Shown here: positions 1 to 64,000 of the stretch, one piece after another | How the letters are laid out: each line of letters begins with the position of its first letter | How positions within the stretch are numbered: position 1 is the first letter of the stretch | Assembly (NCBI RefSeq): GCF_000215085.1 | Contig: NC_015589.1 | Location: forward strand, 1,984,001-2,048,000 | Length of the DNA stretch: 64,000 nucleotides | Source: Desulforamulus ruminis DSM 2154 | GTDB lineage: Bacteria > Bacillota > Desulfotomaculia > Desulfotomaculales > Desulfotomaculaceae | Reading direction: 5' to 3' | Position numbers and translations under genes: made by a program | The notes under the pieces: model-generated | Told to the model about the DNA's origin: nothing | What the model saw: the letters and a program-made list of their open reading frames with translations, nothing else | The model's database searches: none

Positions 1-156
1 TTGGAGCAAGAACCCCTGGAGCGTTTGGCCCGGGACGGGCAGCTAAGAATATTTAAACATGGGGGTTTCTGGCAGTGCATGGATACCTACCGGGATATGG
101 AACAACTTAATCAACTCTGGCGTGGGGGAAAGGCCCCTTGGGAGGTTTGGAAATGA
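1..156 (+). CDS. rfbF: Glucose-1-phosphate cytidylyltransferase, C-terminal fragment (5' end outside window)
   Basis: Frame 1 is open from the window edge to TGA and encodes the last 51 residues of a protein. The tail has GFWQCMDTYRDMEQLNQLW followed by GKAPWEVW, which matches the C-terminus of RfbF-type cytidylyltransferases (normally GFWQxMDTxRD and GKAPWxxW). RfbF makes CDP-glucose from CTP and glucose-1-phosphate. Its stop overlaps the start of the next gene, a CDP-glucose 4,6-dehydratase-like protein, which is the next step of the same pathway. Only the tail is visible, so the catalytic core cannot be checked. Confidence 0.8.
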   Translation: MEQEPLERLARDGQLRIFKHGGFWQCMDTYRDMEQLNQLWRGGKAPWEVWK

Positions 157-1145
157 TGGGGGAATGGCAGGGTAAATCTGTCCTGGTAACCGGATGCACC
201 GGAATGATCGGGAGCTGGTTAACGGAACGACTGGTTGAGGAAGGAGCCGGCATCGTTGGTATTGTCCGGGACCATGTGCCAAAGAGTTATCTTTTTTTAA
301 AGGGTATTCATAAAAAGATAAACCTTACCTTTGGGGATATTACGGATTTTCATCTGATCAACCGTGTACTGGCGGAATATGAAGTGGACACTGTTTTCCA
401 TCTGGCGGCCCAAACCATTGTGACCATTGCCAACCGTTCGCCCATGTCTACCTTTGAAACCAATATTCGGGGAACTTGGACTTTACTGGAGGCCTGCCGC
501 CTTTCACCCACCGTGGAGCGAGTGGTGGTAGCCTCCAGCGATAAGGCCTACGGGCAGCGGGAGGATCTACCCTATATCGAGGAACACCCGTTGGAAGGCA
601 GGCACCCCTATGATGTTTCCAAATCCTGTACCGATCTAATTGCCCGGAGTTTTTACCATACCTATGGATTGCCTGTGGCGGTCTCCAGACTGGCCAATGT
701 CTTTGGCGGGGGCGATCTAAATTTCAATCGTATTATACCGGGCACCATTCAATCCCTGTTACAGAACAGGACACCGGTGATCCGTAGTGATGGCACTCCC
801 CTGCGGGAATATATTTATGTACGGGATGCTGTTGAAGCTTATCTGGTCTTAGCTCGCAATGTTCACCGGCAGGAGGTCGCCGGCCAGGCTTTTAATTTTG
901 GTCCCCACCGGCCTTATAGCGTGCTGGAAATCGTAGAAGCTGTGGTCAAGGCTGCAGGGCTGTCTTTAAAACCCGATATTCGTGGAAAAAGTTTTTTCAA
1001 CGGTGAAATTCCGCATCAGTACAGTGACAGCAGTAAAGCCAGAAGCCGTTTGGAATGGTATCCCCAATGGGAATTGCCGGAAGGCTTGGTGGAGACCATT
1101 GCCTGGTACCGTGATTTCTTTGAGAGGATGAAGGTTGTGGGGTAA
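153..1145 (+). CDS. rfbG: CDP-glucose 4,6-dehydratase-like NAD-dependent epimerase/dehydratase
   Basis: A 330-aa extended SDR protein. The NAD-binding motif VTGCTGMIG lies at residues 12-20, an S-S-D-K segment at about 128-131, and the catalytic Tyr/Lys pair in HPYDVSKSC at Y153/K157. The expected reaction is CDP-glucose to CDP-4-keto-6-deoxyglucose. I start at the ATG at 153, which overlaps the rfbF stop as ATGA and has a GGAGGT site about 7 nt upstream; an in-frame ATG at 138 would lie deeper inside rfbF. Substrate is inferred from the RfbF neighbour; the fold alone would also fit a GDP- or UDP-sugar dehydratase. Confidence 0.8.
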   Translation: MMGEWQGKSVLVTGCTGMIGSWLTERLVEEGAGIVGIVRDHVPKSYLFLKGIHKKINLTFGDITDFHLINRVLAEYEVDTVFHLAAQTIVTIANRSPMSTFETNIRGTWTLLEACRLSPTVERVVVASSDKAYGQREDLPYIEEHPLEGRHPYDVSKSCTDLIARSFYHTYGLPVAVSRLANVFGGGDLNFNRIIPGTIQSLLQNRTPVIRSDGTPLREYIYVRDAVEAYLVLARNVHRQEVAGQAFNFGPHRPYSVLEIVEAVVKAAGLSLKPDIRGKSFFNGEIPHQYSDSSKARSRLEWYPQWELPEGLVETIAWYRDFFERMKVVG

Positions 1146-1159
1146 AGAAGCAGCGGATT

Positions 1160-2077
1160 TTGGTAACCGGGGCGGGAGGATTTATTGGCCGGCACCTGCT
1201 AAAGAGGCTGACTGGGGAAACAGTGGAAATCGGCGCCCTGGTTAGAAATAAAGACCCCCTTTCCTTTATGCCAACCCATAAGGTAAGCCTCCTTTGCGGT
1301 GACCTTTTGGATGAGGTCCGTCTCCGGAAAATCATAAAGGAATTTAGCCCGGACCAGGTCTTTCACCTGGCCGGGGTCAGACCCCGGGGAAAAACCCGGA
1401 AGATTGTGCAACAGGCCTATCAGGGTAATTTAACGGCTACCATGAACCTGCTGGGTTGCCTGCAGGAATCCTCCTGCCGAGCCATTGTGCTGCTGGGCAG
1501 TACCGAGGAGTATGGCCTCGGGCCGGGGCCCTTCCGGGAAGATCAACCCCCTTGTCCTGTTTCCGCCTACGGCGCTTCCAAGGCTGCGGCCAACCAATGG
1601 GCTCTCCTGAATCACCGTTATTTTAATGATCCTATTTCTGTGGTCCGTCCGACCCTGGTCTACGGTCCCGGGCAGAGGAATCACCTTTTTCTGGGCCAGT
1701 TAATGGAGTCGCTGGCCCAAGGACAGCCCTTTGCCATGACCGCCGGAGAGCAGAAACGAGATTTTTTGTTTGTGGATGACTTGGTGGAAACTTTATGTTT
1801 GGTCGCAGAAAAACCGGAAACCAGAGGGCGTGTCCTAAACATTGGTAGCGGCAGATCCATCTCCATCCGTGAGGTGGCGGAAAAAGTTGGCTGCTTGATG
1901 GGACGACAGTCCCTGCTAAAAATCGGTGCCTTGGATTATTCCCCGGAGGACCCTTTTGATTACCGGGTGGATATTTCACTAGCCCACCGGCTGTTAAAAT
2001 GGAAGCCCCGGACAACCCTGGAAGAAGGCTTGCAGAAAACGATACAGTGGTATCAAGATAACTTTAAAAACATGTAA
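1160..2077 (+). CDS. NAD-dependent sugar epimerase/reductase (extended SDR)
   Basis: About 305 aa, opening directly with the Rossmann motif VTGAGGFIG and carrying the YxxxK pair in SAYGASKAAAN. It closes the CDP-sugar operon and probably modifies the 4-keto-6-deoxy intermediate (epimerase or reductase), but the substrate cannot be read from sequence. The start is odd. The only standard in-frame codon after the upstream stop is a TTG at 1160, and this removes the usual residues before the first beta strand. The codons just upstream read K-K-Q-R-I, so initiation at the ATT at 1157, or a sequence error, is possible. A GGGCC hairpin follows the gene. Confidence 0.8.
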   Translation: MVTGAGGFIGRHLLKRLTGETVEIGALVRNKDPLSFMPTHKVSLLCGDLLDEVRLRKIIKEFSPDQVFHLAGVRPRGKTRKIVQQAYQGNLTATMNLLGCLQESSCRAIVLLGSTEEYGLGPGPFREDQPPCPVSAYGASKAAANQWALLNHRYFNDPISVVRPTLVYGPGQRNHLFLGQLMESLAQGQPFAMTAGEQKRDFLFVDDLVETLCLVAEKPETRGRVLNIGSGRSISIREVAEKVGCLMGRQSLLKIGALDYSPEDPFDYRVDISLAHRLLKWKPRTTLEEGLQKTIQWYQDNFKNM

Positions 2078-2082
2078 AATAC

Positions 2083-2098
2083 AGGGCCTAACGGCCCT
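2083..2098 (+). terminator. Weak hairpin after the CDP-sugar operon
   Basis: AGGGCC and GGCCCT form a 6-bp stem around a TAAC loop, six bases after the stop codon. There is no proper T-tract, so termination efficiency is doubtful. Confidence 0.4.
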
Positions 2099-2128
2099 AT
2101 AAATATGTCCATAAATCTTGACATGATC

Positions 2129-2137
2129 TGATATAAT
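2129..2137 (+). promoter_or_regulatory. Extended -10 promoter for the acyl-CoA synthetase gene
   Basis: TGATATAAT matches the extended -10 form TGnTATAAT. A TTGACA lies only 8 bp upstream of the TATAAT (2118-2123), too near to act as its -35. The gene begins 60 bp further on. Confidence 0.45.
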
Positions 2138-2197
2138 TAATTTTAAAACTAGTCAGTTAATTTTGAATTTAAAGGGTTAAAAAATGGAGGGAAACGT

Positions 2198-3835
2198 ATG
2201 GCTCAGAACATGACAGACTATCAGCAGGAAAAAGAGAATTTTCAATGGAATGTGCCGGAATACTTTAATTTCGCAGAACATATTATTGACAAATGGGCCG
2301 AGGAGCCGGACAAGCTGGCCATGCTCTGGGTTGATGAGGATGATCATGAAATAAGGAGGACCTTTAAAGATTTTTCCCAGCGTTCCAAACAATTGGCCAA
2401 TATTTTAACTCATAAGGGAATTAAAGCCGGGGATGTTGTGATTCTGATCATGCCCCGCTATATAGAGTGGTGGGAAACCTTTTTAGCTTGTCTCCGGGTG
2501 GGCGCCATTGTTAGCCCCGGTACTGTACAGCTTACCGTCAAAGACTTAGCCTACCGCATTGAAACGGCGGCGGCAGCGGCAATTATTACCGATCAGCGTA
2601 CCGCTGAAAAAATCGATGAGATAAAAGAAGAACTTTCCACGGTCAAAGTTAAGATGGTGGTGGAAAACCCCAGGGAAGGCTGGCTCCATTACCAAACCGA
2701 ACTCCAGCAGTATCCGGAGGATTTTAAAAGCATAAAAACCCGAAGTGATGAACCGGCCATCTTATTTTTCACCTCGGGAACTACCGGAAACCCTAAAATG
2801 ACTTTACATACCCACAGCAGTTATCCCTATGCTCATAAGGTAACCGGAAAATACTGGCTGGATCTTATTCCTGAAGATCTGCACTGGAATTTATCGGATA
2901 CCGGGTGGGGAAAAGCCGCCTGGAGCAGTCTTTTTGGGCCCTGGCATATGGGAGCGGCTCTGTTTGTGCATCACGAGACCCGCTTTAAGACCAAGCGTTG
3001 TCTGGAAATTTTACAAAAATACCCCATCACCACCCTCTGTGGCGCCCCCACCAATTACCGGATGCTGGTTCTGGAAGATTTAACGCAGTACAAGTTCCCT
3101 TCTTTAAGGAGCTGTACCGGGGCGGGAGAGCCCCTGAATCCGGAGGTAATCAACACCTGGCAAGAAGCCACGGGCATTACCATTCGGGATGGCTATGGGC
3201 AAACAGAAACGGTTCTGGTTATCGGCAATTTTCCCTGTGTACCGGTCCGGCCCGGTTCCATGGGAAAACCTGCCCCGGGATTTGAGGTTGAAGTGATTGA
3301 CGACGCCGGTAATATTTTGCCTCCCGGGAAGGAAGGGGACATCGCCATCAAGATCCGGCCGGAGCGTCCTGCAGGGCTATTTAAAGAGTACTGGCAGGAA
3401 CCTGAAAGGACCCAGAATTGCTTTCGGGGGAACTGGTACATTACCGGAGACCGGGCCGTAAAGGATGAAGATGGCTACTTTTGGTTTGTGGGCCGGTCTG
3501 ATGATGTTATTTTAGCTGCCGGTTATCGCATCGGGCCTTTTGAAGTGGAAAGCACACTCATTGAACATCCGGCAGTGGCTGAGTCTGCGGTGGTGTCAAG
3601 TCCCGATGAACTTAGGGGAGAAATTGTCAAAGCTTTTGTGGTTCTCACCGAGGGTTACCAGCCGTCTCCCCAACTGGTAAAGGAACTCCAGGATTATGTT
3701 AAGTCTGTCACTGCACCCTATAAATACCCTAGAGAGATTGAATTTGTAGATTCCCTGCCCAAAACCGTCAGCGGTAAAATTCGCAGGGTGCAGTTAAGAG
3801 AAATGGAATGGGCTAAGAAGGGTAAAAAATCATAA
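2198..3835 (+). CDS. AMP-forming acyl-CoA synthetase (medium-chain/acetyl type)
   Basis: A 545-aa adenylate-forming ligase that activates a carboxylic acid to its acyl-CoA through an acyl-AMP. The ATP/AMP signature FFTSGTTGNPKM is near residues 190-201. DGYGQTET sits around 331-338, the ITGD hinge and GRSDDVILAAGYRIGP follow, and the catalytic lysine is in the C-terminal motif PKTVSGKIRR. A GGAGGG site precedes the ATG. The length and AAGYRIGP block fit the AcsM-like medium-chain or propionate/acetate group; the actual acid is not determinable. It is monocistronic, with an extended -10 upstream and a strong terminator downstream. Confidence 0.88.
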   Translation: MAQNMTDYQQEKENFQWNVPEYFNFAEHIIDKWAEEPDKLAMLWVDEDDHEIRRTFKDFSQRSKQLANILTHKGIKAGDVVILIMPRYIEWWETFLACLRVGAIVSPGTVQLTVKDLAYRIETAAAAAIITDQRTAEKIDEIKEELSTVKVKMVVENPREGWLHYQTELQQYPEDFKSIKTRSDEPAILFFTSGTTGNPKMTLHTHSSYPYAHKVTGKYWLDLIPEDLHWNLSDTGWGKAAWSSLFGPWHMGAALFVHHETRFKTKRCLEILQKYPITTLCGAPTNYRMLVLEDLTQYKFPSLRSCTGAGEPLNPEVINTWQEATGITIRDGYGQTETVLVIGNFPCVPVRPGSMGKPAPGFEVEVIDDAGNILPPGKEGDIAIKIRPERPAGLFKEYWQEPERTQNCFRGNWYITGDRAVKDEDGYFWFVGRSDDVILAAGYRIGPFEVESTLIEHPAVAESAVVSSPDELRGEIVKAFVVLTEGYQPSPQLVKELQDYVKSVTAPYKYPREIEFVDSLPKTVSGKIRRVQLREMEWAKKGKKS

Positions 3836-3850
3836 TCAGGTAGCGTAAAT

Positions 3851-3890
3851 ACAAACCGCCGAAAATTCCGGCGGTTTGTATTTTATAAGT
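3851..3890 (+). terminator. Intrinsic terminator after acyl-CoA synthetase
   Basis: ACAAACCGCCG pairs with CGGCGGTTTGT (11 bp) around a short AT loop and is followed by ATTTTAT. Confidence 0.85.
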
Positions 3891-3898
3891 ACAAAGCA

Positions 3899-3918
3899 AA
3901 TCCCGCCGGGGCGGGATG
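3899..3918 (-). terminator. Hairpin terminating the small minus-strand gene
   Basis: ATCCCGCC/GGCGGGAT forms a tight GC-rich hairpin. On the minus strand it lies just after the stop of the 27-aa ORF and is followed by TTTGCTTTG. Confidence 0.5.
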
Positions 3919-3925
3919 TAAGGCT

Positions 3926-4009
3926 TTAAAATCCACAGATTATCAACAATGCCAAGCCAATTAAAACAATCAATAATAATAAGCCCAATAAAATGAGCAG
4001 CCAAGTCAT
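3926..4009 (-). CDS. 27-aa hydrophobic mini-protein
   Basis: A 28-codon minus-strand ORF. Its start ATG has a consensus GAAGGAGGT site 8 nt upstream. The peptide begins MTWLLILLGLLLL, runs on as one continuous hydrophobic helix and ends ICGF, so it should insert in the membrane. It sits opposite two plus-strand genes with a terminator-like hairpin right after its stop, so it looks like an independent unit. No family is recognised; the size resembles type I toxins or small membrane regulators, but that is inference. Confidence rests on the ribosome site and unbroken hydrophobicity. Confidence 0.55.
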   Translation of the reverse strand: MTWLLILLGLLLLIVLIGLALLIICGF

Positions 4010-4161
4010 TAATATGACCTCCTTCTTCCTTGCAGTTTATATTTCAATATATGGATTGGTTGGGTCATTTGTGAAGAATGCGGAAAGATTCCCATTAAGA
4101 AGCATTTGCTTACATGTTTCATTCCTTTTTGGAAAAACTACCATTCCATAGGAGGGATAAA

Positions 4162-5772
4162 GTGGCAAAAACTGTGGCTCAGGTGATGGTGGACCAATTG
4201 GTAAATTGGGGTGTGAAACAAGTTTTTGGCGTGGTGGGGGACGGTATTTTTCACCTGCTGGATGCCCTTGCCCACCAGCCCAAAATTCATTTTTATGCCG
4301 TAAGACATGAAGAAACAGCCGCCTTAATGGCCTCTGCCTACGCCAAACTTACCGGACAGGTGGCGGTTTGCACGGCAACCTCCGGCCCTGGATTGGTTCA
4401 TTTGCTGAACGGGCTGGCCGATGCGCAAAAAGACGGGGTACCGGTAGTGGCCATCACCGGTCAAGTGGCCAGAAAAGATATGGGCACCCGGAAAAAGCAA
4501 TATATTGACCAGCAGACTCTGGTTCAACCGCTGGTTTCCTATAGTACCTTATTGGTGGATCCCCAAGCCACGGTAAAGCTAATGGACCGGGCTTTCCGGT
4601 CTGCTCTAAGCAAAAGGATGGCCGCGCACCTTTGTGTTCCTTTGGATGTCTTTCCACTGCCCTGCCTGGAAGAAATCCGTCCTCCGGAGCCCTATTTATT
4701 TACGGAAACCCGTTCCAATTTACAAGTGGTTAAGGAAGCGGCAAAAATTTTTGATCAGGCCCAGAAACCGGTTATACTGGCCGGCGCAGGAGCAAGAAAG
4801 GCCGTTCAACCCTTACGGGAGCTGGCGGAGAAATGGGGGGCCGGAGTGATCCATACCCTTGGCGGCATGGGCGTTTTTCCCGGCGATCATCCTCTGGCTT
4901 TGGGAGGGTTGGGACATGCCGGCAGTTCGAGCGCGGAGGCAATTTTAAAACAAGCGGATGTATGTTTCCGGGTGGGAGTGAATTGGTGGCCCGAGGACTA
5001 CATTCCTCAAAACATTACCGTCATTGAACTGGATCATGAGCCGGCCAATATAGGCGGCAGCTCTCCGGCGGATTATGGTTTGGCAGGAAAGGCTGAAAAC
5101 CTGCTGCCGGAAATAACCTCCTTTATTCAACCTGCTGAACGTAAAGATTGGTCCAAGATCCTTCATAAAGGACATCTTGACTGGCACCTGCAGGTGCAAA
5201 GAGAAGCCAATGGAAAGGACCCGAGGGTGCCGCCGGCAAAAATTGTGCAAAGCCTTGGTGAAGTTGTTGCAGCAGAAGCGGTGATTTGTCTGGACACCGG
5301 TGATCATACCATATGGTTTGGCCGGAATTTCATACCCCAAGAGCAGCGAATTTTGCTCTCCGGCAAATGGCGCACCATGGGCTTTGGACTGCCCGCTGCC
5401 CTGGCCGCAAAGATTGCGGAGCCAAATCGGCAGGTGACGGCTCTGGTGGGAGACGGCGGAATGGGCATGCTGCTGGCGGATTTTACAACAGCGGTAAAAT
5501 ATAACCTGCCGGTGATGATTGTGGTTGTAAATAACGGAGGGCTGATTGAAGAGAAAAATAGAATGATGGTCGGAAATTTAATTCCCCATGGGGTTTATTT
5601 GCATAATCCGGACTTTGCCGCTTTTGCTAAAGCCTGCGGCGGTGAAGGGTTTACCGTAGAAAATGCCGATGAATTGCGTGCTGCTTTCCTAGACGCTTTG
5701 CACTGCGGCAAGCCCGCTATTGTGGATGTACGAAGCGGGGACCCCATGATTCCGGGAACCAAAATGAATTAA
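4162..5772 (+). CDS. Thiamine-diphosphate enzyme, pyruvate oxidase/acetolactate synthase-like
   Basis: About 536 aa with the three-domain ThDP layout. The N-terminal PYR domain has the catalytic glutamate in RHEETAALMA. A central Rossmann-like domain follows, then a C-terminal PP domain with the ThDP motif GDGGMGM ending in VVNNGG. The family decarboxylates 2-keto acids such as pyruvate. The overall style (GVKQVFGVVGDGI at the start) is that of pyruvate oxidase-like proteins. I place the start at GTG 4162 because AGGAGGG precedes it and the family begins at this point; the upstream in-frame ATG at 4114 has no ribosome site. The exact product is uncertain. Confidence 0.8.
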   Translation: MAKTVAQVMVDQLVNWGVKQVFGVVGDGIFHLLDALAHQPKIHFYAVRHEETAALMASAYAKLTGQVAVCTATSGPGLVHLLNGLADAQKDGVPVVAITGQVARKDMGTRKKQYIDQQTLVQPLVSYSTLLVDPQATVKLMDRAFRSALSKRMAAHLCVPLDVFPLPCLEEIRPPEPYLFTETRSNLQVVKEAAKIFDQAQKPVILAGAGARKAVQPLRELAEKWGAGVIHTLGGMGVFPGDHPLALGGLGHAGSSSAEAILKQADVCFRVGVNWWPEDYIPQNITVIELDHEPANIGGSSPADYGLAGKAENLLPEITSFIQPAERKDWSKILHKGHLDWHLQVQREANGKDPRVPPAKIVQSLGEVVAAEAVICLDTGDHTIWFGRNFIPQEQRILLSGKWRTMGFGLPAALAAKIAEPNRQVTALVGDGGMGMLLADFTTAVKYNLPVMIVVVNNGGLIEEKNRMMVGNLIPHGVYLHNPDFAAFAKACGGEGFTVENADELRAAFLDALHCGKPAIVDVRSGDPMIPGTKMN

Positions 5773-5945
5773 CCAACCTGCTCTGTCGGCTGACGGATGG
5801 TAACCGTTACAAAATTTGATTAAAATGGTTTTAAAGATAAAGTGATTTTTAAGCTTATTTTCAGCAATTTTTAATCTTTGGTTTTTATAATAATAAGTAA
5901 TTTTTATTTGCATTTCTTATTTACATATGAAAGGAAGGATTGGGC

Positions 5946-6077
5946 ATGAAGAAATTAATCGTTGCTTTTCTTTCAGTAATGATTGTGGCTCTGGCTTTTT
6001 GGGTGCTGCCAAATGTTACATTCGATATCCCCGCCTTAATGGAACTGATTTTGCAAAGCGGAAAAAAATTATTATAA
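5946..6077 (+). CDS. 43-aa single-helix membrane peptide
   Basis: Begins MKKLIVAFLSVMIVALAFW and ends SGKKLL, giving one N-terminal hydrophobic helix and a short polar tail. An AAAGGAAGG site lies upstream of the ATG and a hairpin with a T-run follows the stop, so it appears to be its own transcription unit. The N-terminus could be read as an uncleaved signal anchor. No family recognised. Confidence 0.55.
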   Translation: MKKLIVAFLSVMIVALAFWVLPNVTFDIPALMELILQSGKKLL

Positions 6078-6100
6078 TAATATAGATTCACTTGTCAGTT

Positions 6101-6128
6101 AAACCCTCTATCCGGTGGAGGGTTTTAA
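6101..6128 (+). terminator. Terminator after the 43-aa peptide
   Basis: AAACCCTC pairs with GAGGGTTT around TATCCGGTG, followed by a TTTTAAAATTT tract. Confidence 0.65.
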
Positions 6129-6208
6129 AATTTATTTGCAGCGATGGATCAAAGGCAAGTTTGGAACAGGGAATTCTTACATTGTTCTTAACTTTACTCC
6201 CTTGTACA

Positions 6209-6237
6209 TTGCAGCAATGGAAATAGATATCTATAAT
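6209..6237 (+). promoter_or_regulatory. SigmaA-type promoter for the glutaredoxin/FTR operon
   Basis: TTGCAG (6209-6214), a 17-bp spacer and TATAAT (6232-6237) stand 42 bp before the start codon of the glutaredoxin gene. Confidence 0.65.
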
Positions 6238-6279
6238 AAACTCAAGCATTGTGATATACAAGCATATGGAGGGATCGTC

Positions 6280-6528
6280 ATGGTTGTGGTTTATGCATTA
6301 AGTACCTGCCCCTGGTGCAAAAAAGTGAGAAATTTTCTTACGGAAAACCAAGTGGATTTTAAGGCTATTGAAGTAGATCTGCTTAGAGGGCAAGAACAGG
6401 AGCAGGCCTTAAGCGAAGTGGACAAACTGACCGGCGAGAGAAAATTTCCGGTTGTCTTGGTAGGGGATAAAGTGATTCAGGGTTACGATCCTGAAAAAAT
6501 TCTTGAGGTGCTACGCAATGAAGCATAA
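6280..6528 (+). CDS. Glutaredoxin-like protein
   Basis: 82 aa with the thioredoxin fold signature STCPWCKKVRNFL, giving a CPWC redox pair near residues 9-12, and the cis-proline segment KFPVVLVGDKVIQGYDPEK. It should reduce disulfides or glutathione-type mixed disulfides in the cytosol. The ATG at 6280 is chosen because GGAGGG lies 6-7 nt upstream; the frame is open further upstream without a better start. It overlaps the next gene, a ferredoxin:thioredoxin reductase catalytic-type protein, by 11 bp, so the two are translated together and probably form one electron path. Confidence 0.85.
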   Translation: MVVVYALSTCPWCKKVRNFLTENQVDFKAIEVDLLRGQEQEQALSEVDKLTGERKFPVVLVGDKVIQGYDPEKILEVLRNEA

Positions 6529-6919
6529 GATTTTATGCCCGGTATGTCAGGTGGCCTTCCTCCAGGAGGGCCACCTGAAACCTCAAGAAGTTGTTATCTG
6601 CCCGGTTTGTGGCGCCAAACTGGAAGTAACCGAAGTGGAACCGGAAATTTCGGCCAGAAAATTAGAACAGCCGCCCCAAGAGGAAATTGAGCAGCGCATT
6701 GAAGCTTTCGCCAAATTAAGAGGCTTTGTGTTTAATGAAGACAGAGGAATGGTCCTGGAAGGTTTAATGGAAAAGAAAAAGCAGTTTGGAGATTTTTTCT
6801 GTCCCTGTAAATTTGATAACATCCCGGAAAACATCTGCCCCTGTTTGGAAACCCGTAAGGGTTTTGTTCGTAAAGAGGGACGCTGCCATTGCGGGTTGTT
6901 TAATGCTTCCAAGGGGTGA
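6518..6919 (+). CDS. Ferredoxin:thioredoxin reductase catalytic-subunit-like protein with zinc ribbon
   Basis: 133 aa. The C-terminal half has the cysteine pattern CPC (in FFCPCKFDN), CPC (in ICPCLETRKG) and CHC (in GRCHCGLF), which is the signature of the FTR beta subunit: a [4Fe-4S] cluster beside a redox disulfide. The N-terminus adds two CPVC knuckles (CPVCQ and CPVCGAK), a zinc-ribbon extension not present in plant/cyanobacterial FTR. In anaerobes such proteins take electrons from ferredoxin and pass them to a thioredoxin-like partner, here most likely the overlapping upstream glutaredoxin. Partner assignment is inferred from the overlap. Confidence 0.85.
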   Translation: MKHKILCPVCQVAFLQEGHLKPQEVVICPVCGAKLEVTEVEPEISARKLEQPPQEEIEQRIEAFAKLRGFVFNEDRGMVLEGLMEKKKQFGDFFCPCKFDNIPENICPCLETRKGFVRKEGRCHCGLFNASKG

Positions 6920-6967
6920 TAGGTATTGTACAATAGCTGCCCTCCCAAGGGGGGCTGGCTCAGATAT

Positions 6968-7093
6968 CTAATGGAAGCAGACCTCCTTGCTTTGAGGCTC
7001 AAAGGAGGTTTGCTTCTTTCTATCATGCGACAACATTGCAACCATCAAGATGCCGAAAGTCAGCATCAACAGCAACGCTTCAAATGCTGTCAT
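6968..7093 (-). CDS. Putative holin-like toxin, Hol_Tox type (41 aa)
   Basis: A minus-strand ORF preceded by AGGAGGGG. It begins MTAFEALLLMLTFGILMV and continues AMLSHDRKK before a polar tail. The M-T-x-x-E-A-L-x-L-M opening, single hydrophobic helix and basic end match the 'putative holin-like toxin' family of Bacillus and Clostridia, peptides studied as type I toxins and antimicrobial peptides. Its 3' half overlaps, in antisense, the terminator hairpin of the FTR operon. It begins about 100 bp from miaB on the opposite strand, so the two probably share a divergent promoter region. Toxicity is inferred from family resemblance. Confidence 0.7.
   Translation of the reverse strand: MTAFEALLLMLTFGILMVAMLSHDRKKQTSFEPQSKEVCFH
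6975..7020 (+). terminator. Terminator of the glutaredoxin/FTR operon, antisense to the toxin ORF
   Basis: AAGCAGACCTCCTT pairs with AAGGAGGTTTGCTT (one G-T wobble) and is followed by CTTTCT on the plus strand. The stem lies inside the 3' coding part of the minus-strand toxin-like gene. Confidence 0.65.
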
Positions 7094-7125
7094 AAGCTCA
7101 CCCCTCCTCTATTGAATCTCCTCAG

Positions 7126-7154
7126 TTGTCCTAGGGTAAAAATTAAGGTATAAT
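7126..7154 (+). promoter_or_regulatory. Promoter for miaB
   Basis: TTGTCC (7126-7131), 17-bp spacer, TATAAT (7149-7154), 40 bp before the miaB start. Confidence 0.65.
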
Positions 7155-7194
7155 GCAATGGTAAAATGTTGAAATAATCAGGAGCTAACTTTTC

Positions 7195-8544
7195 ATGGAC
7201 AGAGCAGAAAAATACTATCTCATATTAACCTTTGGCTGCCAAATGAATGAAAGAGATTCCGAATCTCTTTCAGGCATGCTGGAGGATTTGGGTTATTCCC
7301 CCACCGAGTCCCAGGAGGATGCGGATATTATTATCCTGAATACCTGCTGTGTCCGTGAAACGGCGGAAAGCAAAGTGTTCGGGCTGTTGGGCCGTTTGCG
7401 AAAGAGAAAAACCGCCAATCCCAATCTAATCATCGGTGTCTGCGGCTGTATGACCCAACAGGAGGATGCGGCGAAGAGAATCCGGCACAGTTTTCCCTTT
7501 GTGGATTTGATTTTTGGAACCCATAATGTCCACGAACTGCCCCGGATGCTGCAGCAGGTTCAGGAAAATAAAGAAGCGGTCCTGGAAATCTGGACCTCTG
7601 AAAAAGGCATTGCCGAGGATGTCCCGGTGCGCCGGAAGGACAAGCTAAAGGCCTGGGTTACCATCATGTATGGCTGCAATAACTTTTGCTCTTATTGCAT
7701 TGTTCCCTATGTGCGCGGTCGTGAACGCAGCCGTAAACCGGAGGATATCTTTAAGGAAATAAAAGAACTGGTTAAGGAAGGCTACAAAGAAGTGACCCTG
7801 CTGGGTCAGAATGTAAATTCCTACGGTAAAGACCTGGAAAATACTTATCGTTTTGCGGATTTACTGCTGGACCTGGATCAAATAGAAGGCTTGGAGCGGA
7901 TCCGGTTTATGACTTCCCATCCCAGGGATTTTGACCGGAGACTAATCCAGGTCATTGCCTCCTGCCGGAAAGTGTGTGAGCATTATCATCTGCCCGTTCA
8001 GGCCGGGAGCAACCGCGTCCTTAAACAAATGAACCGGGGCTATACCCGGGAGCATTACCTGGAGCTCATTCGGGAAATCCGCAGGGCGGTGCCGGGAGCC
8101 AGCATTACCGCGGATATTATGGTGGGCTTTCCGGGCGAAACAGAAGAAGATTTTGAGCAAACCCTGGATCTCGTTCAACAGGTGCGGTTTGACAGCGCTT
8201 TTACCTTTATCTATAATACCCGCAGCGGAACTCCCGCGGCTAAAATGGAACAGGTTCCCGAGGCCATAAAAAGTGAAAGAATTCAGCGATTAATTGAACT
8301 GCAAAATAAAATTTCCTTTGAAAATAACCGGATGGAAGAGGGCAAGGTGCTGGAAGTATTGGTGGAGGGGGTCACCAAAAGCAATGCGGACCGGCTGGCC
8401 GGACGTACCCGAACGAACAAGCTGGTGGTGTTTGACGGACCCCTTGAACTCAGCGGATCTTTGGTGCCTGTACGAATTAAACAAGGACGGTTGAACTTGC
8501 TGGAAGGAGAACAGGTACCGCACAATACCATGGACATGTGCTAA
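7195..8544 (+). CDS. miaB: tRNA-2-methylthio-N6-dimethylallyladenosine synthase MiaB
   Basis: A 449-aa radical-SAM methylthiotransferase. The N-terminal domain holds the second-cluster cysteines (C15 in GCQMN, C51 in NTCC, C85 in CGCM). The radical SAM CxxxCxxC is in YGCNNFCSYC near residues 160-167, and a C-terminal TRAM-like domain follows. It adds the 2-methylthio group to i6A37 of tRNAs reading UNN codons; its substrate is made by MiaA, encoded about 9 kb downstream. The start is ATG 7195 with AGGAG upstream. The following gene is a YmcA/YlbF relative, the same order as in Bacillus subtilis. Confidence 0.95.
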   Translation: MDRAEKYYLILTFGCQMNERDSESLSGMLEDLGYSPTESQEDADIIILNTCCVRETAESKVFGLLGRLRKRKTANPNLIIGVCGCMTQQEDAAKRIRHSFPFVDLIFGTHNVHELPRMLQQVQENKEAVLEIWTSEKGIAEDVPVRRKDKLKAWVTIMYGCNNFCSYCIVPYVRGRERSRKPEDIFKEIKELVKEGYKEVTLLGQNVNSYGKDLENTYRFADLLLDLDQIEGLERIRFMTSHPRDFDRRLIQVIASCRKVCEHYHLPVQAGSNRVLKQMNRGYTREHYLELIREIRRAVPGASITADIMVGFPGETEEDFEQTLDLVQQVRFDSAFTFIYNTRSGTPAAKMEQVPEAIKSERIQRLIELQNKISFENNRMEEGKVLEVLVEGVTKSNADRLAGRTRTNKLVVFDGPLELSGSLVPVRIKQGRLNLLEGEQVPHNTMDMC

Positions 8545-8574
8545 TTCTAATCAACAACCGGGGGAGGTGAAATA

Positions 8575-8961
8575 ATGAGCGATATCGTCATCGAAAAGGC
8601 TCTGGAGTTAGGGAAATTAATTGCCGGCTCCGACAACTACAAGATGATGCGGGAAAAAGAGGCCAGCATGATGGCTGATGTGGATGCGGTGATGTTAATA
8701 GAAAAGTTTCAGGATCTACAGCGGAACCATCAGATGGTCCGCATGCAGGGTCAGGAATTAACCGAAGCCCAGTTAAACGATGTTTATGCCCTGGAAGAAC
8801 AAATGATGGAAAATACTTTGATCAGGGAATTTGCTGAAATCCAGGACCAATTTCAAAAATTCCTGAATCAGGTGAACGAAACCATCAGTGAAGGAATTGA
8901 AGGGAAGCCGAAGGAATCGCAAAGTTGCTCCAGTTGTTCCAGTTGCGGCCCCCATTCTTGA
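8575..8961 (+). CDS. YlbF/YmcA family (Ric complex-like) regulator with Cys-rich tail
   Basis: 128 aa, almost entirely helical and coiled-coil-like, starting at ATG after GGGAGGTG. It ends with a short serine/cysteine tail, SCSSCSSCGP. This matches the YlbF/YmcA family, whose B. subtilis members join YaaT in the RicAFT complex that binds [4Fe-4S] clusters and affects RNase Y-dependent mRNA maturation and development. The position right after miaB is conserved with ymcA. The tail cysteines are the likely cluster ligands; that is inference from the Bacillus complex. Confidence 0.8.
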   Translation: MSDIVIEKALELGKLIAGSDNYKMMREKEASMMADVDAVMLIEKFQDLQRNHQMVRMQGQELTEAQLNDVYALEEQMMENTLIREFAEIQDQFQKFLNQVNETISEGIEGKPKESQSCSSCSSCGPHS

Positions 8962-9004
8962 GGCTAATAACTGTCGTAGTTCTATGACACGCATTTTTAT
9001 GAAT

Positions 9005-9053
9005 GTCCAGTTTCCCGGGCTTGGCCGAGCCGGAAAACTGGACTTCATTTTTA
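9005..9053 (+). terminator. Terminator after the miaB operon
   Basis: GTCCAGTTT and the following CCGG pair with CCGG and AAACTGGAC around a loop, followed by TTCATTTTTA. Confidence 0.8.
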
Positions 9054-9108
9054 TCGGCTTATATCTATTGATCCCCGAGGCCTTTTCCTTTTTCTGCCTC
9101 TTGGTCTA

Positions 9109-9117
9109 TGTTATAAT
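9109..9117 (+). promoter_or_regulatory. Extended -10 promoter for mutS
   Basis: TGTTATAAT fits TGnTATAAT and lies 21 bp before the start; no good -35 is visible. Confidence 0.4.
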
Positions 9118-9137
9118 TGGGGACAGGAGGGATCCTT

Positions 9138-11747
9138 ATGGCCTTAACTCCTATGATGGAGCAATATTTAGAAATTAAAGAGCAATATGCGGATGCCATT
9201 TTATTTTTTCGGCTGGGCGATTTTTACGAAATGTTTTTTGAAGATGCCAAACTGGCTTCCCGGGAGTTGGAAATTACACTGACCGGGCGGGATGCGGGGC
9301 AGCCGGAAAAGGTCCCCATGTGTGGAGTTCCCTTTCATGCGGCGGATAATTATATTCATAAACTCATTGAAAAAGGGTACAAAGTGGCCATCTGTGAGCA
9401 GGTGGAAGATCCCAAAGCCAGCAAGGGTCTGGTGAAACGGGAAGTGATCCGGGTTGTCACGCCGGGGACGGTCATGGACGGCAGCTCGTTAAACGATAAG
9501 GAAAATAATTATCTGGTGGCTATTTACCGCTACCCGGGGAATATAATCGGGCTGGCTCTGACTGATTTATCCACGGGGCTGTTCCAGGTAACGCAACTGG
9601 AGGGGCAGTATGCCCCGGATGTCCTGAAGGACGAACTGGAAAGACTTGCACCCCGTGAAATTGTTGTCCCGGAAGATCAAATAAGCACCGGCCTCCGGCT
9701 TCAGGAGGCCGCCGGTTTAGTTGTTACTCCCCTGGAAAGCCGGGCCTTTGGTCCTGAGGCCGCCATCCCTACTTTAAAACAACATTTTGGCCCTAAAGTC
9801 AGCGACGACTTTTTACAGGCCAATCCTGCGGTTACCGGTGCGGCGGCAGGTTTGCTGGAATATCTGATCCGCACCCAGAGGCGCAAATTAAATCATATTA
9901 CCAGTATCTCCCGTTATACGCCGGGTTCCTTTATGGTTCTGGACGGGGTTGCCCGTAGAAACCTCGAAATCAGCCGGGATATCCGGGACGGCGAAAAAAA
10001 AGGCAGCCTGCTGGGTGTTTTGGATGCCACCAAAACCGCCATGGGGGGAAGGATGCTACGGAGATGGCTGGAGCAGCCCCTTATTGACATTAACAGAATC
10101 AATGACCGACTGGATGCGGTGGCGGAACTGGTTCATTCCGCTCTGCTGCGGGATGAATTAACCCAGTCTTTGAAACATATTTACGATCTGGAGCGCTTGA
10201 CCGCCAAGGCGGCCTATGGCAGCGCCAACGGCCGGGACATGCTGGCTCTGCTGGCTTCACTGGAAAAACTGCCCCTGCTGCGTCAAGCTTTAAAAGACTG
10301 TCAATGCAGTTTGCTGCGCAAAATCTACGACCGTTTTGACTGCTTAACCGACTTAAAAGAATTATTGAATGTCGCCCTGGCGGAAAATCCGCCGGTTTCA
10401 CTGCGGGAAGGAGGCTTAATTAAAACAGGCTTTCATCCGGAAGTGGACCAGTTGCGCTCCGCCGCCCGGGATGGAAAAAATTGGCTGGCCAGTTTGGAAG
10501 CCCGGGAAAGGGAAAAGACCTCCATTAAATCTCTAAAGGTCGGGTTTAATAAGGTTTTTGGTTATTATCTAGAGGTAACCCGGGCCAACTTAAACTTGGT
10601 GCCGGATTATTATCAGCGCCGTCAAACCCTGGCCAATGCCGAACGTTTTATTACCCCGGACTTAAAGGAATACGAGAGTATGATTCTGGGAGCGGAAGAC
10701 CGGCTGGTAGATCTGGAATACACCCTTTTTGTGGACCTTCGCAACCGGGTGGCGGCAGAAGTAGACCGAATTCAAAACACCGCCATCCTCTTAGCTACGG
10801 TGGATACACTGGTAGCCCTGGCGGAAGTGGCTTCCCGCCAGGGCTATGTCCGTCCTGAAATTACCGACGACGGCGTCATTGATATCCTGGAAGGGCGGCA
10901 CCCGGTGGTGGAAATCGCCCTGGGGCCCGGGGGATTTGTACCCAACGATACTCTTCTGGATGGTGGGTTGAATCGACTGGGCCTCATTACCGGACCCAAT
11001 ATGGGAGGGAAAAGTACTTACCAGAGGCAGGTGGCCCACATTGTATTAATGGCTCAGGTGGGGAGCTTTGTTCCTGCCGCCCGGGCTAAAATTGGCACGG
11101 TGGACAGGATTTTTGCCCGGGTGGGAGCTTCGGACGATCTTCGTTCCGGTCAGAGTACCTTTATGGTGGAAATGCAGGAAACCAAACAAATTATTGATCA
11201 TGCCACGGATAAAAGTCTGGTGATTATTGATGAACTGGGAAGAGGAACCTCCAACCTGGAAGGAATGGCCATTGCCCAATCGGTCATTGAATATCTTCAT
11301 GACGTCATTGGCTGCCGAACCCTGTTTTCCACCCATTATCACGAGCTGGCCGAACTGGAAGGAATTCTCCCGGGCTTAAAAAATTTTGCTACGGCGGTGC
11401 GGGAACAGGGGGATGAAGTAACCTTTTTAAGAAAGGTGATCCGGGCCCAGGCCAGCAAAAGCTACGGCGTCCATTGTGCCCAACTGGCAGGGCTGCCCGG
11501 TGAAATAATTTCCAGGGCCAATCAGTTGGTGGGCCAACTGGAGATTCATCAGCGGGCCAGTCAGGAAGTGGTGGCGGGGAAAGCGCAGTCCGCTGCTGCC
11601 GCAGCCGAACAATTATCCCTGTTTGTCCGGCAGAATGACGATGCTTTAAAGAAAGAAGTGTTGGCGCTGGATATCTCCAGTATGACTCCCATTGACTGTT
11701 TAAACTTTTTATATCAATTGCAAAGAAAGTTGAAAAGCCAGAATTAA
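9138..11747 (+). CDS. mutS: DNA mismatch repair protein MutS
   Basis: 869 aa, full length for bacterial MutS. The mismatch-recognition Phe-x-Glu lies in GDFYEMFFEDA (F29-Y30-E31). Walker A is TGPNMGGKSTY near residue 617 and Walker B is VIIDELGRGTS near 695, followed by the TLFSTHYHEL switch. It binds mispairs and recruits MutL. The start is ATG 9138 after AGGAGGG; a TTG 21 nt upstream is also in frame but lies in the promoter region. MutL follows about 3.2 kb downstream, separated by two genes that are not repair genes. Confidence 0.96.
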   Translation: MALTPMMEQYLEIKEQYADAILFFRLGDFYEMFFEDAKLASRELEITLTGRDAGQPEKVPMCGVPFHAADNYIHKLIEKGYKVAICEQVEDPKASKGLVKREVIRVVTPGTVMDGSSLNDKENNYLVAIYRYPGNIIGLALTDLSTGLFQVTQLEGQYAPDVLKDELERLAPREIVVPEDQISTGLRLQEAAGLVVTPLESRAFGPEAAIPTLKQHFGPKVSDDFLQANPAVTGAAAGLLEYLIRTQRRKLNHITSISRYTPGSFMVLDGVARRNLEISRDIRDGEKKGSLLGVLDATKTAMGGRMLRRWLEQPLIDINRINDRLDAVAELVHSALLRDELTQSLKHIYDLERLTAKAAYGSANGRDMLALLASLEKLPLLRQALKDCQCSLLRKIYDRFDCLTDLKELLNVALAENPPVSLREGGLIKTGFHPEVDQLRSAARDGKNWLASLEAREREKTSIKSLKVGFNKVFGYYLEVTRANLNLVPDYYQRRQTLANAERFITPDLKEYESMILGAEDRLVDLEYTLFVDLRNRVAAEVDRIQNTAILLATVDTLVALAEVASRQGYVRPEITDDGVIDILEGRHPVVEIALGPGGFVPNDTLLDGGLNRLGLITGPNMGGKSTYQRQVAHIVLMAQVGSFVPAARAKIGTVDRIFARVGASDDLRSGQSTFMVEMQETKQIIDHATDKSLVIIDELGRGTSNLEGMAIAQSVIEYLHDVIGCRTLFSTHYHELAELEGILPGLKNFATAVREQGDEVTFLRKVIRAQASKSYGVHCAQLAGLPGEIISRANQLVGQLEIHQRASQEVVAGKAQSAAAAAEQLSLFVRQNDDALKKEVLALDISSMTPIDCLNFLYQLQRKLKSQN

Positions 11748-11884
11748 GGCCTGTTCCATTTTTTCATGTCATTATAATGAAGGATATGATAAACTGAAGT
11801 AATAAGAAACTTTGGATATTCTTGCAAATAACCATGATTTTCTCAGTTCAGGTAGATGAATCCTTTTGATTAGGAGGCCCGGCC

Positions 11885-13561
11885 ATGTTTATCGGCATTG
11901 ATGTTGGAGGTACTTGCACGGATGCCGTTTTGTTGGACGGCAGTGCTGTTCGTGCTACGGCCAAGGTGGAAACCCAGGACGATTTATGGATCTCCCTGGG
12001 AGATGCGTTGGACAGGTTGTTAAAGGGAATACCCGGCGAAAAAATTGAACGGGTTGTTTTTAGCACCACCATTGTTACCAATTTGATCGCTGAAAAAAAG
12101 TATGACCCGGTGGGAGTTATCCTGATGCCGGGTCCTGGCCGTACCTTTGCGGATATCCGGCAACAAGACGATGTCTATTTCCTGTCCGGAGCCATTGATT
12201 ACCGTGGTCGCGAAATCATTCCCTTAAATAAAGAGGAAATAAAAGAAGCCCTGAGGTGGTTGGAAAGCAAAGGCTTTAAAAAAATTGCTGTAGTAGGTAA
12301 ATTTTCCACCCGCAACAATGCCCATGAGCTGGAGGTTGCGGACTTGATTGCCAAGCACCACCCGGACTGGCAGATTGAAATGGGTTACCGGGCGGGAGGC
12401 AAACTAAACTTCCCCCGTCGTATTGCCAACACCATGTTAACCTGTGCCACCCGGGAGAAATATCATTATTTTGCCAATGCCGTACGGGATGCTATGGACC
12501 GCAGGGGCATCTCGGGCAGTGTCTTTATTTTAAAAGCCGATGGCGGTACTCTGCCTCTTATTGCCTCCGAACAGGTACCGGTAGAAACTATTTTCTCCGG
12601 TCCGGCTGCCAGCACCCTGGGTGTTCAGGCGCTTACTCCGCCGGGAGAGACTTCCATGGTGGTGGATATCGGCGGAACCACCACGGATCTGGCCTTAATC
12701 CTTTCCGGTCAGCCCCTGCTGGCTTCCAAAGGAGCCAAAATTGGTGACCGTTTCACCCAGGTTCGGGCTCTTTCCGTAAAGGCTGTGCCGGTTGGCGGGG
12801 ACAGTGTGGTGGAAAGAGTGGGGCGGCAGTTTATTATCTATTCTGAACGGATGGGTCAGGCTTATTGTTTGGGTGGACCCTTGCCCACGCCCACAGATGC
12901 CCTGCGGGTCATGGGGATGACCAAGCTGGGGGATGAGGACCGGGCCCGGGAGGCCATGGAACAGCTTGGTGCTCCGGTGGGCCTGAGTCCCATGGAGGTG
13001 GCCCACACCATTGTCAATCTAGTCGTTGATACGGTGGTGGCTGAAATTGAACAAATGTTTAAGGAATGGGAGCGGGAACCGGCCTACCGGGTTTGGGAAG
13101 TATTGCAAAAGAAAAGGCTCAGACCCCAGAATGTGGTTGGCGTAGGAGGCGGGGCATTGGGTTTTATTCCCCAAATTGCCGCCCGGATGGGCTGCTCACC
13201 GGTACTCCCCCCCTATGCGCCGGTGGCCAACGCCATTGGTGCCGCCGTGGCCAAGCCTACGCTACAGGTTACACTGCGAGCCGACACGGAAAGAAAAATC
13301 TTTAGTATTGAAGAAGAAGGTTACCAGGGCAAACTGGCCGGAACCCTGGATGAAATCGGCGCGGTGGAACTAGCCAAAGAGTGGTTGGTAAAAAGAGCGC
13401 AAAAAATGAATTTAACCGTTGAGGAAATTGAGATTACCGGTAAAGATGTTTTTAATATTGTTCGGGATTGGAAAACAACCGGTAGACTTTATGATATCTC
13501 AGTGCAGACGCCCAGAGGGATACTGGGCCACATTGGTTCTGGAGGGAGGCTGCTGAAATGA
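11885..13561 (+). CDS. Hydantoinase/oxoprolinase-family (HyuA-like) ATP-dependent protein
   Basis: 558 aa with the two acetate-kinase-like phosphate motifs typical of HyuA/OplaH proteins: IGIDVGGTCTDAVLLDG at the N-terminus and VVDIGGTTTDLAL near residues 260-272. A TAGGAGG site precedes the ATG. Family members hydrolyse hydantoins, 5-oxoproline or acetone-type substrates using ATP, usually with a HyuB partner. No HyuB is present. Its stop overlaps the start of an HDAC-like gene (ATGA), so the partner here may be that amidohydrolase. The substrate is unknown. Confidence 0.8.
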   Translation: MFIGIDVGGTCTDAVLLDGSAVRATAKVETQDDLWISLGDALDRLLKGIPGEKIERVVFSTTIVTNLIAEKKYDPVGVILMPGPGRTFADIRQQDDVYFLSGAIDYRGREIIPLNKEEIKEALRWLESKGFKKIAVVGKFSTRNNAHELEVADLIAKHHPDWQIEMGYRAGGKLNFPRRIANTMLTCATREKYHYFANAVRDAMDRRGISGSVFILKADGGTLPLIASEQVPVETIFSGPAASTLGVQALTPPGETSMVVDIGGTTTDLALILSGQPLLASKGAKIGDRFTQVRALSVKAVPVGGDSVVERVGRQFIIYSERMGQAYCLGGPLPTPTDALRVMGMTKLGDEDRAREAMEQLGAPVGLSPMEVAHTIVNLVVDTVVAEIEQMFKEWEREPAYRVWEVLQKKRLRPQNVVGVGGGALGFIPQIAARMGCSPVLPPYAPVANAIGAAVAKPTLQVTLRADTERKIFSIEEEGYQGKLAGTLDEIGAVELAKEWLVKRAQKMNLTVEEIEITGKDVFNIVRDWKTTGRLYDISVQTPRGILGHIGSGGRLLK

Positions 13562-14913
13562 ATCACAAGACAGGTTTAATTTTCTTTCCGGCCTTTGACT
13601 GGGCCATTTCAGCCACCCACCCGGAACGGGAAGAACGACTCCTCTATACCAGAGACCAAATGTTTGAAGAAGGAATTCTAGACCTACCGGAAATCATTGA
13701 ATATTCTCCAAGATTGGCCTCCGAACATGATATTTCAAGGGTCCATATCTGTGTTCCGGGGGTGGCGGATCAGGTGCTGGAAGCCCATCGCATTGCTGCC
13801 GGCGCGGCCATGAATCTGGGAGACCGCATTGTGGGCAAAGAGATTAAAAACGGCTTTGCCCTGGTGCGTCCGCCGGGGCATCATGCCATGAGGGTGGTTC
13901 ACGGCAACCGGGGTTTTTGCAGCATTAATAACGAAGCGGTCTTGGTGGAATACCTGCGCCGGGCCCATGGCATAAAAAGAATTGCCATTGTGGATACCGA
14001 TGTGCACCACGGGGACGGCACCCAGGATATTTTTTATCATGATCCGGATGTCTTGTTTATTTCCTTCCACCAGGACGGCCGCACCCTTTATCCGGGAACC
14101 GGCTTTACCTACGAACTGGGAGGAGCCGGCGCCTACTGCTCCACCATTAATATTCCTTTGCCTCCAGGCGTAACGGATCAGGGCTTGCATTATGTGATGG
14201 ATCATTTAATCTCTCCCATTCTGGCCGATTTTCAACCGGATTTTCTGGTCAATTCTGCGGGTCAGGACAATCATTTCACGGATCCTCTAGGCCAAATGAT
14301 GATCTCCGCCCAGGGTTATGCCCGTTTAACCGAGAAACTAAAACCGGATTTAGCGGTTTTGGAGGGGGGCTATGCTATTGAGACGGCGCTGCCCTATGTG
14401 AATCTGGCTATTTTGCTGGCCTTGGCCGGAAAGGATTATACTTTTGTCCGGGAGCCGGGCTATCAACCGGAAAAGTTAAAGGAGGCTCCCCGGGTTACCG
14501 AAGAAGTAAAAAGGGTTGTGGATGAATTACAGGAGATTTGGGCTGCCCGGCACTCCAAGAATAAACTGGAACTGGCCGGAGGCGCTAAATTTTATCAACG
14601 GACCAAACCCATTTATTACGATACACAGTTTATTGAAGAGAAACAAATTGAAAAAGTTCGTGTCTGCCCCCACTGCCCGGGCTATATGCTGATTGATTCC
14701 CAGGCTTCCCATCCGGATGGCCGCAAATACCGGATTTTGGCCATTACCATACCCTTTCAGGGCTGCAAATACTGCCAGGAGGACGGCTGGGAGGCCTATG
14801 AACAATTGAAACGGGATTATCGTTTTAATTATGTTTACCTACAGGATAAGACCACCGATACCTTTATGACCCACCAGCGGGAGGAAGGGCGGGAGATTCG
14901 TTCAGACGGTTAG
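13558..14913 (+). CDS. Histone-deacetylase-like zinc amidohydrolase with C-terminal CxxC pair
   Basis: 451 aa. The HDAC/AcuC fold is complete: the active-site His pair in RPPGHHAM (H108-H109), metal ligands in DTDVHHGDG (D148, H150), D237 in SAGQDNHF, and the catalytic tyrosine loop LEGGYA (Y272). After about residue 360 there is an extension with CPHC (370-373) and CKYC (403-406), a probable zinc-binding module not seen in ordinary AcuC. It is translationally coupled to the upstream hydantoinase-like gene and followed by mutL after 10 bp. The likely role is deacylation or amide hydrolysis of a small molecule or protein; the substrate is not inferable. Confidence 0.85.
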   Translation: MNHKTGLIFFPAFDWAISATHPEREERLLYTRDQMFEEGILDLPEIIEYSPRLASEHDISRVHICVPGVADQVLEAHRIAAGAAMNLGDRIVGKEIKNGFALVRPPGHHAMRVVHGNRGFCSINNEAVLVEYLRRAHGIKRIAIVDTDVHHGDGTQDIFYHDPDVLFISFHQDGRTLYPGTGFTYELGGAGAYCSTINIPLPPGVTDQGLHYVMDHLISPILADFQPDFLVNSAGQDNHFTDPLGQMMISAQGYARLTEKLKPDLAVLEGGYAIETALPYVNLAILLALAGKDYTFVREPGYQPEKLKEAPRVTEEVKRVVDELQEIWAARHSKNKLELAGGAKFYQRTKPIYYDTQFIEEKQIEKVRVCPHCPGYMLIDSQASHPDGRKYRILAITIPFQGCKYCQEDGWEAYEQLKRDYRFNYVYLQDKTTDTFMTHQREEGREIRSDG

Positions 14914-14923
14914 GGGTGACAGT

Positions 14924-16837
14924 TTGTCCAAAATACAGGTATTAGACGAAGCCACGGCCAACCAGATTGCCGCCGGCGAAGTGGTGGAACGTCCCGTTTC
15001 GGTGGCCAAAGAACTGGTGGAAAACAGCCTGGATGCCGGTGCCAGCCGCATTACGGTTGAACTGATCCAAGGCGGCCTAAGCGGAATTAAAGTCATTGAT
15101 AACGGGAGCGGCATGTCCCCGGAAGATGCCAAACTCTGTTTTCAGAGGCATGCTACCAGTAAGATTAAAACCGCCGGCGACTTAACCCGGATTTTAACCC
15201 TGGGTTTTCGGGGGGAAGCTCTGCCCAGCATCGCTTCGGTAGCCAAAGTGGCCCTGGTAACCCGAACCCGGGATGACCTGGCGGGAACAGAGGTACGCAT
15301 GGAGGGAGGACAACTGCTGAGTGTCTCGCCGGCCGGCTGCCCTGTTGGAACAACCATTGACGTACAGGAGCTTTTTTATAATACTCCGGCCAGGAGAAAA
15401 CATTTGAAATCCCCTAACGCCGAAGCGGGTCAAATTAGCGATCTGTTTGCCAAACTGGCGCTGGCTAGGCCGGATGTCCGGATGGAACTGCGCAGCAACG
15501 GCCGGGTGATTTTTTGCAGCCCGGGCAACGGTTCTTTGAGGGATGCCGCAGCCAGTGTTTTTGGTCCGGACAATGTCCGCAGCATGATCGAAATGAACCA
15601 CCAGGGCAGGCTTTTAACCATTCGCGGATTTATCAGCAAACCGGTATTAACCCGTGCTTCCCGGCAGTATCAAAATTTTTATATCAATCAAAGGTATATT
15701 CGAAGCATCTTCATTTCTTCCTTACTGCTGCAGGCCTATCAAACGCTGATTCCTGCCGGAAGATTTCCCCTGGCGCTTCTGCACATTGCTTTGGACCCGG
15801 AGCAGGTGGATGTCAACGTTCACCCTACTAAAATGGAAGTACGTTTGGCCCGGGAAAAGGAACTGGCGGAGGAACTGCTGGAAATATTCTCGGGTCATTT
15901 GAATGTCCCGGCTGCGGTTGCCGGGCTGTGGGAAATGATGCCGGGCCGCAAGGCCAAGCCTCCGGAGGAGAAAGCACCCGATTACAAAGAACCGGAACCC
16001 TACAAAGAGAATCCATCTTCCGTATTAAAGAATAAACCTCTTGTTCAGGAAAAAAAAGCAGGGACCGTTTCCACCAACAGCCGGAAAGAGGCGGCGCAAA
16101 CCCAACTGCCCTTCCCCGGCAGGACCTTAAGAGGGGAAGAGCCCCGGCCAAAGCCAAATCAGCAGGACGAATTGCCTTTTAAGAATACTGTTTCTGATCC
16201 TCCACCGATAAAAAAAGGATCGCTGCTGCTGGAAACAACTCCCTCTTATGGCGCCGATGCCATCTTTGCTTCACTGCGGCCGGTGGGCCAGGTGTTTCCC
16301 ACCTATGTTCTGGCCCAGGGAGAGGGCAGCCTTTATATTATTGATCAGCATGCAGCCCATGAACGGGTTTTTTATGAAAAATATAAAGAACAATTGACCC
16401 GGGGGGTTCAGTCCCAAATGCTACTGGAGCCGGTGCCCCTGGATATTCCCTATCACCATTTGCAACGACTGATTGCCAATGTGGTTGCTTTAAGCGATAT
16501 GGGTTTTGTAGTAGAACACTTTGGAGGAGATACTTTTCTTTTAAGAGGAGTTCCCCCGGGTACAACGGAAAAACCCGTCGAATTATTTATGGACCTGCTG
16601 GATCGACTGCAGGACAGCCCTGCGGAACAGTTAGACAACAGCTTGATGATTGACCGGCTGGCGGCCGCCATGGCCTGCCGGGACGCAGTGAAGGCCGGGA
16701 CCCGGTTGGGGCATAAGGAAATTCAGTCCCTTTTAGAGGGTTTGTCCCGCTGCCATAGTCCTTATACCTGCCCCCACGGACGACCTACGCTGATTCAAAT
16801 TACACAGGAGGAGTTGAATAAAAGGTTCAAGCGATGA
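14924..16837 (+). CDS. mutL: DNA mismatch repair endonuclease MutL
   Basis: 637 aa. The GHKL ATPase has NSLDAGA, DNGSGM and GFRGEALPSI. A variable linker of about residues 320-430 is rich in Lys/Glu/Pro. The C-terminal domain carries the endonuclease motif DQHAAHERVFYE near residue 473, then ACRDAVKAG and CPHGRPT, so this is the nicking type found in organisms without MutH. The start is a TTG with GGGGTGA upstream. It nicks the error strand after MutS recognition. The next gene overlaps its stop. Confidence 0.95.
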   Translation: MSKIQVLDEATANQIAAGEVVERPVSVAKELVENSLDAGASRITVELIQGGLSGIKVIDNGSGMSPEDAKLCFQRHATSKIKTAGDLTRILTLGFRGEALPSIASVAKVALVTRTRDDLAGTEVRMEGGQLLSVSPAGCPVGTTIDVQELFYNTPARRKHLKSPNAEAGQISDLFAKLALARPDVRMELRSNGRVIFCSPGNGSLRDAAASVFGPDNVRSMIEMNHQGRLLTIRGFISKPVLTRASRQYQNFYINQRYIRSIFISSLLLQAYQTLIPAGRFPLALLHIALDPEQVDVNVHPTKMEVRLAREKELAEELLEIFSGHLNVPAAVAGLWEMMPGRKAKPPEEKAPDYKEPEPYKENPSSVLKNKPLVQEKKAGTVSTNSRKEAAQTQLPFPGRTLRGEEPRPKPNQQDELPFKNTVSDPPPIKKGSLLLETTPSYGADAIFASLRPVGQVFPTYVLAQGEGSLYIIDQHAAHERVFYEKYKEQLTRGVQSQMLLEPVPLDIPYHHLQRLIANVVALSDMGFVVEHFGGDTFLLRGVPPGTTEKPVELFMDLLDRLQDSPAEQLDNSLMIDRLAAAMACRDAVKAGTRLGHKEIQSLLEGLSRCHSPYTCPHGRPTLIQITQEELNKRFKR

Positions 16838-17640
16838 TGCCCTCTTTGGTTATTACAACCGGCCTGCGCTCGGACACAGCCTTGGCAAACCTGGCTTTAG
16901 AGCTGAGCCGGGAGTTACAGGCCCCTTTTATTGCCAGAGAAAAACGTTCTTTACAAACCATCCGGGAAATGGCCGCGGCAGAAGCTGTCTTTTTGGTGAA
17001 GAAAGACCGGCTGGCCCTGGTAATAGAAGGGAAAGAATTGTTTTTTCATCCAGGATTGGCAAAATTACGTATAAAAGAACTGCAGTCCGGGAAAGCTGAT
17101 CAAATGATTGGGGCCATGGGCCTGCAGGAGGGAAATTCCCTATTGGACTGCACCCTGGGCCTGGCTTCCGACGCCCTGGTGGCCAGCTATATTTGCGGAC
17201 CCGCCGGCACGGTGGTTGGCCTGGAAGATTCCTGGGCAGTGGCGGAGATCGTTCGTAGAGGATTAAAAAGTTATGAGGGTGAAAAGCCGGAGATGTTGGC
17301 GGCCATGCGCCGGATCAAAGTCTTGAGCTGCCACCATCTGGAATTCCTCCGGGAGCAGCCGGACAATGCTTTTGATGTGGTTTATTTTGACCCCATGTTT
17401 CGACAGCCCAGGGAACAATCCAGTTCCATGGCTCCTCTGAGACCTTTGGCCAACAGAGATCCCTTATCCCCGGAAATCGTGGCGGAGGCCCTGCGGGTGG
17501 CCGGGAAAAGGGTGGTTATGAAGGAGAAGAGGAACAGTCAGGAATTCCAACGCTTAAGTTTTCCTGAGGTGGTTGGAGGAAAATATTCCCCGGTGGCTTA
17601 TGGCATTATAAAAAAAGGTGGTGCCGGATGCAGGATCTGA
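16834..17640 (+). CDS. Class I SAM-dependent methyltransferase, RsmJ/DUF548-like
   Basis: 268 aa. The motif-I-like LLDCTLGLASDALVAS (about residues 106-121) and the catalytic-type VVYFDPMFRQP (about 188-198) resemble the RsmJ (YhiQ/DUF548) family, which methylates G1516 of 16S rRNA in gammaproteobacteria. The N-terminal part is different and resembles no domain I know. It overlaps mutL by 4 bp and miaA by 13 bp, so it is in the middle of a tightly packed repair/tRNA operon. A nucleic-acid methylation role is likely; the exact target is not shown. Confidence 0.65.
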   Translation: MMPSLVITTGLRSDTALANLALELSRELQAPFIAREKRSLQTIREMAAAEAVFLVKKDRLALVIEGKELFFHPGLAKLRIKELQSGKADQMIGAMGLQEGNSLLDCTLGLASDALVASYICGPAGTVVGLEDSWAVAEIVRRGLKSYEGEKPEMLAAMRRIKVLSCHHLEFLREQPDNAFDVVYFDPMFRQPREQSSSMAPLRPLANRDPLSPEIVAEALRVAGKRVVMKEKRNSQEFQRLSFPEVVGGKYSPVAYGIIKKGGAGCRI

Positions 17641-18563
17641 AACCGTTAATTGTAATGGTAGGCCCCACCGCAACCGGTAAGACGGATTTATCCATTGAAG
17701 TGGCAAAAAAGGTAAGGGGAGAAATTATCTCTGCGGATTCCATGCTGGTTTACAGGGGAATGGACATTGGCACTGCCAAACCAACCTTGGCCGAAAGGCA
17801 GGGGATTCCCCATCATTTAATTGATATTGTGAACCCTGACCAGGAATATAGCGTAGCCTCGTACCAGAGAGCGGCGGAATCATTAATTGATGCCATTATC
17901 GACAGGGGAAATCTCCCGATGCTGGTGGGAGGCACCGGTTTATATGTTCGTTCGGTGATTGATCACTATGATTTTACACAGGCACCCAGGGATGAGAAGC
18001 TGCGCCAGGAACTTTTGCGGGAAGCGGAACACCTGGGACCCCTGGCCATGCATAACAAGCTGGCTGAAGTGGATCGTGAAACAGCGGACCGTCTCCATCC
18101 CAATGATCTCAGACGGGTGATCCGTGCTCTGGAAGTCTACATCCAGACCGGCAACCCCATCTCTCAATATCAGTACAGCCAGCAGATGCAAAGCCCCAAA
18201 TACAATCTGCAGATGTTTGGTCTGACCATGGAAAGGCAACTGCTGTATCAGAGAATTGAACAACGGGTGGATTTGATGGTGCAAAAAGGGTTGGTGGAAG
18301 AGGTAGCCGCCTTGCTGAAAAAATACGGACGTTTTGCCACAGCCATGCAGGGCCTGGGATATAAAGAAATTGTCGCCTATCTGAAGGGTGAAATTTCCCT
18401 GGATCAGGCCATTGAGTTACTAAAGAGGAATACACGGCGCTTCGCTAAACGACAAATAACCTGGTTCCGGGCCGATAAGAGAATTCAGTGGATCGAACTT
18501 AATCAATCTACCAATAAAAAGAAGATATCGGATGAAATTGCCAATCAAATAGCAGGAAATTGA
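17628..18563 (+). CDS. miaA: tRNA dimethylallyltransferase MiaA
   Basis: 311 aa with the P-loop GPTATGKT at residues 12-19, ISADSMLVYRGMDIGTAKP after it, DIVNPDQEYSV and GGTGLYVR. The enzyme adds a dimethylallyl group to A37 of UNN-reading tRNAs, the step before MiaB. The start lies inside the upstream methyltransferase gene (13-bp overlap). hfq follows, as in many bacteria. Confidence 0.95.
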   Translation: MQDLKPLIVMVGPTATGKTDLSIEVAKKVRGEIISADSMLVYRGMDIGTAKPTLAERQGIPHHLIDIVNPDQEYSVASYQRAAESLIDAIIDRGNLPMLVGGTGLYVRSVIDHYDFTQAPRDEKLRQELLREAEHLGPLAMHNKLAEVDRETADRLHPNDLRRVIRALEVYIQTGNPISQYQYSQQMQSPKYNLQMFGLTMERQLLYQRIEQRVDLMVQKGLVEEVAALLKKYGRFATAMQGLGYKEIVAYLKGEISLDQAIELLKRNTRRFAKRQITWFRADKRIQWIELNQSTNKKKISDEIANQIAGN

Positions 18564-18632
18564 TTTAAAACGTAGAACAGTATTTTTACCATATTTTTTT
18601 CCAGAGAAAATTATTATTTGGAGGTACCCCCC

Positions 18633-18875
18633 ATGACTAAACCGCAAATAAATTTACAAGATGCATTTCTTAATCAGGTAAGGAAGGAAAATATACCCGT
18701 AACCATTTTTTTAATTAACGGTTTCCAATTAAAAGGCATGGTGAGGGGCTTTGACAATTTTACCGTTATTTTGGAAAGCGACGGCAAACAACTGATGGTT
18801 TATAAGCATGCCATATCAACCATTAGCCCGCTTCGCCCGGTAAATACCTCCTTTTCCGAAAATAAACCGATGTAA
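18633..18875 (+). CDS. hfq: RNA chaperone Hfq
   Basis: 80 aa with the Sm fold: [18 protein letters not shown] at the start (Sm1), [18 protein letters not shown], and the Sm2 motif YKHAIS. The start is the ATG after GGAGGTACCCCCC; a TTG 15 nt upstream lies in the ribosome site itself. The C-terminus is short, as in other Firmicutes. It likely forms the usual hexamer that binds sRNAs and A-rich RNA. Confidence 0.95.
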
Positions 18876-18882
18876 AGGGTTG

Positions 18883-18912
18883 GCCTCTCCGGTGGAGGGG
18901 CTTTTCATTTTA
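18883..18912 (+). terminator. Terminator after hfq
   Basis: GCCTCTCC pairs with GGAGGGGC (one wobble) and is followed by TTTTCATTTTA. Confidence 0.8.
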
Positions 18913-19031
18913 GGTCACTATTTTACACCCGGCGCGTATACTATTCTTAAGGTGCATGGGAGCCCCGGATCCTGCCGAGGTTCCCATTCCCGGCAGAGCC
19001 TTGAAGAAAGAGACGCCCGGAGGTGAATACC

Positions 19032-19991
19032 TTGGTTAAAATAAAGATGTGGCAGACGCCGCCAAACCGCAGTGAGCCTCCCAGGCAAGGCGGTTTGGTT
19101 AAAATGCCCGCATCGCCCGGAAAAAATCCCTTTAGCTCGGAAAAAGCATCCACCCATGAAGAGATCAGCAAAAAGCTGGCTCAGGAAATTTTAGGTGAAT
19201 TGGATTTACTCATTGGTCTATCCAGTGTAAAAAGGCTGGTTAAGGAAATTCAAGCCTTTGCGGAAATTCAGAAGCTGAGACAAAAAGAGAAATTAATTTA
19301 CGAGCCCATGGTTTTACACATGATCTTTAAAGGGAATCCTGGTACCGGAAAGACCACGGTGGCCAGAATCATCGGCAGATTATTTAAAGAAATGGGCGTG
19401 CTGCCCAAAGGCCATTTAATTGAGGTTGAGCGGGCCGATTTGGTAGGGGAATACATTGGTCATACAGCGGCGAAAACCAGAGATCAGATTAAAAAGGCTC
19501 TGGGTGGCATTCTCTTTATTGATGAGGCTTATTCCCTGGCCCGGGGCGGTGAAAAGGATTTTGGCAAAGAAGCCATTGATTCGATGGTGGCCAGTATGGA
19601 AAATAATAAGGATAATTTAATTATTATCCTGGCAGGTTACCAGGAAGAAATGAACTATTTTTTAGAAACCAATCCCGGCCTGCGCTCCCGTTTTCCCATA
19701 CATATCACCTTTCCCGATTACAACATCCAGGAACTCATGGGCATTGCCGACTTGATGTTGAAACAGCGCCAGTATGTTTTGGCCCCTCTGGGTTGGGAGG
19801 AATTAAAAAGAATTTTAGAAAATCAAATCCGAAGTCACGAACACAGCGGCAATGCCAGGCTGGTAAGAAACTTAATTGAGCGGGCTATGCGCATTCAAGC
19901 CCTCAGGCTGGTACGCAACAGGCAGATTTCCAGACAGGATCTGATGACCATCAGCAGAGAAGACTTGACGGGAGCTCTGGAGGAAATATAA
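19032..19991 (+). CDS. spoVK: Stage V sporulation protein K-like AAA ATPase
   Basis: 319 aa of the CbbX/SpoVK AAA+ group. Walker A GNPGTGKTT lies near residue 100, the pore-loop region LVGEYIGHT follows, then Walker B ILFIDEAYSL and the arginine-finger region NPGLRSRFP. The first 60 residues are a proline-rich extension. The start is TTG 19032, 7 nt after GGAGGTG; a GTG three codons earlier overlaps that site. SpoVK in B. subtilis is needed for late spore maturation and also lies after hfq. The position supports the name. Confidence 0.88.
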   Translation: MVKIKMWQTPPNRSEPPRQGGLVKMPASPGKNPFSSEKASTHEEISKKLAQEILGELDLLIGLSSVKRLVKEIQAFAEIQKLRQKEKLIYEPMVLHMIFKGNPGTGKTTVARIIGRLFKEMGVLPKGHLIEVERADLVGEYIGHTAAKTRDQIKKALGGILFIDEAYSLARGGEKDFGKEAIDSMVASMENNKDNLIIILAGYQEEMNYFLETNPGLRSRFPIHITFPDYNIQELMGIADLMLKQRQYVLAPLGWEELKRILENQIRSHEHSGNARLVRNLIERAMRIQALRLVRNRQISRQDLMTISREDLTGALEEI

Positions 19992-20040
19992 TTTTCTCCG
20001 GAGCTATTCTTAATTTTTATATCAATAACTTGGAGGTCAC

Positions 20041-21285
20041 ATGCATTTAAATCAATTGGACAAACTGGCAATTGAAGTAGAAACGGAAGTACAGCCGGTA
20101 TACCGGGAAATTGAGGCCAGGGCCATGGACAATCATGCCCGGGTTTTAGAGGGATTCCACCGGGCCAGGGTGGCGGACTACCACCTGCGGGGAACCACCG
20201 GCTATGGCTACAATGATGCGGGCAGAGAAGCCTTGGAGACGGTTTATGCCCATATTTTCGGGGCGGAAGCGGCATTAGTCAGGGGGCAGATTGTTTCAGG
20301 AACCCACGCCATTGCCCTTGCCCTCTTCGGCTTGTTAAGACCCGGGGATGAATTGCTGGCTGTTCAGGGTTCTCCCTATGATACCCTGGAGGAGTTAATT
20401 GGCAAGCGGGGGAACGCGCCCGGTTCATTAAGGGAACTGGGAGTAGGCTACCGTCAGGTGGAGTTGACTCCCGAAGGAACACTGGACTGGCAGGCCATCG
20501 AACAAGGGCTGAATGAAAAAACCCGGGTGGTTTTGGTACAACGCTCCCGAGGTTATGCCTGGCGCCCATCCTTAACCCTGGACCAGTTAAAAAAACTGAT
20601 CACCTTTATTAAAACTAAATCCTCAAGAGCTTTGGTTTTTGTAGATAACTGTTACGGGGAATTGGTGGACATGCTGGAACCTCCCGCGATTGGGGCCGAT
20701 CTGGCCGCCGGTTCCTTAATCAAAAACCCGGGCGGGGGATTGGCGCCAACCGGCGGGTATGTTGTAGGACGAAGGGAACTGGTGGAAATGGCGGCCAACC
20801 GTTTGACCGCTCCGGGAATCGGCGGAGAGGTAGGGCCTTCCCTTGGACACCAGCGCCTACTATTCCAAGGCATCTTTTTAGCCCCCCATACGGTGGCGGA
20901 GGCACTGAAGGGAGCGGTTTTCGTCGCCAGGCTGTTTGAGCGGCTGGGCTTTAAGGTATCCCCTTCCTATGATGAGCCAAGGTCGGATATTATCCAATCC
21001 ATTGCCCTGGAAACTCCGGAAAGGCTGGTTGCTTTCTGCCAGGGACTGCAGGCCGCTTCCCCGGTGGACGCCCACGCCCTGCCGGAACCCGATTATATGC
21101 CCGGCTATGAAGATGATGTGATTATGGCGGCAGGTACCTTTGTACAGGGCGCATCGATAGAATTAAGCGCCGATGCTCCCTTAAGAAAGCCCTACGCTGT
21201 TTATCTTCAGGGAGGATTATCGAAAGAATACGTTCGGCTGGGAGTCCTTTCCGCGGCCCGGAAAGTTCTACAGGTGAAAGGTTAA
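20041..21285 (+). CDS. PLP-dependent methionine gamma-lyase-family protein (YnbB/'aluminum resistance')
   Basis: 414 aa. Type I PLP fold: the gly-rich phosphate-binding segment GTTGYGYND and the PLP-aldimine lysine in SLIKNPGGGLAPTGGYVVG. This is the signature of the YnbB family, often annotated as methionine gamma-lyase-like or aluminum resistance protein. It follows spoVK with GGAGGTC before the ATG, the same position as ynbB in Bacillus (hflX is absent here). The in vivo reaction is not established. Confidence 0.85.
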   Translation: MHLNQLDKLAIEVETEVQPVYREIEARAMDNHARVLEGFHRARVADYHLRGTTGYGYNDAGREALETVYAHIFGAEAALVRGQIVSGTHAIALALFGLLRPGDELLAVQGSPYDTLEELIGKRGNAPGSLRELGVGYRQVELTPEGTLDWQAIEQGLNEKTRVVLVQRSRGYAWRPSLTLDQLKKLITFIKTKSSRALVFVDNCYGELVDMLEPPAIGADLAAGSLIKNPGGGLAPTGGYVVGRRELVEMAANRLTAPGIGGEVGPSLGHQRLLFQGIFLAPHTVAEALKGAVFVARLFERLGFKVSPSYDEPRSDIIQSIALETPERLVAFCQGLQAASPVDAHALPEPDYMPGYEDDVIMAAGTFVQGASIELSADAPLRKPYAVYLQGGLSKEYVRLGVLSAARKVLQVKG

Positions 21286-21310
21286 TAGTGTTTTAGACTA
21301 AAAATAAGGT

Positions 21311-21358
21311 GCTGCACAAAAGGAACCATTCTGTGTCCTTTTTGCAGGGCCTTTTTTA
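21311..21358 (+). terminator. Terminator after the YnbB-like gene
   Basis: CTGCACAAAAGGA pairs with TCCTTTTTGCAG with one bulge, and CTTTTTTAA follows. Confidence 0.8.
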
Positions 21359-21474
21359 ATTGAACTGCTTTTAATAAAAATTTATTTTCATAGGGCGGAT
21401 GCGATAATTTGCATTTCCATTACATATCTACTGGCTGCAATAGGGAAAATACTTAGATGAAAGGGGGTGTCAAA

Positions 21475-21960
21475 ATGAAACCTGCAAAAATTTACTTATT
21501 GTTTGCCTCGGCCCTGTTGGCGGTATCTCTTGTCTTTGGAGGTTGTACGGCGGCCAAGAAACCGGCCACGCCCAATACCCAGGAAACACCGAATGCGGCC
21601 TCCCCTACGGATCGCAATTATCCCAAGGATGTGGCGGACCGGGTGGTGGCGGAAGCCAACAAAGTGGAAGGTGTGCGGGGATCTACAGCGGTTATTTCAG
21701 GTAAAAATGTTTACTTAGGGCTGGACTTAGATCCTAACCTGGAGAAAAACAGTTCTGCAGAAGTTGAAAGAAAAGTATTGGACCGGGTTAAAGATATGGA
21801 GAAGGGTTATACTGTCAGTGTTTCTTCTGATGTGGATACAGTGACCAGAATAAAAAATGTTGCCCGGGGTATTTCCGAGGGAAAACCCATTGCAAGCTTT
21901 AATGAAGAGCTGCGGGATATCGGAACCCGGATTCAACCTAAAACTGAAAAAACCCAGTAA
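21475..21960 (+). CDS. YhcN/YlaJ-family spore lipoprotein
   Basis: 161 aa. The N-terminal signal peptide ends at a probable lipobox LVFGGC, so the cysteine should be lipidated. The mature part has the YhcN/YlaJ layout: ADRVVAEANKVEGVRGSTAVISGKNVYLGLDL, a conserved sporulation-lipoprotein domain. These proteins lie in the spore membrane and influence germination. The start is ATG 21475 behind AAGGGGGTG; another in-frame start 18 nt upstream would leave no ribosome site. Confidence 0.88.
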   Translation: MKPAKIYLLFASALLAVSLVFGGCTAAKKPATPNTQETPNAASPTDRNYPKDVADRVVAEANKVEGVRGSTAVISGKNVYLGLDLDPNLEKNSSAEVERKVLDRVKDMEKGYTVSVSSDVDTVTRIKNVARGISEGKPIASFNEELRDIGTRIQPKTEKTQ

Positions 21961-22034
21961 AAATGGATAGCCCGGGGTATTTCCCCGGGCCACATTCATT
22001 CATGGCATAAGTTCACCGGCAGAAGTTAAAGAAC

Positions 22035-22064
22035 TTGACGGTATGGTCGGCTTATCAATATAAT
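22035..22064 (+). promoter_or_regulatory. SigmaA promoter for thiM leader
   Basis: TTGACG (22035-22040), 18-bp spacer, TATAAT (22059-22064). Transcription should start near 22071, giving a leader of about 170 nt before thiM. Confidence 0.75.
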
Positions 22065-22071
22065 GGTTTTA

Positions 22072-22185
22072 GCATCTGGCAGAAGTTGGGTCGCCTGCCA
22101 CAGGGTTCCCGTAGGGTAACCACTGAACCTGAGGTTGTATATTTACCCGTCTATGTCTTGGCAGGACGGGTTTTGATTTTAAGCA
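22072..22185 (+). promoter_or_regulatory. Structured leader with terminator upstream of thiM (candidate riboswitch/attenuator, class not recognised)
   Basis: The leader has CTGGCAG (22076-22082), which pairs with CTGCCA at 22095-22100. A second helix closes on AACC/GGTT around 22127-22137. A terminator hairpin follows, ACCCGTC/GACGGGT (22145-22171), with TTTTGATTTT. CCTGCCA (22094-22100) is also perfectly complementary to TGGCAGG (22159-22165) in the terminator's loop and 3' arm, so two exclusive folds exist. The TPP-aptamer CUGAGA and GCGnAGGGA signatures are missing, although TGAACCTGA is present. Gene context suggests control by a thiazole or thiamine metabolite. Confidence 0.5.
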
Positions 22186-22241
22186 AATAAAGAGGTTACG
22201 AAGAAAAATTTTTGCCATCTTATTTAAGGAGAGAGGAACTA

Positions 22242-23039
22242 ATGAGACCTGAGGTTGAAGAACTGTGGGCCATTCGGCAAAAAGTTAAAGCTAAGAAGCC
22301 GCTGGTATGTAACCTAACCAATAATGTGGTGACCAACTTTACAGCCAATGTGCTTCTGGCTGCAGGAGCGTCACCGCTTATGTCCGAGGGAAGCCAGGAA
22401 GCTCAAGAGTTAGTCCAAATTGCCGACGTATTGGTATTAAATATGGGTACGCTGCACCCCAGGCAGGTTGACTACTTTCTTACGGCGGGCCAAAGTGCCA
22501 ACCGGGAGCAAAAACCGGTGGTGTTTGACCCGGTAGGGATCGGAGCCACAACTTACCGCAACAGAGTTGCCGCGGACATTACCAGAGAAATTAAGTTGAG
22601 CCTTATAAGGGGAAATTACGGTGAGATTCACTTTTTGGCAGGAATAGCCGGGCAAACCAAAGGGGTTGACAACTTAGAAAACCGCATCCATATCCCACAA
22701 CTGACTGATTTAGCCGCTAAAACCGGTGCCATTGTGGCGGCTACGGGTGAGGTGGATTACATTACGGATGGTCAAAGAACCTTCTCCAATGACACCGGTC
22801 ATGCCTTTCTCCAGTTGATTACCGGAACGGGCTGCGCCCTAACCTCTTTGGCGGGTGCCTTTCTGACTGCCGCTGAAGATCAATCTTTGGCTGTGCTGGC
22901 TGCCCTGGCTTACTATGGGGCTGCGGCTGAAAAGGCCGCTTCCGTCAGTCAGGGGCCAGGAACTTTTACCAGCCATTTTCTAGATGCTTTATATGGCTTG
23001 GATTTAGAGGAATTTAAGAAAATAATGAACCGGGCTTGA
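22242..23039 (+). CDS. thiM: Hydroxyethylthiazole kinase ThiM
   Basis: 265 aa, full length. [30 protein letters not shown] at the start gives the substrate site, and [16 protein letters not shown] includes the catalytic GTGC. It phosphorylates 4-methyl-5-(2-hydroxyethyl)thiazole in the thiamine salvage pathway. The start is ATG 22242 after AAGGAGAGAGG. No thiD or thiE is next to it, so it is a lone salvage gene, preceded by a promoter and structured leader. Confidence 0.93.
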
Positions 23040-23249
23040 ATCCACTTAGAATAACGGTACATAGAAAAAATGATGGTGCCGTCATTTTATTTTAATGAAA
23101 TGACAGCCCGTTGGTATATAATAAGATAAGAATATAGGACAACCCAACGCTTTCTTTCAGAATTGTTAAAATTTACAGATCATATTTATGTAGTTGACTC
23201 GGCGGGTTTCATTTTGGCGGAGATAAGTTTCTTATTGGAGGGATCGACT

Positions 23250-24629
23250 TTGAGAGAATACAGGGTATTATCACCCACTGCCATACTGGGGTACGGTTTT
23301 CCCGAAGCCTCCTTTCGTTCGGGTTTAGCAAGGGAACCTCATTTAATCGCCGTGGATGCCGGTTCCACAGATCCGGGGCCCTATTATCTGGGGGCCGGGA
23401 TATCTTTTACAGACCGGGCCGCTGTAAAACGGGATCTGGAGTTAATCATTGAAGCCGGGTTGACCAAAAACATTCCGGTTGTTATCGGTACGGCCGGCGG
23501 CTGCGGGGCGGAGCCCCATCTGATGTGGAATCTGGAGATCATCCAGGAGCTGGCCAGGGAAAAGGGCTGGCAGTTCCCCCTGGGAGTGATTCATGCGGAA
23601 TTAACCAAAGAGCAAGTTTTACAAGCATTTCGCAAAGGCAAAATATCACCCCTGTATCCGGCGCCCGCTCTTACAGAAGAAGAAATTATTTCTGCCGAAC
23701 ACATTGTAGGCCAAATGGGGCCGGAACCGGTCATGGATGTATTAAGCCGAGGGGCCAGGGTTATTCTGGCGGGAAGGGCTTATGATCCGGCGGTATTCAG
23801 CGCTCCGGCCATTTTAGAGGGATACCCCCGGGGACTGGCCATCCATATGGGAAAAATACTGGAGTGCGGGGCCATTGCCGCCACTCCCGGCAGCGGCAGT
23901 GATTGTCTGATGGGTACCTTGAAAGAGGACTGTTTTATTGTGGAACCGCTGAATCCCGCCCGTCGCTGTACCCCAACCTCTGTGGCGGCCCATACCCTCT
24001 ATGAAAAAACCAACCCTTATCTTTTACCGGGACCGGGCGGTATGCTGGATCTTCATTCCGCCACCTTTACCCAGGTGAATGAAAGGGCGGTCATGGTAGC
24101 CGGCAGCCGGTTTGTGCCCGGAGAAACCTATGCGGTTAAATTGGAGGGAGCCAAACGTGTGGGTTTTCGTACCGTAGCCATCGCAGGCTGCCGGGATCCC
24201 ATTATGATTGCTCAAATTGATTCGATTATTGAGGCGGTCCGGGAAAGAGTAGAGGACAATTTTAAGCGAAATGGATTTAACTATTACCTGCATTTTAATA
24301 TTTACGGTAAAAACGGTGTAATGGGCAAACTGGAGCCCTTAAAAGAAATTCACTCCCATGAACTGGGCATTATTATCGAGGCTGTTGCCGAGACCCAAGA
24401 GATTGCCAATACCATCTGCAGTTTTGCCCGCTCCACCATGCTGCATTACGGCTACCCGGGGCGCATTGCCACTGCCGGCAACCTGGCCTTTCCTTATTCA
24501 CCGTCAGACTTTAAGGCAGGAGCCGTTTATCATTTTAATCTGTACCATTTAATGGAAGTGGAGAATCCCTTGAGCTTATTTCCGAGGGAAATTCTTACGG
24601 CCGGGGAGGGCTTGTCATGCCAAAGGTAA
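23250..24629 (+). CDS. AtuA/DUF1446-family protein
   Basis: 459 aa of the family related to acyclic terpene utilisation protein AtuA. Visible features are the glycine-rich VIGTAGGCGAEPH and GSGSDCLMGTL, and GYPGRIATAGNLAFPYSPSDF near the end. The chemistry is not well defined; many members are annotated only as DUF1446. Start TTG 23250 has GGAGGG 7 nt upstream, and the frame upstream of it lacks a good site. It overlaps the following DUF4387 gene by 13 bp, the usual pairing in bacteria, which suggests one two-subunit enzyme. Confidence 0.8.
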   Translation: MREYRVLSPTAILGYGFPEASFRSGLAREPHLIAVDAGSTDPGPYYLGAGISFTDRAAVKRDLELIIEAGLTKNIPVVIGTAGGCGAEPHLMWNLEIIQELAREKGWQFPLGVIHAELTKEQVLQAFRKGKISPLYPAPALTEEEIISAEHIVGQMGPEPVMDVLSRGARVILAGRAYDPAVFSAPAILEGYPRGLAIHMGKILECGAIAATPGSGSDCLMGTLKEDCFIVEPLNPARRCTPTSVAAHTLYEKTNPYLLPGPGGMLDLHSATFTQVNERAVMVAGSRFVPGETYAVKLEGAKRVGFRTVAIAGCRDPIMIAQIDSIIEAVRERVEDNFKRNGFNYYLHFNIYGKNGVMGKLEPLKEIHSHELGIIIEAVAETQEIANTICSFARSTMLHYGYPGRIATAGNLAFPYSPSDFKAGAVYHFNLYHLMEVENPLSLFPREILTAGEGLSCQR

Positions 24630-24940
24630 CATTGTCGGAGGCTGCCTCCGTGATCCGGAGTAAAAACTCCGGTCCCTATGAATTAACTCTGGATATTATT
24701 TTTAAAAATAAGGAATATTACGAGGCTGCCTGCCGGGCCAAGGTGATTAATAAAGGAACCATTGCAGGTCTATACGGCATTTCGGAAGATCAGGTTATGG
24801 AAATTGTGGAATTTGCTCCAGCCAATGCCATGAAGGCCACTCTTGTTCGTCCCATTCCTTCCGGGGCTTTGGGAGAAACGGATGTGTACGGCGCCCAGCA
24901 GCATGGTCCTTTGCTGGAACTCATGCTGGAGGTACCATAA
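24617..24940 (+). CDS. DUF4387 protein, partner of the AtuA-like protein
   Basis: 107 aa, with ASVIRSKNSGPYELTLDI at the start and GALGETDVYGAQQHGPLL near the end, the two conserved blocks of DUF4387. The family is nearly always next to or fused with DUF1446/AtuA, as here. Function is unknown; a small subunit of an acyl-CoA or organic-acid metabolising enzyme is a reasonable guess. Confidence 0.8.
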   Translation: MPKVTLSEAASVIRSKNSGPYELTLDIIFKNKEYYEAACRAKVINKGTIAGLYGISEDQVMEIVEFAPANAMKATLVRPIPSGALGETDVYGAQQHGPLLELMLEVP

Positions 24941-25041
24941 AAAATTTGTCACTTTTCGGCAAATTCTACAAAATTTCGAGGTTTGTCCCAATATTGAAAG
25001 CAATCTAATAAAATATTAAGATTTTCTCCTAATTTAGCTTA

Positions 25042-25071
25042 TTTACAAACTGCTTTTATAAACTATATAAT
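25042..25071 (+). promoter_or_regulatory. Promoter for the MerR-type regulator
   Basis: TTTACA (25042-25047), 18-bp spacer, TATAAT (25066-25071), 43 bp before the gene start. Confidence 0.65.
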
Positions 25072-25113
25072 ACAGTTAAATTACTAACTTTTAATATGAG
25101 AGGGGATTAAAAC

Positions 25114-25521
25114 TTGTTTTGTAATGATGATCAACCCATGTTTAATATAGGGGTTATAGCCGAGTTATTGAAAGTACATCCGGAAACCCTTCGTATTTGG
25201 GAAAAACATGGCTTAGTTGAACCTTCCCGGCGGAACAAGCAGCGTCTTTACAGCAATAATGATGTAAAGAGGCTCCAATTTATTCATTATTTAATTAATG
25301 ACAAAGGACTGAATATTGCAGGAGTACTGCAAATTATCAGCATGTATCCCTGTTGGACCACCAAGCACTGTCCCGGAGCCAACAGCTCCAGGGAAGGCAA
25401 TGTAAATGTAAATAAGCCCTGTTGGAAAGAACAGGGAACCTTCTGTTTCATTCTAGAAGATATTACGGATCACTGTAGTGTCTGCCCTCATTATAAAAAT
25501 GATTGTCAACTGAACTCATAA
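25114..25521 (+). CDS. MerR-family regulator with cysteine-rich C-terminus
   Basis: 135 aa. The winged-helix MerR DNA-binding domain is clear (FNIGVIAELLKVHPETLRIW, then RRNKQRLYSNNDVKRLQ). After it come seven cysteines: in YPCW, KHCPG, KPCW, TFCF, DHCSVC and NDC. That pattern suggests a metal or iron-sulfur sensor. Start TTG 25114 has AGAGGGG upstream; a later ATG at 25138 is possible. It is alone between its own promoter and terminator, just upstream of the ORP-like operon. Whether it controls that operon is not shown. Confidence 0.8.
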   Translation: MFCNDDQPMFNIGVIAELLKVHPETLRIWEKHGLVEPSRRNKQRLYSNNDVKRLQFIHYLINDKGLNIAGVLQIISMYPCWTTKHCPGANSSREGNVNVNKPCWKEQGTFCFILEDITDHCSVCPHYKNDCQLNS

Positions 25522-25576
25522 TTAACAATAAACAAGGCATTGTAAAAAGCATGCATTTATAAAACACGATCCAAGA

Positions 25577-25612
25577 ACACCTGTCGGAAAATAAGCCGGC
25601 GGGTGTTTTTTG
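25577..25612 (+). terminator. Terminator after the MerR-type gene
   Basis: ACACCTGTCGG pairs with CCGGCGGGTGT (one wobble), followed by TTTTTT. Confidence 0.85.
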
Positions 25613-25679
25613 CATAGAGCATAATTAGGATGTGCATGACATTATCATGGTCGCATGTTATAAAAAGGAAAAGCAATTA

Positions 25680-25730
25680 TTGACATATGTCGTAAACGGG
25701 GTATAATAAGGATATAAATGACATATGTCA
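25680..25730 (+). promoter_or_regulatory. Promoter with two TGACATATGTCA operators for the ORP-like operon
   Basis: TTGACA (25680-25685), 16-bp spacer and TATAAT (25702-25707) form a near-consensus promoter. The palindrome TGACATATGTCA occurs perfectly at 25719-25730 and, with one change, at 25681-25692 over the -35. The two centres are 38 bp apart. A repressor bound at both would cover the -35 and the start region. DUF134 or the MerR-type protein next door is a candidate binder. Confidence 0.75.
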
Positions 25731-25753
25731 TAAATAATAAGGAGGTAGAACCT

Positions 25754-26005
25754 ATGCCTAGAAGAAATGGACCCGGCCCAATGGGAGCCGGGGTAATGAC
25801 CAAAAGAGGTACAGGGTTGTGCGCAGGAGTTGCTGCGGGGGTCGGCCTTGGACTGGGGTTTTGCAGGCGTGGCTTCGGCAGGGGCTTTGGAAATGACGCG
25901 AGCCCCCAATCTTACTCCAAAACGCAAAAAGCACTGCTTCAAGAGCAAAAGGAATTGCTTCAAAACCGGCTTGAAATGATTGACAGGCAGTTAGAAAATT
26001 TATAG
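25754..26005 (+). CDS. DUF5320 small Gly/Arg-rich protein
   Basis: 83 aa, start ATG 25754 directly after AAGGAGGTAGAACCT. It begins MPRRNGPGPMG, with a glycine-rich segment holding two cysteines and GFGRGFG, and ends with a helical coiled-coil-like tail QEQKELLQNRLEMIDRQLEN. This is the DUF5320 pattern, commonly first in NifX/MinD (ORP-like) clusters. Function unknown. Confidence 0.78.
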   Translation: MPRRNGPGPMGAGVMTKRGTGLCAGVAAGVGLGLGFCRRGFGRGFGNDASPQSYSKTQKALLQEQKELLQNRLEMIDRQLENL

Positions 26006-26068
26006 CAGGCGAAAGATGTAATCGGAGGACGCTTCGATTGTTACTGCTGTAATTTGAGGTGGAAGGAT

Positions 26069-26446
26069 ATGCCAAGACCGAGAAAATGGAGAAAAGTTTG
26101 CGGCCTGCCTGAAAGCAGCCGTTTTGGCCCTCTCGATTCACCGGCAAATACGGAATATGTGGTAAATATGACGGTAGATGAATATGAAACAATACGTCTT
26201 ATTGACTTAGAGGATATGACACAGGAAGAATGCGCCACTCAAATGAATATCGCCCGCACAACCGTTCAGGGGATTTATAACGACGCCAGAAAAAAACTCG
26301 CGGAATCTTTAGTGAATGGTAAAGTGTTATGGATAGAAGGGGGCGAGTATAGGCTTTGTGATGGCCTTGGGAAAAGATGCGGCGGCAATGGCTGCCGCAG
26401 GCATAGATGTGGCAGAGGTTTTGCGAACACGGAAAGTGGTGGTTAA
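26069..26446 (+). CDS. DUF134-family DNA-binding regulator
   Basis: 125 aa. It begins [14 protein letters not shown], then has an [23 protein letters not shown], and a Cys/His-rich end [15 protein letters not shown]134 proteins are predicted sigma-region-4-like regulators that occur in ORP-type clusters. It is third from the TGACATATGTCA promoter and may bind it. The cysteines could sense metal or redox state. Confidence 0.82.
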
Positions 26447-26448
26447 AC

Positions 26449-26853
26449 ATGTACTCTCAAAAAGTAATGGAACATTTCATGTGCCCCCAAAACGCTTACA
26501 GTATGCCGGATGCAGATGCGGAAGGGAGCTTTGGTGATCCCTCCTGCGGTGATATGCTGACGGTGTACCTTAAGATAAAAAACAACGTCATTCAGGAAAT
26601 CAGTTATCTTGTATTTGGTTGCTGCGCTTCCATTGCAACATCCAGCATGACTTCTGTACTGGCAAAGGGAAAAAGCTTGAATGAAGCCCTCGGCATTACT
26701 GAAGAAGAGATTATTGAGGCTTTGGACGGCTTGCCCGAAAACAAGAGGCATTGTTCAAACTTAGGCGTAAGAGCCTTGCGCAATGCCATCAACCATTATT
26801 TGAATACTAAGCAAACGGAGGGATTTCATGAAAATAGCAATACCCGTAAGTAA
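26449..26853 (+). CDS. NifU/IscU-type Fe-S (or metal) cluster scaffold
   Basis: 134 aa, start ATG 26449, three bases after the DUF134 stop. Scaffold cysteines are in GDPSCGDMLTVYL, FGCCAS and RHCSNLG, and MYSQKVMEHFM is typical of NifU N-terminal domains. It probably assembles an iron-sulfur or related cluster for the MinD/NifX proteins that follow. The canonical isc partner genes (iscS, iscA) are absent from the window. Confidence 0.85.
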   Translation: MYSQKVMEHFMCPQNAYSMPDADAEGSFGDPSCGDMLTVYLKIKNNVIQEISYLVFGCCASIATSSMTSVLAKGKSLNEALGITEEEIIEALDGLPENKRHCSNLGVRALRNAINHYLNTKQTEGFHENSNTRK

Positions 26854-27196
26854 AAAAGATTTGAACTCCGACGTATGTCAATCCTTTGGCCGCTCTCCGT
26901 ACTTTCTTGTTTACAATACCGAGACAAAAGAGAGCCGCTATATTGATAATGGCGCTGCGGCCAGTCAGGGCGGCGCGGGGATCAAGGCGGCACAGAACAT
27001 CGTGGACAGCAAAGCAGACGCATTGCTTACTCCGCGCTGTGGAGAAAATGCAGCCGAGGTCATAAGGACCGCCGGCATTAAACTGTACAAGACGGCTTCC
27101 GGTTCCGCTGTGAACAATCTAAACGCTTTTATTAACGGTGAGTTGCTTCCGCTTTCCGAAATCCATGCAGGGCTTCATCATCATGGAAACAGGTAG
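26828..27196 (+). CDS. NifX/NifB-like dinitrogenase cofactor-domain protein (first copy)
   Basis: 122 aa. The fold signature KIAIPVSKKDLNSDVCQSFGRSPYFLVYN opens it, TPRCGENAAEVI follows, and it ends HAGLHHHGNR. The domain (Pfam Nitro_FeMo-Co) binds metal-sulfur clusters and includes the orange protein ORP. It overlaps the scaffold gene by 26 bp. A second copy lies at the end of the operon. Confidence 0.85.
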   Translation: MKIAIPVSKKDLNSDVCQSFGRSPYFLVYNTETKESRYIDNGAAASQGGAGIKAAQNIVDSKADALLTPRCGENAAEVIRTAGIKLYKTASGSAVNNLNAFINGELLPLSEIHAGLHHHGNR

Positions 27197-27197
27197 C

Positions 27198-28064
27198 ATG
27201 AGGATCGCCGTCCTGAGCGGCAAAGGTGGAACCGGAAAAACGCTGGTGTCGGTAAATCTCGCCGCAGCATCCGGGAAGGCGCTGTATATTGACTGTGATG
27301 TGGAGGAACCCAACGGGCATCTGTTTTTTAAGCCAAAGAACATTCAAAAAGAGGAAATCACGGTGCCGATCCCCAAAATCGACCCTACCCTTTGCTCCGG
27401 ATGCCGCGCTTGTGTGGATTTTTGCAAGTTCAACGCGCTGGCTTATGTCCGGGATAATGTGATCGTCTTTGAAGAAGTGTGTCATTCCTGCGGCGGGTGT
27501 ATGCTGATCTGCCCGCAAAAAGCAATTACAGAACGGGAAAAAAGTATTGGTAAAATACAAAAAGGCGTCTCGGGCCAGGTTGCGGTAAGGACAGGCGTAT
27601 TAAATACCGGCGAGGCCACCGGTATACCCATTATCAAAAGGCTGCTTTTTGAGATCAAATCCGAAAACAAGCTGCCTGTATTTATCGATTGTCCGCCCGG
27701 CAGCGCCTGTATTGTCATGGAAAGCATCAAAGACGCGGATTATTGCATATTGGTGGCGGAGCCGACCTTGTTTGGCGTTCACAATCTTAGTATGGTCCAC
27801 GAGTTGGTCAAGTTGTTTCATAAGCCTTACGGCGCGATACTTAACAAGTGCCTAGATGGTGAAAATCCATCGGAGACGTTCTGCGAAGAACAAGGAATTC
27901 CAATTTTAGGAAGGATACCTTTTGACGTAGAGCTTGGCGCATTGAATTCAAATGCGAAGATTGCTGCTTGGGAAGAGGGAAAGTACTGGGTTGCATTTTC
28001 CTATTTGCTTGAAGCTGTGACCAAGGAGGTGCGCCGTGAAGCAACTGCTTATTCTCAGCGGTAA
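27198..28064 (+). CDS. MinD-superfamily ATPase with two [4Fe-4S] ferredoxin motifs (first copy)
   Basis: About 288 aa. The deviant Walker A SGKGGTGKT starts the protein. An inserted ferredoxin domain has CSGCRACVDFC and CHSCGGCMLIC, and VFIDCPPGSAC is the switch region. Such ATPases accompany ORP as Orp3/Orp4 in Desulfovibrio. ATG 27198 gives the classical MRIAVLSGKGG start; ATG 27183 is also in frame and overlaps nifX. It overlaps the second MinD gene by 29 bp. Probable role: ATP-dependent cluster delivery or electron transfer. Confidence 0.88.
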   Translation: MRIAVLSGKGGTGKTLVSVNLAAASGKALYIDCDVEEPNGHLFFKPKNIQKEEITVPIPKIDPTLCSGCRACVDFCKFNALAYVRDNVIVFEEVCHSCGGCMLICPQKAITEREKSIGKIQKGVSGQVAVRTGVLNTGEATGIPIIKRLLFEIKSENKLPVFIDCPPGSACIVMESIKDADYCILVAEPTLFGVHNLSMVHELVKLFHKPYGAILNKCLDGENPSETFCEEQGIPILGRIPFDVELGALNSNAKIAAWEEGKYWVAFSYLLEAVTKEVRREATAYSQR

Positions 28065-28923
28065 GGGCGGCACCGGAAAAACAACTATTGCCGGTGCGTT
28101 CATTACCCTTTCAGGAGCAAGAGCATATGCCGATTGCGACGTGGACGCCCCCAACCTTCATCTGCTCCTGGGACATGGGTCCGAACCAAAACAAACGGAC
28201 TATTTCGGCTTGTCCAAAGCCGAAATTGATCCAAGCCGTTGCACTTCATGCGGCCGATGCCGACAGCACTGCCGGTTTGGCGCTATTTTGGCAGGCAGCG
28301 CGGCATATAAAATAGATTTATATGCCTGTGAGGGCTGTGGGGTGTGTCAGGCGGTTTGCCCTGCGGATGCTGTCTCTCTTGTGCCCGCCGTTGCGGGCGA
28401 ATTAATGCTGCACGCCGGTGACGGCAGGACGTTCTCCACAGCCCGGCTTAAGATGGGCAGCGGAACCTCCGGAATGTTGGTTACGGAGGTAAAAAAGCAG
28501 ATGAAAGCAGCCTTGCCCGGCGCTGAACTGGCAATAATCGATGGATCGCCCGGCATCGGCTGCCCCGTCATCGCCTCCATGAGCGGAGTGGATATGGTTT
28601 TAATTGTGGCGGAGCCTTCCGTATCGGGCATTAGCGATATGGAACGCATTGTTAAAACGGCGGAGGGCTTCGGGACAAAAACAGCGGTTTGTATCAACAA
28701 GTACGACACTAATAAAGAAAATTCAGAAAAAATCATGGAATTTTGTATGAAACGGAGATTGCCCTTTACCGGCAGGATCCCGTTTGACAAGCAAGCGGTT
28801 AGGGCAGTTAACCATGGGCAGGCCATCGTCGAAATTGACTGCGCGGCGGGGCGCGCTGTAAGAGAAGTTTTTAATCGGGCAATAGCGCTACTCTACAAGG
28901 AAAGCGACGTCGACGGCGTATGA
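28036..28923 (+). CDS. MinD-superfamily ATPase with two [4Fe-4S] ferredoxin motifs (second copy)
   Basis: 295 aa, start GTG 28036 after AAGGAGGTG. It has SGKGGTGKT, the ferredoxin motifs CTSCGRCRQHC and CEGCGVCQAVC, and AIIDGSPGIGCPV. It is a paralogue of the preceding gene, so the pair may act as a heterodimer, as proposed for Orp3/Orp4. The clear ferredoxin insert separates it from cell-division MinD. Confidence 0.88.
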   Translation: MKQLLILSGKGGTGKTTIAGAFITLSGARAYADCDVDAPNLHLLLGHGSEPKQTDYFGLSKAEIDPSRCTSCGRCRQHCRFGAILAGSAAYKIDLYACEGCGVCQAVCPADAVSLVPAVAGELMLHAGDGRTFSTARLKMGSGTSGMLVTEVKKQMKAALPGAELAIIDGSPGIGCPVIASMSGVDMVLIVAEPSVSGISDMERIVKTAEGFGTKTAVCINKYDTNKENSEKIMEFCMKRRLPFTGRIPFDKQAVRAVNHGQAIVEIDCAAGRAVREVFNRAIALLYKESDVDGV

Positions 28924-28955
28924 ACATGTCGATACAGGGGCAAGGGATTGGTTAG

Positions 28956-29144
28956 AGATCTTTATCTATCAATCCGCCTCTGGAAAACGACACCAATCCG
29001 TGGTCTAAAGAGAGCCGCAATGAGGAAATTGCCGCCTCACACAACCAGAAAGTAAAGTACGGGCTAGATTCCTATTGACCCGAAGAACTGATCGAATGGT
29101 TTGACAAGCAACGGGTTTGGTCCTGTTGCAAAAAAATATTAGAA
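28956..29144 (+). pseudogene. Degenerate coding fragment inside the ORP-like operon
   Basis: One frame reads SINPPLENDTNPWSKESRN and continues with coding-like composition to a TGA at 29076, after which PEELIEWFDKQ continues in frame. There is no start codon or ribosome site. It looks like the remains of an inserted or lost gene between the second MinD and second NifX genes; I recognise no family. Confidence 0.35.
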
Positions 29145-29161
29145 AACATGGAGGGAAAGAG

Positions 29162-29524
29162 ATGACTAAAATAGCGGTGGCAAGCGAAAAAGAACTGGTA
29201 ACCGGACATTTTGGACATTGCAGAAATTTTTATATTTTTGAGGTGGAGAAGGGCCGGATTATAAAAAGCGAATCTGTTCCAAATCCCGGACACAAACCCG
29301 GTTTTCTGCCGAATTTCTTAAACGATATGGGTGTAAAGGTTATTATATCCGGAGGCATGGGCGGCAGCGCGATAGATATTTTCAACGAAAAGGGCATTGA
29401 AGTGATTACCGGGGCAGCAGGAAACGCCAGAACCGCAGCAGAACAGTATCTACAGGAAACACTTCGTTCAACCGGAGCGGTTTGTCATGAGCACCGGCAT
29501 CATGCTGAATGCGGTGAGCACTAA
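29162..29524 (+). CDS. NifX/ORP-like metal-cluster-binding protein (second copy)
   Basis: 120 aa, start ATG 29162 after GGAGGGAAAGAG. MTKIAVASEKELVTGHFGHC opens it, with the Nitro_FeMo-Co glycine motif IISGGMGGSAIDIFNEKGIEV and a tail CHEHRHHAECGEH rich in His and Cys. This copy is the closer match to ORP-type proteins. It is followed by a terminator, so it ends the operon. Confidence 0.85.
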   Translation: MTKIAVASEKELVTGHFGHCRNFYIFEVEKGRIIKSESVPNPGHKPGFLPNFLNDMGVKVIISGGMGGSAIDIFNEKGIEVITGAAGNARTAAEQYLQETLRSTGAVCHEHRHHAECGEH

Positions 29525-29606
29525 AAGTCTAAATTAGCTTAGACACATTTGGCGGTAGGTAAAATACATTAATTACCCGCCTATTGTAAAGGCAGGTAAC
29601 TAATTT

Positions 29607-29649
29607 AAGGTCTTCCAATGGCAGTTAGGCGAATGGAGGGCCTTTTTTA
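29607..29649 (+). terminator. Terminator of the ORP-like operon
   Basis: AAGG and TCCA pair with TGGA and CCTT through an imperfect stem, followed by TTTTTT. Confidence 0.7.
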
Positions 29650-29727
29650 TGTCTAGTATTTCCCCGGATCAACTAAAGGGAGGAGTGCCTGTAACAGCCA
29701 AAGGTAGCGGAAGTCCTAATCCTATCT

Positions 29728-29752
29728 CAAAAAACGGGCGTCATGTGCGCCC
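29728..29752 (-). terminator. Terminator of lexA
   Basis: On the minus strand GGGCG pairs with CGCCC around a short loop and is followed by GTTTTTTG, 28 bp after the lexA stop. Confidence 0.7.
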
Positions 29753-29779
29753 ATTTTATGAGATATCTTAACGGGACCT

Positions 29780-30421
29780 TTATATTTTTCTCATTAAACC
29801 GATCACCCGGCCAAGGACTTTAACCTCTTTGGCATAAATGGGCGATAATAAACTGTTTTCCGGTTGTAAGCGAATGATATTTTCTTCTTTATAAAAGCGC
29901 TTCACCGTAGCCTCGTCTTCCAGCAAGGCCACCGCAATATCCCCGTTATTTACCGCTTCCTGCCGTCTGACCAAAACCAGATCATTTTCCAGAATTCCCG
30001 CTTCAATCATACTATCCCCACGCACCTTTAACATAAAAAATTCACCAAAGCCCGTAAAGGAGCGAGGAAGGGTCAGTTGATCATCGAAATTTTCCACTGC
30101 CAGCAGCGGCACCCCGGCAGCCACCTGGCCCAGCAGCGGCACCGTTACCAACTCTTCATTATCCGCCTGCGCTTCTATGGTTTTACTGAAAGACTGTGTC
30201 TCCCGTTCATAATCCAGTCCGATAACCTCAATGGCCCGGGGCTTGGTAGGATCTCTTCTCAAGTATCCCTTTTGCTCTAAACGTTTTAAATAGGAATGAA
30301 CGGTAGAACTGGAGGACAACCCGACGGCTTCTCCAATTTCCCGAACGGACGGAGGATATCCTTTTTGTTTAACGTTTTCTATGATGACTTTTAATACGTC
30401 TTCTTCACGGGAGCTTAACAT
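29780..30421 (-). CDS. lexA: SOS repressor LexA
   Basis: About 213 aa. The N-terminal winged HTH has PPSVREIGEAVGLSSSSTVH. The Ala-Gly cleavage site is in QVAAGVPLL, and the Ser/Lys dyad in RGDSMIEAG and EATVKRFY. It represses DNA damage genes until RecA-driven self-cleavage. I take the ATG at 30421 (MLSSREEDVL, the family start); a GTG eight codons earlier (30445) is in frame. The promoter carries its own SOS box, so it should autoregulate. Confidence 0.93.
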   Translation of the reverse strand: MLSSREEDVLKVIIENVKQKGYPPSVREIGEAVGLSSSSTVHSYLKRLEQKGYLRRDPTKPRAIEVIGLDYERETQSFSKTIEAQADNEELVTVPLLGQVAAGVPLLAVENFDDQLTLPRSFTGFGEFFMLKVRGDSMIEAGILENDLVLVRRQEAVNNGDIAVALLEDEATVKRFYKEENIIRLQPENSLLSPIYAKEVKVLGRVIGLMRKI

Positions 30422-30463
30422 ATTCCTATCACGCCTTTCAATCACTCCTATGTATTCTGGTAT

Positions 30464-30504
30464 ATTATAACATTTATCAGGGCTTTAAGCAAAACATTTG
30501 TTCG
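30464..30504 (-). promoter_or_regulatory. lexA promoter with LexA (SOS/Cheo) box
   Basis: On the minus strand TTGCTT, 17-bp spacer and TATAAT (30469-30464) form the promoter. The box CGAACAAATGTTTT (30504-30491) fits the Gram-positive consensus CGAACRNRYGTTYG with one change and overlaps the -35. Confidence 0.8.
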
Positions 30505-30576
30505 CAATTGGATTGGAATTTTAGGAAGGGTTTTAATTGCTTCAAGCGAATATAAAAAGGAAGGGGAGGGATTGGA

Positions 30577-31944
30577 TTGCTGCCTTTGATCATGATTTCA
30601 GCCATATTGGATTCCGTTCAGGAAGCCATTGAGGTGACAGACCCGCAAGGCAATATCATTTATGTAAATCCCGCCTTTTGCCGGATTACCGGCATTCCCT
30701 TTGAAGTTAGAACCAAGGAAAATATTTATAATATTTCCCCTGACGGCGCCTTGGCTCTGGCCTTGCGCACGGGCAAGCCGGTCAGCGGCTACCGCACCAA
30801 GGTCGGTGGCAGCAATGCAGAGGTTATTTCCAACGCGGTGCCCATCATTGTCAACCAGGAAACCCTGGGGGCGGTGGTAATCTTTCAGCATATTACCGAT
30901 ATTATTAAATTAACCGATGAGTTAAAACGAAGCACCAGTATTATCCGGGATCTTTCCACCAAGTTTGGTCAGGTTACCGAAAGCAAATACACTTTTAACC
31001 ATGTTATTGGCAGCAGTCCGGCCCTGAAAGATTGCATTAAAATAGCAACCATGGCGGCTAAAAGCTGCAGCACGGTTTTGCTGTTAGGGGAAAGCGGCAC
31101 CGGTAAAGAGCTGTTTGCCCATGCCATTCATCACGCCAGCCCCCGGAGGGAAAAGCCCTTTATCGCCATAAATTGTGCGGCCATACCCGATGCTTTGTTG
31201 GAAAGCGAATTGTTTGGTTACGTTCGCGGCGCCTTTACCGGAGCCATGAAGGATAAAATTGGTAAATTTGAACTGGCCCACTCAGGAACACTCTTTCTGG
31301 ATGAGATTGGCGATATGAACCTTTTGCTGCAGGCCAAGCTGCTTCGGGTGCTGCAGGAGCGGGAATTTGAAAGGGTCGGCGACACCAGGACCAACCCCAT
31401 TGATGTAAGGATTATTGCCGCTACTAACAGAAATTTAAAACATCTGGTCAGGGAGGGGAAATTTAGAGAGGATCTGTACTACCGGTTAAATGTGGTGGAA
31501 ATTGTCTTGCCCCCCCTCCGGGAAAGAACCAGCGACCTGGTGGAATTGACCAATTACCTGATTACCAAATTAAATCGCAAGCTGGGCAAAAAAGTAACCG
31601 GGTTAACTAAAGAAAGTCTAAATGCCTTGCGTTCCTATAACTGGCCCGGCAACATCAGGGAGTTGGAGAATGTCATGGAAAGAATCATGGTGTCATTGGA
31701 AGCACAGGAACTAACCTATAAGGATCTGGTTCCGCATCTGGGAATCTGCCTGCCCGTTCAGGATTCCAACCGGGGAGAGATTATGGCGCTGGATCACCTG
31801 GAAAAACAAATGATTGAAAGGACGCTTAAAATATGTGGGCATACCGTTGCGGGGAAAAAGCAAGCAGCCTTTCTTTTAAACATATCCTTGGCTACCTTGT
31901 ATAATAAAATTAAAAAATACCATATTCTTACTTCTAACAATTAG
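30577..31944 (+). CDS. PAS-domain sigma54-dependent transcriptional activator
   Basis: 455 aa. PAS domain at about residues 8-110 (AIEVTDPQGNIIYVNPAF), then the AAA+ sigma54 interaction domain: Walker A LGESGTGKEL, the GAFTGA loop, Walker B GTLFLDEIGDM, and NWPGNIRELENVMERI. A Fis-type HTH ends the protein (KKQAAFLLNISLATLYNKIKK). No receiver domain, so it senses a small molecule or redox state through PAS. Start TTG 30577 follows GGGGAGGG. A sigma54 promoter lies 200 bp downstream before the fumarase genes, its likely target. Confidence 0.9.
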   Translation: MLPLIMISAILDSVQEAIEVTDPQGNIIYVNPAFCRITGIPFEVRTKENIYNISPDGALALALRTGKPVSGYRTKVGGSNAEVISNAVPIIVNQETLGAVVIFQHITDIIKLTDELKRSTSIIRDLSTKFGQVTESKYTFNHVIGSSPALKDCIKIATMAAKSCSTVLLLGESGTGKELFAHAIHHASPRREKPFIAINCAAIPDALLESELFGYVRGAFTGAMKDKIGKFELAHSGTLFLDEIGDMNLLLQAKLLRVLQEREFERVGDTRTNPIDVRIIAATNRNLKHLVREGKFREDLYYRLNVVEIVLPPLRERTSDLVELTNYLITKLNRKLGKKVTGLTKESLNALRSYNWPGNIRELENVMERIMVSLEAQELTYKDLVPHLGICLPVQDSNRGEIMALDHLEKQMIERTLKICGHTVAGKKQAAFLLNISLATLYNKIKKYHILTSNN

Positions 31945-31980
31945 AATTATTCTAAAAATTAGAAAGAAAAAACCTTGAGA

Positions 31981-32008
31981 ACCCGGAAATATCGGGTTTT
32001 TATTTTTA
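31981..32008 (+). terminator. Terminator after the PAS-sigma54 activator
   Basis: ACCCG pairs with CGGGT around a GAAATAT loop, followed by TTTTATTTTTAAA. Confidence 0.7.
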
Positions 32009-32103
32009 AATTTTAGAAATTGTTTTTGTAATATTTCCATCATAATAGATAAATAATATATCCTATTTGGCTCTTGACCTGGTTTTTATGGTTTTATCGG
32101 CCC

Positions 32104-32135
32104 ATCTCCCAAGAATTTAGAAGGAATTGGGAGAT
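32104..32135. repeat. Perfect 9-bp inverted repeat upstream of the sigma54 promoter
   Basis: ATCTCCCAA (32104-32112) and TTGGGAGAT (32127-32135), 14-bp spacer. Its centre is about 27 bp upstream of the -24 element, nearer than most enhancer sites. It could be the activator's site or a hairpin. Confidence 0.5.
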
Positions 32136-32144
32136 ATACGCCTT

Positions 32145-32160
32145 CGGCACGTATATTGCA
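32145..32160 (+). promoter_or_regulatory. Sigma54 promoter of the fumarase genes
   Basis: CGGCACG-TATA-TTGCA matches the -24/-12 consensus TGGCACGnnnnTTGCW except for the first base. GG and GC are in the exact spacing. The start of transcription should be near 32171. Confidence 0.75.
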
Positions 32161-32212
32161 TTGTATTATCCAGAACAATAATTTCACAAGAATTGCAGGG
32201 GGGTTATTCACC

Positions 32213-33055
32213 ATTAGGGAAATTGCATGCCATCACATTACGGCTGAAATTGCCAGATTATGTAAAGAGGCCAATTATCAATTAGAAGAAGATGTCCTGA
32301 ATTCCTTTAAAAAAGCCTGCCAGGAGGAAGTCTCCCAGGGAGGGAAGGAAATTTTAACTTTGTTAATTGATAATGCGGTCATTGCCTCCAGTGAATCCAT
32401 TCCCATGTGTCAGGATACGGGCTTTGCCGTACTCTTTATTGAACTGGGACAGGATGTCCACATTGTGGGCGGAGAATTTGAACAAGCTCTTCAGGAAGGA
32501 GTCCGGCAGGGGTACCGGGAGGGTTATCTTCGCAAATCCATTGTGGGTCACCCGCTGGAAAGGATCAATACTGGGGATAATACTCCCGCCGTCATTCACA
32601 CGAAAATTGTACCGGGGGATCAATTAAAAATTACCGTGGCACCCAAGGGGGGCGGTAGTGAAAACATGAGCGCCCTAAGGATGCTTAAACCGGCGGAAGG
32701 GGTAGAAGGGGTAAAAAAGTTTGTGCTTGAAACCATCCGCAACGCCGGCCCCAATCCTTGCCCACCGCTGATTGTGGGCGTGGGCATCGGCGGCACCATG
32801 GAAAAATGCGCTTTGCTGGCCAAGGAAGCCCTTTTGAGGCCTGTGGGGCAGTCCCATTCCCTGCCGGATATTGCGGAGCTGGAAAAAGAACTTTTAGATC
32901 GGATTAACCGCCTTGGTATCGGGCCCTCGGGCCTGGGAGGCAGAACCACCGCCCTGGCGGTTCATATTGAAATCTTTGGAGCCCATATTGCCAGTCTACC
33001 GGTGGCTGTAAATATCAATTGTCATGCAGCAAGGCACAAATCCACGGTCATATAA
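32213..33055 (+). CDS. Fumarate hydratase class I, alpha subunit
   Basis: About 280 aa of the two-subunit [4Fe-4S] fumarase type: SIPMCQDTGFAVLFIELGQ contributes the first cluster cysteine, then PKGGGSENMSALRMLKPAEG, GVGIGGTMEKCALLAKEAL, and NINCHAARHK at the end. It catalyses reversible hydration of fumarate to malate with the beta subunit. The start is unusual: the family begins MREI, and here that position is an ATT codon with AGGGGGG 9 nt upstream. The only standard in-frame start (TTG 32156) lies inside the sigma54 -12 element. Tartrate dehydratase is the alternative reading. Confidence 0.85.
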   Translation: MREIACHHITAEIARLCKEANYQLEEDVLNSFKKACQEEVSQGGKEILTLLIDNAVIASSESIPMCQDTGFAVLFIELGQDVHIVGGEFEQALQEGVRQGYREGYLRKSIVGHPLERINTGDNTPAVIHTKIVPGDQLKITVAPKGGGSENMSALRMLKPAEGVEGVKKFVLETIRNAGPNPCPPLIVGVGIGGTMEKCALLAKEALLRPVGQSHSLPDIAELEKELLDRINRLGIGPSGLGGRTTALAVHIEIFGAHIASLPVAVNINCHAARHKSTVI

Positions 33056-33070
33056 GGAGAGGATTTTACA

Positions 33071-33625
33071 TTGACCCGCATTCGACTCAACACCCCCCTC
33101 ACGGAGGAGGTTCTACGGAACTTAAGAATTGGCCAGCAGGTTTCTATCCAGGGCGTAATCTATACCGGCCGGGACGCGGCTCATAAAAAATTGGTGGAAT
33201 TGATGGATCAAGGCCGGGAGCTCCCCTTGGACCTAACCGGTCAGATCATCTATTACGTCGGCCCTTCACCGGCCCCCCCGGGGAGGATCATCGGTTCTGC
33301 CGGCCCAACCACAGCCGGCCGCATGGACGCCTATGCGCCGCGGCTGATTGAACGGGGATTGAAAGGGATGATTGGCAAAGGGGCTCGTTCCCAGGCTGTC
33401 ATTGAAGCCATGAAAAAACACGGAGCGGTTTATTTTGCAGCCGTCGGCGGTGCCGCAGCCTTGATCTCCAAGTGCATTCGGGAAGCGGAAATCGTTGCCT
33501 ACCCGGAACTGGGTCCGGAAGCCATTTACAGACTGGTGGTTAAGGATTTCCCGGCCATTGTGGTCAACGATGCCTTTGGCGGAGACCTCTATCAAGAGGG
33601 AAGAAAATTATATTCAAGAGAGTAG
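33071..33625 (+). CDS. Fumarate hydratase class I, beta subunit
   Basis: 184 aa, TTG start after AAGGAGAGG, 15 bp behind the alpha subunit. Contains YTGRDAAHKKLVELMDQG, YYVGPSPAPPGRIIGSAGPTT and the catalytic-region GKGARSQAVIEAMKKHGAVY, typical of the C-terminal half of class I fumarase. It completes the active site with the alpha subunit. Confidence 0.9.
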   Translation: MTRIRLNTPLTEEVLRNLRIGQQVSIQGVIYTGRDAAHKKLVELMDQGRELPLDLTGQIIYYVGPSPAPPGRIIGSAGPTTAGRMDAYAPRLIERGLKGMIGKGARSQAVIEAMKKHGAVYFAAVGGAAALISKCIREAEIVAYPELGPEAIYRLVVKDFPAIVVNDAFGGDLYQEGRKLYSRE

Positions 33626-33734
33626 CTTTCTTATAAATCAATTCATAAATCAGGTAATATTATAAAGTGTAATTGTATACTGGATACAGAATACGAAATA
33701 CAAAAGCTTTTTTCAGATAGAAAGGAGAATGGTC

Positions 33735-35282
33735 ATGGAAAAATTAAAGCGGTTTGTAAATACAGCCCACATGATTGACAATCCTTCCTTAGAAGAGCTA
33801 AGAAAACTGGCTTCCCACCGGGAGAGAACAACCAAATACGGCAGTGCCAGTTATATCTCACAAATGCGCAACCGCAGCGCCAAGGCGACTTTTGTTGTTC
33901 ATAGCCGGGGTTTTACTCCGGGTGTTGATCAGCAGGGAATGGCCCCGGAAAAGGCCCTGGCCCTGGCGGATCAAGTTCACCAGTTTTTAAAGGATAAAGC
34001 CATGATCCGGGTGGATCGGCAGTTATGCCTGCATCCTTCCTGCCGTTATCACTGCCGTCTTTACATTACCAAGGATTATGCCAGCATCCCCTTCCAATGG
34101 GTGAATATGACCTTTGAGGTTAAAGATAAAAATGCCGAACCGGATTTTGTCAGTATCTATGTTCCGGAATGGCCGGAACGTATCATTTTCTGTCATCCAG
34201 AGGAAAAGATTACCTATATTTTAGGGCCCGATTATTTCGGTGAATGTAAAAAATCCTTTCTCAGAAAAGCCATGTACGCCATAAAAGAAAAGGGAGGGCT
34301 GGGCTTTCACGCAGGAAGTAAAGTTCTGCGCGTGAAGACGGCCTCCGGGGAGTTTAAAGAGGTCGGCTTCATCTTGTTTGGTTTATCCGGTACGGGCAAA
34401 ACTACCCTCACCATGCATAACCATCATCTTGAGGAACCGGAAAAGGTGATGATCCGCCAGGATGATGTAGTGCTGATGAACGAACAGGGGTATTGCTACG
34501 GAACGGAAAACGGTTTTTATATTAAAACAGAGGGTTTGGATGAGTCCCAGCAGGTGCTGTATCATGCCGCCATCTCCCCCCATGCCATTTTTGAAAATGT
34601 GAAAGTGCTGGAAGACGGAACCATTGATTTTAATAATGTGGAATTGACCTCAAACGGTCGCGGGGTTATCTTAAGACGTGAGGTTATCGGTACGGACGAC
34701 AAGATCGACCTGGAAAGAGCCAATAAAATTATTTTTATCACCCGGCGCAATGATATTTTACCTCCGGTGGCAAAGCTCAGCGCAGAACAGGCGGCGGCTT
34801 ATTTTATGCTGGGCGAATCGATTGAAACCTCTGCGGGAGATCCCAGCAAAGCCGGGCAGTCCAAACGGGAGGTTGGCACCAACCCCTTTATTATGGGGCC
34901 GGAGGCAGAGGAAGGAAACCGCCTGCTGAAAATTTTAAAGGCCAATCCCGATATGCAATGCTATATTTTAAATACCGGAGCGGTGGGAGCCCAGCCGGGC
35001 CGGCAGGGCAAAAAAATTACCATCGGCATCTCCACCGAGATTATGAAGGAAATCGCCAGGGATACTATCCAATGGGCCAAGGACCCCGACTGGGGCTATT
35101 TAATACCGGTGGAGATTCCGGGCGTGGATATCCAAGCTTTTTTACCGAAAACCTATTATGATGAACAAACTTACAACCGGTTAGTCAGCCAATTGCGTGA
35201 AGAGCGGAGAAGCTGGCTGAATAAATATCAAGGCTTGCAGGAAGAAATTATCCTGGCCATTGAGCCGCAGCACCAGGAATAA
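33735..35282 (+). CDS. pckA: Phosphoenolpyruvate carboxykinase (ATP)
   Basis: 515 aa. Kinase-1a loop FGLSGTGKTTLTMH, metal-binding RQDDVVLMNEQG and the C-terminal GAVGAQPGRQGKKITIG region show the ATP-type fold. It interconverts oxaloacetate + ATP with PEP + CO2 and ADP, linking the C4 block to gluconeogenesis. The start ATG 33735 has AAAGGAG at 7 nt; ATG 33729 is too close to it. The N-terminal 150 residues look divergent from E. coli PckA. It follows the fumarase genes after 109 bp. Confidence 0.88.
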   Translation: MEKLKRFVNTAHMIDNPSLEELRKLASHRERTTKYGSASYISQMRNRSAKATFVVHSRGFTPGVDQQGMAPEKALALADQVHQFLKDKAMIRVDRQLCLHPSCRYHCRLYITKDYASIPFQWVNMTFEVKDKNAEPDFVSIYVPEWPERIIFCHPEEKITYILGPDYFGECKKSFLRKAMYAIKEKGGLGFHAGSKVLRVKTASGEFKEVGFILFGLSGTGKTTLTMHNHHLEEPEKVMIRQDDVVLMNEQGYCYGTENGFYIKTEGLDESQQVLYHAAISPHAIFENVKVLEDGTIDFNNVELTSNGRGVILRREVIGTDDKIDLERANKIIFITRRNDILPPVAKLSAEQAAAYFMLGESIETSAGDPSKAGQSKREVGTNPFIMGPEAEEGNRLLKILKANPDMQCYILNTGAVGAQPGRQGKKITIGISTEIMKEIARDTIQWAKDPDWGYLIPVEIPGVDIQAFLPKTYYDEQTYNRLVSQLREERRSWLNKYQGLQEEIILAIEPQHQE

Positions 35283-35331
35283 TGTATACAAAATATCCTG
35301 CGAGTTTCTATAAGGATTGCTTTAAAAGTTA

Positions 35332-35340
35332 TGATATAAT
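35332..35340 (+). promoter_or_regulatory. Extended -10 promoter for sdhCAB
   Basis: TGATATAAT matches TGnTATAAT, 30 bp before the sdhC ATG. Confidence 0.5.
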
Positions 35341-35369
35341 TTGCTGTAAGTAAAAATGGGGGGGTTTTG

Positions 35370-36017
35370 ATGTCGCAAGCAAACGTTATTTCAGATCAGG
35401 CCGGCCTGTCCGATTATCATTTCTTTGTTAGAAAACTTCACTCAGCCCTGGGGTTATTTCCCATTGGTATTTTTCTGCTGGAGCATCTTATTACCAATTC
35501 TTTGGCTGCCTTGAGCCCCGCCCTTTACGATAAGGCCATTGGGCATCTGATGAATCTACCCTATCTGGGTCTCATTGAGATTTTGATTATTGCGCTGCCC
35601 CTCACCATCCACGCCATCTATGGTCTCTATATTGTGTATGTGGCTAAAAATAATATCGGGCGCTATGCCTACGTGAGAAACTGGATGTTTTATCTTCAGA
35701 GAATATCCGCCTTGATCACCTTTGCTTTTGTGCTGGTTCACGTCTGGCAGTTACGGGTTGCCCATGCTCTTTATGGCCTGGAGATCAGCTATGTTACCGT
35801 ACAGCAGTTGCTTGCCCAACCTTTCTGGCTGACTTTTTACATTATCAGCCTATTGGCCGCAACCTTTCATTTTAGCAACGGACTGTGGAACTTTTCAGTC
35901 TCTTGGGGCATTGTCATCGGCGAACAGTCCCAACAATTTCTCTGGAAATTATGCATGCTGTTCTTTATTATTACATCGATTCTGGGCTTATCGTCAATCT
36001 GGGCCTTTATCCAGTAA
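35370..36017 (+). CDS. sdhC: Succinate dehydrogenase/fumarate reductase cytochrome b558 subunit
   Basis: 215 aa with five hydrophobic segments and histidines at RKLHSALG, LLEHLITN, LTIHAIYG, VLVHVWQL and ATFHFSNG, the di-heme ligand pattern of the B. subtilis-type SdhC. It anchors the enzyme and passes electrons between menaquinone and the Fe-S subunit. The ATG at 35370 follows GGGGGGG. Operon order C-A-B as in Bacillus. Confidence 0.9.
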   Translation: MSQANVISDQAGLSDYHFFVRKLHSALGLFPIGIFLLEHLITNSLAALSPALYDKAIGHLMNLPYLGLIEILIIALPLTIHAIYGLYIVYVAKNNIGRYAYVRNWMFYLQRISALITFAFVLVHVWQLRVAHALYGLEISYVTVQQLLAQPFWLTFYIISLLAATFHFSNGLWNFSVSWGIVIGEQSQQFLWKLCMLFFIITSILGLSSIWAFIQ

Positions 36018-36034
36018 CCGGGAGGAGTTAAACC

Positions 36035-37792
36035 ATGGAAAATCATTTGATCATTGTGGGCGGGGGCCTGGCCGGCCTGATGTCCGCCATTAAGGCTGCC
36101 GAAATGGGCGTTAAAGTGAAACTCTTTTCCCTGGTTCCTGTAAAACGTTCCCACTCGGTCTGTGCCCAAGGAGGCATCAATGGCGCTGTCAACACCAAAG
36201 GAGAAGGGGATTCCCCGCTCATTCATTTTGATGACACCGTTTACGGGGGAGATTTTTTAGCCAATCAGCGTCAAGTGAAAGAAATGTGTGAGACCGCGCC
36301 GGCTATCATTAACCTGATGGACCGCATGGGCGTGATGTTTAACCGCACACCCGAAGGGCTGTTGGATTTCCGGCGCTTTGGAGGCAGCAAGCATCACCGG
36401 ACTGCCTTTGCCGGCGCTACCACCGGCCAGCAGTTGCTCTATGCTTTGGATGAACAGGTGCGGCGCTGGGAAGCGGCGGGTATGGTTGAAAAATACGAAG
36501 GCTGGGATTTTCTTTCCGCTATCCTGGATGATCAGCAGGTTTGCCGGGGTATTGTGGCTCAGGATATGAAATCCATGGAGATTCGTTCATTCCCCGGTGA
36601 CGCCGTGATTCTGGCCACCGGCGGCTGCGGCATGATCTTTGGCAAAAGCACCAACTCCACCATCAATACCGGGGCGGCGGCCGGCGCCGTTTATCAGCAG
36701 GGGGTATACTATGCCAACGGGGAAATGATTCAGATCCACCCCACAGCCATTCCCGGGGATGATAAGCTCCGGTTGATGAGTGAATCCGCCAGGGGCGAGG
36801 GTGGACGGGTTTGGACCTTAAAGGACGGCAAGCCCTGGTACTTCCTGGAGGAATGGTATCCTGCCTACGGCAATCTGGTACCCAGGGACATTGCCACCCG
36901 GGCCATCTATAAGGTATGTTATGAGTTAAAGCTGGGCATTGATGGTAAAAACATGGTCTATTTGGACGTATCCCATATCGACCGCAATATATTGGATAAA
37001 AAACTGGCGGGAATCTTGGAAATTTATGAACGCTTTGTAGGGGATGATCCCCACAAAGTACCCATGCGCATTTTCCCTGCGGTTCACTACTCCATGGGCG
37101 GTCTCTGGGTGGATTATGACCAGATGACCAATATTCCCGGCTTATTCGCCTGCGGCGAATGTGAGTATCAATATCACGGAGCCAACCGGCTGGGCGCCAA
37201 TTCGCTGCTGTCAGCCATTTACGGCGGTATGGTTACAGGCCCCAATGCGGTAAAATACATCCGTTCCCTAAGTAAGCAGGCCAAGGATATGGCCGGCTCC
37301 CTGTTTGAACAGGAACAAAAAAGGCAGCAATCCTGGATGGATCAAATCTATCGTATGGAGGGCCATGAAAACGTATACCGGCTTCATGAGGAGCTGGGCA
37401 ACTGGATGACCGAGAATGTAACGGTGGTCCGGTATAACCAGAAACTTCAGGAAACCGACCACAAACTGCAGGAATTGATCCAGCGCTGGAGCCGGATCAA
37501 ATTGACGGACAAAGGGAAGTGGGCCAATCAGGAAGCGTACTTTACCCGTCATCTCTGGCATATGCTCCAGTTGGCCAGGGTCATTACCTTAGGCGCCCTG
37601 GCCCGGAATGAAAGCAGGGGGGCTCACTATAAGCCCGACTTCCCCCACCGGGACGACGCCAATTGGCTGAAAACCACCAAGGCCGGCTTTACAGGGGATG
37701 GCCCGATCCTAAGCTACGAGGAAGTGGACACCTCTTTCATCAAACCGCGTCCGCGGCGTTATGACGTGGATAAGGAGGCGGCGGAAAAATGA
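36035..37792 (+). CDS. sdhA: Succinate dehydrogenase/fumarate reductase flavoprotein subunit
   Basis: 585 aa. FAD-binding VGGGLAGLMSAIKAAE at the start, the covalent-FAD histidine region SHSVCAQGGINGAVN, the active-site HPTAIPGDDKLRLMSESARGEGG and CGECEYQYHGANRLGANSLL near the end. Oxidises succinate or reduces fumarate; direction cannot be read from sequence, though a menaquinone-dependent anaerobe could use both. Confidence 0.94.
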   Translation: MENHLIIVGGGLAGLMSAIKAAEMGVKVKLFSLVPVKRSHSVCAQGGINGAVNTKGEGDSPLIHFDDTVYGGDFLANQRQVKEMCETAPAIINLMDRMGVMFNRTPEGLLDFRRFGGSKHHRTAFAGATTGQQLLYALDEQVRRWEAAGMVEKYEGWDFLSAILDDQQVCRGIVAQDMKSMEIRSFPGDAVILATGGCGMIFGKSTNSTINTGAAAGAVYQQGVYYANGEMIQIHPTAIPGDDKLRLMSESARGEGGRVWTLKDGKPWYFLEEWYPAYGNLVPRDIATRAIYKVCYELKLGIDGKNMVYLDVSHIDRNILDKKLAGILEIYERFVGDDPHKVPMRIFPAVHYSMGGLWVDYDQMTNIPGLFACGECEYQYHGANRLGANSLLSAIYGGMVTGPNAVKYIRSLSKQAKDMAGSLFEQEQKRQQSWMDQIYRMEGHENVYRLHEELGNWMTENVTVVRYNQKLQETDHKLQELIQRWSRIKLTDKGKWANQEAYFTRHLWHMLQLARVITLGALARNESRGAHYKPDFPHRDDANWLKTTKAGFTGDGPILSYEEVDTSFIKPRPRRYDVDKEAAEK

Positions 37793-38538
37793 GTTTAAAG
37801 ACTGTATCTATAAAAATTAAACGTCAGTCCGGTCCAGATCAGCCCGTTCGCTGGGAGGACTTCAGCATTCCCTATAAAGAAAAAATGAATGTCATTTCAC
37901 TGCTGATGGAAATTCAGAAACATCCGGTGAATGCCAAGGGAGAGGAAACCACCCCGGTGGTGTGGGAATGTAATTGCCTGGAGGAGGTTTGCGGAGCCTG
38001 CACCATGATCATTAACGGTAAAGCGCGTCAGGCCTGCTCGGCGCTGGTGGACCAGTTGGAGCAGCCCATCACCCTGGAACCCTTGAGCAAGTTCCCTCTG
38101 GTCAGGGACTTAATGGTTGACCGCAGTGTTATGTTTGAAAACCTTAAAAAGGTGAAAGCCTGGATTCCCATCGACGGAACCTATGACCTGGGGGCGGGAC
38201 CCCGCATGGCGCAGAAAGTCCAGGAAGCTTCTTACCCCATCTCCCGGTGTATGACCTGCGGCTGCTGTATGGAAGGGTGTCCCAATGTGAACCGGAAATC
38301 CAAGTTCATTGGCCCTGCCGCCCTGGCCCAGGTGAGTTTGTTTAACGCTCATCCCACCGGTAAGATGAACCGGGAGGAAAGACTGGATGCCATTATGGGT
38401 GTGGGAGGCATCACTGATTGCGGCAACGCCCAGAACTGTGTTAAAGTCTGCCCCAAGCAGGTGCCGCTAATCCGAACCATTGCCAGATTAAACAGAGATA
38501 CCACCATCCATGGGATTAAAAGATGGTTGGAACGGTAA
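37789..38538 (+). CDS. sdhB: Succinate dehydrogenase/fumarate reductase iron-sulfur subunit
   Basis: 249 aa. [2Fe-2S] ligands in [13 protein letters not shown] with a later RQAC, and the C-terminal [13 protein letters not shown] and [14 protein letters not shown] for the [4Fe-4S] and [3Fe-4S] clusters. Overlaps sdhA by 4 bp (ATGA). Carries electrons between flavin and heme subunits. Confidence 0.94.
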
Positions 38539-38594
38539 AGGAGTGGTTTTTCCGTTCAAACGGCCATCATTTTAAATATAGGAGGAGCCTGAAC

Positions 38595-39524
38595 ATGAAA
38601 AGAAATAAAATTACCGTTGTAGGGGCAGGCAATGTTGGAGCAACCTGCGCCCATTGGGCCGCAGCCAAGGAACTGGGAGATATTGTTTTAATCGATGTGG
38701 CTGAAGGAATTCCCCAGGGCAAGGCCCTGGATTTAATGGAAGCCGCCCCGGTGGAAGGCTTTGACAGTATTGTAACCGGTACCAATGACTTCGCGGATAC
38801 CGCTGACTCCGATCTGGTGGTTATTACTGCGGGAATTGCCCGTAAACCGGGCATGAGCCGGGATGACCTGCTCAGCACCAATGCCGGCATTGTAAAAAGC
38901 GTTACCGAACAAATTGTCAAATACTCTCCCAACTGCTTTATCCTGGTGGTAACCAACCCGGTGGACGTTAGTGCTTATATTGCCTATAAAGCCAGTGGTT
39001 TTGCGCCCAACCGGGTCTTTGGCTTGTCCGGGGTATTGGATTCCGCCCGTTTCCGTACCTTTATTGCCAGGGAACTGAACATTTCCTTTGAAGATGTAAC
39101 CACTTTTGTTTTAGGGGGACATGGTGACGACATGGTGCCCCTGGTTAAATATACTTATGCAGGCGGGATCCCGGTGGAGAAATTAATTCCTGCGGACCGT
39201 CTGGAAGCCATGGTGGAACGCACCCGGAAGGGCGGGGCGGAGATTGTGAACTATCTGAAAACCGGCAGCGCCTATTATGCCCCCAGCGCTTCCGTTATGC
39301 AAATGGCGGAATGCATTTTAAAAGATAAAAAACGGATTTTGCCGGTATCGGCCTATTTACAGGGTGAATATGGTGAAAAAGATGTATTCGCCGGGGTTCC
39401 GGCCATTATCGGCGGCAGCGGAGTGGAAAAAATACTGGAAGTGGATTTGAATGAAGCGGAAGACGCCGCTCTCAAGCAGTCAATCCATTCCGTAAGGACA
39501 AATTTAGCCAAACTCAGTTTATAA
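38595..39524 (+). CDS. mdh: Malate dehydrogenase (LDH-like type)
   Basis: 309 aa. NAD-binding [15 protein letters not shown], the substrate loop [14 protein letters not shown] with the arginine that marks malate instead of lactate specificity, [18 protein letters not shown], and catalytic His in [11 protein letters not shown]. Oxidises malate to oxaloacetate with NAD, completing fumarate-malate-OAA-PEP with the neighbours. The ATG at 38595 follows GGAGGAG; the longer frame is open but lies in the gene's own leader. Confidence 0.93.
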
Positions 39525-39560
39525 GTTATAATATCTAAATTTTTTAAGGCATAATAGTAA

Positions 39561-39594
39561 AATCGTTAGGGACTCCTAACGATTTTATCTTTTT
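39561..39594 (+). terminator. Terminator after mdh
   Basis: AATCGTTAGG pairs with CCTAACGATT around a GACT loop, followed by TTATCTTTTT. Confidence 0.85.
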
Positions 39595-39631
39595 AACCAA
39601 AACTTAACCCCTTGTTCAGTATCTTTTAACA
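39593..39631 (+). promoter_or_regulatory. Pho-box-like array of four hexamers at 11-bp spacing
   Basis: TTAACC (39593), TTAACC (39604), TTCAGT (39615) and TTAACA (39626) recur every 11 bp on one face of the helix. That is the layout of PhoP/PhoB direct-repeat boxes in Gram-positives (TT-A/C/T-A-C/T-A at 11 bp). The array begins at the end of the mdh terminator and ends 51 bp before the PhoB-like response regulator. Confidence 0.65.
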
Positions 39632-39681
39632 AAAGGAATATACAATTTAATTAAGAATCATACAAAGAATAGGGGAGTATT

Positions 39682-40389
39682 TTGGCTAAAATACTTGTGG
39701 TAGATGATGAGACCAATATCCTGGAGTTAATTAAATTTAACCTGGAAAAGGATGGGCACCAGGTAATCACAGCAACCAGCGGCGAGGAAGGATTACGTTT
39801 AGCCAGACTGGAATTGCCGGATTTGATTATTCTGGACGTCATGCTGCCGGAACCGGACGGACTGGAGGTCTGCCGCCGCCTGCGCAGTGATCGGGCCACC
39901 ACCGCCTTGCCGGTATTAATGATCTCCGCCCGGGGGGATACCCTGGACCGGGTGGTGGGTTTGGAAATGGGAGCCGACGATTATATTCCCAAACCCTTTA
40001 GTCCCAGAGAATTATCCGCCCGGGTAAAGGCGGCCCTGCGCCGGATCAAACACGACAAGCCCCCGGTTATCGTCAGCCGGGAGATAAAATACGGCGGCAT
40101 TACGGTGGATTTAGAGAAATTCCAAGTTCAGGTAAACGGAGAACTGGTCAGTTTTACGCCCAAGGAATTTAAGCTCTTAAAGATTCTCATATCTCATCCG
40201 GGCAAAGTATTTACCCGGGAGCAGCTTTTGGACCGGGTTTGGGGCTTTGACTTCAATGTGGATACCCGGACGGTGGACGTTCATGTTCGTTATGTCCGGC
40301 AAAAGATCGAGCAGGACCCGGCCAATCCTCAATACATTAAAACCGTAAGGGGAGTAGGCTACAAGTTTTCCGAAAACACAGCTAAGTAA
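39682..40389 (+). CDS. OmpR/PhoB-family response regulator
   Basis: 235 aa. Receiver domain with ILVVDDETNIL, phosphoacceptor D in LIILDVMLPEPDG and the switch Lys in YIPKPFSPRE. Winged-helix output FTPKEFKLLKILISHPGKVFT ending RGVGYKFS. Start TTG 39682 follows GGGGAG. No histidine kinase is adjacent, so it is an orphan in this window. The Pho-box-like array upstream suggests it is a PhoB/PhoP-type regulator that binds its own promoter. Confidence 0.88.
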   Translation: MAKILVVDDETNILELIKFNLEKDGHQVITATSGEEGLRLARLELPDLIILDVMLPEPDGLEVCRRLRSDRATTALPVLMISARGDTLDRVVGLEMGADDYIPKPFSPRELSARVKAALRRIKHDKPPVIVSREIKYGGITVDLEKFQVQVNGELVSFTPKEFKLLKILISHPGKVFTREQLLDRVWGFDFNVDTRTVDVHVRYVRQKIEQDPANPQYIKTVRGVGYKFSENTAK

Positions 40390-40402
40390 TTTTTAAGCAG
40401 AG

Positions 40403-40440
40403 AAGGTTTACGCCAGGTTGGTGTAAGCCTTTTATTTTTT
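40403..40440 (+). terminator. Terminator after the PhoB-like gene
   Basis: AAGGTTTAC pairs with GTAAGCCTT (one wobble), followed by TTATTTTTT. Confidence 0.8.
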
Positions 40441-40561
40441 ATAAAACCAGGTAATTAATAGACAAGGGTCAGTTTATTAAAAGAATTCCCTTTTATTAGA
40501 TTACAAAATTTCACATAGTTCTCCTTAATCTGCATAATATTCGACGGAAGAAGCAATTTAC

Positions 40562-40570
40562 TGATATAAT
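40562..40570 (+). promoter_or_regulatory. Extended -10 promoter for the first YeiH-family gene
   Basis: TGATATAAT fits TGnTATAAT, 55 bp before the start codon. Confidence 0.4.
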
Positions 40571-40624
40571 ATAGCTTAACCTATAGATGATCATTTATAT
40601 AATATTGGACTATGGGAGAAGAAA

Positions 40625-41755
40625 ATGCGGCTTAATTCAACCACCTCTTTAATCGTAAAAACCATCCCCGGAATTCTTCTGATGTTTGCCGTGGCGGTTC
40701 TGGCCAAGGGAGGAGAGGATTTCGGTTTTCACTGGCGGGGGCTGGAGGATTTCTTTGGGGCCAATCCGGTAACCAAAACCGTTTTAATTGACGCCTTCCG
40801 TCTAAATTACGTCCTGCTGTCCATTCTTATCGGTATGCTTATCGGCAACCTGATCATTCTCCCGGGTTGGCTGTTAGCGGGAATATCAACCTCCCGTCTG
40901 TTTATAAAATCAGGCGTTATTCTTCTCGGCTCTTTATACAGCTTTGCGGATGTGGCCAGTTTAGGGGGAACCGCCATCCTTCTGGTACTGACCTTTGTGG
41001 TGCTGACACTGATATTCACCCTGTGGCTGGGAAGCAAACTGGGGATGGACCCCGCCTCGGCAGCCGTTTTATCTGCCGGGACTTCCGTTTGCGGTGTCTC
41101 GGCCATTGTTGCCACAGCGCCTGCGGTAAGAGCCAAAACAACGGATGTGGTTTATTCCATTGCCACCATTCTTTCCTTTGGCGTGGCCTCCATCTTTATT
41201 TTTCCGCTGGTAGGCACTTTGGCAGGTTTTACGCCCCATCAATTTGGCGTTTGGTCGGGAACCGGCATACTCAGCTCCGGACAGGTGCTGGCAGTCTGTC
41301 TGGCTTTTGACCCGGGAACAGTCAGCCACGCTTCCGTTAGCTTAAAAACCGGTGAAATATATAATCTTACCAGGGTATTATTCCTTCCCTTTGTGGTCCT
41401 GGCCCTGGCCACCTATACCAGCCGTACCGTACAACTGCCCGATGATCATATTAATGTTCATACCGGTCTGTGGGGAAAGTTTCCGGTCTTTGTGTTGGGC
41501 TTTCTGGCCATGGTCTTGTTCACTTCCCTAGGTCTCTTCGGCCAAACATCGCCGCCATCCCCTGAGTTAACGACCATACGCAAATTATACAGTTGGTTTT
41601 TTGCCATTGGTTTAGCCGGTCTGGGGATGCAGATCTCCTTTTCAGAATTAAAAAAAGCCGGTGGTAAGCCCCTGGTGGTTGGTTCCACCGCGGCCCTGCT
41701 CAAAGCGATCGGAGCCTTAATTATTGTGTATCTTTTCATTCCGGGACAACCCTGA
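40625..41755 (+). CDS. YeiH/UPF0324-family putative sulfate exporter (first copy)
   Basis: 376 aa, with about ten hydrophobic helices. The conserved family blocks LNYVLLSILIGMLIGN, SAGTSVCGVSAIVATAPAVRAK and GTGILSSGQVLAVCLAF are all present. The family is annotated as putative sulfate exporter, a role based on limited evidence. A GGGAGAAG site precedes the ATG. A 46-aa single-helix protein follows 15 bp after the stop. A second paralogue is at 51720-52793. Confidence 0.85.
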   Translation: MRLNSTTSLIVKTIPGILLMFAVAVLAKGGEDFGFHWRGLEDFFGANPVTKTVLIDAFRLNYVLLSILIGMLIGNLIILPGWLLAGISTSRLFIKSGVILLGSLYSFADVASLGGTAILLVLTFVVLTLIFTLWLGSKLGMDPASAAVLSAGTSVCGVSAIVATAPAVRAKTTDVVYSIATILSFGVASIFIFPLVGTLAGFTPHQFGVWSGTGILSSGQVLAVCLAFDPGTVSHASVSLKTGEIYNLTRVLFLPFVVLALATYTSRTVQLPDDHINVHTGLWGKFPVFVLGFLAMVLFTSLGLFGQTSPPSPELTTIRKLYSWFFAIGLAGLGMQISFSELKKAGGKPLVVGSTAALLKAIGALIIVYLFIPGQP

Positions 41756-41770
41756 TATTGAGGTGATGGT

Positions 41771-41911
41771 ATGAAAAAAAAGGAGGACCAGGACCAAAAA
41801 AACCCCTTTGAATCTCGTTCCATCTCGCTTTTTACCACCGAGCGAATGGAGGACTATGCCGCATTATCCCTGGTACTGATCATTATTATTCTGTTGCTGG
41901 TATTGCAATAA
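41771..41911 (+). CDS. 46-aa single-helix mini-protein downstream of YeiH-family gene
   Basis: Begins MKKKEDQDQKNPFESRS, a charged cytoplasmic part, then MEDYAALSLVLIIIILLLV, one C-terminal transmembrane helix. GAGGTGATGGT precedes the ATG, 15 bp after the exporter stop. The same plan (charged N-terminus, a final hydrophobic helix) appears after the second YeiH gene, so a structural or regulatory subunit of the exporter is likely. Too short for normal gene calling. Confidence 0.72.
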   Translation: MKKKEDQDQKNPFESRSISLFTTERMEDYAALSLVLIIIILLLVLQ

Positions 41912-41968
41912 AAGTTTTGTAGCTGTGGCAAAAATAGCCCTTCAAAAAACTGCAGATAACCCAAAGGA

Positions 41969-42068
41969 AATAGAACACAGATTAAACGGAGATAGGGATT
42001 CTCATGGATTTTAAATTTTATTAAAATCCGTGAGAATCTGTGTAAATCCGTAAAATCCGTGTTCTATT
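41969..42068. repeat. 100-bp palindromic intergenic repeat element
   Basis: The ends AATAGAACAC and GTGTTCTATT are inverted repeats. An inner stem pairs ATTCTCA and GGATTTTAA with TTAAAATCC and TGAGAAT. The text is made of shuffled ATCCGT, GATTAA and TCTGTGT units typical of dispersed bacterial intergenic repeats. It probably forms one long hairpin and could be a MITE or REP-type element. Confidence 0.65.
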
Positions 42069-42161
42069 ATTTTGGTAATAGGGATAATACCAGCGAAGCT
42101 TAAACCAGGGGCAATTGTTAGACAATTAATAATTAATGAATACTTCCATGTGGTCGCCCCT

Positions 42162-42211
42162 ATAAAGGTACCGCAAACATTTTAACGTTAAAATGTTTGC
42201 GGTACCTTTAT
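42162..42211. repeat. 50-bp perfect palindrome
   Basis: Both arms are 25 bp with no loop, centred on AACGTT between 42186 and 42187: ATAAAGGTACCGC, then AAACATTTTAAC, mirrored exactly. With the repeat at 41969-42068 it fills the 581-bp non-coding gap before the secreted protein. Such uninterrupted palindromes are unstable in most hosts, so its retention is notable. It may act as a terminator or a recombination scar. Confidence 0.8.
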
Positions 42212-42492
42212 TAAGCCAACGGTTTGAATTTTTACAATATTTTAACATATTTTCGACAATATTTTCCAATAAATTCGAGACTTAATATTTTATAATTAAC
42301 ATATAAGATTAGAGGTAATCTATAATTTAAATAAAAAAATACCTGCTAATCTAGTTTGATAATGAAGTGGGGTGATTAATTAAATATATTAATAAGTTGT
42401 TTAACACTCCATAAAACGATAATAACTACGAGGTTAAAGGCTGGGAGCATCCTGTAAAATTCTATTTTACTAAAAACACGGGAGGCGTAAAA

Positions 42493-43302
42493 ATGAAAAA
42501 ATTATTGGCTGTTTTATGTCTGTTAGGATTACTATTGTTATCATCTGTACCTGCATTCGCAGGCACAGATACTGGTAAAGATGCCGAAGGTATTTTAACA
42601 AATTACCTGAATGCAATTGTTAATCAGAATGTTGATGAAATACTTACTTTAGTTATAGATGAGCGCTATTCGTCCGATGGTTCTCAAAAAGAAGAGTATA
42701 CCCATTTTCTTGAAGAAAAGAAGCTAATTGATTACAAAATTAAAAAAATGTCCCAAGAGTCACCGACTCAAATAAATTTCGAGACAATTTTAACATTTGA
42801 TAACGGAAGCATTGAAAGAGTACCCATTGTACTTAAAAATGATAAATCCTGGAAAGTTTTTATTAACGAAAAATCATTAGAAAAAAACTATGAAGTTATT
42901 CAAGAAGGGAATCAAAAAATAGTAACTAAGCCGCAAGAAATTTCACCACAAGCAACTACATTAGTATCTTGGAGTTTTACTAACCGAGGGGGTGGTGCCG
43001 TTTTCTATTCAAATAATTCATTCAATATTAGCGGATCAACCGCAACATTAGCAAGCGTAACCCAAACACACGATTATGTAAACTTAGGTTGGCCTGTTGG
43101 AATTACCTATGCCATTGTTAAAAAAGGAATTCTTGGAGATTCTATGTGGGGGCAAAGATATCTTAGTGGAAGCATATCAAATCCAGTAAGTGTAAATGTA
43201 TCGGGATCCGGCAGTTATACAGGTGCACAAGTAAGATTCACAACTGATATAGGTAATACAAGCAGTATGGGATACAGGGGATCTGGATCTCTCACCCAGT
43301 AA
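42493..43302 (+). CDS. Secreted protein of unknown function
   Basis: 269 aa. Signal peptide MKKLLAVLCLLGLLLLSSV with a cleavage site AFA|GT. The region at about residues 30-140 (DAEGILTNYLNAIVNQNVDEI) looks like an NTF2/lumazine-binding-type fold. The C-terminal half is Ser/Gly/Asn-rich beta-type sequence ending in GYRGSGSLTQ. AT-rich codon use matches the accessory island and not the flanking genes. CGGGAGGCG precedes the ATG. A decayed copy of its own 3' end follows it. Confidence 0.7.
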   Translation: MKKLLAVLCLLGLLLLSSVPAFAGTDTGKDAEGILTNYLNAIVNQNVDEILTLVIDERYSSDGSQKEEYTHFLEEKKLIDYKIKKMSQESPTQINFETILTFDNGSIERVPIVLKNDKSWKVFINEKSLEKNYEVIQEGNQKIVTKPQEISPQATTLVSWSFTNRGGGAVFYSNNSFNISGSTATLASVTQTHDYVNLGWPVGITYAIVKKGILGDSMWGQRYLSGSISNPVSVNVSGSGSYTGAQVRFTTDIGNTSSMGYRGSGSLTQ

Positions 43303-43389
43303 CGGGATCCAGAAGTTATATAGAAGCACAAATAAGATTCATACTGATGGATAATATAAGCAGTATGGGATCAAGGGATTCGGATATCT
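43203..43389 (+). repeat. Decayed tandem duplication of the secreted-protein gene 3' end
   Basis: The segment 43203-43290 (GGGATCCG...GGATCT) recurs as 43304-43389 with many substitutions and small indels, a 101-bp shift. Matching blocks include AGCAGTATGGGAT in both copies. The second copy lies after the stop codon and is non-coding, so a once longer repeat protein may have been cut by a stop. Confidence 0.75.
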
Positions 43390-43450
43390 TACTATGAGTA
43401 ATTAAACCTTACACTCTAATATGTAAGAATAGAAAGTTCTGATTTATATG

Positions 43451-43492
43451 GAACTGACACCGTTTTTTTAAATTGGTGTCAGTTCTGTTTTG
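43451..43492. terminator. Hairpin between the secreted-protein gene and the FtsW-like gene
   Basis: GAACTGACACC pairs perfectly with GGTGTCAGTTC around a T-rich loop. It is followed by TGTTTTG on the plus strand and lies between two convergent genes, so it can serve both. Confidence 0.6.
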
Positions 43493-43548
43493 AGTTGAAT
43501 CGACGTGATGAGTGGTGGATTTCGACAGGTGAAACTGTACATTGCAAA

Positions 43549-44835
43549 TTATTCTATTGAAGTTAAAGAATGTATTTTTTCCCGTCGATAGACACTTAAG
43601 ATTAGGCCAACAATCGTTGAATAAAAGATTAATTGTACCCCACCATAACTTATAAATGGTAGTGGTATACCAACGTAAGGTAAAAGACCAATAGACATTA
43701 ACATGTTTATAAGGAGGGAGATTAAGAATATTGTAAAACCACCAATAACAATAAATTTCCCATAATGATGACGTGTTTTAATCGCAACCTGAACCATACG
43801 AACAGTGAAAAATAACAAAATTCCCGTTAATAATAGACCACCTCCCCATCCAAAAAAATAAGTAATATAAGGTAAAATAAGATCTGTATGTGCTTCTGGT
43901 AATCTAACTTGTTCATGAATATTTCCTTGACCTAACCAACCTGCTTTTGCTATCATCTCTCTTGAGATAGAACTATGATAGGCGAATGTATTCTTATATT
44001 GTTCAGGATGTAAGAAGGCTAAAAGTCTTTCCTGTTGGTATGGTGATGAGAGGAAAAATAATACTGTCGATAAAATAAGTCCAAATGCTGAAGTGCTCCA
44101 TGTGAATTGCCGTCGTTGGCCACTGTTTATCTTCTCTATATTTATTAGAACAAGAATGGTAATGAAATAAATAATCGAATATAAATAATATCCGTTCCAT
44201 AAATAGAGTAACATGGGAAGCCAAAACAATAAGTGAAGTATAATTATATGGTATTTATTCCTATGTTGTAGAATGCTTGACCATGAAATATAAAACAGTA
44301 GTAGCGAAAACATATAATCAATCTTAATGTATCCGATATGCCACATCTTTTTTCCTTGAAAATCCAAGCCAATCATTCCAATCCAAAGCATCATCACTAC
44401 TGAACTTATATAAAGAAAAAAACCTAACTTTTCTAGCTTTCGATAATCATAAAACATTAAACTGATAATAATAATCATTGCTATAAGACTGAATATTACC
44501 TTCTTCATAAACAATCCTTCAAATATAAAAGATAAGGTATACATTGGAACTAAGCTAATACCTATAATGGTAGTAACTAGAAAAATGAGTGCCCAGTCAA
44601 TCCTCGGGCGATGTAGCTGGTTCATCTCTTTTCCGAATGTAATAGGATTCCCCATTTGATTGATTGTTTTTTTATCTGCTTCTTCTTTAGTGAGTCCATC
44701 TCTTTGATACGATTGGCTACGACTTTCGATATGATTAATGATCTCATACTCAACTAAGTCTTGAGCTTCTTTTGATTTTATTTGTGCTTTAACTTTGTCA
44801 ATAAAAGATTGTAGTAGAGGATGTTTTTCGTTCAT
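43549..44835 (-). CDS. FtsW/RodA/SpoVE-family membrane protein with N-terminal HAAS-like domain
   Basis: 428 aa. The first ~75 residues are soluble and helical (ending GNPITFGKEMNQLHRPRID), resembling the small HAAS/DUF1700-type domain found next to PadR regulators. About ten helices follow, with FtsW-family landmarks HPEQY near the centre, SREMIAKAGWLGQG, AHTDLILPYI and GIPLPFISYGG. FtsW/RodA proteins are SEDS glycosyltransferases; here the usual partner PBP is absent. It overlaps padR by one base. Low GC and an ECF sigma/PadR pairing point to a transferred, Bacillus-like module. Confidence 0.8.
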   Translation of the reverse strand: MNEKHPLLQSFIDKVKAQIKSKEAQDLVEYEIINHIESRSQSYQRDGLTKEEADKKTINQMGNPITFGKEMNQLHRPRIDWALIFLVTTIIGISLVPMYTLSFIFEGLFMKKVIFSLIAMIIIISLMFYDYRKLEKLGFFLYISSVVMMLWIGMIGLDFQGKKMWHIGYIKIDYMFSLLLFYISWSSILQHRNKYHIIILHLLFWLPMLLYLWNGYYLYSIIYFITILVLINIEKINSGQRRQFTWSTSAFGLILSTVLFFLSSPYQQERLLAFLHPEQYKNTFAYHSSISREMIAKAGWLGQGNIHEQVRLPEAHTDLILPYITYFFGWGGGLLLTGILLFFTVRMVQVAIKTRHHYGKFIVIGGFTIFLISLLINMLMSIGLLPYVGIPLPFISYGGVQLIFYSTIVGLILSVYRREKIHSLTSIE

Positions 44836-45266
44836 TATGCAGGCCCTCCTTCAAACCTCACCCTGGATATCAATGCAATTTTTTCTTTTTTATTCGCCAG
44901 CGAAACAATCCATCTTCCTTTAGATGTTAGTGAATAATATTTACAATTTTTATTATTAATTTTTTTCCACTCGGAACAAAGAATACCCTTGTTCTCAAGT
45001 CGATGTAGGAACGTATATAAACCACATTCCTGTTCTTTAAAGGTGCAATCACCTTTTTCTTGTAGAACATTGAGGATTTCAAAACCTGTCATAAACCGCC
45101 CGTGGAGTGTATGCAATAGAAGTAAAATAATCCCATCCCGATTTAGTTTCTCTTTTTTCGTTTTGATTGTTTCATTAACTGCTTTGCGCCTATCTTCAGA
45201 GAAAACAAAATTTTTAAATACATTGTTATTTAAATTCTCTTTTAATCCATTTAGCCTATGTTCCAT
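44835..45266 (-). CDS. PadR-family transcriptional regulator
   Basis: 143 aa. The wing-helix PadR core has LNRDGIILLLLHTLHGRFM, FEILNVLQEKG and the basic wing CGLYTFLHRLENKG, then KYYSLTSKGRWIVSL. The first 40 residues are an extra basic helical arm. PadR members usually repress the adjacent membrane gene. Lies between an ECF sigma factor and an FtsW-like gene in one minus-strand operon. Confidence 0.82.
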   Translation of the reverse strand: MEHRLNGLKENLNNNVFKNFVFSEDRRKAVNETIKTKKEKLNRDGIILLLLHTLHGRFMTGFEILNVLQEKGDCTFKEQECGLYTFLHRLENKGILCSEWKKINNKNCKYYSLTSKGRWIVSLANKKEKIALISRVRFEGGPA

Positions 45267-45268
45267 TT

Positions 45269-45814
45269 TTAATCCTCCTGGTATAAGATCTCTTTTAGTA
45301 ATTGTCTTGCTCGTTTTAAACGTGTTTTCACTGTATTTTCATTTACCTTGAGTGCTTGGCTAATTTCTTTTATTGAAAAATCTTCATAATAATATAAGTA
45401 AATGACTTCTCTATATTTGATTTTAAGCTGAAATACTGCTTCAACTAACTCCTCATCCTCATCTTTTTTAATAACTTCTTCGTCCACTTGATGGTTCGAA
45501 AATAAAAGTAGTTCAGTTATTTTGTCGTTAACGGTAACTTTACGATGGTGCCAGCTTTTCAAATAATCTTTACAATGATTACTAGCAATCCGATAAAGCC
45601 ATGTTTTTACGTTTGCTTGCTGTTTGAAAGAATCTAAATGCCTAAAACACTTGATAAAAATCTCCTGAGCTAAGTCTTCGGCTTGAGATAGGTCTTTAAC
45701 ATATGTATAGGCCAATTGAAGTATGTCTTTTCCATATTGAATCATTATAAAATCAAGTGTTTCTTCTTTTTCTTTATCCGTTTCATATGTAATAAGTAAA
45801 CCTGTTTCCTCCAC
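45269..45814 (-). CDS. ECF sigma factor
   Basis: 181 aa. Region 2 has DLSQAEDLAQEIFIKCFRH and VKTWLYRIASNHCKDYL; region 4 has YREVIYLYYYEDFSIKEI and NENTVKTRLKRARQLLKE. GTG start with AAAGGGGTGATG upstream. No classical anti-sigma factor with a zinc motif is present; the HAAS-FtsW protein two genes downstream is the only membrane protein in the operon and may take that part. Confidence 0.88.
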   Translation of the reverse strand: MEETGLLITYETDKEKEETLDFIMIQYGKDILQLAYTYVKDLSQAEDLAQEIFIKCFRHLDSFKQQANVKTWLYRIASNHCKDYLKSWHHRKVTVNDKITELLLFSNHQVDEEVIKKDEDEELVEAVFQLKIKYREVIYLYYYEDFSIKEISQALKVNENTVKTRLKRARQLLKEILYQED

Positions 45815-45875
45815 GCTTCATCACCCCTTTTTGCATTCATACAATTAGACGACCCTCAAAGTCAGATGGTTTTAT

Positions 45876-46757
45876 TGACCCCCGGAAAAGATGCACACAT
45901 AAAGGAGTAAGATAAAATGAGCGAACAAAAGGATATCAAAACGAAAATAAACGGTGACAGCCAAGCACAAAGCTAGTTTAGTCCTGGACATTATCAAAGG
46001 CAATACCACTGTCGCCCAGGCAGCAAGGGACTATGATTTAACCATCATTGGGGTAGCCGATGCCATGGCCGGGATGGAAAATCAACTGAAGGCAAGACCC
46101 AAGGATATAGCTCCAACAGTACGAATCAGAGATTAAAGAATTACGGTCGAAAGTTGGGGAGTTGGTGCTGCAAAATGATGTTCTAAAAAAGCTCTCCCGC
46201 CTACCGGGATCTGGGTCCAACGAATAAAGAGCTTGCGGGCGGTATACCAGAAAAAGGGCATTCTTATTCTTACAACTAAGATCTGCAAATGGCTAAAATC
46301 TCCCGCCGTACTTTTTACTACAGGTCTGTCCGTAAGCCAAAGAAAGCGGATGAAGCTCTAACCGAGCAAATCCGTCAGTTAATTCAAGCCTTTTCTACCT
46401 GCGGCTATCGCCGTTTGATAGTATTTAGAAGAAATCTTCTAAATGAAGGGTTGGCAGGTCAGAAAGAGCCTCTGAGGGACCTCGAGTAAAATCGAAGCGT
46501 TCATCCAGTCCGTTTAGAAACCGTCGCTGGGCTACAGATATGGCCATGATTTGGTGTGGGAAAGACCATGGTATCATATTGCCATCATCATTGACTGTGC
46601 CAGCCGGGAGATATAGGGAATGCCAAAGAAGCTCATGCCACTTAGAAAGAAACTCTTATTCAACGCTTTGGCCATGTGGGGTCATGTGCCAATCACTGGT
46701 CTTCGTAGTGAGTACATATGGTAGTTATGAGCCATCTTCGGACTTTAGGGAATAAAG
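45876..46757 (+). pseudogene. Decayed IS3-family transposase
   Basis: A left end TGACCCCCGG (45876-45885) is followed by orfA-like sequence (KASLVLDIIKGNTTVAQAAR, then a coiled region IKELRSKVGELVLQNDVLKK) interrupted by a frameshift and a stop near 46226. An orfB start follows (MAKISRRTFYYRSVRKP) and fragments RRWATDMAMIW and AIIIDCASREI of the DDE domain in different frames. No right inverted repeat is visible. The element cannot be active. It separates the ECF module from the sensor genes. Confidence 0.75.
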
Positions 46758-46802
46758 AGGTGGAAGAGGAATTAATAAATGAGTATGATTTGATCCCTCA
46801 AA

Positions 46803-46955
46803 ATGCCTAATTCAACGGAAGCAAATCATCGTTTTATTAAAAATCTTGAATCAATATTAATAAGTGTTAAATATAAAGCTAATAACTTCAAAGAAACAAA
46901 TGAATGCTTAATCTTAGAAAACATGATTGGAGATATTTTAACGAAGAGATGTTAG
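46803..46955 (+). CDS. 50-aa ORF of unknown status beside the IS remnant
   Basis: Reads MPNSTEANHRFIKNLESILI and ends GDILTKRC. Composition is coding-like, with Lys/Asn/Ile-rich sequence, but there is no good ribosome site. It could be the tail of another broken gene in the island. Confidence 0.25.
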   Translation: MPNSTEANHRFIKNLESILISVKYKANNFKETNECLILENMIGDILTKRC

Positions 46956-47076
46956 TGATGGAGGAAAAATTATAAGATATAAAAAGGAGAAATTGTTGCA
47001 ACTTTGCAATATGCTGGGGAAAAAGCAAATAATAATTGGATGTACAGTTTTTTTATAAATTTGGGCAGCATTGTGC

Positions 47077-48561
47077 TTAAGCCCGGGAAATGCCATCCTG
47101 AGAACCGTCAAAGGAAGAAGTTAACAGTACCACCAGGGTGCCTGCGTAGATTCCGTCATCATCATAAACCGGCGCAATTTCACAGGCTAGACCCGAAGCA
47201 GGGAGTTCCGATCTTTTAATTTCTCCCGAATCAATTTGATTATAGATCAGTCCTGCCAACTCCTGATCCACTACCTCGATGCTGGTTCCCTTATTGATAT
47301 TTCCCAGATAACATTTGGCCATTAGGTTAACAAAGGAGATCTCGTGGTTTTTATCTACGTAAAGAATCCCTTGGGGAAGCATGTCAATCAATTTGTCCAG
47401 TACCTTAAAACTGGCGCCTTCTTCATTGGCGAAAACCCGGATAACCGTTAGAGATCCCAAAATCCGATTCTTTTTGATGATGGGGGAATGGATTGCCTTT
47501 AACAGCTTATCCTTAAATCTTAAAGTAATGGTCGAAGATTTTTCCTTATTATCTGCTTGGTAATTGCCAAGAATTTCTTTTAGTTGTACATTTCTTAAAT
47601 TGTTTTTTCTATCGGCGAAAAGAATATGGGCCGCCTCATTGGCAAAAATAATTCTTCCTGAGTTGTTGGCCAGAATAACCCCTTCATTAATCTGATTAAA
47701 AATAGCAAAATCAATATTTTCAAAGTAAGTTTTAGAGCTGTTTACCCCCCAAAACTCAACCAGCAACTGGTAGAGACAGGCGTACAGGGCAAATACCAGC
47801 ACCAAAATGGTGATAGCCCGGTAGGTTTCAAAATTATTTTCTTTGGTAAAAAAATACACCTTCCAGGGAGCCTGGTCAATCTGAGCAGCCGTTATATTAT
47901 AGCGGGTATTGTTAAAATAAAAATCCTCCTGCTGATTGCTGAAGGCAGCCAGGGTTTCCTTGGGAAAGGGCCACAGAACAGGGTAGTTTCCCCGGTCAAA
48001 GACGGCAATTTCATAATGATCATCTAAAAACTCCTGGGTCATTTCCTTTTGGTACCGGTCAATACGGAAACTGATGGCCAAGACCCGATCCAGCGAACCC
48101 CTTGCGTCCTTAAGAGGCACCACAAGGCTGGTCACATAATAGTGAGTGAGGGAATCCAAATAAATATCCGATATCCAGATTTGATTGGTTTTTTGTTGTA
48201 AAACCTGCCGGGCCAACTGCTCAATAAAGTCGTTTTCTTTAATTCCGGAAGCAGAATCAAGAATACCGCCCTGGTTGGCCAAATACACATTGATAATGCG
48301 ATCGTCATAGGAAGAGATGGCCTCCAGGGTCTGCCGATCACTGCCTTCTTCGATTTTCCTGGCCCCGTTGCTGGATACCGCCTTTAACTCTTCAAGAAAC
48401 AGGTTGGTTTTATTGATGGCGACTTTCTGCAAGCTGCCCTGGTATTCGTCTAAAATATTTTTGGTGTGCCGGAACTCCATAATGCCAAACAAGATAAAGA
48501 TGCTGATAAAAAAAATCAGCACAAACATCACAAAAATGTTTTTAGAGGGAGACTGTCTCAT
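47077..48561 (-). CDS. Membrane sensor with Cache-like and PAS domains, no output domain
   Basis: 494 aa. Two transmembrane helices bracket an extracytoplasmic region of about 230 residues (Cache-type). Two PAS-like domains follow (FAIFNQINEGVILANNSGRI and LIDMLPQGILYVDKNHEISF). The protein ends in GISRA with no kinase, cyclase or AAA domain. Either it signals through a partner or the 3' end was lost; the IS3 remnant begins 320 bp beyond its stop. It is the last gene of the minus-strand set that also encodes a NarL-type pair. Confidence 0.7.
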   Translation of the reverse strand: MRQSPSKNIFVMFVLIFFISIFILFGIMEFRHTKNILDEYQGSLQKVAINKTNLFLEELKAVSSNGARKIEEGSDRQTLEAISSYDDRIINVYLANQGGILDSASGIKENDFIEQLARQVLQQKTNQIWISDIYLDSLTHYYVTSLVVPLKDARGSLDRVLAISFRIDRYQKEMTQEFLDDHYEIAVFDRGNYPVLWPFPKETLAAFSNQQEDFYFNNTRYNITAAQIDQAPWKVYFFTKENNFETYRAITILVLVFALYACLYQLLVEFWGVNSSKTYFENIDFAIFNQINEGVILANNSGRIIFANEAAHILFADRKNNLRNVQLKEILGNYQADNKEKSSTITLRFKDKLLKAIHSPIIKKNRILGSLTVIRVFANEEGASFKVLDKLIDMLPQGILYVDKNHEISFVNLMAKCYLGNINKGTSIEVVDQELAGLIYNQIDSGEIKRSELPASGLACEIAPVYDDDGIYAGTLVVLLTSSFDGSQDGISRA

Positions 48562-48591
48562 ATAAAACCCTCCAGGATTCTTTCTAGCACA

Positions 48592-49206
48592 TTAAATAAG
48601 TCCTTTTTTCACGGCCGTGGTAAGGGCCTCTTCAACGGAAGAAACGTTCAGTTTGGCCAGAATGTCCCTTAGCCTTCGGCGAAAGGTAGAGAGGCTGATA
48701 AAAAGACTGCCGGCAATCTCCTTTTGGTTTTTTCCACTGGCCAGGAGCTGCAGAATATGAAGGTCGGTCTCCGACAGTCCGGGATCGGCTAAATTCAGCA
48801 GCGTATTGGTGCTAAGACCCGGATAAAGATAGGTTCCACCCCGATGCGTCATGAGCACGGCGGCCCGGATCTCCTCAAAAAAGGCGTATTTGGGAACAAA
48901 ACCTTTGATGCCGCATTCCATGGCCTTTTTAATAAAGATGGCATCATCATAAGTAGTCAGAGCCACATGCTTAATATGAGGATATTTCTCTTTGATCTTC
49001 CCGGCCAACTCAATCCCATCGCCGTCGGGAAGTCCGATATCCAGCAGGATGACATCAATATCCTTGGTTAATATGTCCAGGGCCTCTCGGCAGGAACCGG
49101 CCTCTGCAACCACGGCCATATTTTCCTCAAGCTCCAAAAGCTTTTTTAAGCCTTCCCGAAAAACATTATGGTCTTCAATCAACATGATCCTGATTTTTTT
49201 CATCAT
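48592..49206 (-). CDS. NarL/FixJ-family response regulator
   Basis: 204 aa. Receiver with MLIEDHNVFREGL and phosphoacceptor D in VILLDIGLPDGDG, then LuxR-type HTH LSETDLHILQLLASGKNQKEIAG. GGAGG lies upstream of the paired ATGs. It overlaps the kinase gene by 32 bp, so they form one two-component system. Confidence 0.9.
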   Translation of the reverse strand: MMKKIRIMLIEDHNVFREGLKKLLELEENMAVVAEAGSCREALDILTKDIDVILLDIGLPDGDGIELAGKIKEKYPHIKHVALTTYDDAIFIKKAMECGIKGFVPKYAFFEEIRAAVLMTHRGGTYLYPGLSTNTLLNLADPGLSETDLHILQLLASGKNQKEIAGSLFISLSTFRRRLRDILAKLNVSSVEEALTTAVKKGLI

Positions 49207-50806
49207 CCTGGCCTCCTGGTATTGGGACCGTTAACATAACGGAAAATCCCGAATCATTGGATGCAAAAACAACGTTTCCCCCAATTAAATGAGCCCGTTC
49301 CTTCATGCCCCACAAGCCGTTGCCTACGGCAAACTCTTCTCCGGCACCGCCATTATCGACAACCTCAATCTTTAACTGATCCTTGTCCACTGTAAAAACA
49401 ATGTCTACTTCACTGGCCTTGGCGTGCTTGGCGATATTGGTCAAGCTCTCCTGAATAATACGGTAAATAATAATTTGATCCTTTTTTTTAATCCTGAGGG
49501 CCCGGTCCTGATAAAAAATATAGACCTTAATATTATTTAACTCTTCAAAGGTGGCAATATAGGATTCCAGAGCCGAAATTAAGCCCACTTTATCAATGAG
49601 ATAGGGGTGAATGTCGTTCATGATCCCCCGCATTTCAATGGCGGCATTTTGACAGTGGCTGCGGAGATTCATCAGGCTGTCCAGCAATTCGGGTTTTAAT
49701 CCGCTATTTTTATTTAAGCGCAAAATATAATCCAGAGAATGAATGATGGTAGACATATACCGGCCAATCCAATCGTGAATTTCAATGGAAATCCTCTTTC
49801 TTTCCTTTTCCAGGGTATCCAATAAAAGGGGTTTTTCCTTTTGCCTATGGGCTAAATTGGCCACCAGCATAACGCCGGACAAGCGATTAAATAAAAACAA
49901 CGGAATGTAATCAATCACCATTTCAATAGTACGCCCGTCCCGGTTAAAGGACACCTGTTGACCAAGGAAACTCTTTTCCCGGACCCTGGCGTGCAAAAGG
50001 GGTTGAGTAATCCCTTGTAATTTAGGGAACAACGAGGGAAACTCTTGGACGTTTTTTTGCAGCACGCTTTCAGGCAAAATATCAAATAATTCCTGGGCCG
50101 CCCTGTTGATATGGCGGACAACCCCCTTGCGATCCATAAAGATGGAAGCGCTTTGAATTTGTTCGGATAACCGGCTCAAATACAACCTTTGCACTAGAAT
50201 CGGCTTAAACAGGGTATAGAAAAGCCAAGGCATTAACAGCAAAAGCATCAGCAAAATAAATAAAGCCAATAGGATTCTTTCGTTCATTTGCAGGATGGTA
50301 TTTTTAATGGAATCATCCATATTACGACTGGTGGTAACGGTAATCATATTTAATTTTTTTTCTATTTCCTGAGTAAATTGCTGGTTGCGCAGATGAATAT
50401 ATTTTAAGTCTTCCTGGGTGTAAGATTTTGCCTGAATCAATGGAATGGCTTCTTTTTCCATAAAGGAAATGTAGGATTTGTTTAATTCAATGAGCTCCGT
50501 CATGTTTTGTTTATAAAAGGAATTTAAAGAATCGTTCAATTCAAGTTCCTTTTGGAGGGCCAGGGAACTATATTTTTGGAATTCATCCAAGTAATGCTGG
50601 TCTGAATATAAAATATAATCTTGTGCATGATCCATCATCTCAGAAATACAGGAAGACAAATCATTTAAATGGGAATATTTTGTATTGTTTAGTTCTATAT
50701 CATGAATCTGCTGGGAAGTTTTTAATAAATAATGGAACAGCAGGACAGAGGCTAAAACAAAAAGGAGCATTATTGCAATCATTGCTTTTAATAAATTTTT
50801 ATTCAT
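49175..50806 (-). CDS. NarX/DesK-type sensor histidine kinase
   Basis: 543 aa. N-terminal helix, a four-helix-bundle-like periplasmic segment (SCISEMMDHAQDYILYSDQH), second helix, PAS-like domain (IQSASIFMDRKGVVRHINRAA), HisKA_3 with the phosphorylated His in KERKRISIEIHDWIGRYM, and HATPase with GNGLWGMKERAHLIGG. It is the partner of the overlapping NarL-type regulator. Divergent from the 51-kb YeiH locus. Confidence 0.9.
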   Translation of the reverse strand: MNKNLLKAMIAIMLLFVLASVLLFHYLLKTSQQIHDIELNNTKYSHLNDLSSCISEMMDHAQDYILYSDQHYLDEFQKYSSLALQKELELNDSLNSFYKQNMTELIELNKSYISFMEKEAIPLIQAKSYTQEDLKYIHLRNQQFTQEIEKKLNMITVTTSRNMDDSIKNTILQMNERILLALFILLMLLLLMPWLFYTLFKPILVQRLYLSRLSEQIQSASIFMDRKGVVRHINRAAQELFDILPESVLQKNVQEFPSLFPKLQGITQPLLHARVREKSFLGQQVSFNRDGRTIEMVIDYIPLFLFNRLSGVMLVANLAHRQKEKPLLLDTLEKERKRISIEIHDWIGRYMSTIIHSLDYILRLNKNSGLKPELLDSLMNLRSHCQNAAIEMRGIMNDIHPYLIDKVGLISALESYIATFEELNNIKVYIFYQDRALRIKKKDQIIIYRIIQESLTNIAKHAKASEVDIVFTVDKDQLKIEVVDNGGAGEEFAVGNGLWGMKERAHLIGGNVVFASNDSGFSVMLTVPIPGGQDDEKNQDHVD

Positions 50807-50941
50807 TAATAGGTTTCTCCAAAAAAATTGAGATTTTTTATAAATCCTATAACAACATAATTATATAAAAGACAATAACATATACACATTCGACATGAAT
50901 TTTAAATTTCCTTTATCTTGCATAAGCAATTAAGCTTTTAG

Positions 50942-51038
50942 TCCATTTTAATGGATGTAATAGCAATGACAACCAATTGGTCGTTAAAATGACACAAAAA
51001 TAATCAGGGAAATGACACTTTTATGTCATTTCCCTGAT
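50942..51038. promoter_or_regulatory. Three dyads in the divergent control region
   Basis: TCCATT-TT-AATGGA (50942-50955), ACCAATTGGT (50972-50981) and a 15-bp inverted repeat ATCAGGGAAATGACA/TGTCATTTCCCTGAT (51003-51038). The first two look like operator half-site pairs, the last like a strong hairpin without a T-tract. This 357-bp gap between the kinase and the next gene contains nothing else but a promoter. They may be targets of the NarL-type regulator. Confidence 0.55.
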
Positions 51039-51066
51039 AGGTAAGTTTCAGATGATTCTTAACTCG

Positions 51067-51095
51067 TTGACCAGTTTGGATCAAAATATTAAGAT
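51067..51095 (+). promoter_or_regulatory. Promoter for the second YeiH locus
   Basis: TTGACC (51067-51072), 17-bp spacer, TAAGAT (51090-51095), downstream of the dyads. Confidence 0.55.
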
Positions 51096-51163
51096 CAACT
51101 TGATACTAAATGTACAATCATTTTACTCAAGACCAAACGCACAAAAAGCTGGAGGTGTGCCGG

Positions 51164-51634
51164 ATGGAAGCCAATACCTGTTTTGTTGCCCTTGAAAAAA
51201 AAGAAAAATTAGTAAAATGGTACGGCTGGATTGTAATTTTGTTCATTTGTATGACACCCCTGGTCATTGTGCTGCTGCCCAAATTAATGATTAATGTGAA
51301 CCGCATTCATTCGTTATTAAAAAATTCCATCGTTCCGGAAACCGCGGTCTTAGAAGGGCAGGTGACGCATTATTGCTGGAACCGTGTCAATGATGGCGGG
51401 TTGGTTTCCATCGAAGGGGAGATGACCGTAACTTCTAAAGAAAATAAAACCGTTCAATGTCTTTATAAAAAATATGTAGGGCCCAATTGGCAGCAAATTC
51501 CGGATTTTTTACCCTCGCATCAACTTTATCTCACAGGTTCCTTTCAGGATGACGGTGTTTTTCAAATTGCCAGCGCCAGGAATTTATCCACCCAACAGAT
51601 GTATACCACGAAACCGGTGGTTTCTGTGTACTAA
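51164..51634 (+). CDS. 156-aa single-span membrane protein, unknown family
   Basis: A short cytosolic start (MEANTCFVALEKKEK), a hydrophobic helix (WYGWIVILFICMTPLVIVLL) and an extracytoplasmic domain with VSIEGEMTVTSKENKTVQCLY and LTGSFQDDGVFQIASA. The start ATG 51164 has GGAGGTG at 6 nt; the longer ATG 51110 has no site. It precedes the YeiH-family gene by 85 bp, so it may sense or support that exporter. No family recognised. Confidence 0.65.
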   Translation: MEANTCFVALEKKEKLVKWYGWIVILFICMTPLVIVLLPKLMINVNRIHSLLKNSIVPETAVLEGQVTHYCWNRVNDGGLVSIEGEMTVTSKENKTVQCLYKKYVGPNWQQIPDFLPSHQLYLTGSFQDDGVFQIASARNLSTQQMYTTKPVVSVY

Positions 51635-51719
51635 TCCTTTAAATCATGGGGAAGGAGGTTTGTGTTCTTCTTAGGAGGGGATTCTCTAAAATTTGTTAAA
51701 ATAACTGGAGGTGTTCAAT

Positions 51720-52793
51720 TTGGCACAAACTCAAATCGGCCAGGCCCAAAGTGAAAGTCTGAGCGCCCAGATTACCAAAGCCATTCCCGGCCTGATTCTT
51801 GTTGTTTTGGTTGCCATTTCCGCCACCTGGGCGGAAGGGTTGATTAAAGAAAATTTTAAGAAAATTTATGAAATTGCTCACCTTAATTATGTTTTACTAG
51901 CCATTATTTTTGGTATGATTATTCGCAACACAGTGGGGGTTCCTTCCGTGGTGGAACCCGGTTTAAAATACTCAACCATTTTAACGAAAACCGGTATTGT
52001 TGTGATGGGTACCAAGTATACCTTGGCTTCCTTGGCTAAGGTGGGTACTACCAGCATGATCTTTATCACGGTAACCCTGTTCGGCACGGTCGCTTTAATG
52101 TTCTGGCTACGCAAGCGTTTTACCATGAGCGACTCCCTGGCTGGCTGCCTGGCTTCCGGCTTCGCCGTTTGCGGTGTTTCCGCTTGTGTGGCCACCGGTC
52201 CTGCCGTAAAAGCAAAGGGCCAGGAAATGTGCTACACCATTGCCACCATTTTAATCTTTGGTTTACTGGCTTTATTCACCTTCCCCATGCTGGGTCATTT
52301 GTTTGGCTTAACTGAAAATCAGTTTGGCGCATGGGTTGGCGTAGGGATTGTAAACTCCGCCCAAGTTCTGGCGGCCGGTATGGCCTACGGCCAGGATGCC
52401 GGTTTGATGGCGGGTATTTATAACATGGGACGTGTAGTGTTACTTCCCTTTGTGGTTCTCTATGTTGTTATGATGGTGCTGAAAAACGACAGTAAAGCAG
52501 CCGGAGAAATTAACAAGAGCCAATTTATCATGGACAAGTTTCCGGTATTTATTGTGGCCTTCCTAGTGGCCGTTCTGGCCAATACCATGGGCATGTTTAG
52601 TAAGGAAGAAGTGGAAATGGCCAACAAATTCATGATCTGGGCCTTTACCCTGGGTTTTGCCAGCATCGGCTTAACCACCAAGTTCTCCGATATGAAAGAT
52701 GCGGGCAAAGACGGAATTATTCTGGGCTTTATCGTTGGCCTGGCCAAAGCAGCCTTTGCCCTTATTGTGGTTAAATTCTTCCTTCCCTTATAA
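51720..52793 (+). CDS. YeiH/UPF0324-family putative sulfate exporter (second copy)
   Basis: 357 aa, about ten hydrophobic helices. Family blocks LNYVLLAIIFGMIIRN, SGFAVCGVSACVATGPAVKAK and GVGIVNSAQVLAAGMAYG match the first copy closely in pattern. TTG start 6 nt after GGAGGTG; the ORF extends 9 nt further upstream without a better site. A 41-aa single-helix protein follows. Different promoter regions suggest the two exporters are induced by different signals. Confidence 0.85.
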   Translation: MAQTQIGQAQSESLSAQITKAIPGLILVVLVAISATWAEGLIKENFKKIYEIAHLNYVLLAIIFGMIIRNTVGVPSVVEPGLKYSTILTKTGIVVMGTKYTLASLAKVGTTSMIFITVTLFGTVALMFWLRKRFTMSDSLAGCLASGFAVCGVSACVATGPAVKAKGQEMCYTIATILIFGLLALFTFPMLGHLFGLTENQFGAWVGVGIVNSAQVLAAGMAYGQDAGLMAGIYNMGRVVLLPFVVLYVVMMVLKNDSKAAGEINKSQFIMDKFPVFIVAFLVAVLANTMGMFSKEEVEMANKFMIWAFTLGFASIGLTTKFSDMKDAGKDGIILGFIVGLAKAAFALIVVKFFLPL

Positions 52794-52824
52794 TCCATTT
52801 TAATATTAACGGGAGGTGTCCGGC

Positions 52825-52950
52825 ATGACCGAGAAAGACCAATGTGCTGTTGAAGAAAGCAGAGCAGCGGACCGTAAGGTTAGAAAACAGGATTATATGG
52901 TGATTAGTCTTGGACTGATATTATTAGTACTGGCTAAAATAATGGCATAA
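52825..52950 (+). CDS. 41-aa single-helix mini-protein downstream of second YeiH-family gene
   Basis: Begins MTEKDQCAVEESRAADRKVR (charged), then DYMVISLGLILLVLAKIMA, one C-terminal helix. A GGGAGGTG site precedes the ATG, 31 bp after the exporter stop. The layout equals the 46-aa protein after the first copy, though the sequences are not obviously alike. A terminator follows. Confidence 0.75.
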   Translation: MTEKDQCAVEESRAADRKVRKQDYMVISLGLILLVLAKIMA

Positions 52951-52962
52951 CGTGAAAAATAG

Positions 52963-53012
52963 ATTTGGCAGGACCGGGTGAAAATAAGCCCATCCTGCCA
53001 AATTATTTTAGA
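52963..53012 (+). terminator. Terminator of the second YeiH operon
   Basis: ATTTGGCAGGA pairs with TCCTGCCAAAT, with an inner GGG/CCC, followed by TATTTTA. Confidence 0.75.
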
Positions 53013-53028
53013 ATTAGGAGAGATCCTT

Positions 53029-53472
53029 ATGTATAATAACATTTTAATCGCTATACAGGGTGAAGAGGGGCCGCAATTTTTGCAGAAAGCCTTGGAACTA
53101 ATTCATCCGGCCCAGGGAACCATCACCATACTGCATATTAAAGAAACGGGCTTAACCCATTATGGTTATGTAGACCAACTGGCCAGTTCCATCAGCAAAG
53201 AACAATTTATTGATTATATTCATGAACTGGCGGAAAATCAGCAAAAGAAAATACAAGAACAGATAATAGAGCAAGGGGACCGATGGAATCTAAATTTTGC
53301 ATGGAGGGTGAGGGAGGGGAGCCCGGCCCAAGAGCTTCGTAAAGAGGTGGCAGCGTTAAACTATGATCTGCTGATTCTTGGGACAAAACCCAAGGCTCCC
53401 GGCAACACCTCCAGCAAAGTGAAGGAGGCCATGCTGAAGGTTTTTGACGGGTCAATTTTAATTATTAAATAA
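53029..53472 (+). CDS. Universal stress protein (UspA family)
   Basis: 147 aa. Starts MYNNILIAIQGEEGPQFLQ and ends with the C-terminal pattern VFDGSILIIK of UspA folds; the ATP loop GTKPKAPGNTSSKVKEA is present but not the classical G-2x-G-9x-G(S/T). TTAGGAGAG precedes the ATG. Likely a small nucleotide-binding stress or signal protein linked to the transporters around it. Confidence 0.78.
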   Translation: MYNNILIAIQGEEGPQFLQKALELIHPAQGTITILHIKETGLTHYGYVDQLASSISKEQFIDYIHELAENQQKKIQEQIIEQGDRWNLNFAWRVREGSPAQELRKEVAALNYDLLILGTKPKAPGNTSSKVKEAMLKVFDGSILIIK

Positions 53473-53521
53473 TGTAGTGACAACTTAAAGGGGATAAATT
53501 TTAAAATACGCATATTTTCCC

Positions 53522-53549
53522 TTGCTTTCAGCGTTGAGTGTGCTAGAAT
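53522..53549 (+). promoter_or_regulatory. Promoter for the 77-aa protein and AbrB operon
   Basis: TTGCTT (53522-53527), 16-bp spacer, TAGAAT (53544-53549). Confidence 0.5.
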
Positions 53550-53589
53550 ATTCACATCAAATACTTAACGGTGGAACGAGGGTATGGTT

Positions 53590-53823
53590 ATGAAACGAAT
53601 CATTCATCATCCCATGTTGTTCCAATTCCTGCAATATCTTATGAAGGCAATTCCCTGCCTTTTGCTCTTTATCTTGTTTTATTGCATCGCGCACTTGTAT
53701 AGTCATGAAAATGCCCTGGTTTTAATCCCGCTGGGAGCCAGTTTTATTGTACTTTATACTTTTTGCGGAGAGCTGGAAAACGAACAAGCCAACCGGGAGC
53801 AAAACTCCCATGAGAATGAATAA
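53590..53823 (+). CDS. 77-aa two-helix membrane protein
   Basis: MKRIIHHPMLFQFLQYLMKA, then two hydrophobic stretches (LLLFILFYCIAHL and LVLIPLGASFIVLYTFCGEL) and a polar tail. ATG 53590 lies 7 nt after GAGGG; ATG 53584 is too close to it. Sits 145 bp before the AbrB-type gene. No family recognised. Confidence 0.6.
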   Translation: MKRIIHHPMLFQFLQYLMKAIPCLLLFILFYCIAHLYSHENALVLIPLGASFIVLYTFCGELENEQANREQNSHENE

Positions 53824-53967
53824 ATTTTTTTACAAACCACCCAACCGGTGGTTTCATTGTTTTTATAATTTCTTGGTAATTTTATAGGGAATATTGAAGT
53901 AAACAAAGAAATGATAAAGACAGGGTACATTTTTATTAAATCAGAATATCCGGAGAGAACGATCCTG

Positions 53968-55080
53968 ATGGACAAATACCTTGATACTAAAAAAAGAACC
54001 ACTCGAGTCTTTATTACTCTGATAACCGCCATCACCGGAGGAATTGCATTCAAGTTGCTGCATCTGCCGATTCCCTGGCTGCTGGGACCCATGATTGCCG
54101 TTTTAATTGGCTCCAAAGTGTTTAAAGGGTATTATGAGTGGCCGGGCCAGGCCAGAAACGCAGGAATGATTATCGTCGGCTATACCATTGGGCTGTCCAT
54201 GACATCCGCAGCCCTGCAGGAAATATCCCGTCAATTGCCCATCATTTTGCTGATGACGCTGCTTCTTTTGCTTATGTGCACGGGCATTGCTTTTGTTGTA
54301 TCCAGGCTGTCGGGAAGTGATTATAAGACGGTGCTGATGGGAAGCATCCCCGGAGGCATGACGCAGATGATTGTCCTGGCGGAAGAAACCGAGGGCATTG
54401 ACATCACGGTGGTGACTGTTCTTCAGGTAATCCGGCTGATGATGATCATCATTTGTATTCCTTTGCTCATTTTCAACCCCTTTTTTGGACAACAGCACCA
54501 TGCCGCTGCGGATACCTCCATGGTCTCCGGTTTCTTGCTTAACTGGGGCGATTTGTTTCCCAACCTGTTTATTTTTGCCCTGGTTTGTATCCTGTGCGCC
54601 TGGCTAGGGAATAAAATCAAATTACCCACTGCTTTCCTGCTGGGACCGGCCATTGGTACGGCCATCCTGCAAATATACGGGCTGAACGGGCCGGCGCTGC
54701 CATCCCCGTTGATTAACGGGGCCCAATTGCTGATCGGTACTTACATCAGTTTATTGTTGAAACCGGATCAATTAACCCGCAAGTTTCGGACCATCTCCCT
54801 GGCCATAGGGAGTGGTTTGGTGCTGATTTTAGGCTCTTGGGGATTCAGCCTGCTGCTAACCCAATTCCAGCCCGTATCGGCATCCACCAGCTTATTAAGC
54901 CTCTCTCCCGGGGGCATGGATCAAATGGGCATTATCGCCCATGAAGTTCACGCCGATCTTTCGATGGTGGCCGGCTATCAATTGTTCCGCATGTTTTTCA
55001 TTTTTTTTGTTGTGCCCCCTTTGTTAAGGATGATCATTCAATATGACTTAAAAAAACGGAGAAAACCGGCCAGGGAATAA
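53968..55080 (+). CDS. AbrB-family membrane transporter
   Basis: 370 aa, two repeated halves of about five helices each. Family motifs GGIAFKLLHLPIPWLLGPMIA, SIPGGMTQMIVLAEE and SLSPGGMDQMGIIAHE are visible (the two GGM-x-QM repeats). AbrB members are predicted ammonia-monooxygenase-associated or organic-anion transporters; specificity is unknown. ATG 53968 follows GGAGAG; the upstream ATG 53911 lacks a site. A UspA-type gene follows. Confidence 0.8.
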   Translation: MDKYLDTKKRTTRVFITLITAITGGIAFKLLHLPIPWLLGPMIAVLIGSKVFKGYYEWPGQARNAGMIIVGYTIGLSMTSAALQEISRQLPIILLMTLLLLLMCTGIAFVVSRLSGSDYKTVLMGSIPGGMTQMIVLAEETEGIDITVVTVLQVIRLMMIIICIPLLIFNPFFGQQHHAAADTSMVSGFLLNWGDLFPNLFIFALVCILCAWLGNKIKLPTAFLLGPAIGTAILQIYGLNGPALPSPLINGAQLLIGTYISLLLKPDQLTRKFRTISLAIGSGLVLILGSWGFSLLLTQFQPVSASTSLLSLSPGGMDQMGIIAHEVHADLSMVAGYQLFRMFFIFFVVPPLLRMIIQYDLKKRRKPARE

Positions 55081-55156
55081 TAAGCCTGAGATGCGAAGCC
55101 GGTTTTTCGGATGGTTAATCAAAAGGGGGAAAAGTTCAATGAGGAGGGGGCAGCCT

Positions 55157-55612
55157 GTGAGAAAAAGAATTACAATCATTACGGATGAGTCTGGTCCTGC
55201 CGTAGAGGCGGTAGACATGGCCATGAAGCTTGCCCGGTCCCAGGAGCTGCCCGTTAGCGTTGTTTTTATCCTGGATGAAGGGATGAGGTATTTACTGGGC
55301 GACGAGTGGATGAGTACCGCGGAAGCGCGGACCAGCTTTTTTCAATGGCTTGAAAAGGAACAAAAGGATCAGATCCAACAGACAATGACCTGCTATACTC
55401 AAAAGGCCACGGAACAAGGAATTGAAATAACAGCTAAGGTTCTGGTAGGCAAGCCGGAGCGAATTATCATTGAAACGGGAAATCATCCGGAAACCGCCTT
55501 TATGGTGATACCCAATCCCCATGCTAAAACCTCCCGTTTAGCGGGATTCCAATATAATCTTCACTCCATGGCCAAAAAGGTGCGTTGTCCGCTCCTTATT
55601 GGACCTGCTTAA
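55157..55612 (+). CDS. Universal stress-like protein (UspA family)
   Basis: 151 aa. Begins VRKRITIITDESGPAVEAVD and ends VRCPLLIGPA, both typical of UspA folds, with FMVIPNPHAKTSRLAGF in the ATP-loop place. GTG 55157 is chosen because GGAGGGGG precedes it; an ATG at 55139 is also in frame. Short gap after the AbrB gene suggests co-transcription. Confidence 0.7.
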   Translation: MRKRITIITDESGPAVEAVDMAMKLARSQELPVSVVFILDEGMRYLLGDEWMSTAEARTSFFQWLEKEQKDQIQQTMTCYTQKATEQGIEITAKVLVGKPERIIIETGNHPETAFMVIPNPHAKTSRLAGFQYNLHSMAKKVRCPLLIGPA

Positions 55613-55633
55613 AAAGATATTTCAAAAATAGTG

Positions 55634-56095
55634 TTACAACAACATACCTATGATCTCAAATACGTCAATGGTGCGAATAATCCCTACGGGTTTACCCTTT
55701 TCTAAAACCGGTAAGGAATTTACTTTCTTGGCCAGGAATAAATCAATCACTTTATACAGGTCATCCTCTATATCCACAAAGGCAATTTTGGCGGCCCTCA
55801 TAACGCCCTTTACCGGCATACTGGCTCCGGAATCGTTTACAGAATAAATCCACAGGTAGTGATCCGGCAGATCATGCTTGGTTAAAACTGCCTTTAATAT
55901 ATTGCGAAGGGTGACGATGCCAACCAGTTCACCCGTTTTATTCGTGACCAGCAGGGAACGGTGACCCACTAAGCCGCCTCTTTCATCCCTGTGAAAGGAT
56001 TTTTTTAATTGATCAATGGCTTCCCCTACCAAAGCTTGTTCAGGAATAACGGAATACTCGGAAACGGGAATCATAATTTCTCGAATAGAGATCAT
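55634..56095 (-). CDS. Two-CBS-domain protein
   Basis: 153 aa, ISIREIMIPVSEYSVIPEQA through LVGIVTLRNILKAVL is the first CBS, and VKGVMRAAKIAFVDIEDDLY through PVGIIRTIDVFEIIG the second. CBS pairs bind adenosine nucleotides and regulate attached or partner proteins. ATG 56095 is chosen after GGTGAT; GTG 56107 is in frame. Last gene of the TauE operon and converges with the UspA gene. Confidence 0.85.
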   Translation of the reverse strand: MISIREIMIPVSEYSVIPEQALVGEAIDQLKKSFHRDERGGLVGHRSLLVTNKTGELVGIVTLRNILKAVLTKHDLPDHYLWIYSVNDSGASMPVKGVMRAAKIAFVDIEDDLYKVIDLFLAKKVNSLPVLEKGKPVGIIRTIDVFEIIGMLL

Positions 56096-56109
56096 TTTAA
56101 CCATCACCT

Positions 56110-56382
56110 TTACGGTTGTGCAGTGATCAAAGATTCTACAGCCGGTAATTCAGGCAGCTTAAAATGACGAAGAACTGTCTTTTCCTTGGCCTGGTAAAAA
56201 GAGCAGTCTGTAAGAATCACGTTAACCTCTGTAACAAGAATATATTTCACATCTAAAGAAGCTTCCTTTTTTACAGCACTTTCCGTTCTCGCGATTACTT
56301 TCTGCGCCACTTCGTTGAGGGAACTTTTCACCGGACAGTCCTCGTTTAGACGGCAATCCCTGCATTTGGTGCTTCGATCCAT
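56110..56382 (-). CDS. 90-aa small protein with N-terminal cysteines
   Basis: Begins MDRSTKCRDCRLNEDCP, three cysteines in a CxxC-x5-C layout, then a helix-like middle and ILTDCSFYQAKEKTVLRHFK. AGAGGAGG precedes the ATG. Follows the TauE gene with only an intra-operon hairpin between. No family recognised; the cysteines suggest metal binding. Confidence 0.65.
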   Translation of the reverse strand: MDRSTKCRDCRLNEDCPVKSSLNEVAQKVIARTESAVKKEASLDVKYILVTEVNVILTDCSFYQAKEKTVLRHFKLPELPAVESLITAQP

Positions 56383-56412
56383 GGGAATCCTCCTCTATTT
56401 AATTTTTATTAA

Positions 56413-56446
56413 AGATCCGGTAGGGCAAAGTTCCCCTACCGGATCT
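56413..56446 (-). terminator. Hairpin between tauE-like gene and the 90-aa gene
   Basis: AGATCCGGTAGGG and CCCTACCGGATCT pair perfectly (13 bp). On the minus strand it is followed by TTAATAAAAATT, so it may only partly stop transcription, lowering the expression of the two downstream genes. Confidence 0.6.
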
Positions 56447-56452
56447 GTTTAT

Positions 56453-57535
56453 CTAATGTCCGGAACTCTCCGCATACCGGGTATCCACCCTTTGGCCCCG
56501 CTTGTAGCGGGCAATATACCCGAGAATCATGACCACACCGGCAACCGCCCCGGCATAAAGGGCAATGGTAGCCGTAGTATCCAATGCATGGGTGACCCCG
56601 GATGAAAAATTAGTCATGTGCAGATTGTTCAAATAAGTTGGAATGGCAAAGGCTCTGCTGACGGCAGACATACCGATTACAACAGCCATGACCAGCTTAA
56701 TTTGCAGTTCTGAAACCATTTTGGTGGCATTGGCTCCGATGTTCAGCCCCAGCAGGGAACCCAGGTAAAGCAGCAGAACCAAGCGAATGTCCACAAAACC
56801 GTTTAAAGCATACTGAAAAGCACCGGAAGCCCCGGAAAAGATAGCCAGAAACAGTTCTGTGCCGGCAGCAACCGTTGTGGGGATGCCCAGGATATAGATC
56901 ATGGCGGGAACCCCAATGAAACCGCCCACGCCTACCGTACCGGCCAGCCATCCGGTAGCCAGTCCGATGAGGGCGATAAACCAGAGGGATACGCGAACAT
57001 TGGCCACCTTAAAATAAATCATCGGAGGGATATTTAACTTTGAAATCTTCTCCGACAGACAGGAAGATTTAGCCGCCTTCTTTTTCTGATCCGTCCTGAA
57101 AATATCTCTTAAAATAAAGACGGCCAGCCCCGACAGTAAAATTACAAAAACCACACTGATATAAAGGTTCGATCCTTCCTTGCCCATATGATCCAGGATA
57201 TACTCATTTAAAAATACGGCCAGATTAACGCCAAGTAAAAGGAATGCAATCATGCAAATACCCAGCTTGGCATCTACGTTGCCCATCTTAGAATGTTTTC
57301 TTGCTCCAACCATGGCCTTGCCAAACTTATGGGCGAGGTTTGAACTGACTGCGGCAATGCCCGGAACTCCCAGAGACATCATGCCGGGCGTCATGATAAA
57401 GGCGCCTCCGCTGCCAATAAAACCGCTTAACATGCCGCCCAGAAATCCCAGTCCGGCGATTGATAAGGCTGTCTCCGGAGTGATATCGACAAATTTCATG
57501 ACTTCTCCTACCAAATTAACCGCTTCACCAGCCAT
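56453..57535 (-). CDS. TauE/SafE-family sulfite/anion exporter
   Basis: 360 aa with about eight helices. Family landmarks GLGFLGGMLSGFIGSGGAFIMTPG near the start and GLATGWLAGTVGVGGFIGVPAM in the second half, the two inverted repeats of the family. TauE/SafE members export sulfite, sulfoacetate or related organic sulfur anions. It is second in an operon read from a sigma54 promoter. Confidence 0.88.
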   Translation of the reverse strand: MAGEAVNLVGEVMKFVDITPETALSIAGLGFLGGMLSGFIGSGGAFIMTPGMMSLGVPGIAAVSSNLAHKFGKAMVGARKHSKMGNVDAKLGICMIAFLLLGVNLAVFLNEYILDHMGKEGSNLYISVVFVILLSGLAVFILRDIFRTDQKKKAAKSSCLSEKISKLNIPPMIYFKVANVRVSLWFIALIGLATGWLAGTVGVGGFIGVPAMIYILGIPTTVAAGTELFLAIFSGASGAFQYALNGFVDIRLVLLLYLGSLLGLNIGANATKMVSELQIKLVMAVVIGMSAVSRAFAIPTYLNNLHMTNFSSGVTHALDTTATIALYAGAVAGVVMILGYIARYKRGQRVDTRYAESSGH

Positions 57536-57550
57536 CGTTAAGCCCCCTTT

Positions 57551-57781
57551 CTAGTGACTGCTTTCCAGTCCAAGTAAACCCAGCAAATAAGACACGGCTG
57601 TACCGTACAGAAAGGCGATGCCGATGACGGTGCCCAATAGGCATAGAGCCGGAACAAAAGCCTTACTTAAAAAGTACTGATTTAATTGCTCGATGTTCAT
57701 GAAAACGGTAAGGTACGCGCAAACGGCTAAGGCCAGAAAAATCAAAGTCTTAACCAGACCGGGTTTCGATGTATCTTTCAT
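57551..57781 (-). CDS. 76-aa two-helix membrane protein, first gene of the sigma54 operon
   Basis: MKDTSKPGLVKTLIFLALAV, a second helix (ALCLLGTVIGIAFLYGTAV) and a short tail. ATG 57781 has GGAGAG at 7 nt; TTG 57787 is too close. It precedes the TauE-type gene by 15 bp and is probably a partner of it. Unrecognised family. Confidence 0.7.
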   Translation of the reverse strand: MKDTSKPGLVKTLIFLALAVCAYLTVFMNIEQLNQYFLSKAFVPALCLLGTVIGIAFLYGTAVSYLLGLLGLESSH

Positions 57782-57865
57782 AAGCAATCTCTCCTTTGTA
57801 AATTAACGAACAAGGTGCTTAAAAAAAATTCTTCCCTCCTTTATTTGTGAATTTGCTCTTTATAT

Positions 57866-57881
57866 AGCAATAAACGTGCCA
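57866..57881 (-). promoter_or_regulatory. Sigma54 promoter of the TauE operon
   Basis: On the minus strand TGGCACG-TTTA-TTGCT fits the consensus TGGCACGnnnnTTGCW completely. It stands 85 bp upstream of the 76-aa gene. Transcription should start near 57854. Confidence 0.9.
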
Positions 57882-57922
57882 ATGTCCTAATCCCTTGATT
57901 TATAAGGCCTAATTAAGAAAAT

Positions 57923-57960
57923 AAAAAAGGAAGTGTAGCAAATGAGACACTTCCTTTTTT
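57923..57960. promoter_or_regulatory. Perfect dyad, probable enhancer (UAS) for the NtrC-type regulator
   Basis: AAAAAAGGAAGTGT and ACACTTCCTTTTTT form 14-bp perfect arms around a 10-bp spacer. The centre is about 88 bp upstream of the predicted sigma54 start, the usual place for an enhancer. It also looks like a bidirectional terminator, but no gene reads into it. Confidence 0.6.
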
Positions 57961-58112
57961 ATGAGATAAAGAGAGTAATATAGCTTTTAATTAAGAATTG
58001 CCCGTTATTTTAAGAAAAATAAAGAATATTTAAAGATGCATCTTTTCCTACATTTATCTGTAGTATATAATTCAATTTAAGAATTAGCTTACAAAAGAGA
58101 AGGGGATTTTTC

Positions 58113-59672
58113 TTGAAAAATAAAAAAATATTATTATTTTTTAAGCAAAAAAGTCTGACTAATCAGATAGTTATTATTATCGCAGCCATTATGATTGTTC
58201 CTTTGGTAGCATTAATATATGATATCTTTTTTGCCTCCCAGACCGAGAGGGTGATCTTCCTGGAGAAAGAGCAGCGTTTGAAGGCATTGGTCCAAAGCAC
58301 CAATGAAGAATTTACCAAAAGGCTGGAATCTTTAGGGGTAAGTCCCGGAGATATCTCCTCAACCGTACTTCATAATGAGTTTACTCAGGTGGTGGAACCA
58401 CACGTTCCTGCCAACTCCGGTATTCGCTTTGGGCTCTATGTACCCCGGACAGAGAAGATTAGCGTTTTGGGTTTTCTGCATAATTATCGTAACCTTTCTC
58501 CTGCAGAGGAAGCCAAGCGGGAAAAAGAGATTTTTGCCAATACTAAACCCGGCTTGATAGCGGCCGAAATGAGCCGGGAGTCCAGCTTTCGCATTTCAGG
58601 TTCCTGGGATGATCAGGTTCTGGAATATATTTCCCCGGTTACTTTGGAAGGAAAAGTCGTTGCCGTCATGTGGGCGGGAGACCGGCTGAATCCTTTCTTC
58701 TCTCAGAGCATTTTAGCGCGAAAATTACTTCGTTACTTCACCTTGGCGGTATTGGCATTGGTTATGGTCGCCACCCTTTTGACCATCCGAAATGTTACCA
58801 CCGGCGTTAACCGCTTAAAACAGGGTCTTCAGCAGATGGAAGGGGATATCCACCGGTTATTGCCGGATATGTCCGGTGAACTGGGCCAAATAGCCCAGGC
58901 AGTAAACCGGATGGCCAGGGGGTTAGTGGAGAAGGAACGGCTGGAAGATCAGCTTCGGCACTCGGAGCAGTTCATCGCCCTTGGGCGTTTGGCCACTGGA
59001 GTGGCCCATGAATTGCGAAACCCTATCGGCATTATTAAAACCTTAGTTGAGTTAATGAAGCAGGACTATTCCCAGGTTAGCGGAATTGATGAATTTACCA
59101 AGGCCATTGATGAACAGGTAGACCGGCAAAACATGGTAATCCAGGAACTTCTGGATTTTGGTCGTCCTACCACCGTTTCCGTCAAAGAATGCTCGGTTAA
59201 TCAATTAATTAAAGGAGTACTTTCATTCTCTGCTGCCATGTTAAGAAAACAGCATGTACGGGTTCGCCTGCAGCTTGATAATGCACTACCCCTGATTTTA
59301 GGGGATACGGAAAAACTCAAGCAGATATTTGTTAATCTTATTGTTAATGCTGCGGAAGCTATGCCCTTTGGAGGAGAATTGGTAATCAAGACAGCAACAT
59401 TAAAAGATGCGGTGACCATTGCCTTTACAGATACCGGTACAGGTATCTCCAAGGAGGAAAAATCCAAAATATTTAACCCCTATTATACGACCAAAAAAAC
59501 AGGTACCGGGCTGGGACTTTCTATCTCCTTGCAAAGCATCATGCTGCATGGCGGAAAAATTGAGGTGGAAAGCGTTCCAGGGGAAGGGAGTACCTTTACT
59601 GTCCAGTTACCTATAGCGCAAGGTTCTAAAGATAGGAGTGATAACATTGATACCACGGATACTGGTGATTGA
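58113..59672 (+). CDS. Sensor histidine kinase, partner of the NtrC-type regulator
   Basis: 519 aa. Two helices flank an extracytoplasmic domain (ATIGHT start GTVxxx not present; IRFGLYVPRTEKISVLGFLHN and a Cache-like fold), then HAMP, HisKA with the phosphorylated His in LATGVAHELRNPIG, and HATPase with GDTEKLKQIFVNLIVNAAEA, DTGTGI and TGTGLGLSI. TTG start after AAGGGGAT. It overlaps its regulator by 26 bp. Similar to the AtoS/ZraS group. It faces the TauE operon, so it likely senses the exported anion or a related stress. Confidence 0.9.
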   Translation: MKNKKILLFFKQKSLTNQIVIIIAAIMIVPLVALIYDIFFASQTERVIFLEKEQRLKALVQSTNEEFTKRLESLGVSPGDISSTVLHNEFTQVVEPHVPANSGIRFGLYVPRTEKISVLGFLHNYRNLSPAEEAKREKEIFANTKPGLIAAEMSRESSFRISGSWDDQVLEYISPVTLEGKVVAVMWAGDRLNPFFSQSILARKLLRYFTLAVLALVMVATLLTIRNVTTGVNRLKQGLQQMEGDIHRLLPDMSGELGQIAQAVNRMARGLVEKERLEDQLRHSEQFIALGRLATGVAHELRNPIGIIKTLVELMKQDYSQVSGIDEFTKAIDEQVDRQNMVIQELLDFGRPTTVSVKECSVNQLIKGVLSFSAAMLRKQHVRVRLQLDNALPLILGDTEKLKQIFVNLIVNAAEAMPFGGELVIKTATLKDAVTIAFTDTGTGISKEEKSKIFNPYYTTKKTGTGLGLSISLQSIMLHGGKIEVESVPGEGSTFTVQLPIAQGSKDRSDNIDTTDTGD

Positions 59673-60993
59673 CGATGAAGAAAGGATGTGCTGGGCCCTG
59701 GAAAGAGCACTAAGTCATGAAGGCTATCAAGTGCTTACGGCCACCTGGGGACAGCAGGGGATTAACCTGGCTCAGGAAGCAGAACCTTCCATGGTCATAT
59801 TGGATTTAAAGATGCCGGACATTGACGGCATTGAGGTATTAAAAAGAATTAAGGGCATTCATCCGGATATTCCCGTCATCATGATTACGGCTCACGGAAC
59901 CATTGAAACCGCCATTGAGGCCATGAAGATCGGAGCCACCGACTATATTACCAAGCCCTTTAAACTGGACGAGCTAAAAGTTCAGGTGAAGCAAGCCCTG
60001 CATCTTTCCAATCTGGAAACCCAGGTTCATTTTTTGCGTCAGGAATTGAGCGAAAAATATGGCAAAATGATCGGGCAGAGTGAATCCATGAAAGAAGTGT
60101 CCCTATTAATCCACCAGGTGGCTAAAACCAACGCCACCGTTCTGGTTACCGGGGAAAGTGGGACCGGTAAGGAAGTGGCTGCTGTTGAAATACACAAAGC
60201 CAGTAACCGGGCGGATAAGCCCTTTGTGGCCGTAAACTGTGCCGCTTTGCCGGAACAACTTTTAGAAAGCGAACTTTTCGGTCATGAAAAGGGGGCTTTT
60301 ACCGGCGCCTCCGGTAAAAAGAAAGGCCGTTTTGAGATTGCGGATAAAGGAACCCTTTTCCTGGATGAAATTGGGGAAATGCCCATCAGCATGCAGGTAA
60401 AGCTGCTGCGGGTTTTACAGGAAAGATGTTTTGAAAGGCTGGGTGGTACCGAAACCATCCAAGTGGATGTACGGGTTATCGCCGCCACCAACTCGGAATT
60501 ATCCTCTGCCATTACCAAAGGAACCTTCCGGGAAGATCTGTATTACCGGCTGAATGTCATGCGCATCAGCCTGCCGCCCCTGCGATCCCGCAAGGAAGAC
60601 ATCCCTCTATTGGTTAACCACTTTCTGGGTAAGTTTGACCCTTCCCGTACCAAAAAGATTTCCCCTGAAGCCATGAAGATTCTAACGCGCTACAACTGGC
60701 CCGGCAATATACGGGAACTGCAAAATGCCATTGAAAGGGCCATGATTGTTTGCCAGAGTACAGAAATTCAGCCGGTTCATCTGCCCAGAGAATTATTAGA
60801 TGCACTGAAAGAAAACACAACGCCTATCTTGAATCTTCCGGAGAACGGTTTCTCTCTGGAAGAACTGGAGAAATATCTGATCATAAAGGCTTTGGAAAAG
60901 CATAACTACAATCAGACAAGGGCCGCCAAATACCTAGGCATTTCACGTCCTACGCTGCTTTACCGCATGCAAAAGTACGGTATCAAATTATAA
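59647..60993 (+). CDS. NtrC-type sigma54-dependent response regulator
   Basis: 448 aa. Receiver with ILVIDDEERMCWAL, phospho-Asp in MVILDLKMPDIDG and Lys in YITKPFKLDE. AAA+ domain with VTGESGTGKEVAAVEI, GAFTGA and GTLFLDEIGEM, then NWPGNIRELQNAIERAM and a Fis-type HTH NYNQTRAAKYLGISRPTLLYR. TTG 59647 lies 9 nt after AGGAG; GTG 59638 is also in frame. It should act on the sigma54 promoter at 57866-57881 through the dyad at 57923-57960. Confidence 0.92.
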   Translation: MIPRILVIDDEERMCWALERALSHEGYQVLTATWGQQGINLAQEAEPSMVILDLKMPDIDGIEVLKRIKGIHPDIPVIMITAHGTIETAIEAMKIGATDYITKPFKLDELKVQVKQALHLSNLETQVHFLRQELSEKYGKMIGQSESMKEVSLLIHQVAKTNATVLVTGESGTGKEVAAVEIHKASNRADKPFVAVNCAALPEQLLESELFGHEKGAFTGASGKKKGRFEIADKGTLFLDEIGEMPISMQVKLLRVLQERCFERLGGTETIQVDVRVIAATNSELSSAITKGTFREDLYYRLNVMRISLPPLRSRKEDIPLLVNHFLGKFDPSRTKKISPEAMKILTRYNWPGNIRELQNAIERAMIVCQSTEIQPVHLPRELLDALKENTTPILNLPENGFSLEELEKYLIIKALEKHNYNQTRAAKYLGISRPTLLYRMQKYGIKL

Positions 60994-61051
60994 GCGGCTT
61001 CTGAGAGGTTAGAGGAGGGAGGGGAGGCATTAAGAGGGGGAATATAAGCTT

Positions 61052-61102
61052 AGGCAAACACTTGCTTTTAGGCTGAGGATTGATAAAAGCAGGTGCTTGC
61101 CT
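61052..61102. repeat. Long imperfect inverted repeat between convergent genes
   Basis: AGGCAAACACTTGCTTTT pairs with AAAAGCAGGTGCTTGCCT with two mismatches around a 15-bp loop. No T-tract on either strand. Lies between the NtrC-type and FapA-type genes and may slow or stop convergent transcription. Confidence 0.5.
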
Positions 61103-61120
61103 GAAGTTTGAGGACCACGT

Positions 61121-62956
61121 TTACTCGTTTCCCACATGAATATATCCTTCCGTATCCAATTTCACTACAATATTGTCCATATTTTTCTCTAATATCCTTG
61201 ACATTTTTCCAACCTGCAGTGTAATCCCGTCAAAGGCCTTATTAATTTTAATTTTCTTTTCCTTGGGAACGATGACCGTGGTTTTAGCCCCTAACTCTGA
61301 ACCTACCTCATTAATAAAAACATCATCCTGGGCCTGAATGGTTCCGCCACGGGCAACGCCGGTTATTTTCACATTGCCGTCTGCTTGAATAACGGTGTTA
61401 AAACAGCCCGGTCCTTTTACCAGAATGTCTCCGGAGCTTTTGATCATTGAATTAAGAGCAACATTGATGGTAACCACACTGCGGTTTTTTGTAAGTCCAT
61501 CGCTATAATAAAGGAACGAAGTCAGGTCGCTGATAACATCCTGAAAATCTTTGGCTGTTTTAAACTGCAGTAAATTAATCCCCGTGAGACTGCTAACAAC
61601 CCTCAACAAGGTAGCTTCATAACTCCCCAGGAGTTTCATATCCACTTCTTTAAATTTCTTTTGGATTTTTTCCAGTAGACCATTAAAGGAGGTAAAACGT
61701 TTTTCTATTAATAAGGCCAATACATTGCCAAAGAGAACCTTGGAATTGGGTGGAAGTTTTTCCAGCATCAATGTAGCGGAAGTATAAAGGGCATCCAAGG
61801 TTTTTAATAATTCATTGAGCAGAGGGTTTATGGTATTGCAAAGAACATTAAAACCACCACTTACAATTTCGGCATTCACAATATTCCCACCAACGGTTAC
61901 ATTGCCACCGGCGGTAATTTTGCATTTTGTTAAAATACCCGAAACCGCAATATTCCCGCTGGCACTAACGCTCATGCCGTTTTCAACGGAGCCTTGAATA
62001 TTTATATCGCCTTTAAAACGAATATTCCCTGTTTTTACATTCACATCTCCGGGAATGTTTAAAACCGGTTCAACAGACAAATACCAGTTGCCGGAGGTCT
62101 TTTGAAGCTTAGGCAGGCCCTCAATGGCAGCCACTGCCCTTAAGCCGTCCTCAACAATATCTACCCCGGACCCCGAAAGGAGATGAATGGTTTTAGGCTC
62201 CCTGGATTCAGCCACCTCATTGGTCACGGTTTTTCCTGGAGCTCCTTTTTGACCCACAACTCTTTTAGCCAGTGTTTCTCCCGCAGAAACGGAAGGAATA
62301 GAGCGTTGTTCTTTAAAGTCTATGATACCGGATACATTTTCCTCAAAAGAGCTGTCTTTATTTTCTTTAAAGAAAACCTCAATATAATCATCGATTGAAT
62401 CGCCCGGCGGGGTTCCTTTGGCAACAGGAATTAAACCCTCTTTGAGTGACTTCACCAAATCGGCAATAGCATCTGTATCAACACCATAAATTACATTGCT
62501 TTGATTTAGCAAATTAGTCAAAGACTGAACCGTTCCGGGAGGAATAATCTCTTTGATGGCTTCAGCTTTTAGCCGTAAGTTAGAGGAAGGTTGGCAGCTT
62601 TCCAGCCGATAGGTATTGATACACTCTAATTTAACTTCTAAAAAGGCAGACATTTTGTCAGGAGAAATAATGACTCTGGTAGAGCCGGGATCCGTATGAG
62701 ACAGTGGAACGATTTCAATGACATCCTCCTGGGAGATTTCTGTTGTTTCGTTAATGGGATTCCCGTTAACCAGTACCTGAGCCTCCGGACAGCCCGTAAT
62801 GGTGGCTTTGGGCTCATTTCCTTGAGGATTTTTGACATAAATCTGACCGTCCGACACCCAAGCTGCCCCTCTGGTTGAACCCTTCGACTCATCGATATTG
62901 GGGGGTGAGGCTAAATTCATGTTATTAACTTCGTTTTCGCTTTGGCCCACCAACAA
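61121..62956 (-). CDS. FapA/DUF342-family polymerising protein
   Basis: 611 aa. The N-terminal part has a short beta domain (GAAWVSDGQIYVKNPQGNEPK). The centre is a right-handed beta-helix with GDVNVKTGNIRFKGDINIQG and ASGNIAVSGILTKCKITAGGNV, typical FapA repeats. A helical insertion (LLNELLKTLDALY...) is followed by more beta-helix ending in GYIHVGNE. TTG start with GGGGG upstream. Such proteins form curved polymers or scaffold cell-surface or division structures; the exact role here is unknown. Confidence 0.8.
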   Translation of the reverse strand: MLVGQSENEVNNMNLASPPNIDESKGSTRGAAWVSDGQIYVKNPQGNEPKATITGCPEAQVLVNGNPINETTEISQEDVIEIVPLSHTDPGSTRVIISPDKMSAFLEVKLECINTYRLESCQPSSNLRLKAEAIKEIIPPGTVQSLTNLLNQSNVIYGVDTDAIADLVKSLKEGLIPVAKGTPPGDSIDDYIEVFFKENKDSSFEENVSGIIDFKEQRSIPSVSAGETLAKRVVGQKGAPGKTVTNEVAESREPKTIHLLSGSGVDIVEDGLRAVAAIEGLPKLQKTSGNWYLSVEPVLNIPGDVNVKTGNIRFKGDINIQGSVENGMSVSASGNIAVSGILTKCKITAGGNVTVGGNIVNAEIVSGGFNVLCNTINPLLNELLKTLDALYTSATLMLEKLPPNSKVLFGNVLALLIEKRFTSFNGLLEKIQKKFKEVDMKLLGSYEATLLRVVSSLTGINLLQFKTAKDFQDVISDLTSFLYYSDGLTKNRSVVTINVALNSMIKSSGDILVKGPGCFNTVIQADGNVKITGVARGGTIQAQDDVFINEVGSELGAKTTVIVPKEKKIKINKAFDGITLQVGKMSRILEKNMDNIVVKLDTEGYIHVGNE

Positions 62957-63063
62957 TACCCCCTATCTTTTAATATTAAAATATTCTTAACATTCTTTAT
63001 AATAAGATTAAACCTGAAAATACGTTTCACTTCTAGTTTACGTTAGGTATACCAAGAATTAAA

Positions 63064-63097
63064 TAGGAATAAAGTCTTGGAGTATAGGAATAAAGTC
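63064..63097. repeat. Two direct copies of TAGGAATAAAGTC with a 21-bp period
   Basis: TAGGAATAAAGTC at 63064-63076 and again at 63085-63097. AAATAGGA at 63061 and TCCTATTT at 63096 also form inverted arms. Two helical turns apart, upstream of the FapA-type gene: likely operator sites. The remaining 320-bp gap holds only these and a terminator. Confidence 0.55.
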
Positions 63098-63199
63098 CTA
63101 TTTCGACATTCTTTATCAATGATCGCCTGTTAATTATAATTCGGTTTTCTATGAAAAAAATTGACCCTTTGTATACTAAGAAAAAGTTTATATACAAAG

Positions 63200-63230
63200 A
63201 AAAAACCCCGGATATTTTCCAGGGTTTTTT
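63200..63230. terminator. Bidirectional terminator before the substrate-binding regulator gene
   Basis: AAAAAACCC pairs with GGGTTTTTT around CGGATATTTTCCA; T-runs on both strands. Ends the minus-strand gene that follows to the right. Confidence 0.75.
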
Positions 63231-63276
63231 CTCTATTGAACCGGACGCCGGATTTTTATTTCTGTTCATTCCATCG

Positions 63277-64000
63277 TCATACCTCAGCGACCACTTTACC
63301 CGTTTCGGACACGTCGTAATCTCCCAATCCATGCAGTTCCTTTTTAAATTCCTCTGATTGTAAGATCTCCATGGTTGCTTGAATATAGGGTTTGTAAAGA
63401 TCTTCCTTCTTGATGACCAGTTCATAACGTTCCTTTTGCAGAGGAACAAAAGAGACCTCCCGGACCTGCATGGATACTTTTTCATTTCCCATGCCCACAT
63501 CTGCCTCTCCCCGGGCCACGGTACTGGCGATGGCGAGATGGGATAGTTCTTCCATCTCATAACCTCTGATGGAATGTCTAGCAATGTCTAGTAGTCGGAG
63601 TTTTTCATCAAGAAGAACCCTGGTTCCACTGCCTTTTTCACGATTAATGAATGTAATATCCGGCCGGGTTAAGTCCTGCCAGGCAAGAATATTTTTGGGG
63701 TTGCCCTTGGCCACATAGAATCCCTGCATCCGGCAGGCCAGATGGATAATGATTGATTGAATGCCGGGCAGCATGTGACGAACATAAGGGATATTATAAA
63801 CATTGGTATCCCCGTCCCACAAATGAATGGCCGCCAGGTCTGCCTTCTCCTGGTAAAGGGCCAGTAGACCGGGAAAACTCCCGACATTGTGCCTTAAAAC
63901 CTGTATCCCGTTGGCATGACGTTCCAAATGACGGGTTAAAATATCCAGCAGCACATCCTGGCCGCAGATAACAATCCCTCTAGGGCCTAGCGAGGGCTTA
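63277..64000 (-). CDS. Substrate-binding (PBP-like) domain regulator/molybdate-type protein, 5' end outside window
   Basis: The frame is open to the window edge, so the N-terminus is missing. The visible 240 residues begin with SLGPRGIVICGQDVLLDILT and include LALYQEKADLAAIHLWDGDT, DITFINREKGSGTRVLLDE and ASTVARGEADVGMGNEKVSM, the PF12727-type periplasmic-binding fold used by molybdate/tungstate-sensing regulators and MoeA-like proteins. The N-terminus is probably a LysR- or ModE-type HTH. The GTG at 63954 is inside the gene, not its start. Confidence 0.75.
   Translation of the reverse strand, partial: KPSLGPRGIVICGQDVLLDILTRHLERHANGIQVLRHNVGSFPGLLALYQEKADLAAIHLWDGDTNVYNIPYVRHMLPGIQSIIIHLACRMQGFYVAKGNPKNILAWQDLTRPDITFINREKGSGTRVLLDEKLRLLDIARHSIRGYEMEELSHLAIASTVARGEADVGMGNEKVSMQVREVSFVPLQKERYELVIKKEDLYKPYIQATMEILQSEEFKKELHGLGDYDVSETGKVVAEV

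Follow-up and report, generated by a model that had tools for sequence, protein, structure and literature searches.

In a window of 64,000 nucleotides, the whole stretch of DNA analysed here, two paralogous exporter genes are each followed by a very small open reading frame, and the question this raises is whether these mini-ORFs are genes and, if so, what their products contribute to the exporters. The preliminary description had placed ORFs of 46 and 41 aa within 15–31 nt of the exporter genes, behind good ribosome sites and with a C-terminal helix, and all of these features are confirmed. E1 (376 aa; 40625..41755, + strand) is followed after 15 nt by the ATG of s1 (46 aa; 41771..41911, +), which is led by the Shine-Dalgarno sequence GAGGTG (41760..41765, +), while E2 (357 aa; 51720..52793, +) is followed after 31 nt by the ATG of s2 (41 aa; 52825..52950, +), led by GGAGGT (52812..52817, +). 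Each mini-protein has a charged N-terminal half and a single, C-terminal hydrophobic helix, with the core TERMEDYAALSLVL in s1 and RKVRKQDYMVISLGLILLV in s2, both containing an invariant Asp. Behind s2 lies a strong hairpin (52956..53009, +; fold -25.9 kcal/mol, z -6.1) that was missed by a consensus terminator scan and revealed by folding; this terminator-like end of the E2–s2 unit is compatible with s2 being the final gene of the E2 transcript. Folding of the region behind s1 gave no comparable hairpin. The neighbour of the E2–s2 unit is a universal stress protein gene (53029..53472, +; PF00582, E 4e-10), and such a gene is found behind E2–s2 in several genomes, for example behind s2 in L066 and L249.

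The source genome (G000), a single contig of 3.97 Mb, carries four PF03601 genes, namely E1, E2, a 442-aa copy (L003/L061) and a copy of ~496 aa (L062). E1 and E2 are 36% identical, and E2 is 89% identical to its D. putei counterpart, which places the genome near Desulforamulus. Their initial assignment to the YeiH family holds at the level of the Pfam family, since they score 195.2 and 211.2 bits against PF03601 (Cons_hypoth698; gathering cut-off 24.5) over positions 1–303 of the 304 in the profile. It does not extend to YeiH in the narrower sense, because both fall below the curated cut-off of the NCBIfam YeiH model TIGR00698 (123 and 135.5 bits vs 232.6) and a maximum-likelihood (ML) tree separates them from the branch that holds E. 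coli YeiH (support 98). A PDB sequence search with E2 found no relative. The AF2 model of E1 (pLDDT 85) matches transporters of the CPA/AT type, the overlays being with NapA (4bwz; Z 14.7, 268 aligned, 3.9 Å) and CitS (5xat; Z 13.3, 282 aligned); helical bundles need a Z above about 13, so that E1 lies just above this level, but the matching entries are nearly all CPA/AT-type transporters. The cores of both E1 and a long paralogue match members of this superfamily (NapA, CitS, SbtA, NHE), and for the long protein the alignment covers mainly the core, residues 88–442, and hardly touches its N-terminal helix, referred to here as TM0.

Are s1 and s2 genes? The downstream ORF that the preliminary description had proposed to look for in related PF03601 neighbourhoods is indeed present there. 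With a follower defined as an ORF of 28–65 aa that is led by a Shine-Dalgarno sequence, encodes a C-terminal helix and lies no more than 60 nt downstream, we found one behind 43 of 81 PF03601 genes at the loci of the order, compared with none of 238 other genes of at least 200 aa. Among the relatives examined, which are not independent of one another, 26 intact genes of the E1 branch and 13 orthologues of E2 carry it. The conservation is also of the coding type: the median dN/dS (NG86, unsaturated pairs) is 0.30 for s1 and 0.15 for s2, with values below 1 in 94/94 and 28/28 pairs, respectively. Both mini-ORFs are under purifying selection and are kept behind their own exporter across the order. 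We also considered that they might be chance ORFs, decayed exporter ends or the product of stop read-through, the last being suggested by the window itself, in which E1 and s1 share one frame with TGA codons between them. Both the empty control set and dN/dS values well below 1 count against these explanations. Read-through of E1 into s1 was rejected because the relative frame of exporter and follower is mixed between loci (11, 9 and 7 over 27 s1 loci, and mixed likewise over 13 s2 loci), which leaves this whole group of explanations extremely improbable. The mixed frame, together with short gaps (medians of 18 nt for s1 and 35 nt for s2), shows s1 and s2 to be separate genes.

The association with the exporter is close. 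Strong s1 matches (E<1e-13) number 28 over 60 whole genomes, and all are at exporter genes; the single apparent exception, in G046, reflects a transposase gene that has interrupted the E1–s1 pair, the two contig ends sharing 535 identical bases. A few matches to s2 without an intact exporter occur, in G049, where no exporter is nearby, and in G039, where the exporter is internally deleted. Part of this linkage follows by construction, because the s1 and s2 profiles start from ORFs that had originally been picked up next to exporters. Independent evidence comes from the genome-wide lack of other strong s1 sites, and from upstream mini-ORFs recovered with a TM0 profile and archaeal mini-ORFs, both of which are described below.

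The relationships of the mini-proteins become apparent on comparison with the long PF03601 paralogues, two of which are encoded in the source genome. These begin with TM0, a helix with an invariant Asp and the motif [EK]D[WY]xAhxLG, and every long PF03601 protein whose N terminus is intact has an N-terminal helix of the ED[WY]W type. The preliminary description had regarded s1 and s2 as alike in architecture and different in sequence, yet they align with each other (hhalign 73%, E 3e-5) and with the TM0 family profile (93%, E 3e-7 for s1; 84%, E 8e-6 for s2). Sliding-window profile comparison, used to discount the resemblance that membrane helices share in general, gave 84% for s1 against TM0 of the long proteins and 1.5% for the best unrelated window, and 52.5 for s2 against the TM0 window compared with 4.7 for the best unrelated one. 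When the s1 profile was run against 17,365 six-frame ORFs, the next matches after s1 itself were mostly mini-ORFs that precede genes of another PF03601 class (L031, L077), the N termini of long PF03601 proteins and s2, along with a few chance hits. The Asp (position 0) is 100% conserved in the three sets A1, A2 and A6, and Gly or Ala is commonest at position +7 (70–100%). Profile scores are modest because TM0 is short; even so, these comparisons establish homology among s1, s2 and the fused TM0. In the long proteins, TM0 is followed by a second additional helix that is absent from E1 and E2.

TM0 occurs in a further, detached form. Across 299 genomes of the phylum, the TM0 profile located it either fused, in ORFs of ~430–600 aa, or in upstream ORFs of 31–57 aa, and the nine newly found upstream mini-ORFs that were examined are all at PF03601 genes. 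This upstream form, an ORF of 30–60 aa directly 5′ of the exporter, is shared by Firmicutes and haloarchaea. Outside the phylum, a full-length long relative from Caballeronia has the helix KTEDWWAVWIG (50.7% identity), and a Sphingobium relative aligns over residues 1–438. At seven haloarchaeal plasmid loci a small ORF lies directly 5′ of the exporter. A profile built from the bacterial upstream mini-ORFs alone had, among 1,477 plasmid-locus ORFs, top matches 5′ of haloarchaeal exporters (E 5e-6, 2e-5 and 1e-3), together with a Hymenobacter TM0. The three haloarchaeal mini-ORFs that end in IPW score clearly with this profile, and two others give E about 1–3. Those of the Haloarcula GH36/Halomarina type (DRGWKA) were not recovered by it at threshold, and we consider them likely homologues of TM0. 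Compared directly with s1 and s2, the archaeal mini-ORFs give hhalign values of 16% and 1%. Such ORFs are easily overlooked: annotation is absent at two of the plasmid loci, and at a third the ORF is annotated in one strain but not in another that is nearly identical.

The distribution of TM0 follows the exporter tree. In a tree of 173 cores, the 58 canonical members group together (99), and 58/58 have neither a TM0 helix nor a mini-ORF. Nearly all of the other 115 cores have TM0; most exceptions are at contig ends or are accounted for by an apparent frameshift in L056, the long stop-to-stop frame of L027 or the transposase insertion noted above (L086), and one long-branched member (L175) is without a recognisable TM0. 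On a 79-protein ML tree, obtained with a short search from exporter cores that exclude TM0 itself, its presence versus absence requires a single change (branch support 98), and the four TM0 arrangements require four. One half of PF03601, including E. coli YeiH, lacks TM0 and the other half, to which E1 and E2 belong without a fused copy, essentially always has it, whether fused, upstream or downstream.

This sets the scope of the rule, proposed in the preliminary description, that anion exporters have small membrane subunits. Taken as the presence of an extra helix, separate or fused, it stands for one PF03601 branch, and holds neither for YeiH/UPF0324 as a whole, given the canonical members, nor for anion exporters generally. 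The TauE operon, cited as a third example, does begin with a small membrane protein, a 78-aa ORF (57551-57787, - strand) located 15 nt upstream of the TauE gene (56453-57535, -). Its product is of another type, with two hydrophobic stretches, so the pair was rejected as an instance of the TM0 rule; relatives of this small neighbour occur in 14/41 genomes. Another follower, s3 (55–58 aa), stands behind a PF03601 paralogue of ~490 aa that already has a fused TM0, and a shared origin with TM0 is unsupported for s3 (hhalign 15% at best, no preferred window).

We consider it highly probable that the exporters are split transporters with s1 and s2 as their small subunits, both mini-proteins being detached forms of the TM0 that belongs to one of the two main branches of PF03601. 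Beyond the coding conservation, linkage, homology and tree distribution seen above, we infer the following assembly. The mini-proteins would be translated off the exporter's own mRNA and inserted with the charged tail in the cytoplasm and the C terminus outside. The helix may then dock against the exporter's scaffold domain via a small-residue face (Asp0, Ala/Val+3, Ile/Leu+4, Leu+6, Gly/Ala+7) and thereby complete a secondary exporter of the elevator type within the CPA/AT superfamily, which would need this part to function; the cargo is probably sulfite from dissimilatory sulfate reduction. In an AF2 model of E1 joined to s1 (pLDDT 85, pTM 0.83), an artificial construct with TGA read as Trp that serves as a modelling device only, s1 forms a helix at residues 406–427 (pLDDT about 87), and this confidence concerns the helix and not its docking. 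The joint itself may be topologically false, since the C terminus of E1 is expected outside and the N terminus of s1 inside.

Alternatively, s1 and s2 could be regulators, that is, single-helix modulators which bind the exporter conditionally and alter its activity or turnover, as do AcrZ, SgrT and MgtR-type peptides. Small proteins that regulate transporters form a recognised class (PMC10710835), and size, the single helix, separate translation and the linkage taken on its own would all fit. The charged cytoplasmic tails of s1 and s2 vary in length and sequence beside a conserved helix, as a regulatory tail might. However, the long paralogues carry this helix as a permanent part of the protein, and essentially every member of the branch has it, which is more in keeping with a constitutive component than with a regulator that acts occasionally; the mini-protein is also encoded beside the exporter and not elsewhere, and we therefore rate regulation as unlikely. 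Less probable still is a helper for assembly or insertion that assists folding of the exporter and is absent from the finished transporter. A co-encoded, tiny protein with a conserved packing face could act in this way, but the mature long proteins retain their fused TM0, which is confidently predicted as a helix (residues 17–37, pLDDT about 94, in a long-paralogue AF2 model of pLDDT 87).

What might the split transporters carry? The source genome encodes DsrA and is thus that of a sulfate reducer by genotype. PF03601 is present in 42/48 DsrA-positive relatives and in 1/12 DsrA-negative ones (p 4e-7, with kinship ignored). YeiH of Salmonella is needed for sulfite resistance (PMC12880088). In PMC11582611, SuyZ of Paracoccus pantotrophus, a PSE-family exporter (Rein et al. 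2005), is re-interpreted as a probable sulfite exporter, and Hyphomicrobium YeiH is discussed in the same role. A Microvirga PF03601 member adjoins a gene of the cysteine dioxygenase family, which points in the same direction. Taken together, the DsrA association, these characterised or discussed exporters and the Microvirga neighbour make sulfite export by E1 and E2 likely by analogy, with about half of the weight left to sulfate or another small anion.

If the split-subunit reading is extended to the family, half of PF03601 would consist of two-component transporters with an overlooked tiny subunit. The detached helix would be the older form, common to bacteria and archaea; a single later fusion would have produced the long proteins, and a shift to the downstream position would have taken place in the sulfate-reducing Firmicutes. 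We give this extended reading as a whole roughly an even chance; upstream forms in three places of the tree fit an old detachment, on a tree whose root and several deep forks are weak. This would matter in practice, as exporters of this family occur widely and are linked to sulfite, which is toxic. Should one branch need a partner of 30–60 aa, which gene callers can skip, the large protein expressed or reconstituted alone would fail or mislead. The present analysis names the missing part and supplies a sequence signature for its annotation, and natural pairs of fused and split proteins offer test material for the role of an extra scaffold helix in elevator transporters.

Small single-helix subunits of membrane proteins are familiar from KdpF, AcrZ and CydX, which resemble s1 and s2 in being one-helix mini-proteins that act on a large membrane protein or are encoded together with it. 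To our knowledge, none of these is the detached counterpart of a helix built into paralogues from one and the same family. SuyZ shares the PSE family with E1 and E2, and a haloarchaeal member has as neighbours two hydrolase genes of the UxaA family, similar in size to SuyA/SuyB and probably SuyAB. Among curated small-protein models (NCBIfam, Pfam), none scores above cut-off for s1 or s2, the best being MacP (15 bits vs 45); two upstream mini-ORFs and s3 have no NCBIfam model, and a third upstream mini-ORF has sub-cut-off matches only. We found no prior description of a free-standing TM0 mini-protein, upstream or downstream, in bacteria or archaea, in the open-access papers searched or, for s1 and s2, in Pfam and NCBIfam. 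With YeiH of E. coli and Salmonella (TIGR00698), for which a function in sulfite stress has been demonstrated in Salmonella (PMC12880088), E1 and E2 have in common the Pfam family and the predicted fold, but E. coli YeiH belongs to the branch that has neither TM0 nor a mini-ORF. The closest framework is the PSE (putative sulfate exporter) family, equivalent to PF03601, for which the available text of Sudha et al. 2021 (PMC8396727) distinguishes the topological forms PSE_1 and PSE_2 and already recognises the extra N-terminal helices of one form, with no mention there of the first helix as a separate gene or of mini-ORFs. The long TM0-bearing proteins are of the PSE_2 type; E1 and E2 are likewise members of this family, but differ from the form so described in that TM0 would be supplied in trans and the second extra helix is missing.

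The small proteins encoded beside PF03601 exporters are not confined to s1 and s2, the mini-proteins encoded directly downstream of the window's exporters E1 and E2. A second type of small partner is s3, whose ORF lies elsewhere in the window's own genome (L062:2703-2867, equivalent to G000:C1:2640702-2640866, minus strand) behind a PF03601 paralogue of ~490 aa that already carries a fused TM0, the extra membrane helix of one PF03601 branch. s3 is 55-58 aa long, is marked by the motif P[IV]EKKLI.YSLGLGI, shows no clear likeness to TM0 and extends to further families within the phylum. The ~590-aa PF03601 class (loci L095, L073, L099 and L056) is followed by yet another partner, as yet without a name, a protein of 90-103 aa (about 4104-4412, plus strand, in L095) with a single N-terminal hydrophobic helix and similar tails, approximately E.G...GAF[WF].

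Among the window's other membrane-protein genes, TauE (56453-57535, minus strand) is preceded at a distance of 15 nt by an ORF (57551-57787, minus strand) for a 78-aa protein with two hydrophobic stretches; relatives of this protein occur in 14 of 41 genomes. The gene for an AbrB-type (PF05145) membrane protein (53911-55080) has a hydrophobic ORF of 79 aa upstream (53584-53823, plus strand), possibly a further small partner.

Between E1 and E2, genes for a PAS protein, a NarL-type regulator and a histidine kinase (47077-50806, minus strand), also retained between the two exporters in locus L066, likely regulate the pair. In the related genome G046 (L086, L250), a transposase gene, IS110-like in appearance, separates E1 from s1, and the pair is divided between two contigs that have 535 identical bases in common. 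An s2-like mini-ORF in another relative, G049 (L247:3589-3759, plus strand), has no PF03601 gene nearby but has genes on the opposite strand that by eye are YeeE-like; it can be read as orphan or re-used.

On two Haloarcula plasmids (L268, L274), the same mini-ORF upstream of the exporter is listed in one strain's annotation and absent from the other's. Downstream of this exporter follow two UxaA-family hydrolase genes whose size is SuyA/SuyB-like.

Follow-up and report, generated by a model that had tools for sequence, protein, structure and literature searches.

Operon layout and family assignment

The window, i.e. the whole 64,000-nucleotide stretch of Desulforamulus ruminis DSM 2154 analysed here, carries on its minus strand, from 45814 down to 43549, three genes encoding an ECF σ factor, a PadR regulator and a SEDS protein with a HAAS-like N-terminus (Table 1). 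The genes follow each other in this order on one strand; 2 nt separate the σ and PadR genes, and the PadR and SEDS genes overlap by 1 nt (TAATG). An operon of this composition had been proposed in the original prediction and was borne out to the exact coordinate.

The Pfam domains Sigma70_r2 (7e-17) and r4_2 (7e-16) were recognized in the σ factor, which also lies above the curated sigma C cut-off of NCBIfam (NF006930, 234.4 bits vs 198). The PadR protein exceeds the Pfam gathering cut-off (PF03551, 4e-11, 43.1 bits vs 27) and falls just below the LstR cut-off (NF006931, 108.4 bits vs 112, over positions 1-123 of 135), NF006931 being the NCBIfam family that also contains LstR of Listeria. Judged by these matches, the window PadR is a divergent relative of LstR and is hence named LstR-like. 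In the third protein, residues 16-72 match the NCBIfam permease prefix domain 1 (NF038403), so that the predicted regulatory-type N-terminal domain was recovered in part: the score of 28.5 bits is under the cut-off of 30, and the Pfam HAAS model gave no match on the window copy.

The trio is a copy of a known type of operon, described in Listeria as lmo0423 (sigC), lstR and lmo0421 (Hauf 2019, PMC6624303), and the trio as such is thus already in print. The two operons share the three genes, their order and the promoter core, and Listeria LstR likewise carries the N-terminal extension described below. Identity between the window and Listeria proteins amounts to 49-50% for the σ factor, 36-39% for PadR and 35% for the SEDS protein. 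Unlike the Listeria operon, the window copy lies outside Bacilli, its σ factor falls with that of a single Bacilli genome and away from the remaining 40 copies, its PadR and SEDS genes share 1 nt instead of 4, and its promoter borders on an IS remnant.

Table 1. Features of the operon and its surroundings in the window
Feature	Position	Strand	Basis and remarks
ECF σ factor, sigma-C family	45269-45814	-	181 aa, GTG start; NF006930 234 bits
PadR-family repressor, LstR-like	44835-45266	-	143 aa; PF03551 above cut-off; NF006931 108 bits
HAAS-SEDS membrane protein, Lmo0421-like	43549-44835	-	428 aa; PF01098 1.3e-37
PadR N-terminal extension, aa 1-38, proposed anti-σ segment	45153-45266	-	profile matches
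PadR winged helix, aa 50-118	44913-45119	-	Pfam range
HAAS-like cytosolic domain, aa 16-72, GxP motif (GNP, aa 62-64)	44620-44790	-	NF038403 28.5 bits
SEDS (FtsW/RodA) domain, aa 84-419	43579-44586	-	PF01098
Asp318, aligned with the HTD-motif Asp of RodA/FtsW	43882-43884	-	alignment to RodA/FtsW-type proteins of this genome
Predicted sigma-C-type autoregulatory promoter AAACC-N16-CGTCTA	45846-45872	-	-10 end 31 nt 5' of σ start
Inverted repeat 3' of the operon, possible two-way terminator	43451-43485	.	16-nt arms, 88% complementary
Degenerate IS remnant just upstream of the promoter	45880-46750	+	broken ORFs, weak HTH_21 match, E 0.03

Promoter and flanking DNA

The promoter was kept upstream of all 31 σ genes that were aligned (alignment judged by eye), with the -35 element reading AAACT in two copies and CAACC in one. 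Of 11 further loci, a pattern search detected it in ten, the spacer measuring 15 or 16. The exact pattern occurs only twice in the window's genome, the operon's own copy included, vs seven times for a reversed control. A wider regulon of the σ factor in its own genome is therefore without support, and the operon itself is the sole supported promoter target there. In Listeria, too, the operon is reported as the sole supported target of sigma C; the same study describes PsigC as dependent on sigC and strongly repressed by LstR, with a 77-fold rise without lstR, and reports that none of the antibiotics and disinfectants it tested induced the promoter (PMC6624303). When the divergent copies of the σ promoter were inspected by eye for a PadR operator, no palindrome stood out.

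The IS remnant ends only a few bases from the -35 element (45872-45885), where it seems to replace a T-rich stretch that precedes -35 in other copies. Its earlier identification holds as far as the broken ORFs go; the single HTH_21 match is weak, and no second full copy was present in the genome. The operon has a GC content of 32% vs 46% for the window, in line with the AT-rich composition noted earlier, but AT-rich sequence already sets in near 41.7 kb, i.e. outside the operon. Flanking repeats, also part of the original prediction, were not convincing as mobile-element ends, be they inverted or direct: what we found is an incomplete tandem duplication, about 100 nt long (43198-43377), at the end of a neighbouring secreted-type gene (42493-43302), its second copy falling past the stop codon, and not a pair of operon-flanking ends.

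Distribution and origin of the trio

A scan with an LstR alignment, one genome per species, returned 29 loci. In 28 of them, all in Bacillales, the full trio is present in the same order, which is more than chance would give and goes against the refuting outcome named in the original prediction, a trio not conserved elsewhere; the 29th locus has no trio. Two more trios came from plasmid-collection records of Niallia and Listeria, and among 250 genomes of the class of one trio genome (G372) the 11 best-scoring σ loci (L095-L105) were trios without exception (11/11). G372 and the other trio genomes belong to the same phylum as the window's genome and not to the same class. Within the window's own order, a σ factor above the NF006930 cut-off was confined to one of 113 genomes, namely that of the window itself. 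A full-length LstR match was obtained in 3 of 398 genomes of the phylum, and NF006931 matches in other genomes lacking the σ factor reached at most 68 bits. One scan of viral contigs with the σ alignment gave no relative, nor did a scan of genome contigs with the window SEDS protein alone.

The window σ factor is 46-59% identical to its Bacillales homologues, and the SEDS protein about 27-38% identical to the Bacillales trio members. The σ tree pairs the window copy with that of G510, a Bacilli genome (97/82), separately from the remaining 40. This grouping, the restriction of the σ factor to one genome of the order and the low GC content together favour transfer, as had been suggested earlier, and the operon was probably acquired from Bacilli.

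A conserved N-terminal extension of σ-linked PadR proteins

PadR proteins encoded next to the σ gene begin with about 38 well-conserved residues (MEHRLNGLKENLNNNVFKNFVFSEDRRKAVNETIK in the window) that are absent from the PadRs of σ-less PadR/HAAS pairs. With a profile of this extension, a score of at least 10 bits was reached by 42 of 42 σ-linked PadRs, 16 of which had built the profile, vs none of 24 σ-less ones. The extension is among the best-conserved parts of LstR, the divergent window copy included.

When the 398 genomes of the phylum were searched with the extension profile, the three trio PadRs came first, followed by two matches that both lie in one genome, G277 (E 1.6e-4 and 5.4e-4). 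Both cover the N-terminus of a membrane-spanning protein whose gene overlaps an ECF σ gene, which is the classic anti-σ layout. The remaining eight matches were weaker, partial and not adjoining a σ gene, and in the 113 genomes of the order two other weak matches were obtained, neither of them adjoining one. Searched on its own against Pfam and NCBIfam, the extension returned only the LstR model itself plus weak unrelated matches.

We therefore turned to 90 loci of related σ factors, of which 30 were returned by the search and 60 picked from the places listed, mostly one per genome. A membrane-type protein is encoded next in 75 of them and LstR in 11; left out of the 75 were L110, with no downstream ORF, and L170, L176 and L183, with short ORFs of 99-114 aa. 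Over their first 60 residues, 23 of the 75 membrane-type proteins scored at least 10 bits with the extension profile (52 stayed below), vs 1 of 3750 shuffles, and 14 scored at least 15 bits, vs no shuffle. Among 723 control ORFs six reached 10 bits, three of which follow a σ gene, the other three having been fetched by the profile itself. The homology was strongest in a comparison by hhalign with the 22 proteins nearest on the σ tree, i.e. those whose σ factors share one half of the midpoint-rooted tree with the LstR-linked σ factors (probability 97%, E 1e-10, 38 gapless columns from the Met). For the 54 other membrane proteins the value was 89% (E 2e-6), while 18 shuffled sets gave at most 0.35%. 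Thus, in profile comparisons the extension has N-terminal homology to proteins encoded after related ECF σ factors, the property by which we propose it as an anti-σ segment.

Additionally, the independently built NCBI LstR model NF006931 matched the N-termini of six out of nine membrane proteins that had been chosen as high scorers, mostly via positions 1-43. The matches on the membrane proteins of L119, L127, L143, L129, L083 and L092 are weak and far below the cut-off, and hence no sign of a PadR; those of the homologous membrane proteins that were scanned also revealed no DNA-binding domain.

All 42 LstR-linked σ factors group in a single clade of the σ tree (100/98), to which none of the 78 others belongs. 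If the tree is rooted as drawn, the simplest history is a single swap from a membrane anti-σ to the LstR arrangement.

Altogether, the claim that the operon has neither an anti-σ nor a penicillin-binding partner stands for separate genes, but an anti-σ-like segment is located on the PadR. On the strength of its sequence, the anti-σ candidate in the operon is this segment of the PadR itself.

Structure predictions

In AlphaFold models of LstR alone (26 sequences) the winged helix was predicted with a pLDDT of about 85-92 and the extension with 52-65. When σ and LstR were modelled as one chain (34 sequences), an artificial construct with a 2-residue linker in which the σ stop codon was treated as a residue, the extension formed two helices with a pLDDT of about 78-84 over LstR residues 6-35. 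The pTM of the one-chain model (0.59) was no higher than that of LstR alone (0.60).

The σ part of the one-chain model resembles, across both domains, SigW of the SigW-RsiW complex (Z 15.8, 155 residues, 2.9 A), and also the σ factors of RpoE-NepR (Z 15.2) and CnrH-CnrY (Z 13.6). Foldseek TM-scores by target length were lower for σ factors in polymerase complexes (0.31-0.45 vs 0.73-0.76), but they were low as well for the anti-σ-bound SigE-RseA, AlgU-MucA and SigK (0.40-0.46), so that the compact σ arrangement corresponds to one type of complex only. It may also be the default shape of the modelled σ factor. We take the one-chain model as supportive of a contact between σ and LstR, not as proof of it.

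The HAAS-SEDS protein as probable partner of the PadR

The Asp of the HTD motif and an aligned Trp are needed for the polymerase (catalytic) activity of RodA and FtsW proteins. The window protein combines the PF01098 match with this Asp, which is present in 31 of 33 trio members, the window included, and in 13 of 16 σ-less pairs; one gap in the Asp column belongs to L030, whose SEDS ORF is short (309 aa). The Trp that aligns with that of RodA occurs in 28 of 33 trio members and 5 of 16 σ-less pairs. With these residues retained, the SEDS protein looks like a working, constrained enzyme and not a mere anchor, although the Listeria version, Lmo0421, is reported as unable to replace the FtsW1 or RodA proteins (PMC6624303).

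A comparative study has put forward PadR and HAAS as signalling partners; it points to the GxP motif and already lists FtsW/RodA fusions (PMC11237479). As in the pairs described there, a PadR gene of the window lies beside a gene for a membrane protein with an N-terminal HAAS-like domain; unlike in them, a σ gene comes first and the PadR is longer by a segment at its N-terminus. In our set 32 of 33 trio members retain the GxP motif vs 4 of 16 σ-less pairs, which counts against a HAAS-PadR contact via GxP in the latter. HAAS-type N-termini adjoin the PadR in 22 of 24 σ-less PadR loci, and in five of these the membrane part differs. At L066, L067, L071, L073 and L075 the HAAS domain beside the PadR is fused to another, non-SEDS membrane part. 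Since HAAS thus sits beside PadR also where no σ gene is present, it is probably the partner of PadR rather than of σ.

A second, paralogous set of PadR, HAAS and SEDS in the window's genome has no σ gene (L001 25-1779; C1:826375-827964); in it, HAAS and SEDS are encoded by two ORFs with a 1-base overlap and the SEDS protein lacks the HTD Asp. Another σ-SEDS neighbourhood was seen on a Priestia plasmid (L024 644-5498), where two FtsW/RodA genes accompany an ECF σ gene followed by a gene for a DUF4030 protein.

LstR as a putative repressor and anti-σ factor

The gene order, the conserved promoter, the extension with its profile match and the single clade of LstR-linked σ factors are observed here, and we consider it fairly probable that the LstR-type PadR is repressor and anti-σ in one, linked to the membrane via the HAAS-SEDS protein. 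The winged helix of LstR would repress the operon, as reported for Listeria LstR (PMC6624303), and the N-terminal 38 or so residues, homologous to the cytosolic ends of single-span anti-σ-type proteins, would bind the σ factor and keep it off RNA polymerase. The HAAS domain of the SEDS protein would tie LstR to the membrane, and a disturbance of cell wall or membrane sensed by HAAS-SEDS would alter LstR so that both σ and promoter are freed. The freed σ factor would then drive its own conserved promoter and raise the level of the SEDS protein, which is probably a reserve or specialised peptidoglycan polymerase.

As to origin, we lean, with slightly less conviction, towards LstR-type PadRs being anti-σ factors that, in a single event, exchanged their membrane span and outer sensor for a DNA-binding winged helix; the product would both repress the promoter and withhold the σ factor, with sensing handed to a separate cell-wall enzyme, HAAS-SEDS. 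A parallel is offered by ECF265 σ factors with a single-span anti-σ, such as SigP-RsiP of Bacillus thuringiensis, in which the σ gene is likewise followed by a gene for a protein with a cytosolic N-terminus of similar length; an RsiP truncation of residues 1-53 without membrane span is described in these reports (PMC8092216, PMC6686233). Unlike RsiP, LstR has neither membrane span nor outer sensor, and a winged helix follows the segment instead.

The main difficulty comes from Listeria, where a triple mutant of the LstR helix-turn-helix with an intact N-terminus derepressed PsigC as fully as the deletion (PMC6624303). This counts against a free-standing anti-σ tail, which would be expected to keep some inhibition; either the mutant protein is unstable or σ inhibition needs promoter binding. 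The result would follow directly if LstR were solely a DNA-binding repressor, its extension being a relic of an anti-σ ancestor used for folding, dimerisation or operator choice, and sigma C had no anti-σ and were set by the amount made. A review indeed places the PadR-associated ECF265 σ factors, a label that we take from this source and not from ECF classification models, among those without an anti-σ and with unknown mechanism (PMC8999054). We nevertheless regard this explanation as rather unlikely, because the extension is so well conserved even in the divergent window copy, and because a mere relic would not need to be tied to the σ gene as strictly as found here.

The Listeria mutant would also be accounted for if the LstR N-terminus gripped sigma C within RNA polymerase at its one repressed promoter, DNA binding and σ contact both being needed, and the very small regulon suggested by the pattern counts in the window's own genome fits such an arrangement. 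The homologous membrane proteins scanned are devoid of a DNA-binding domain, however, and the ancestral job was thus probably sequestration, which makes this explanation improbable. The earlier proposal was that, with no anti-σ gene in the operon, the σ factor may be held by the HAAS/FtsW protein. In its favour, the operon encodes no other membrane protein, and the examined trios have this one, but with HAAS-type proteins beside σ-less PadRs and the anti-σ-like segment on the PadR we give it very little credence.

The trio, the HAAS-PadR pair and the association of ECF265 with PadR are in print, whereas an anti-σ reading of LstR was not found in the literature searched: no paper joined LstR with an anti-σ, and a search by title and start of abstract gave none on an anti-σ role of a PadR. 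A known Listeria stress operon recurs in a distant relative, and the anti-σ-like tail of its repressor could explain how the σ factor stays off. If LstR is an anti-σ, the gap left for PadR-associated ECF265 σ factors in the review (PMC8999054) would close for this branch, the published Listeria operon with its unexplained logic would gain a test that is concrete and easy, and a new design of anti-σ factors would be defined, with a repressor domain in place of the sensor.

Among the related loci, four (L023 5506-6489, L108 2018-3025, L125 551-1573 and L126 201-1556) have an ECF σ gene followed by one for a LytR-CpsA-Psr cell-wall enzyme with an anti-σ-like N-terminus and a membrane span, possibly another anti-σ fusion.
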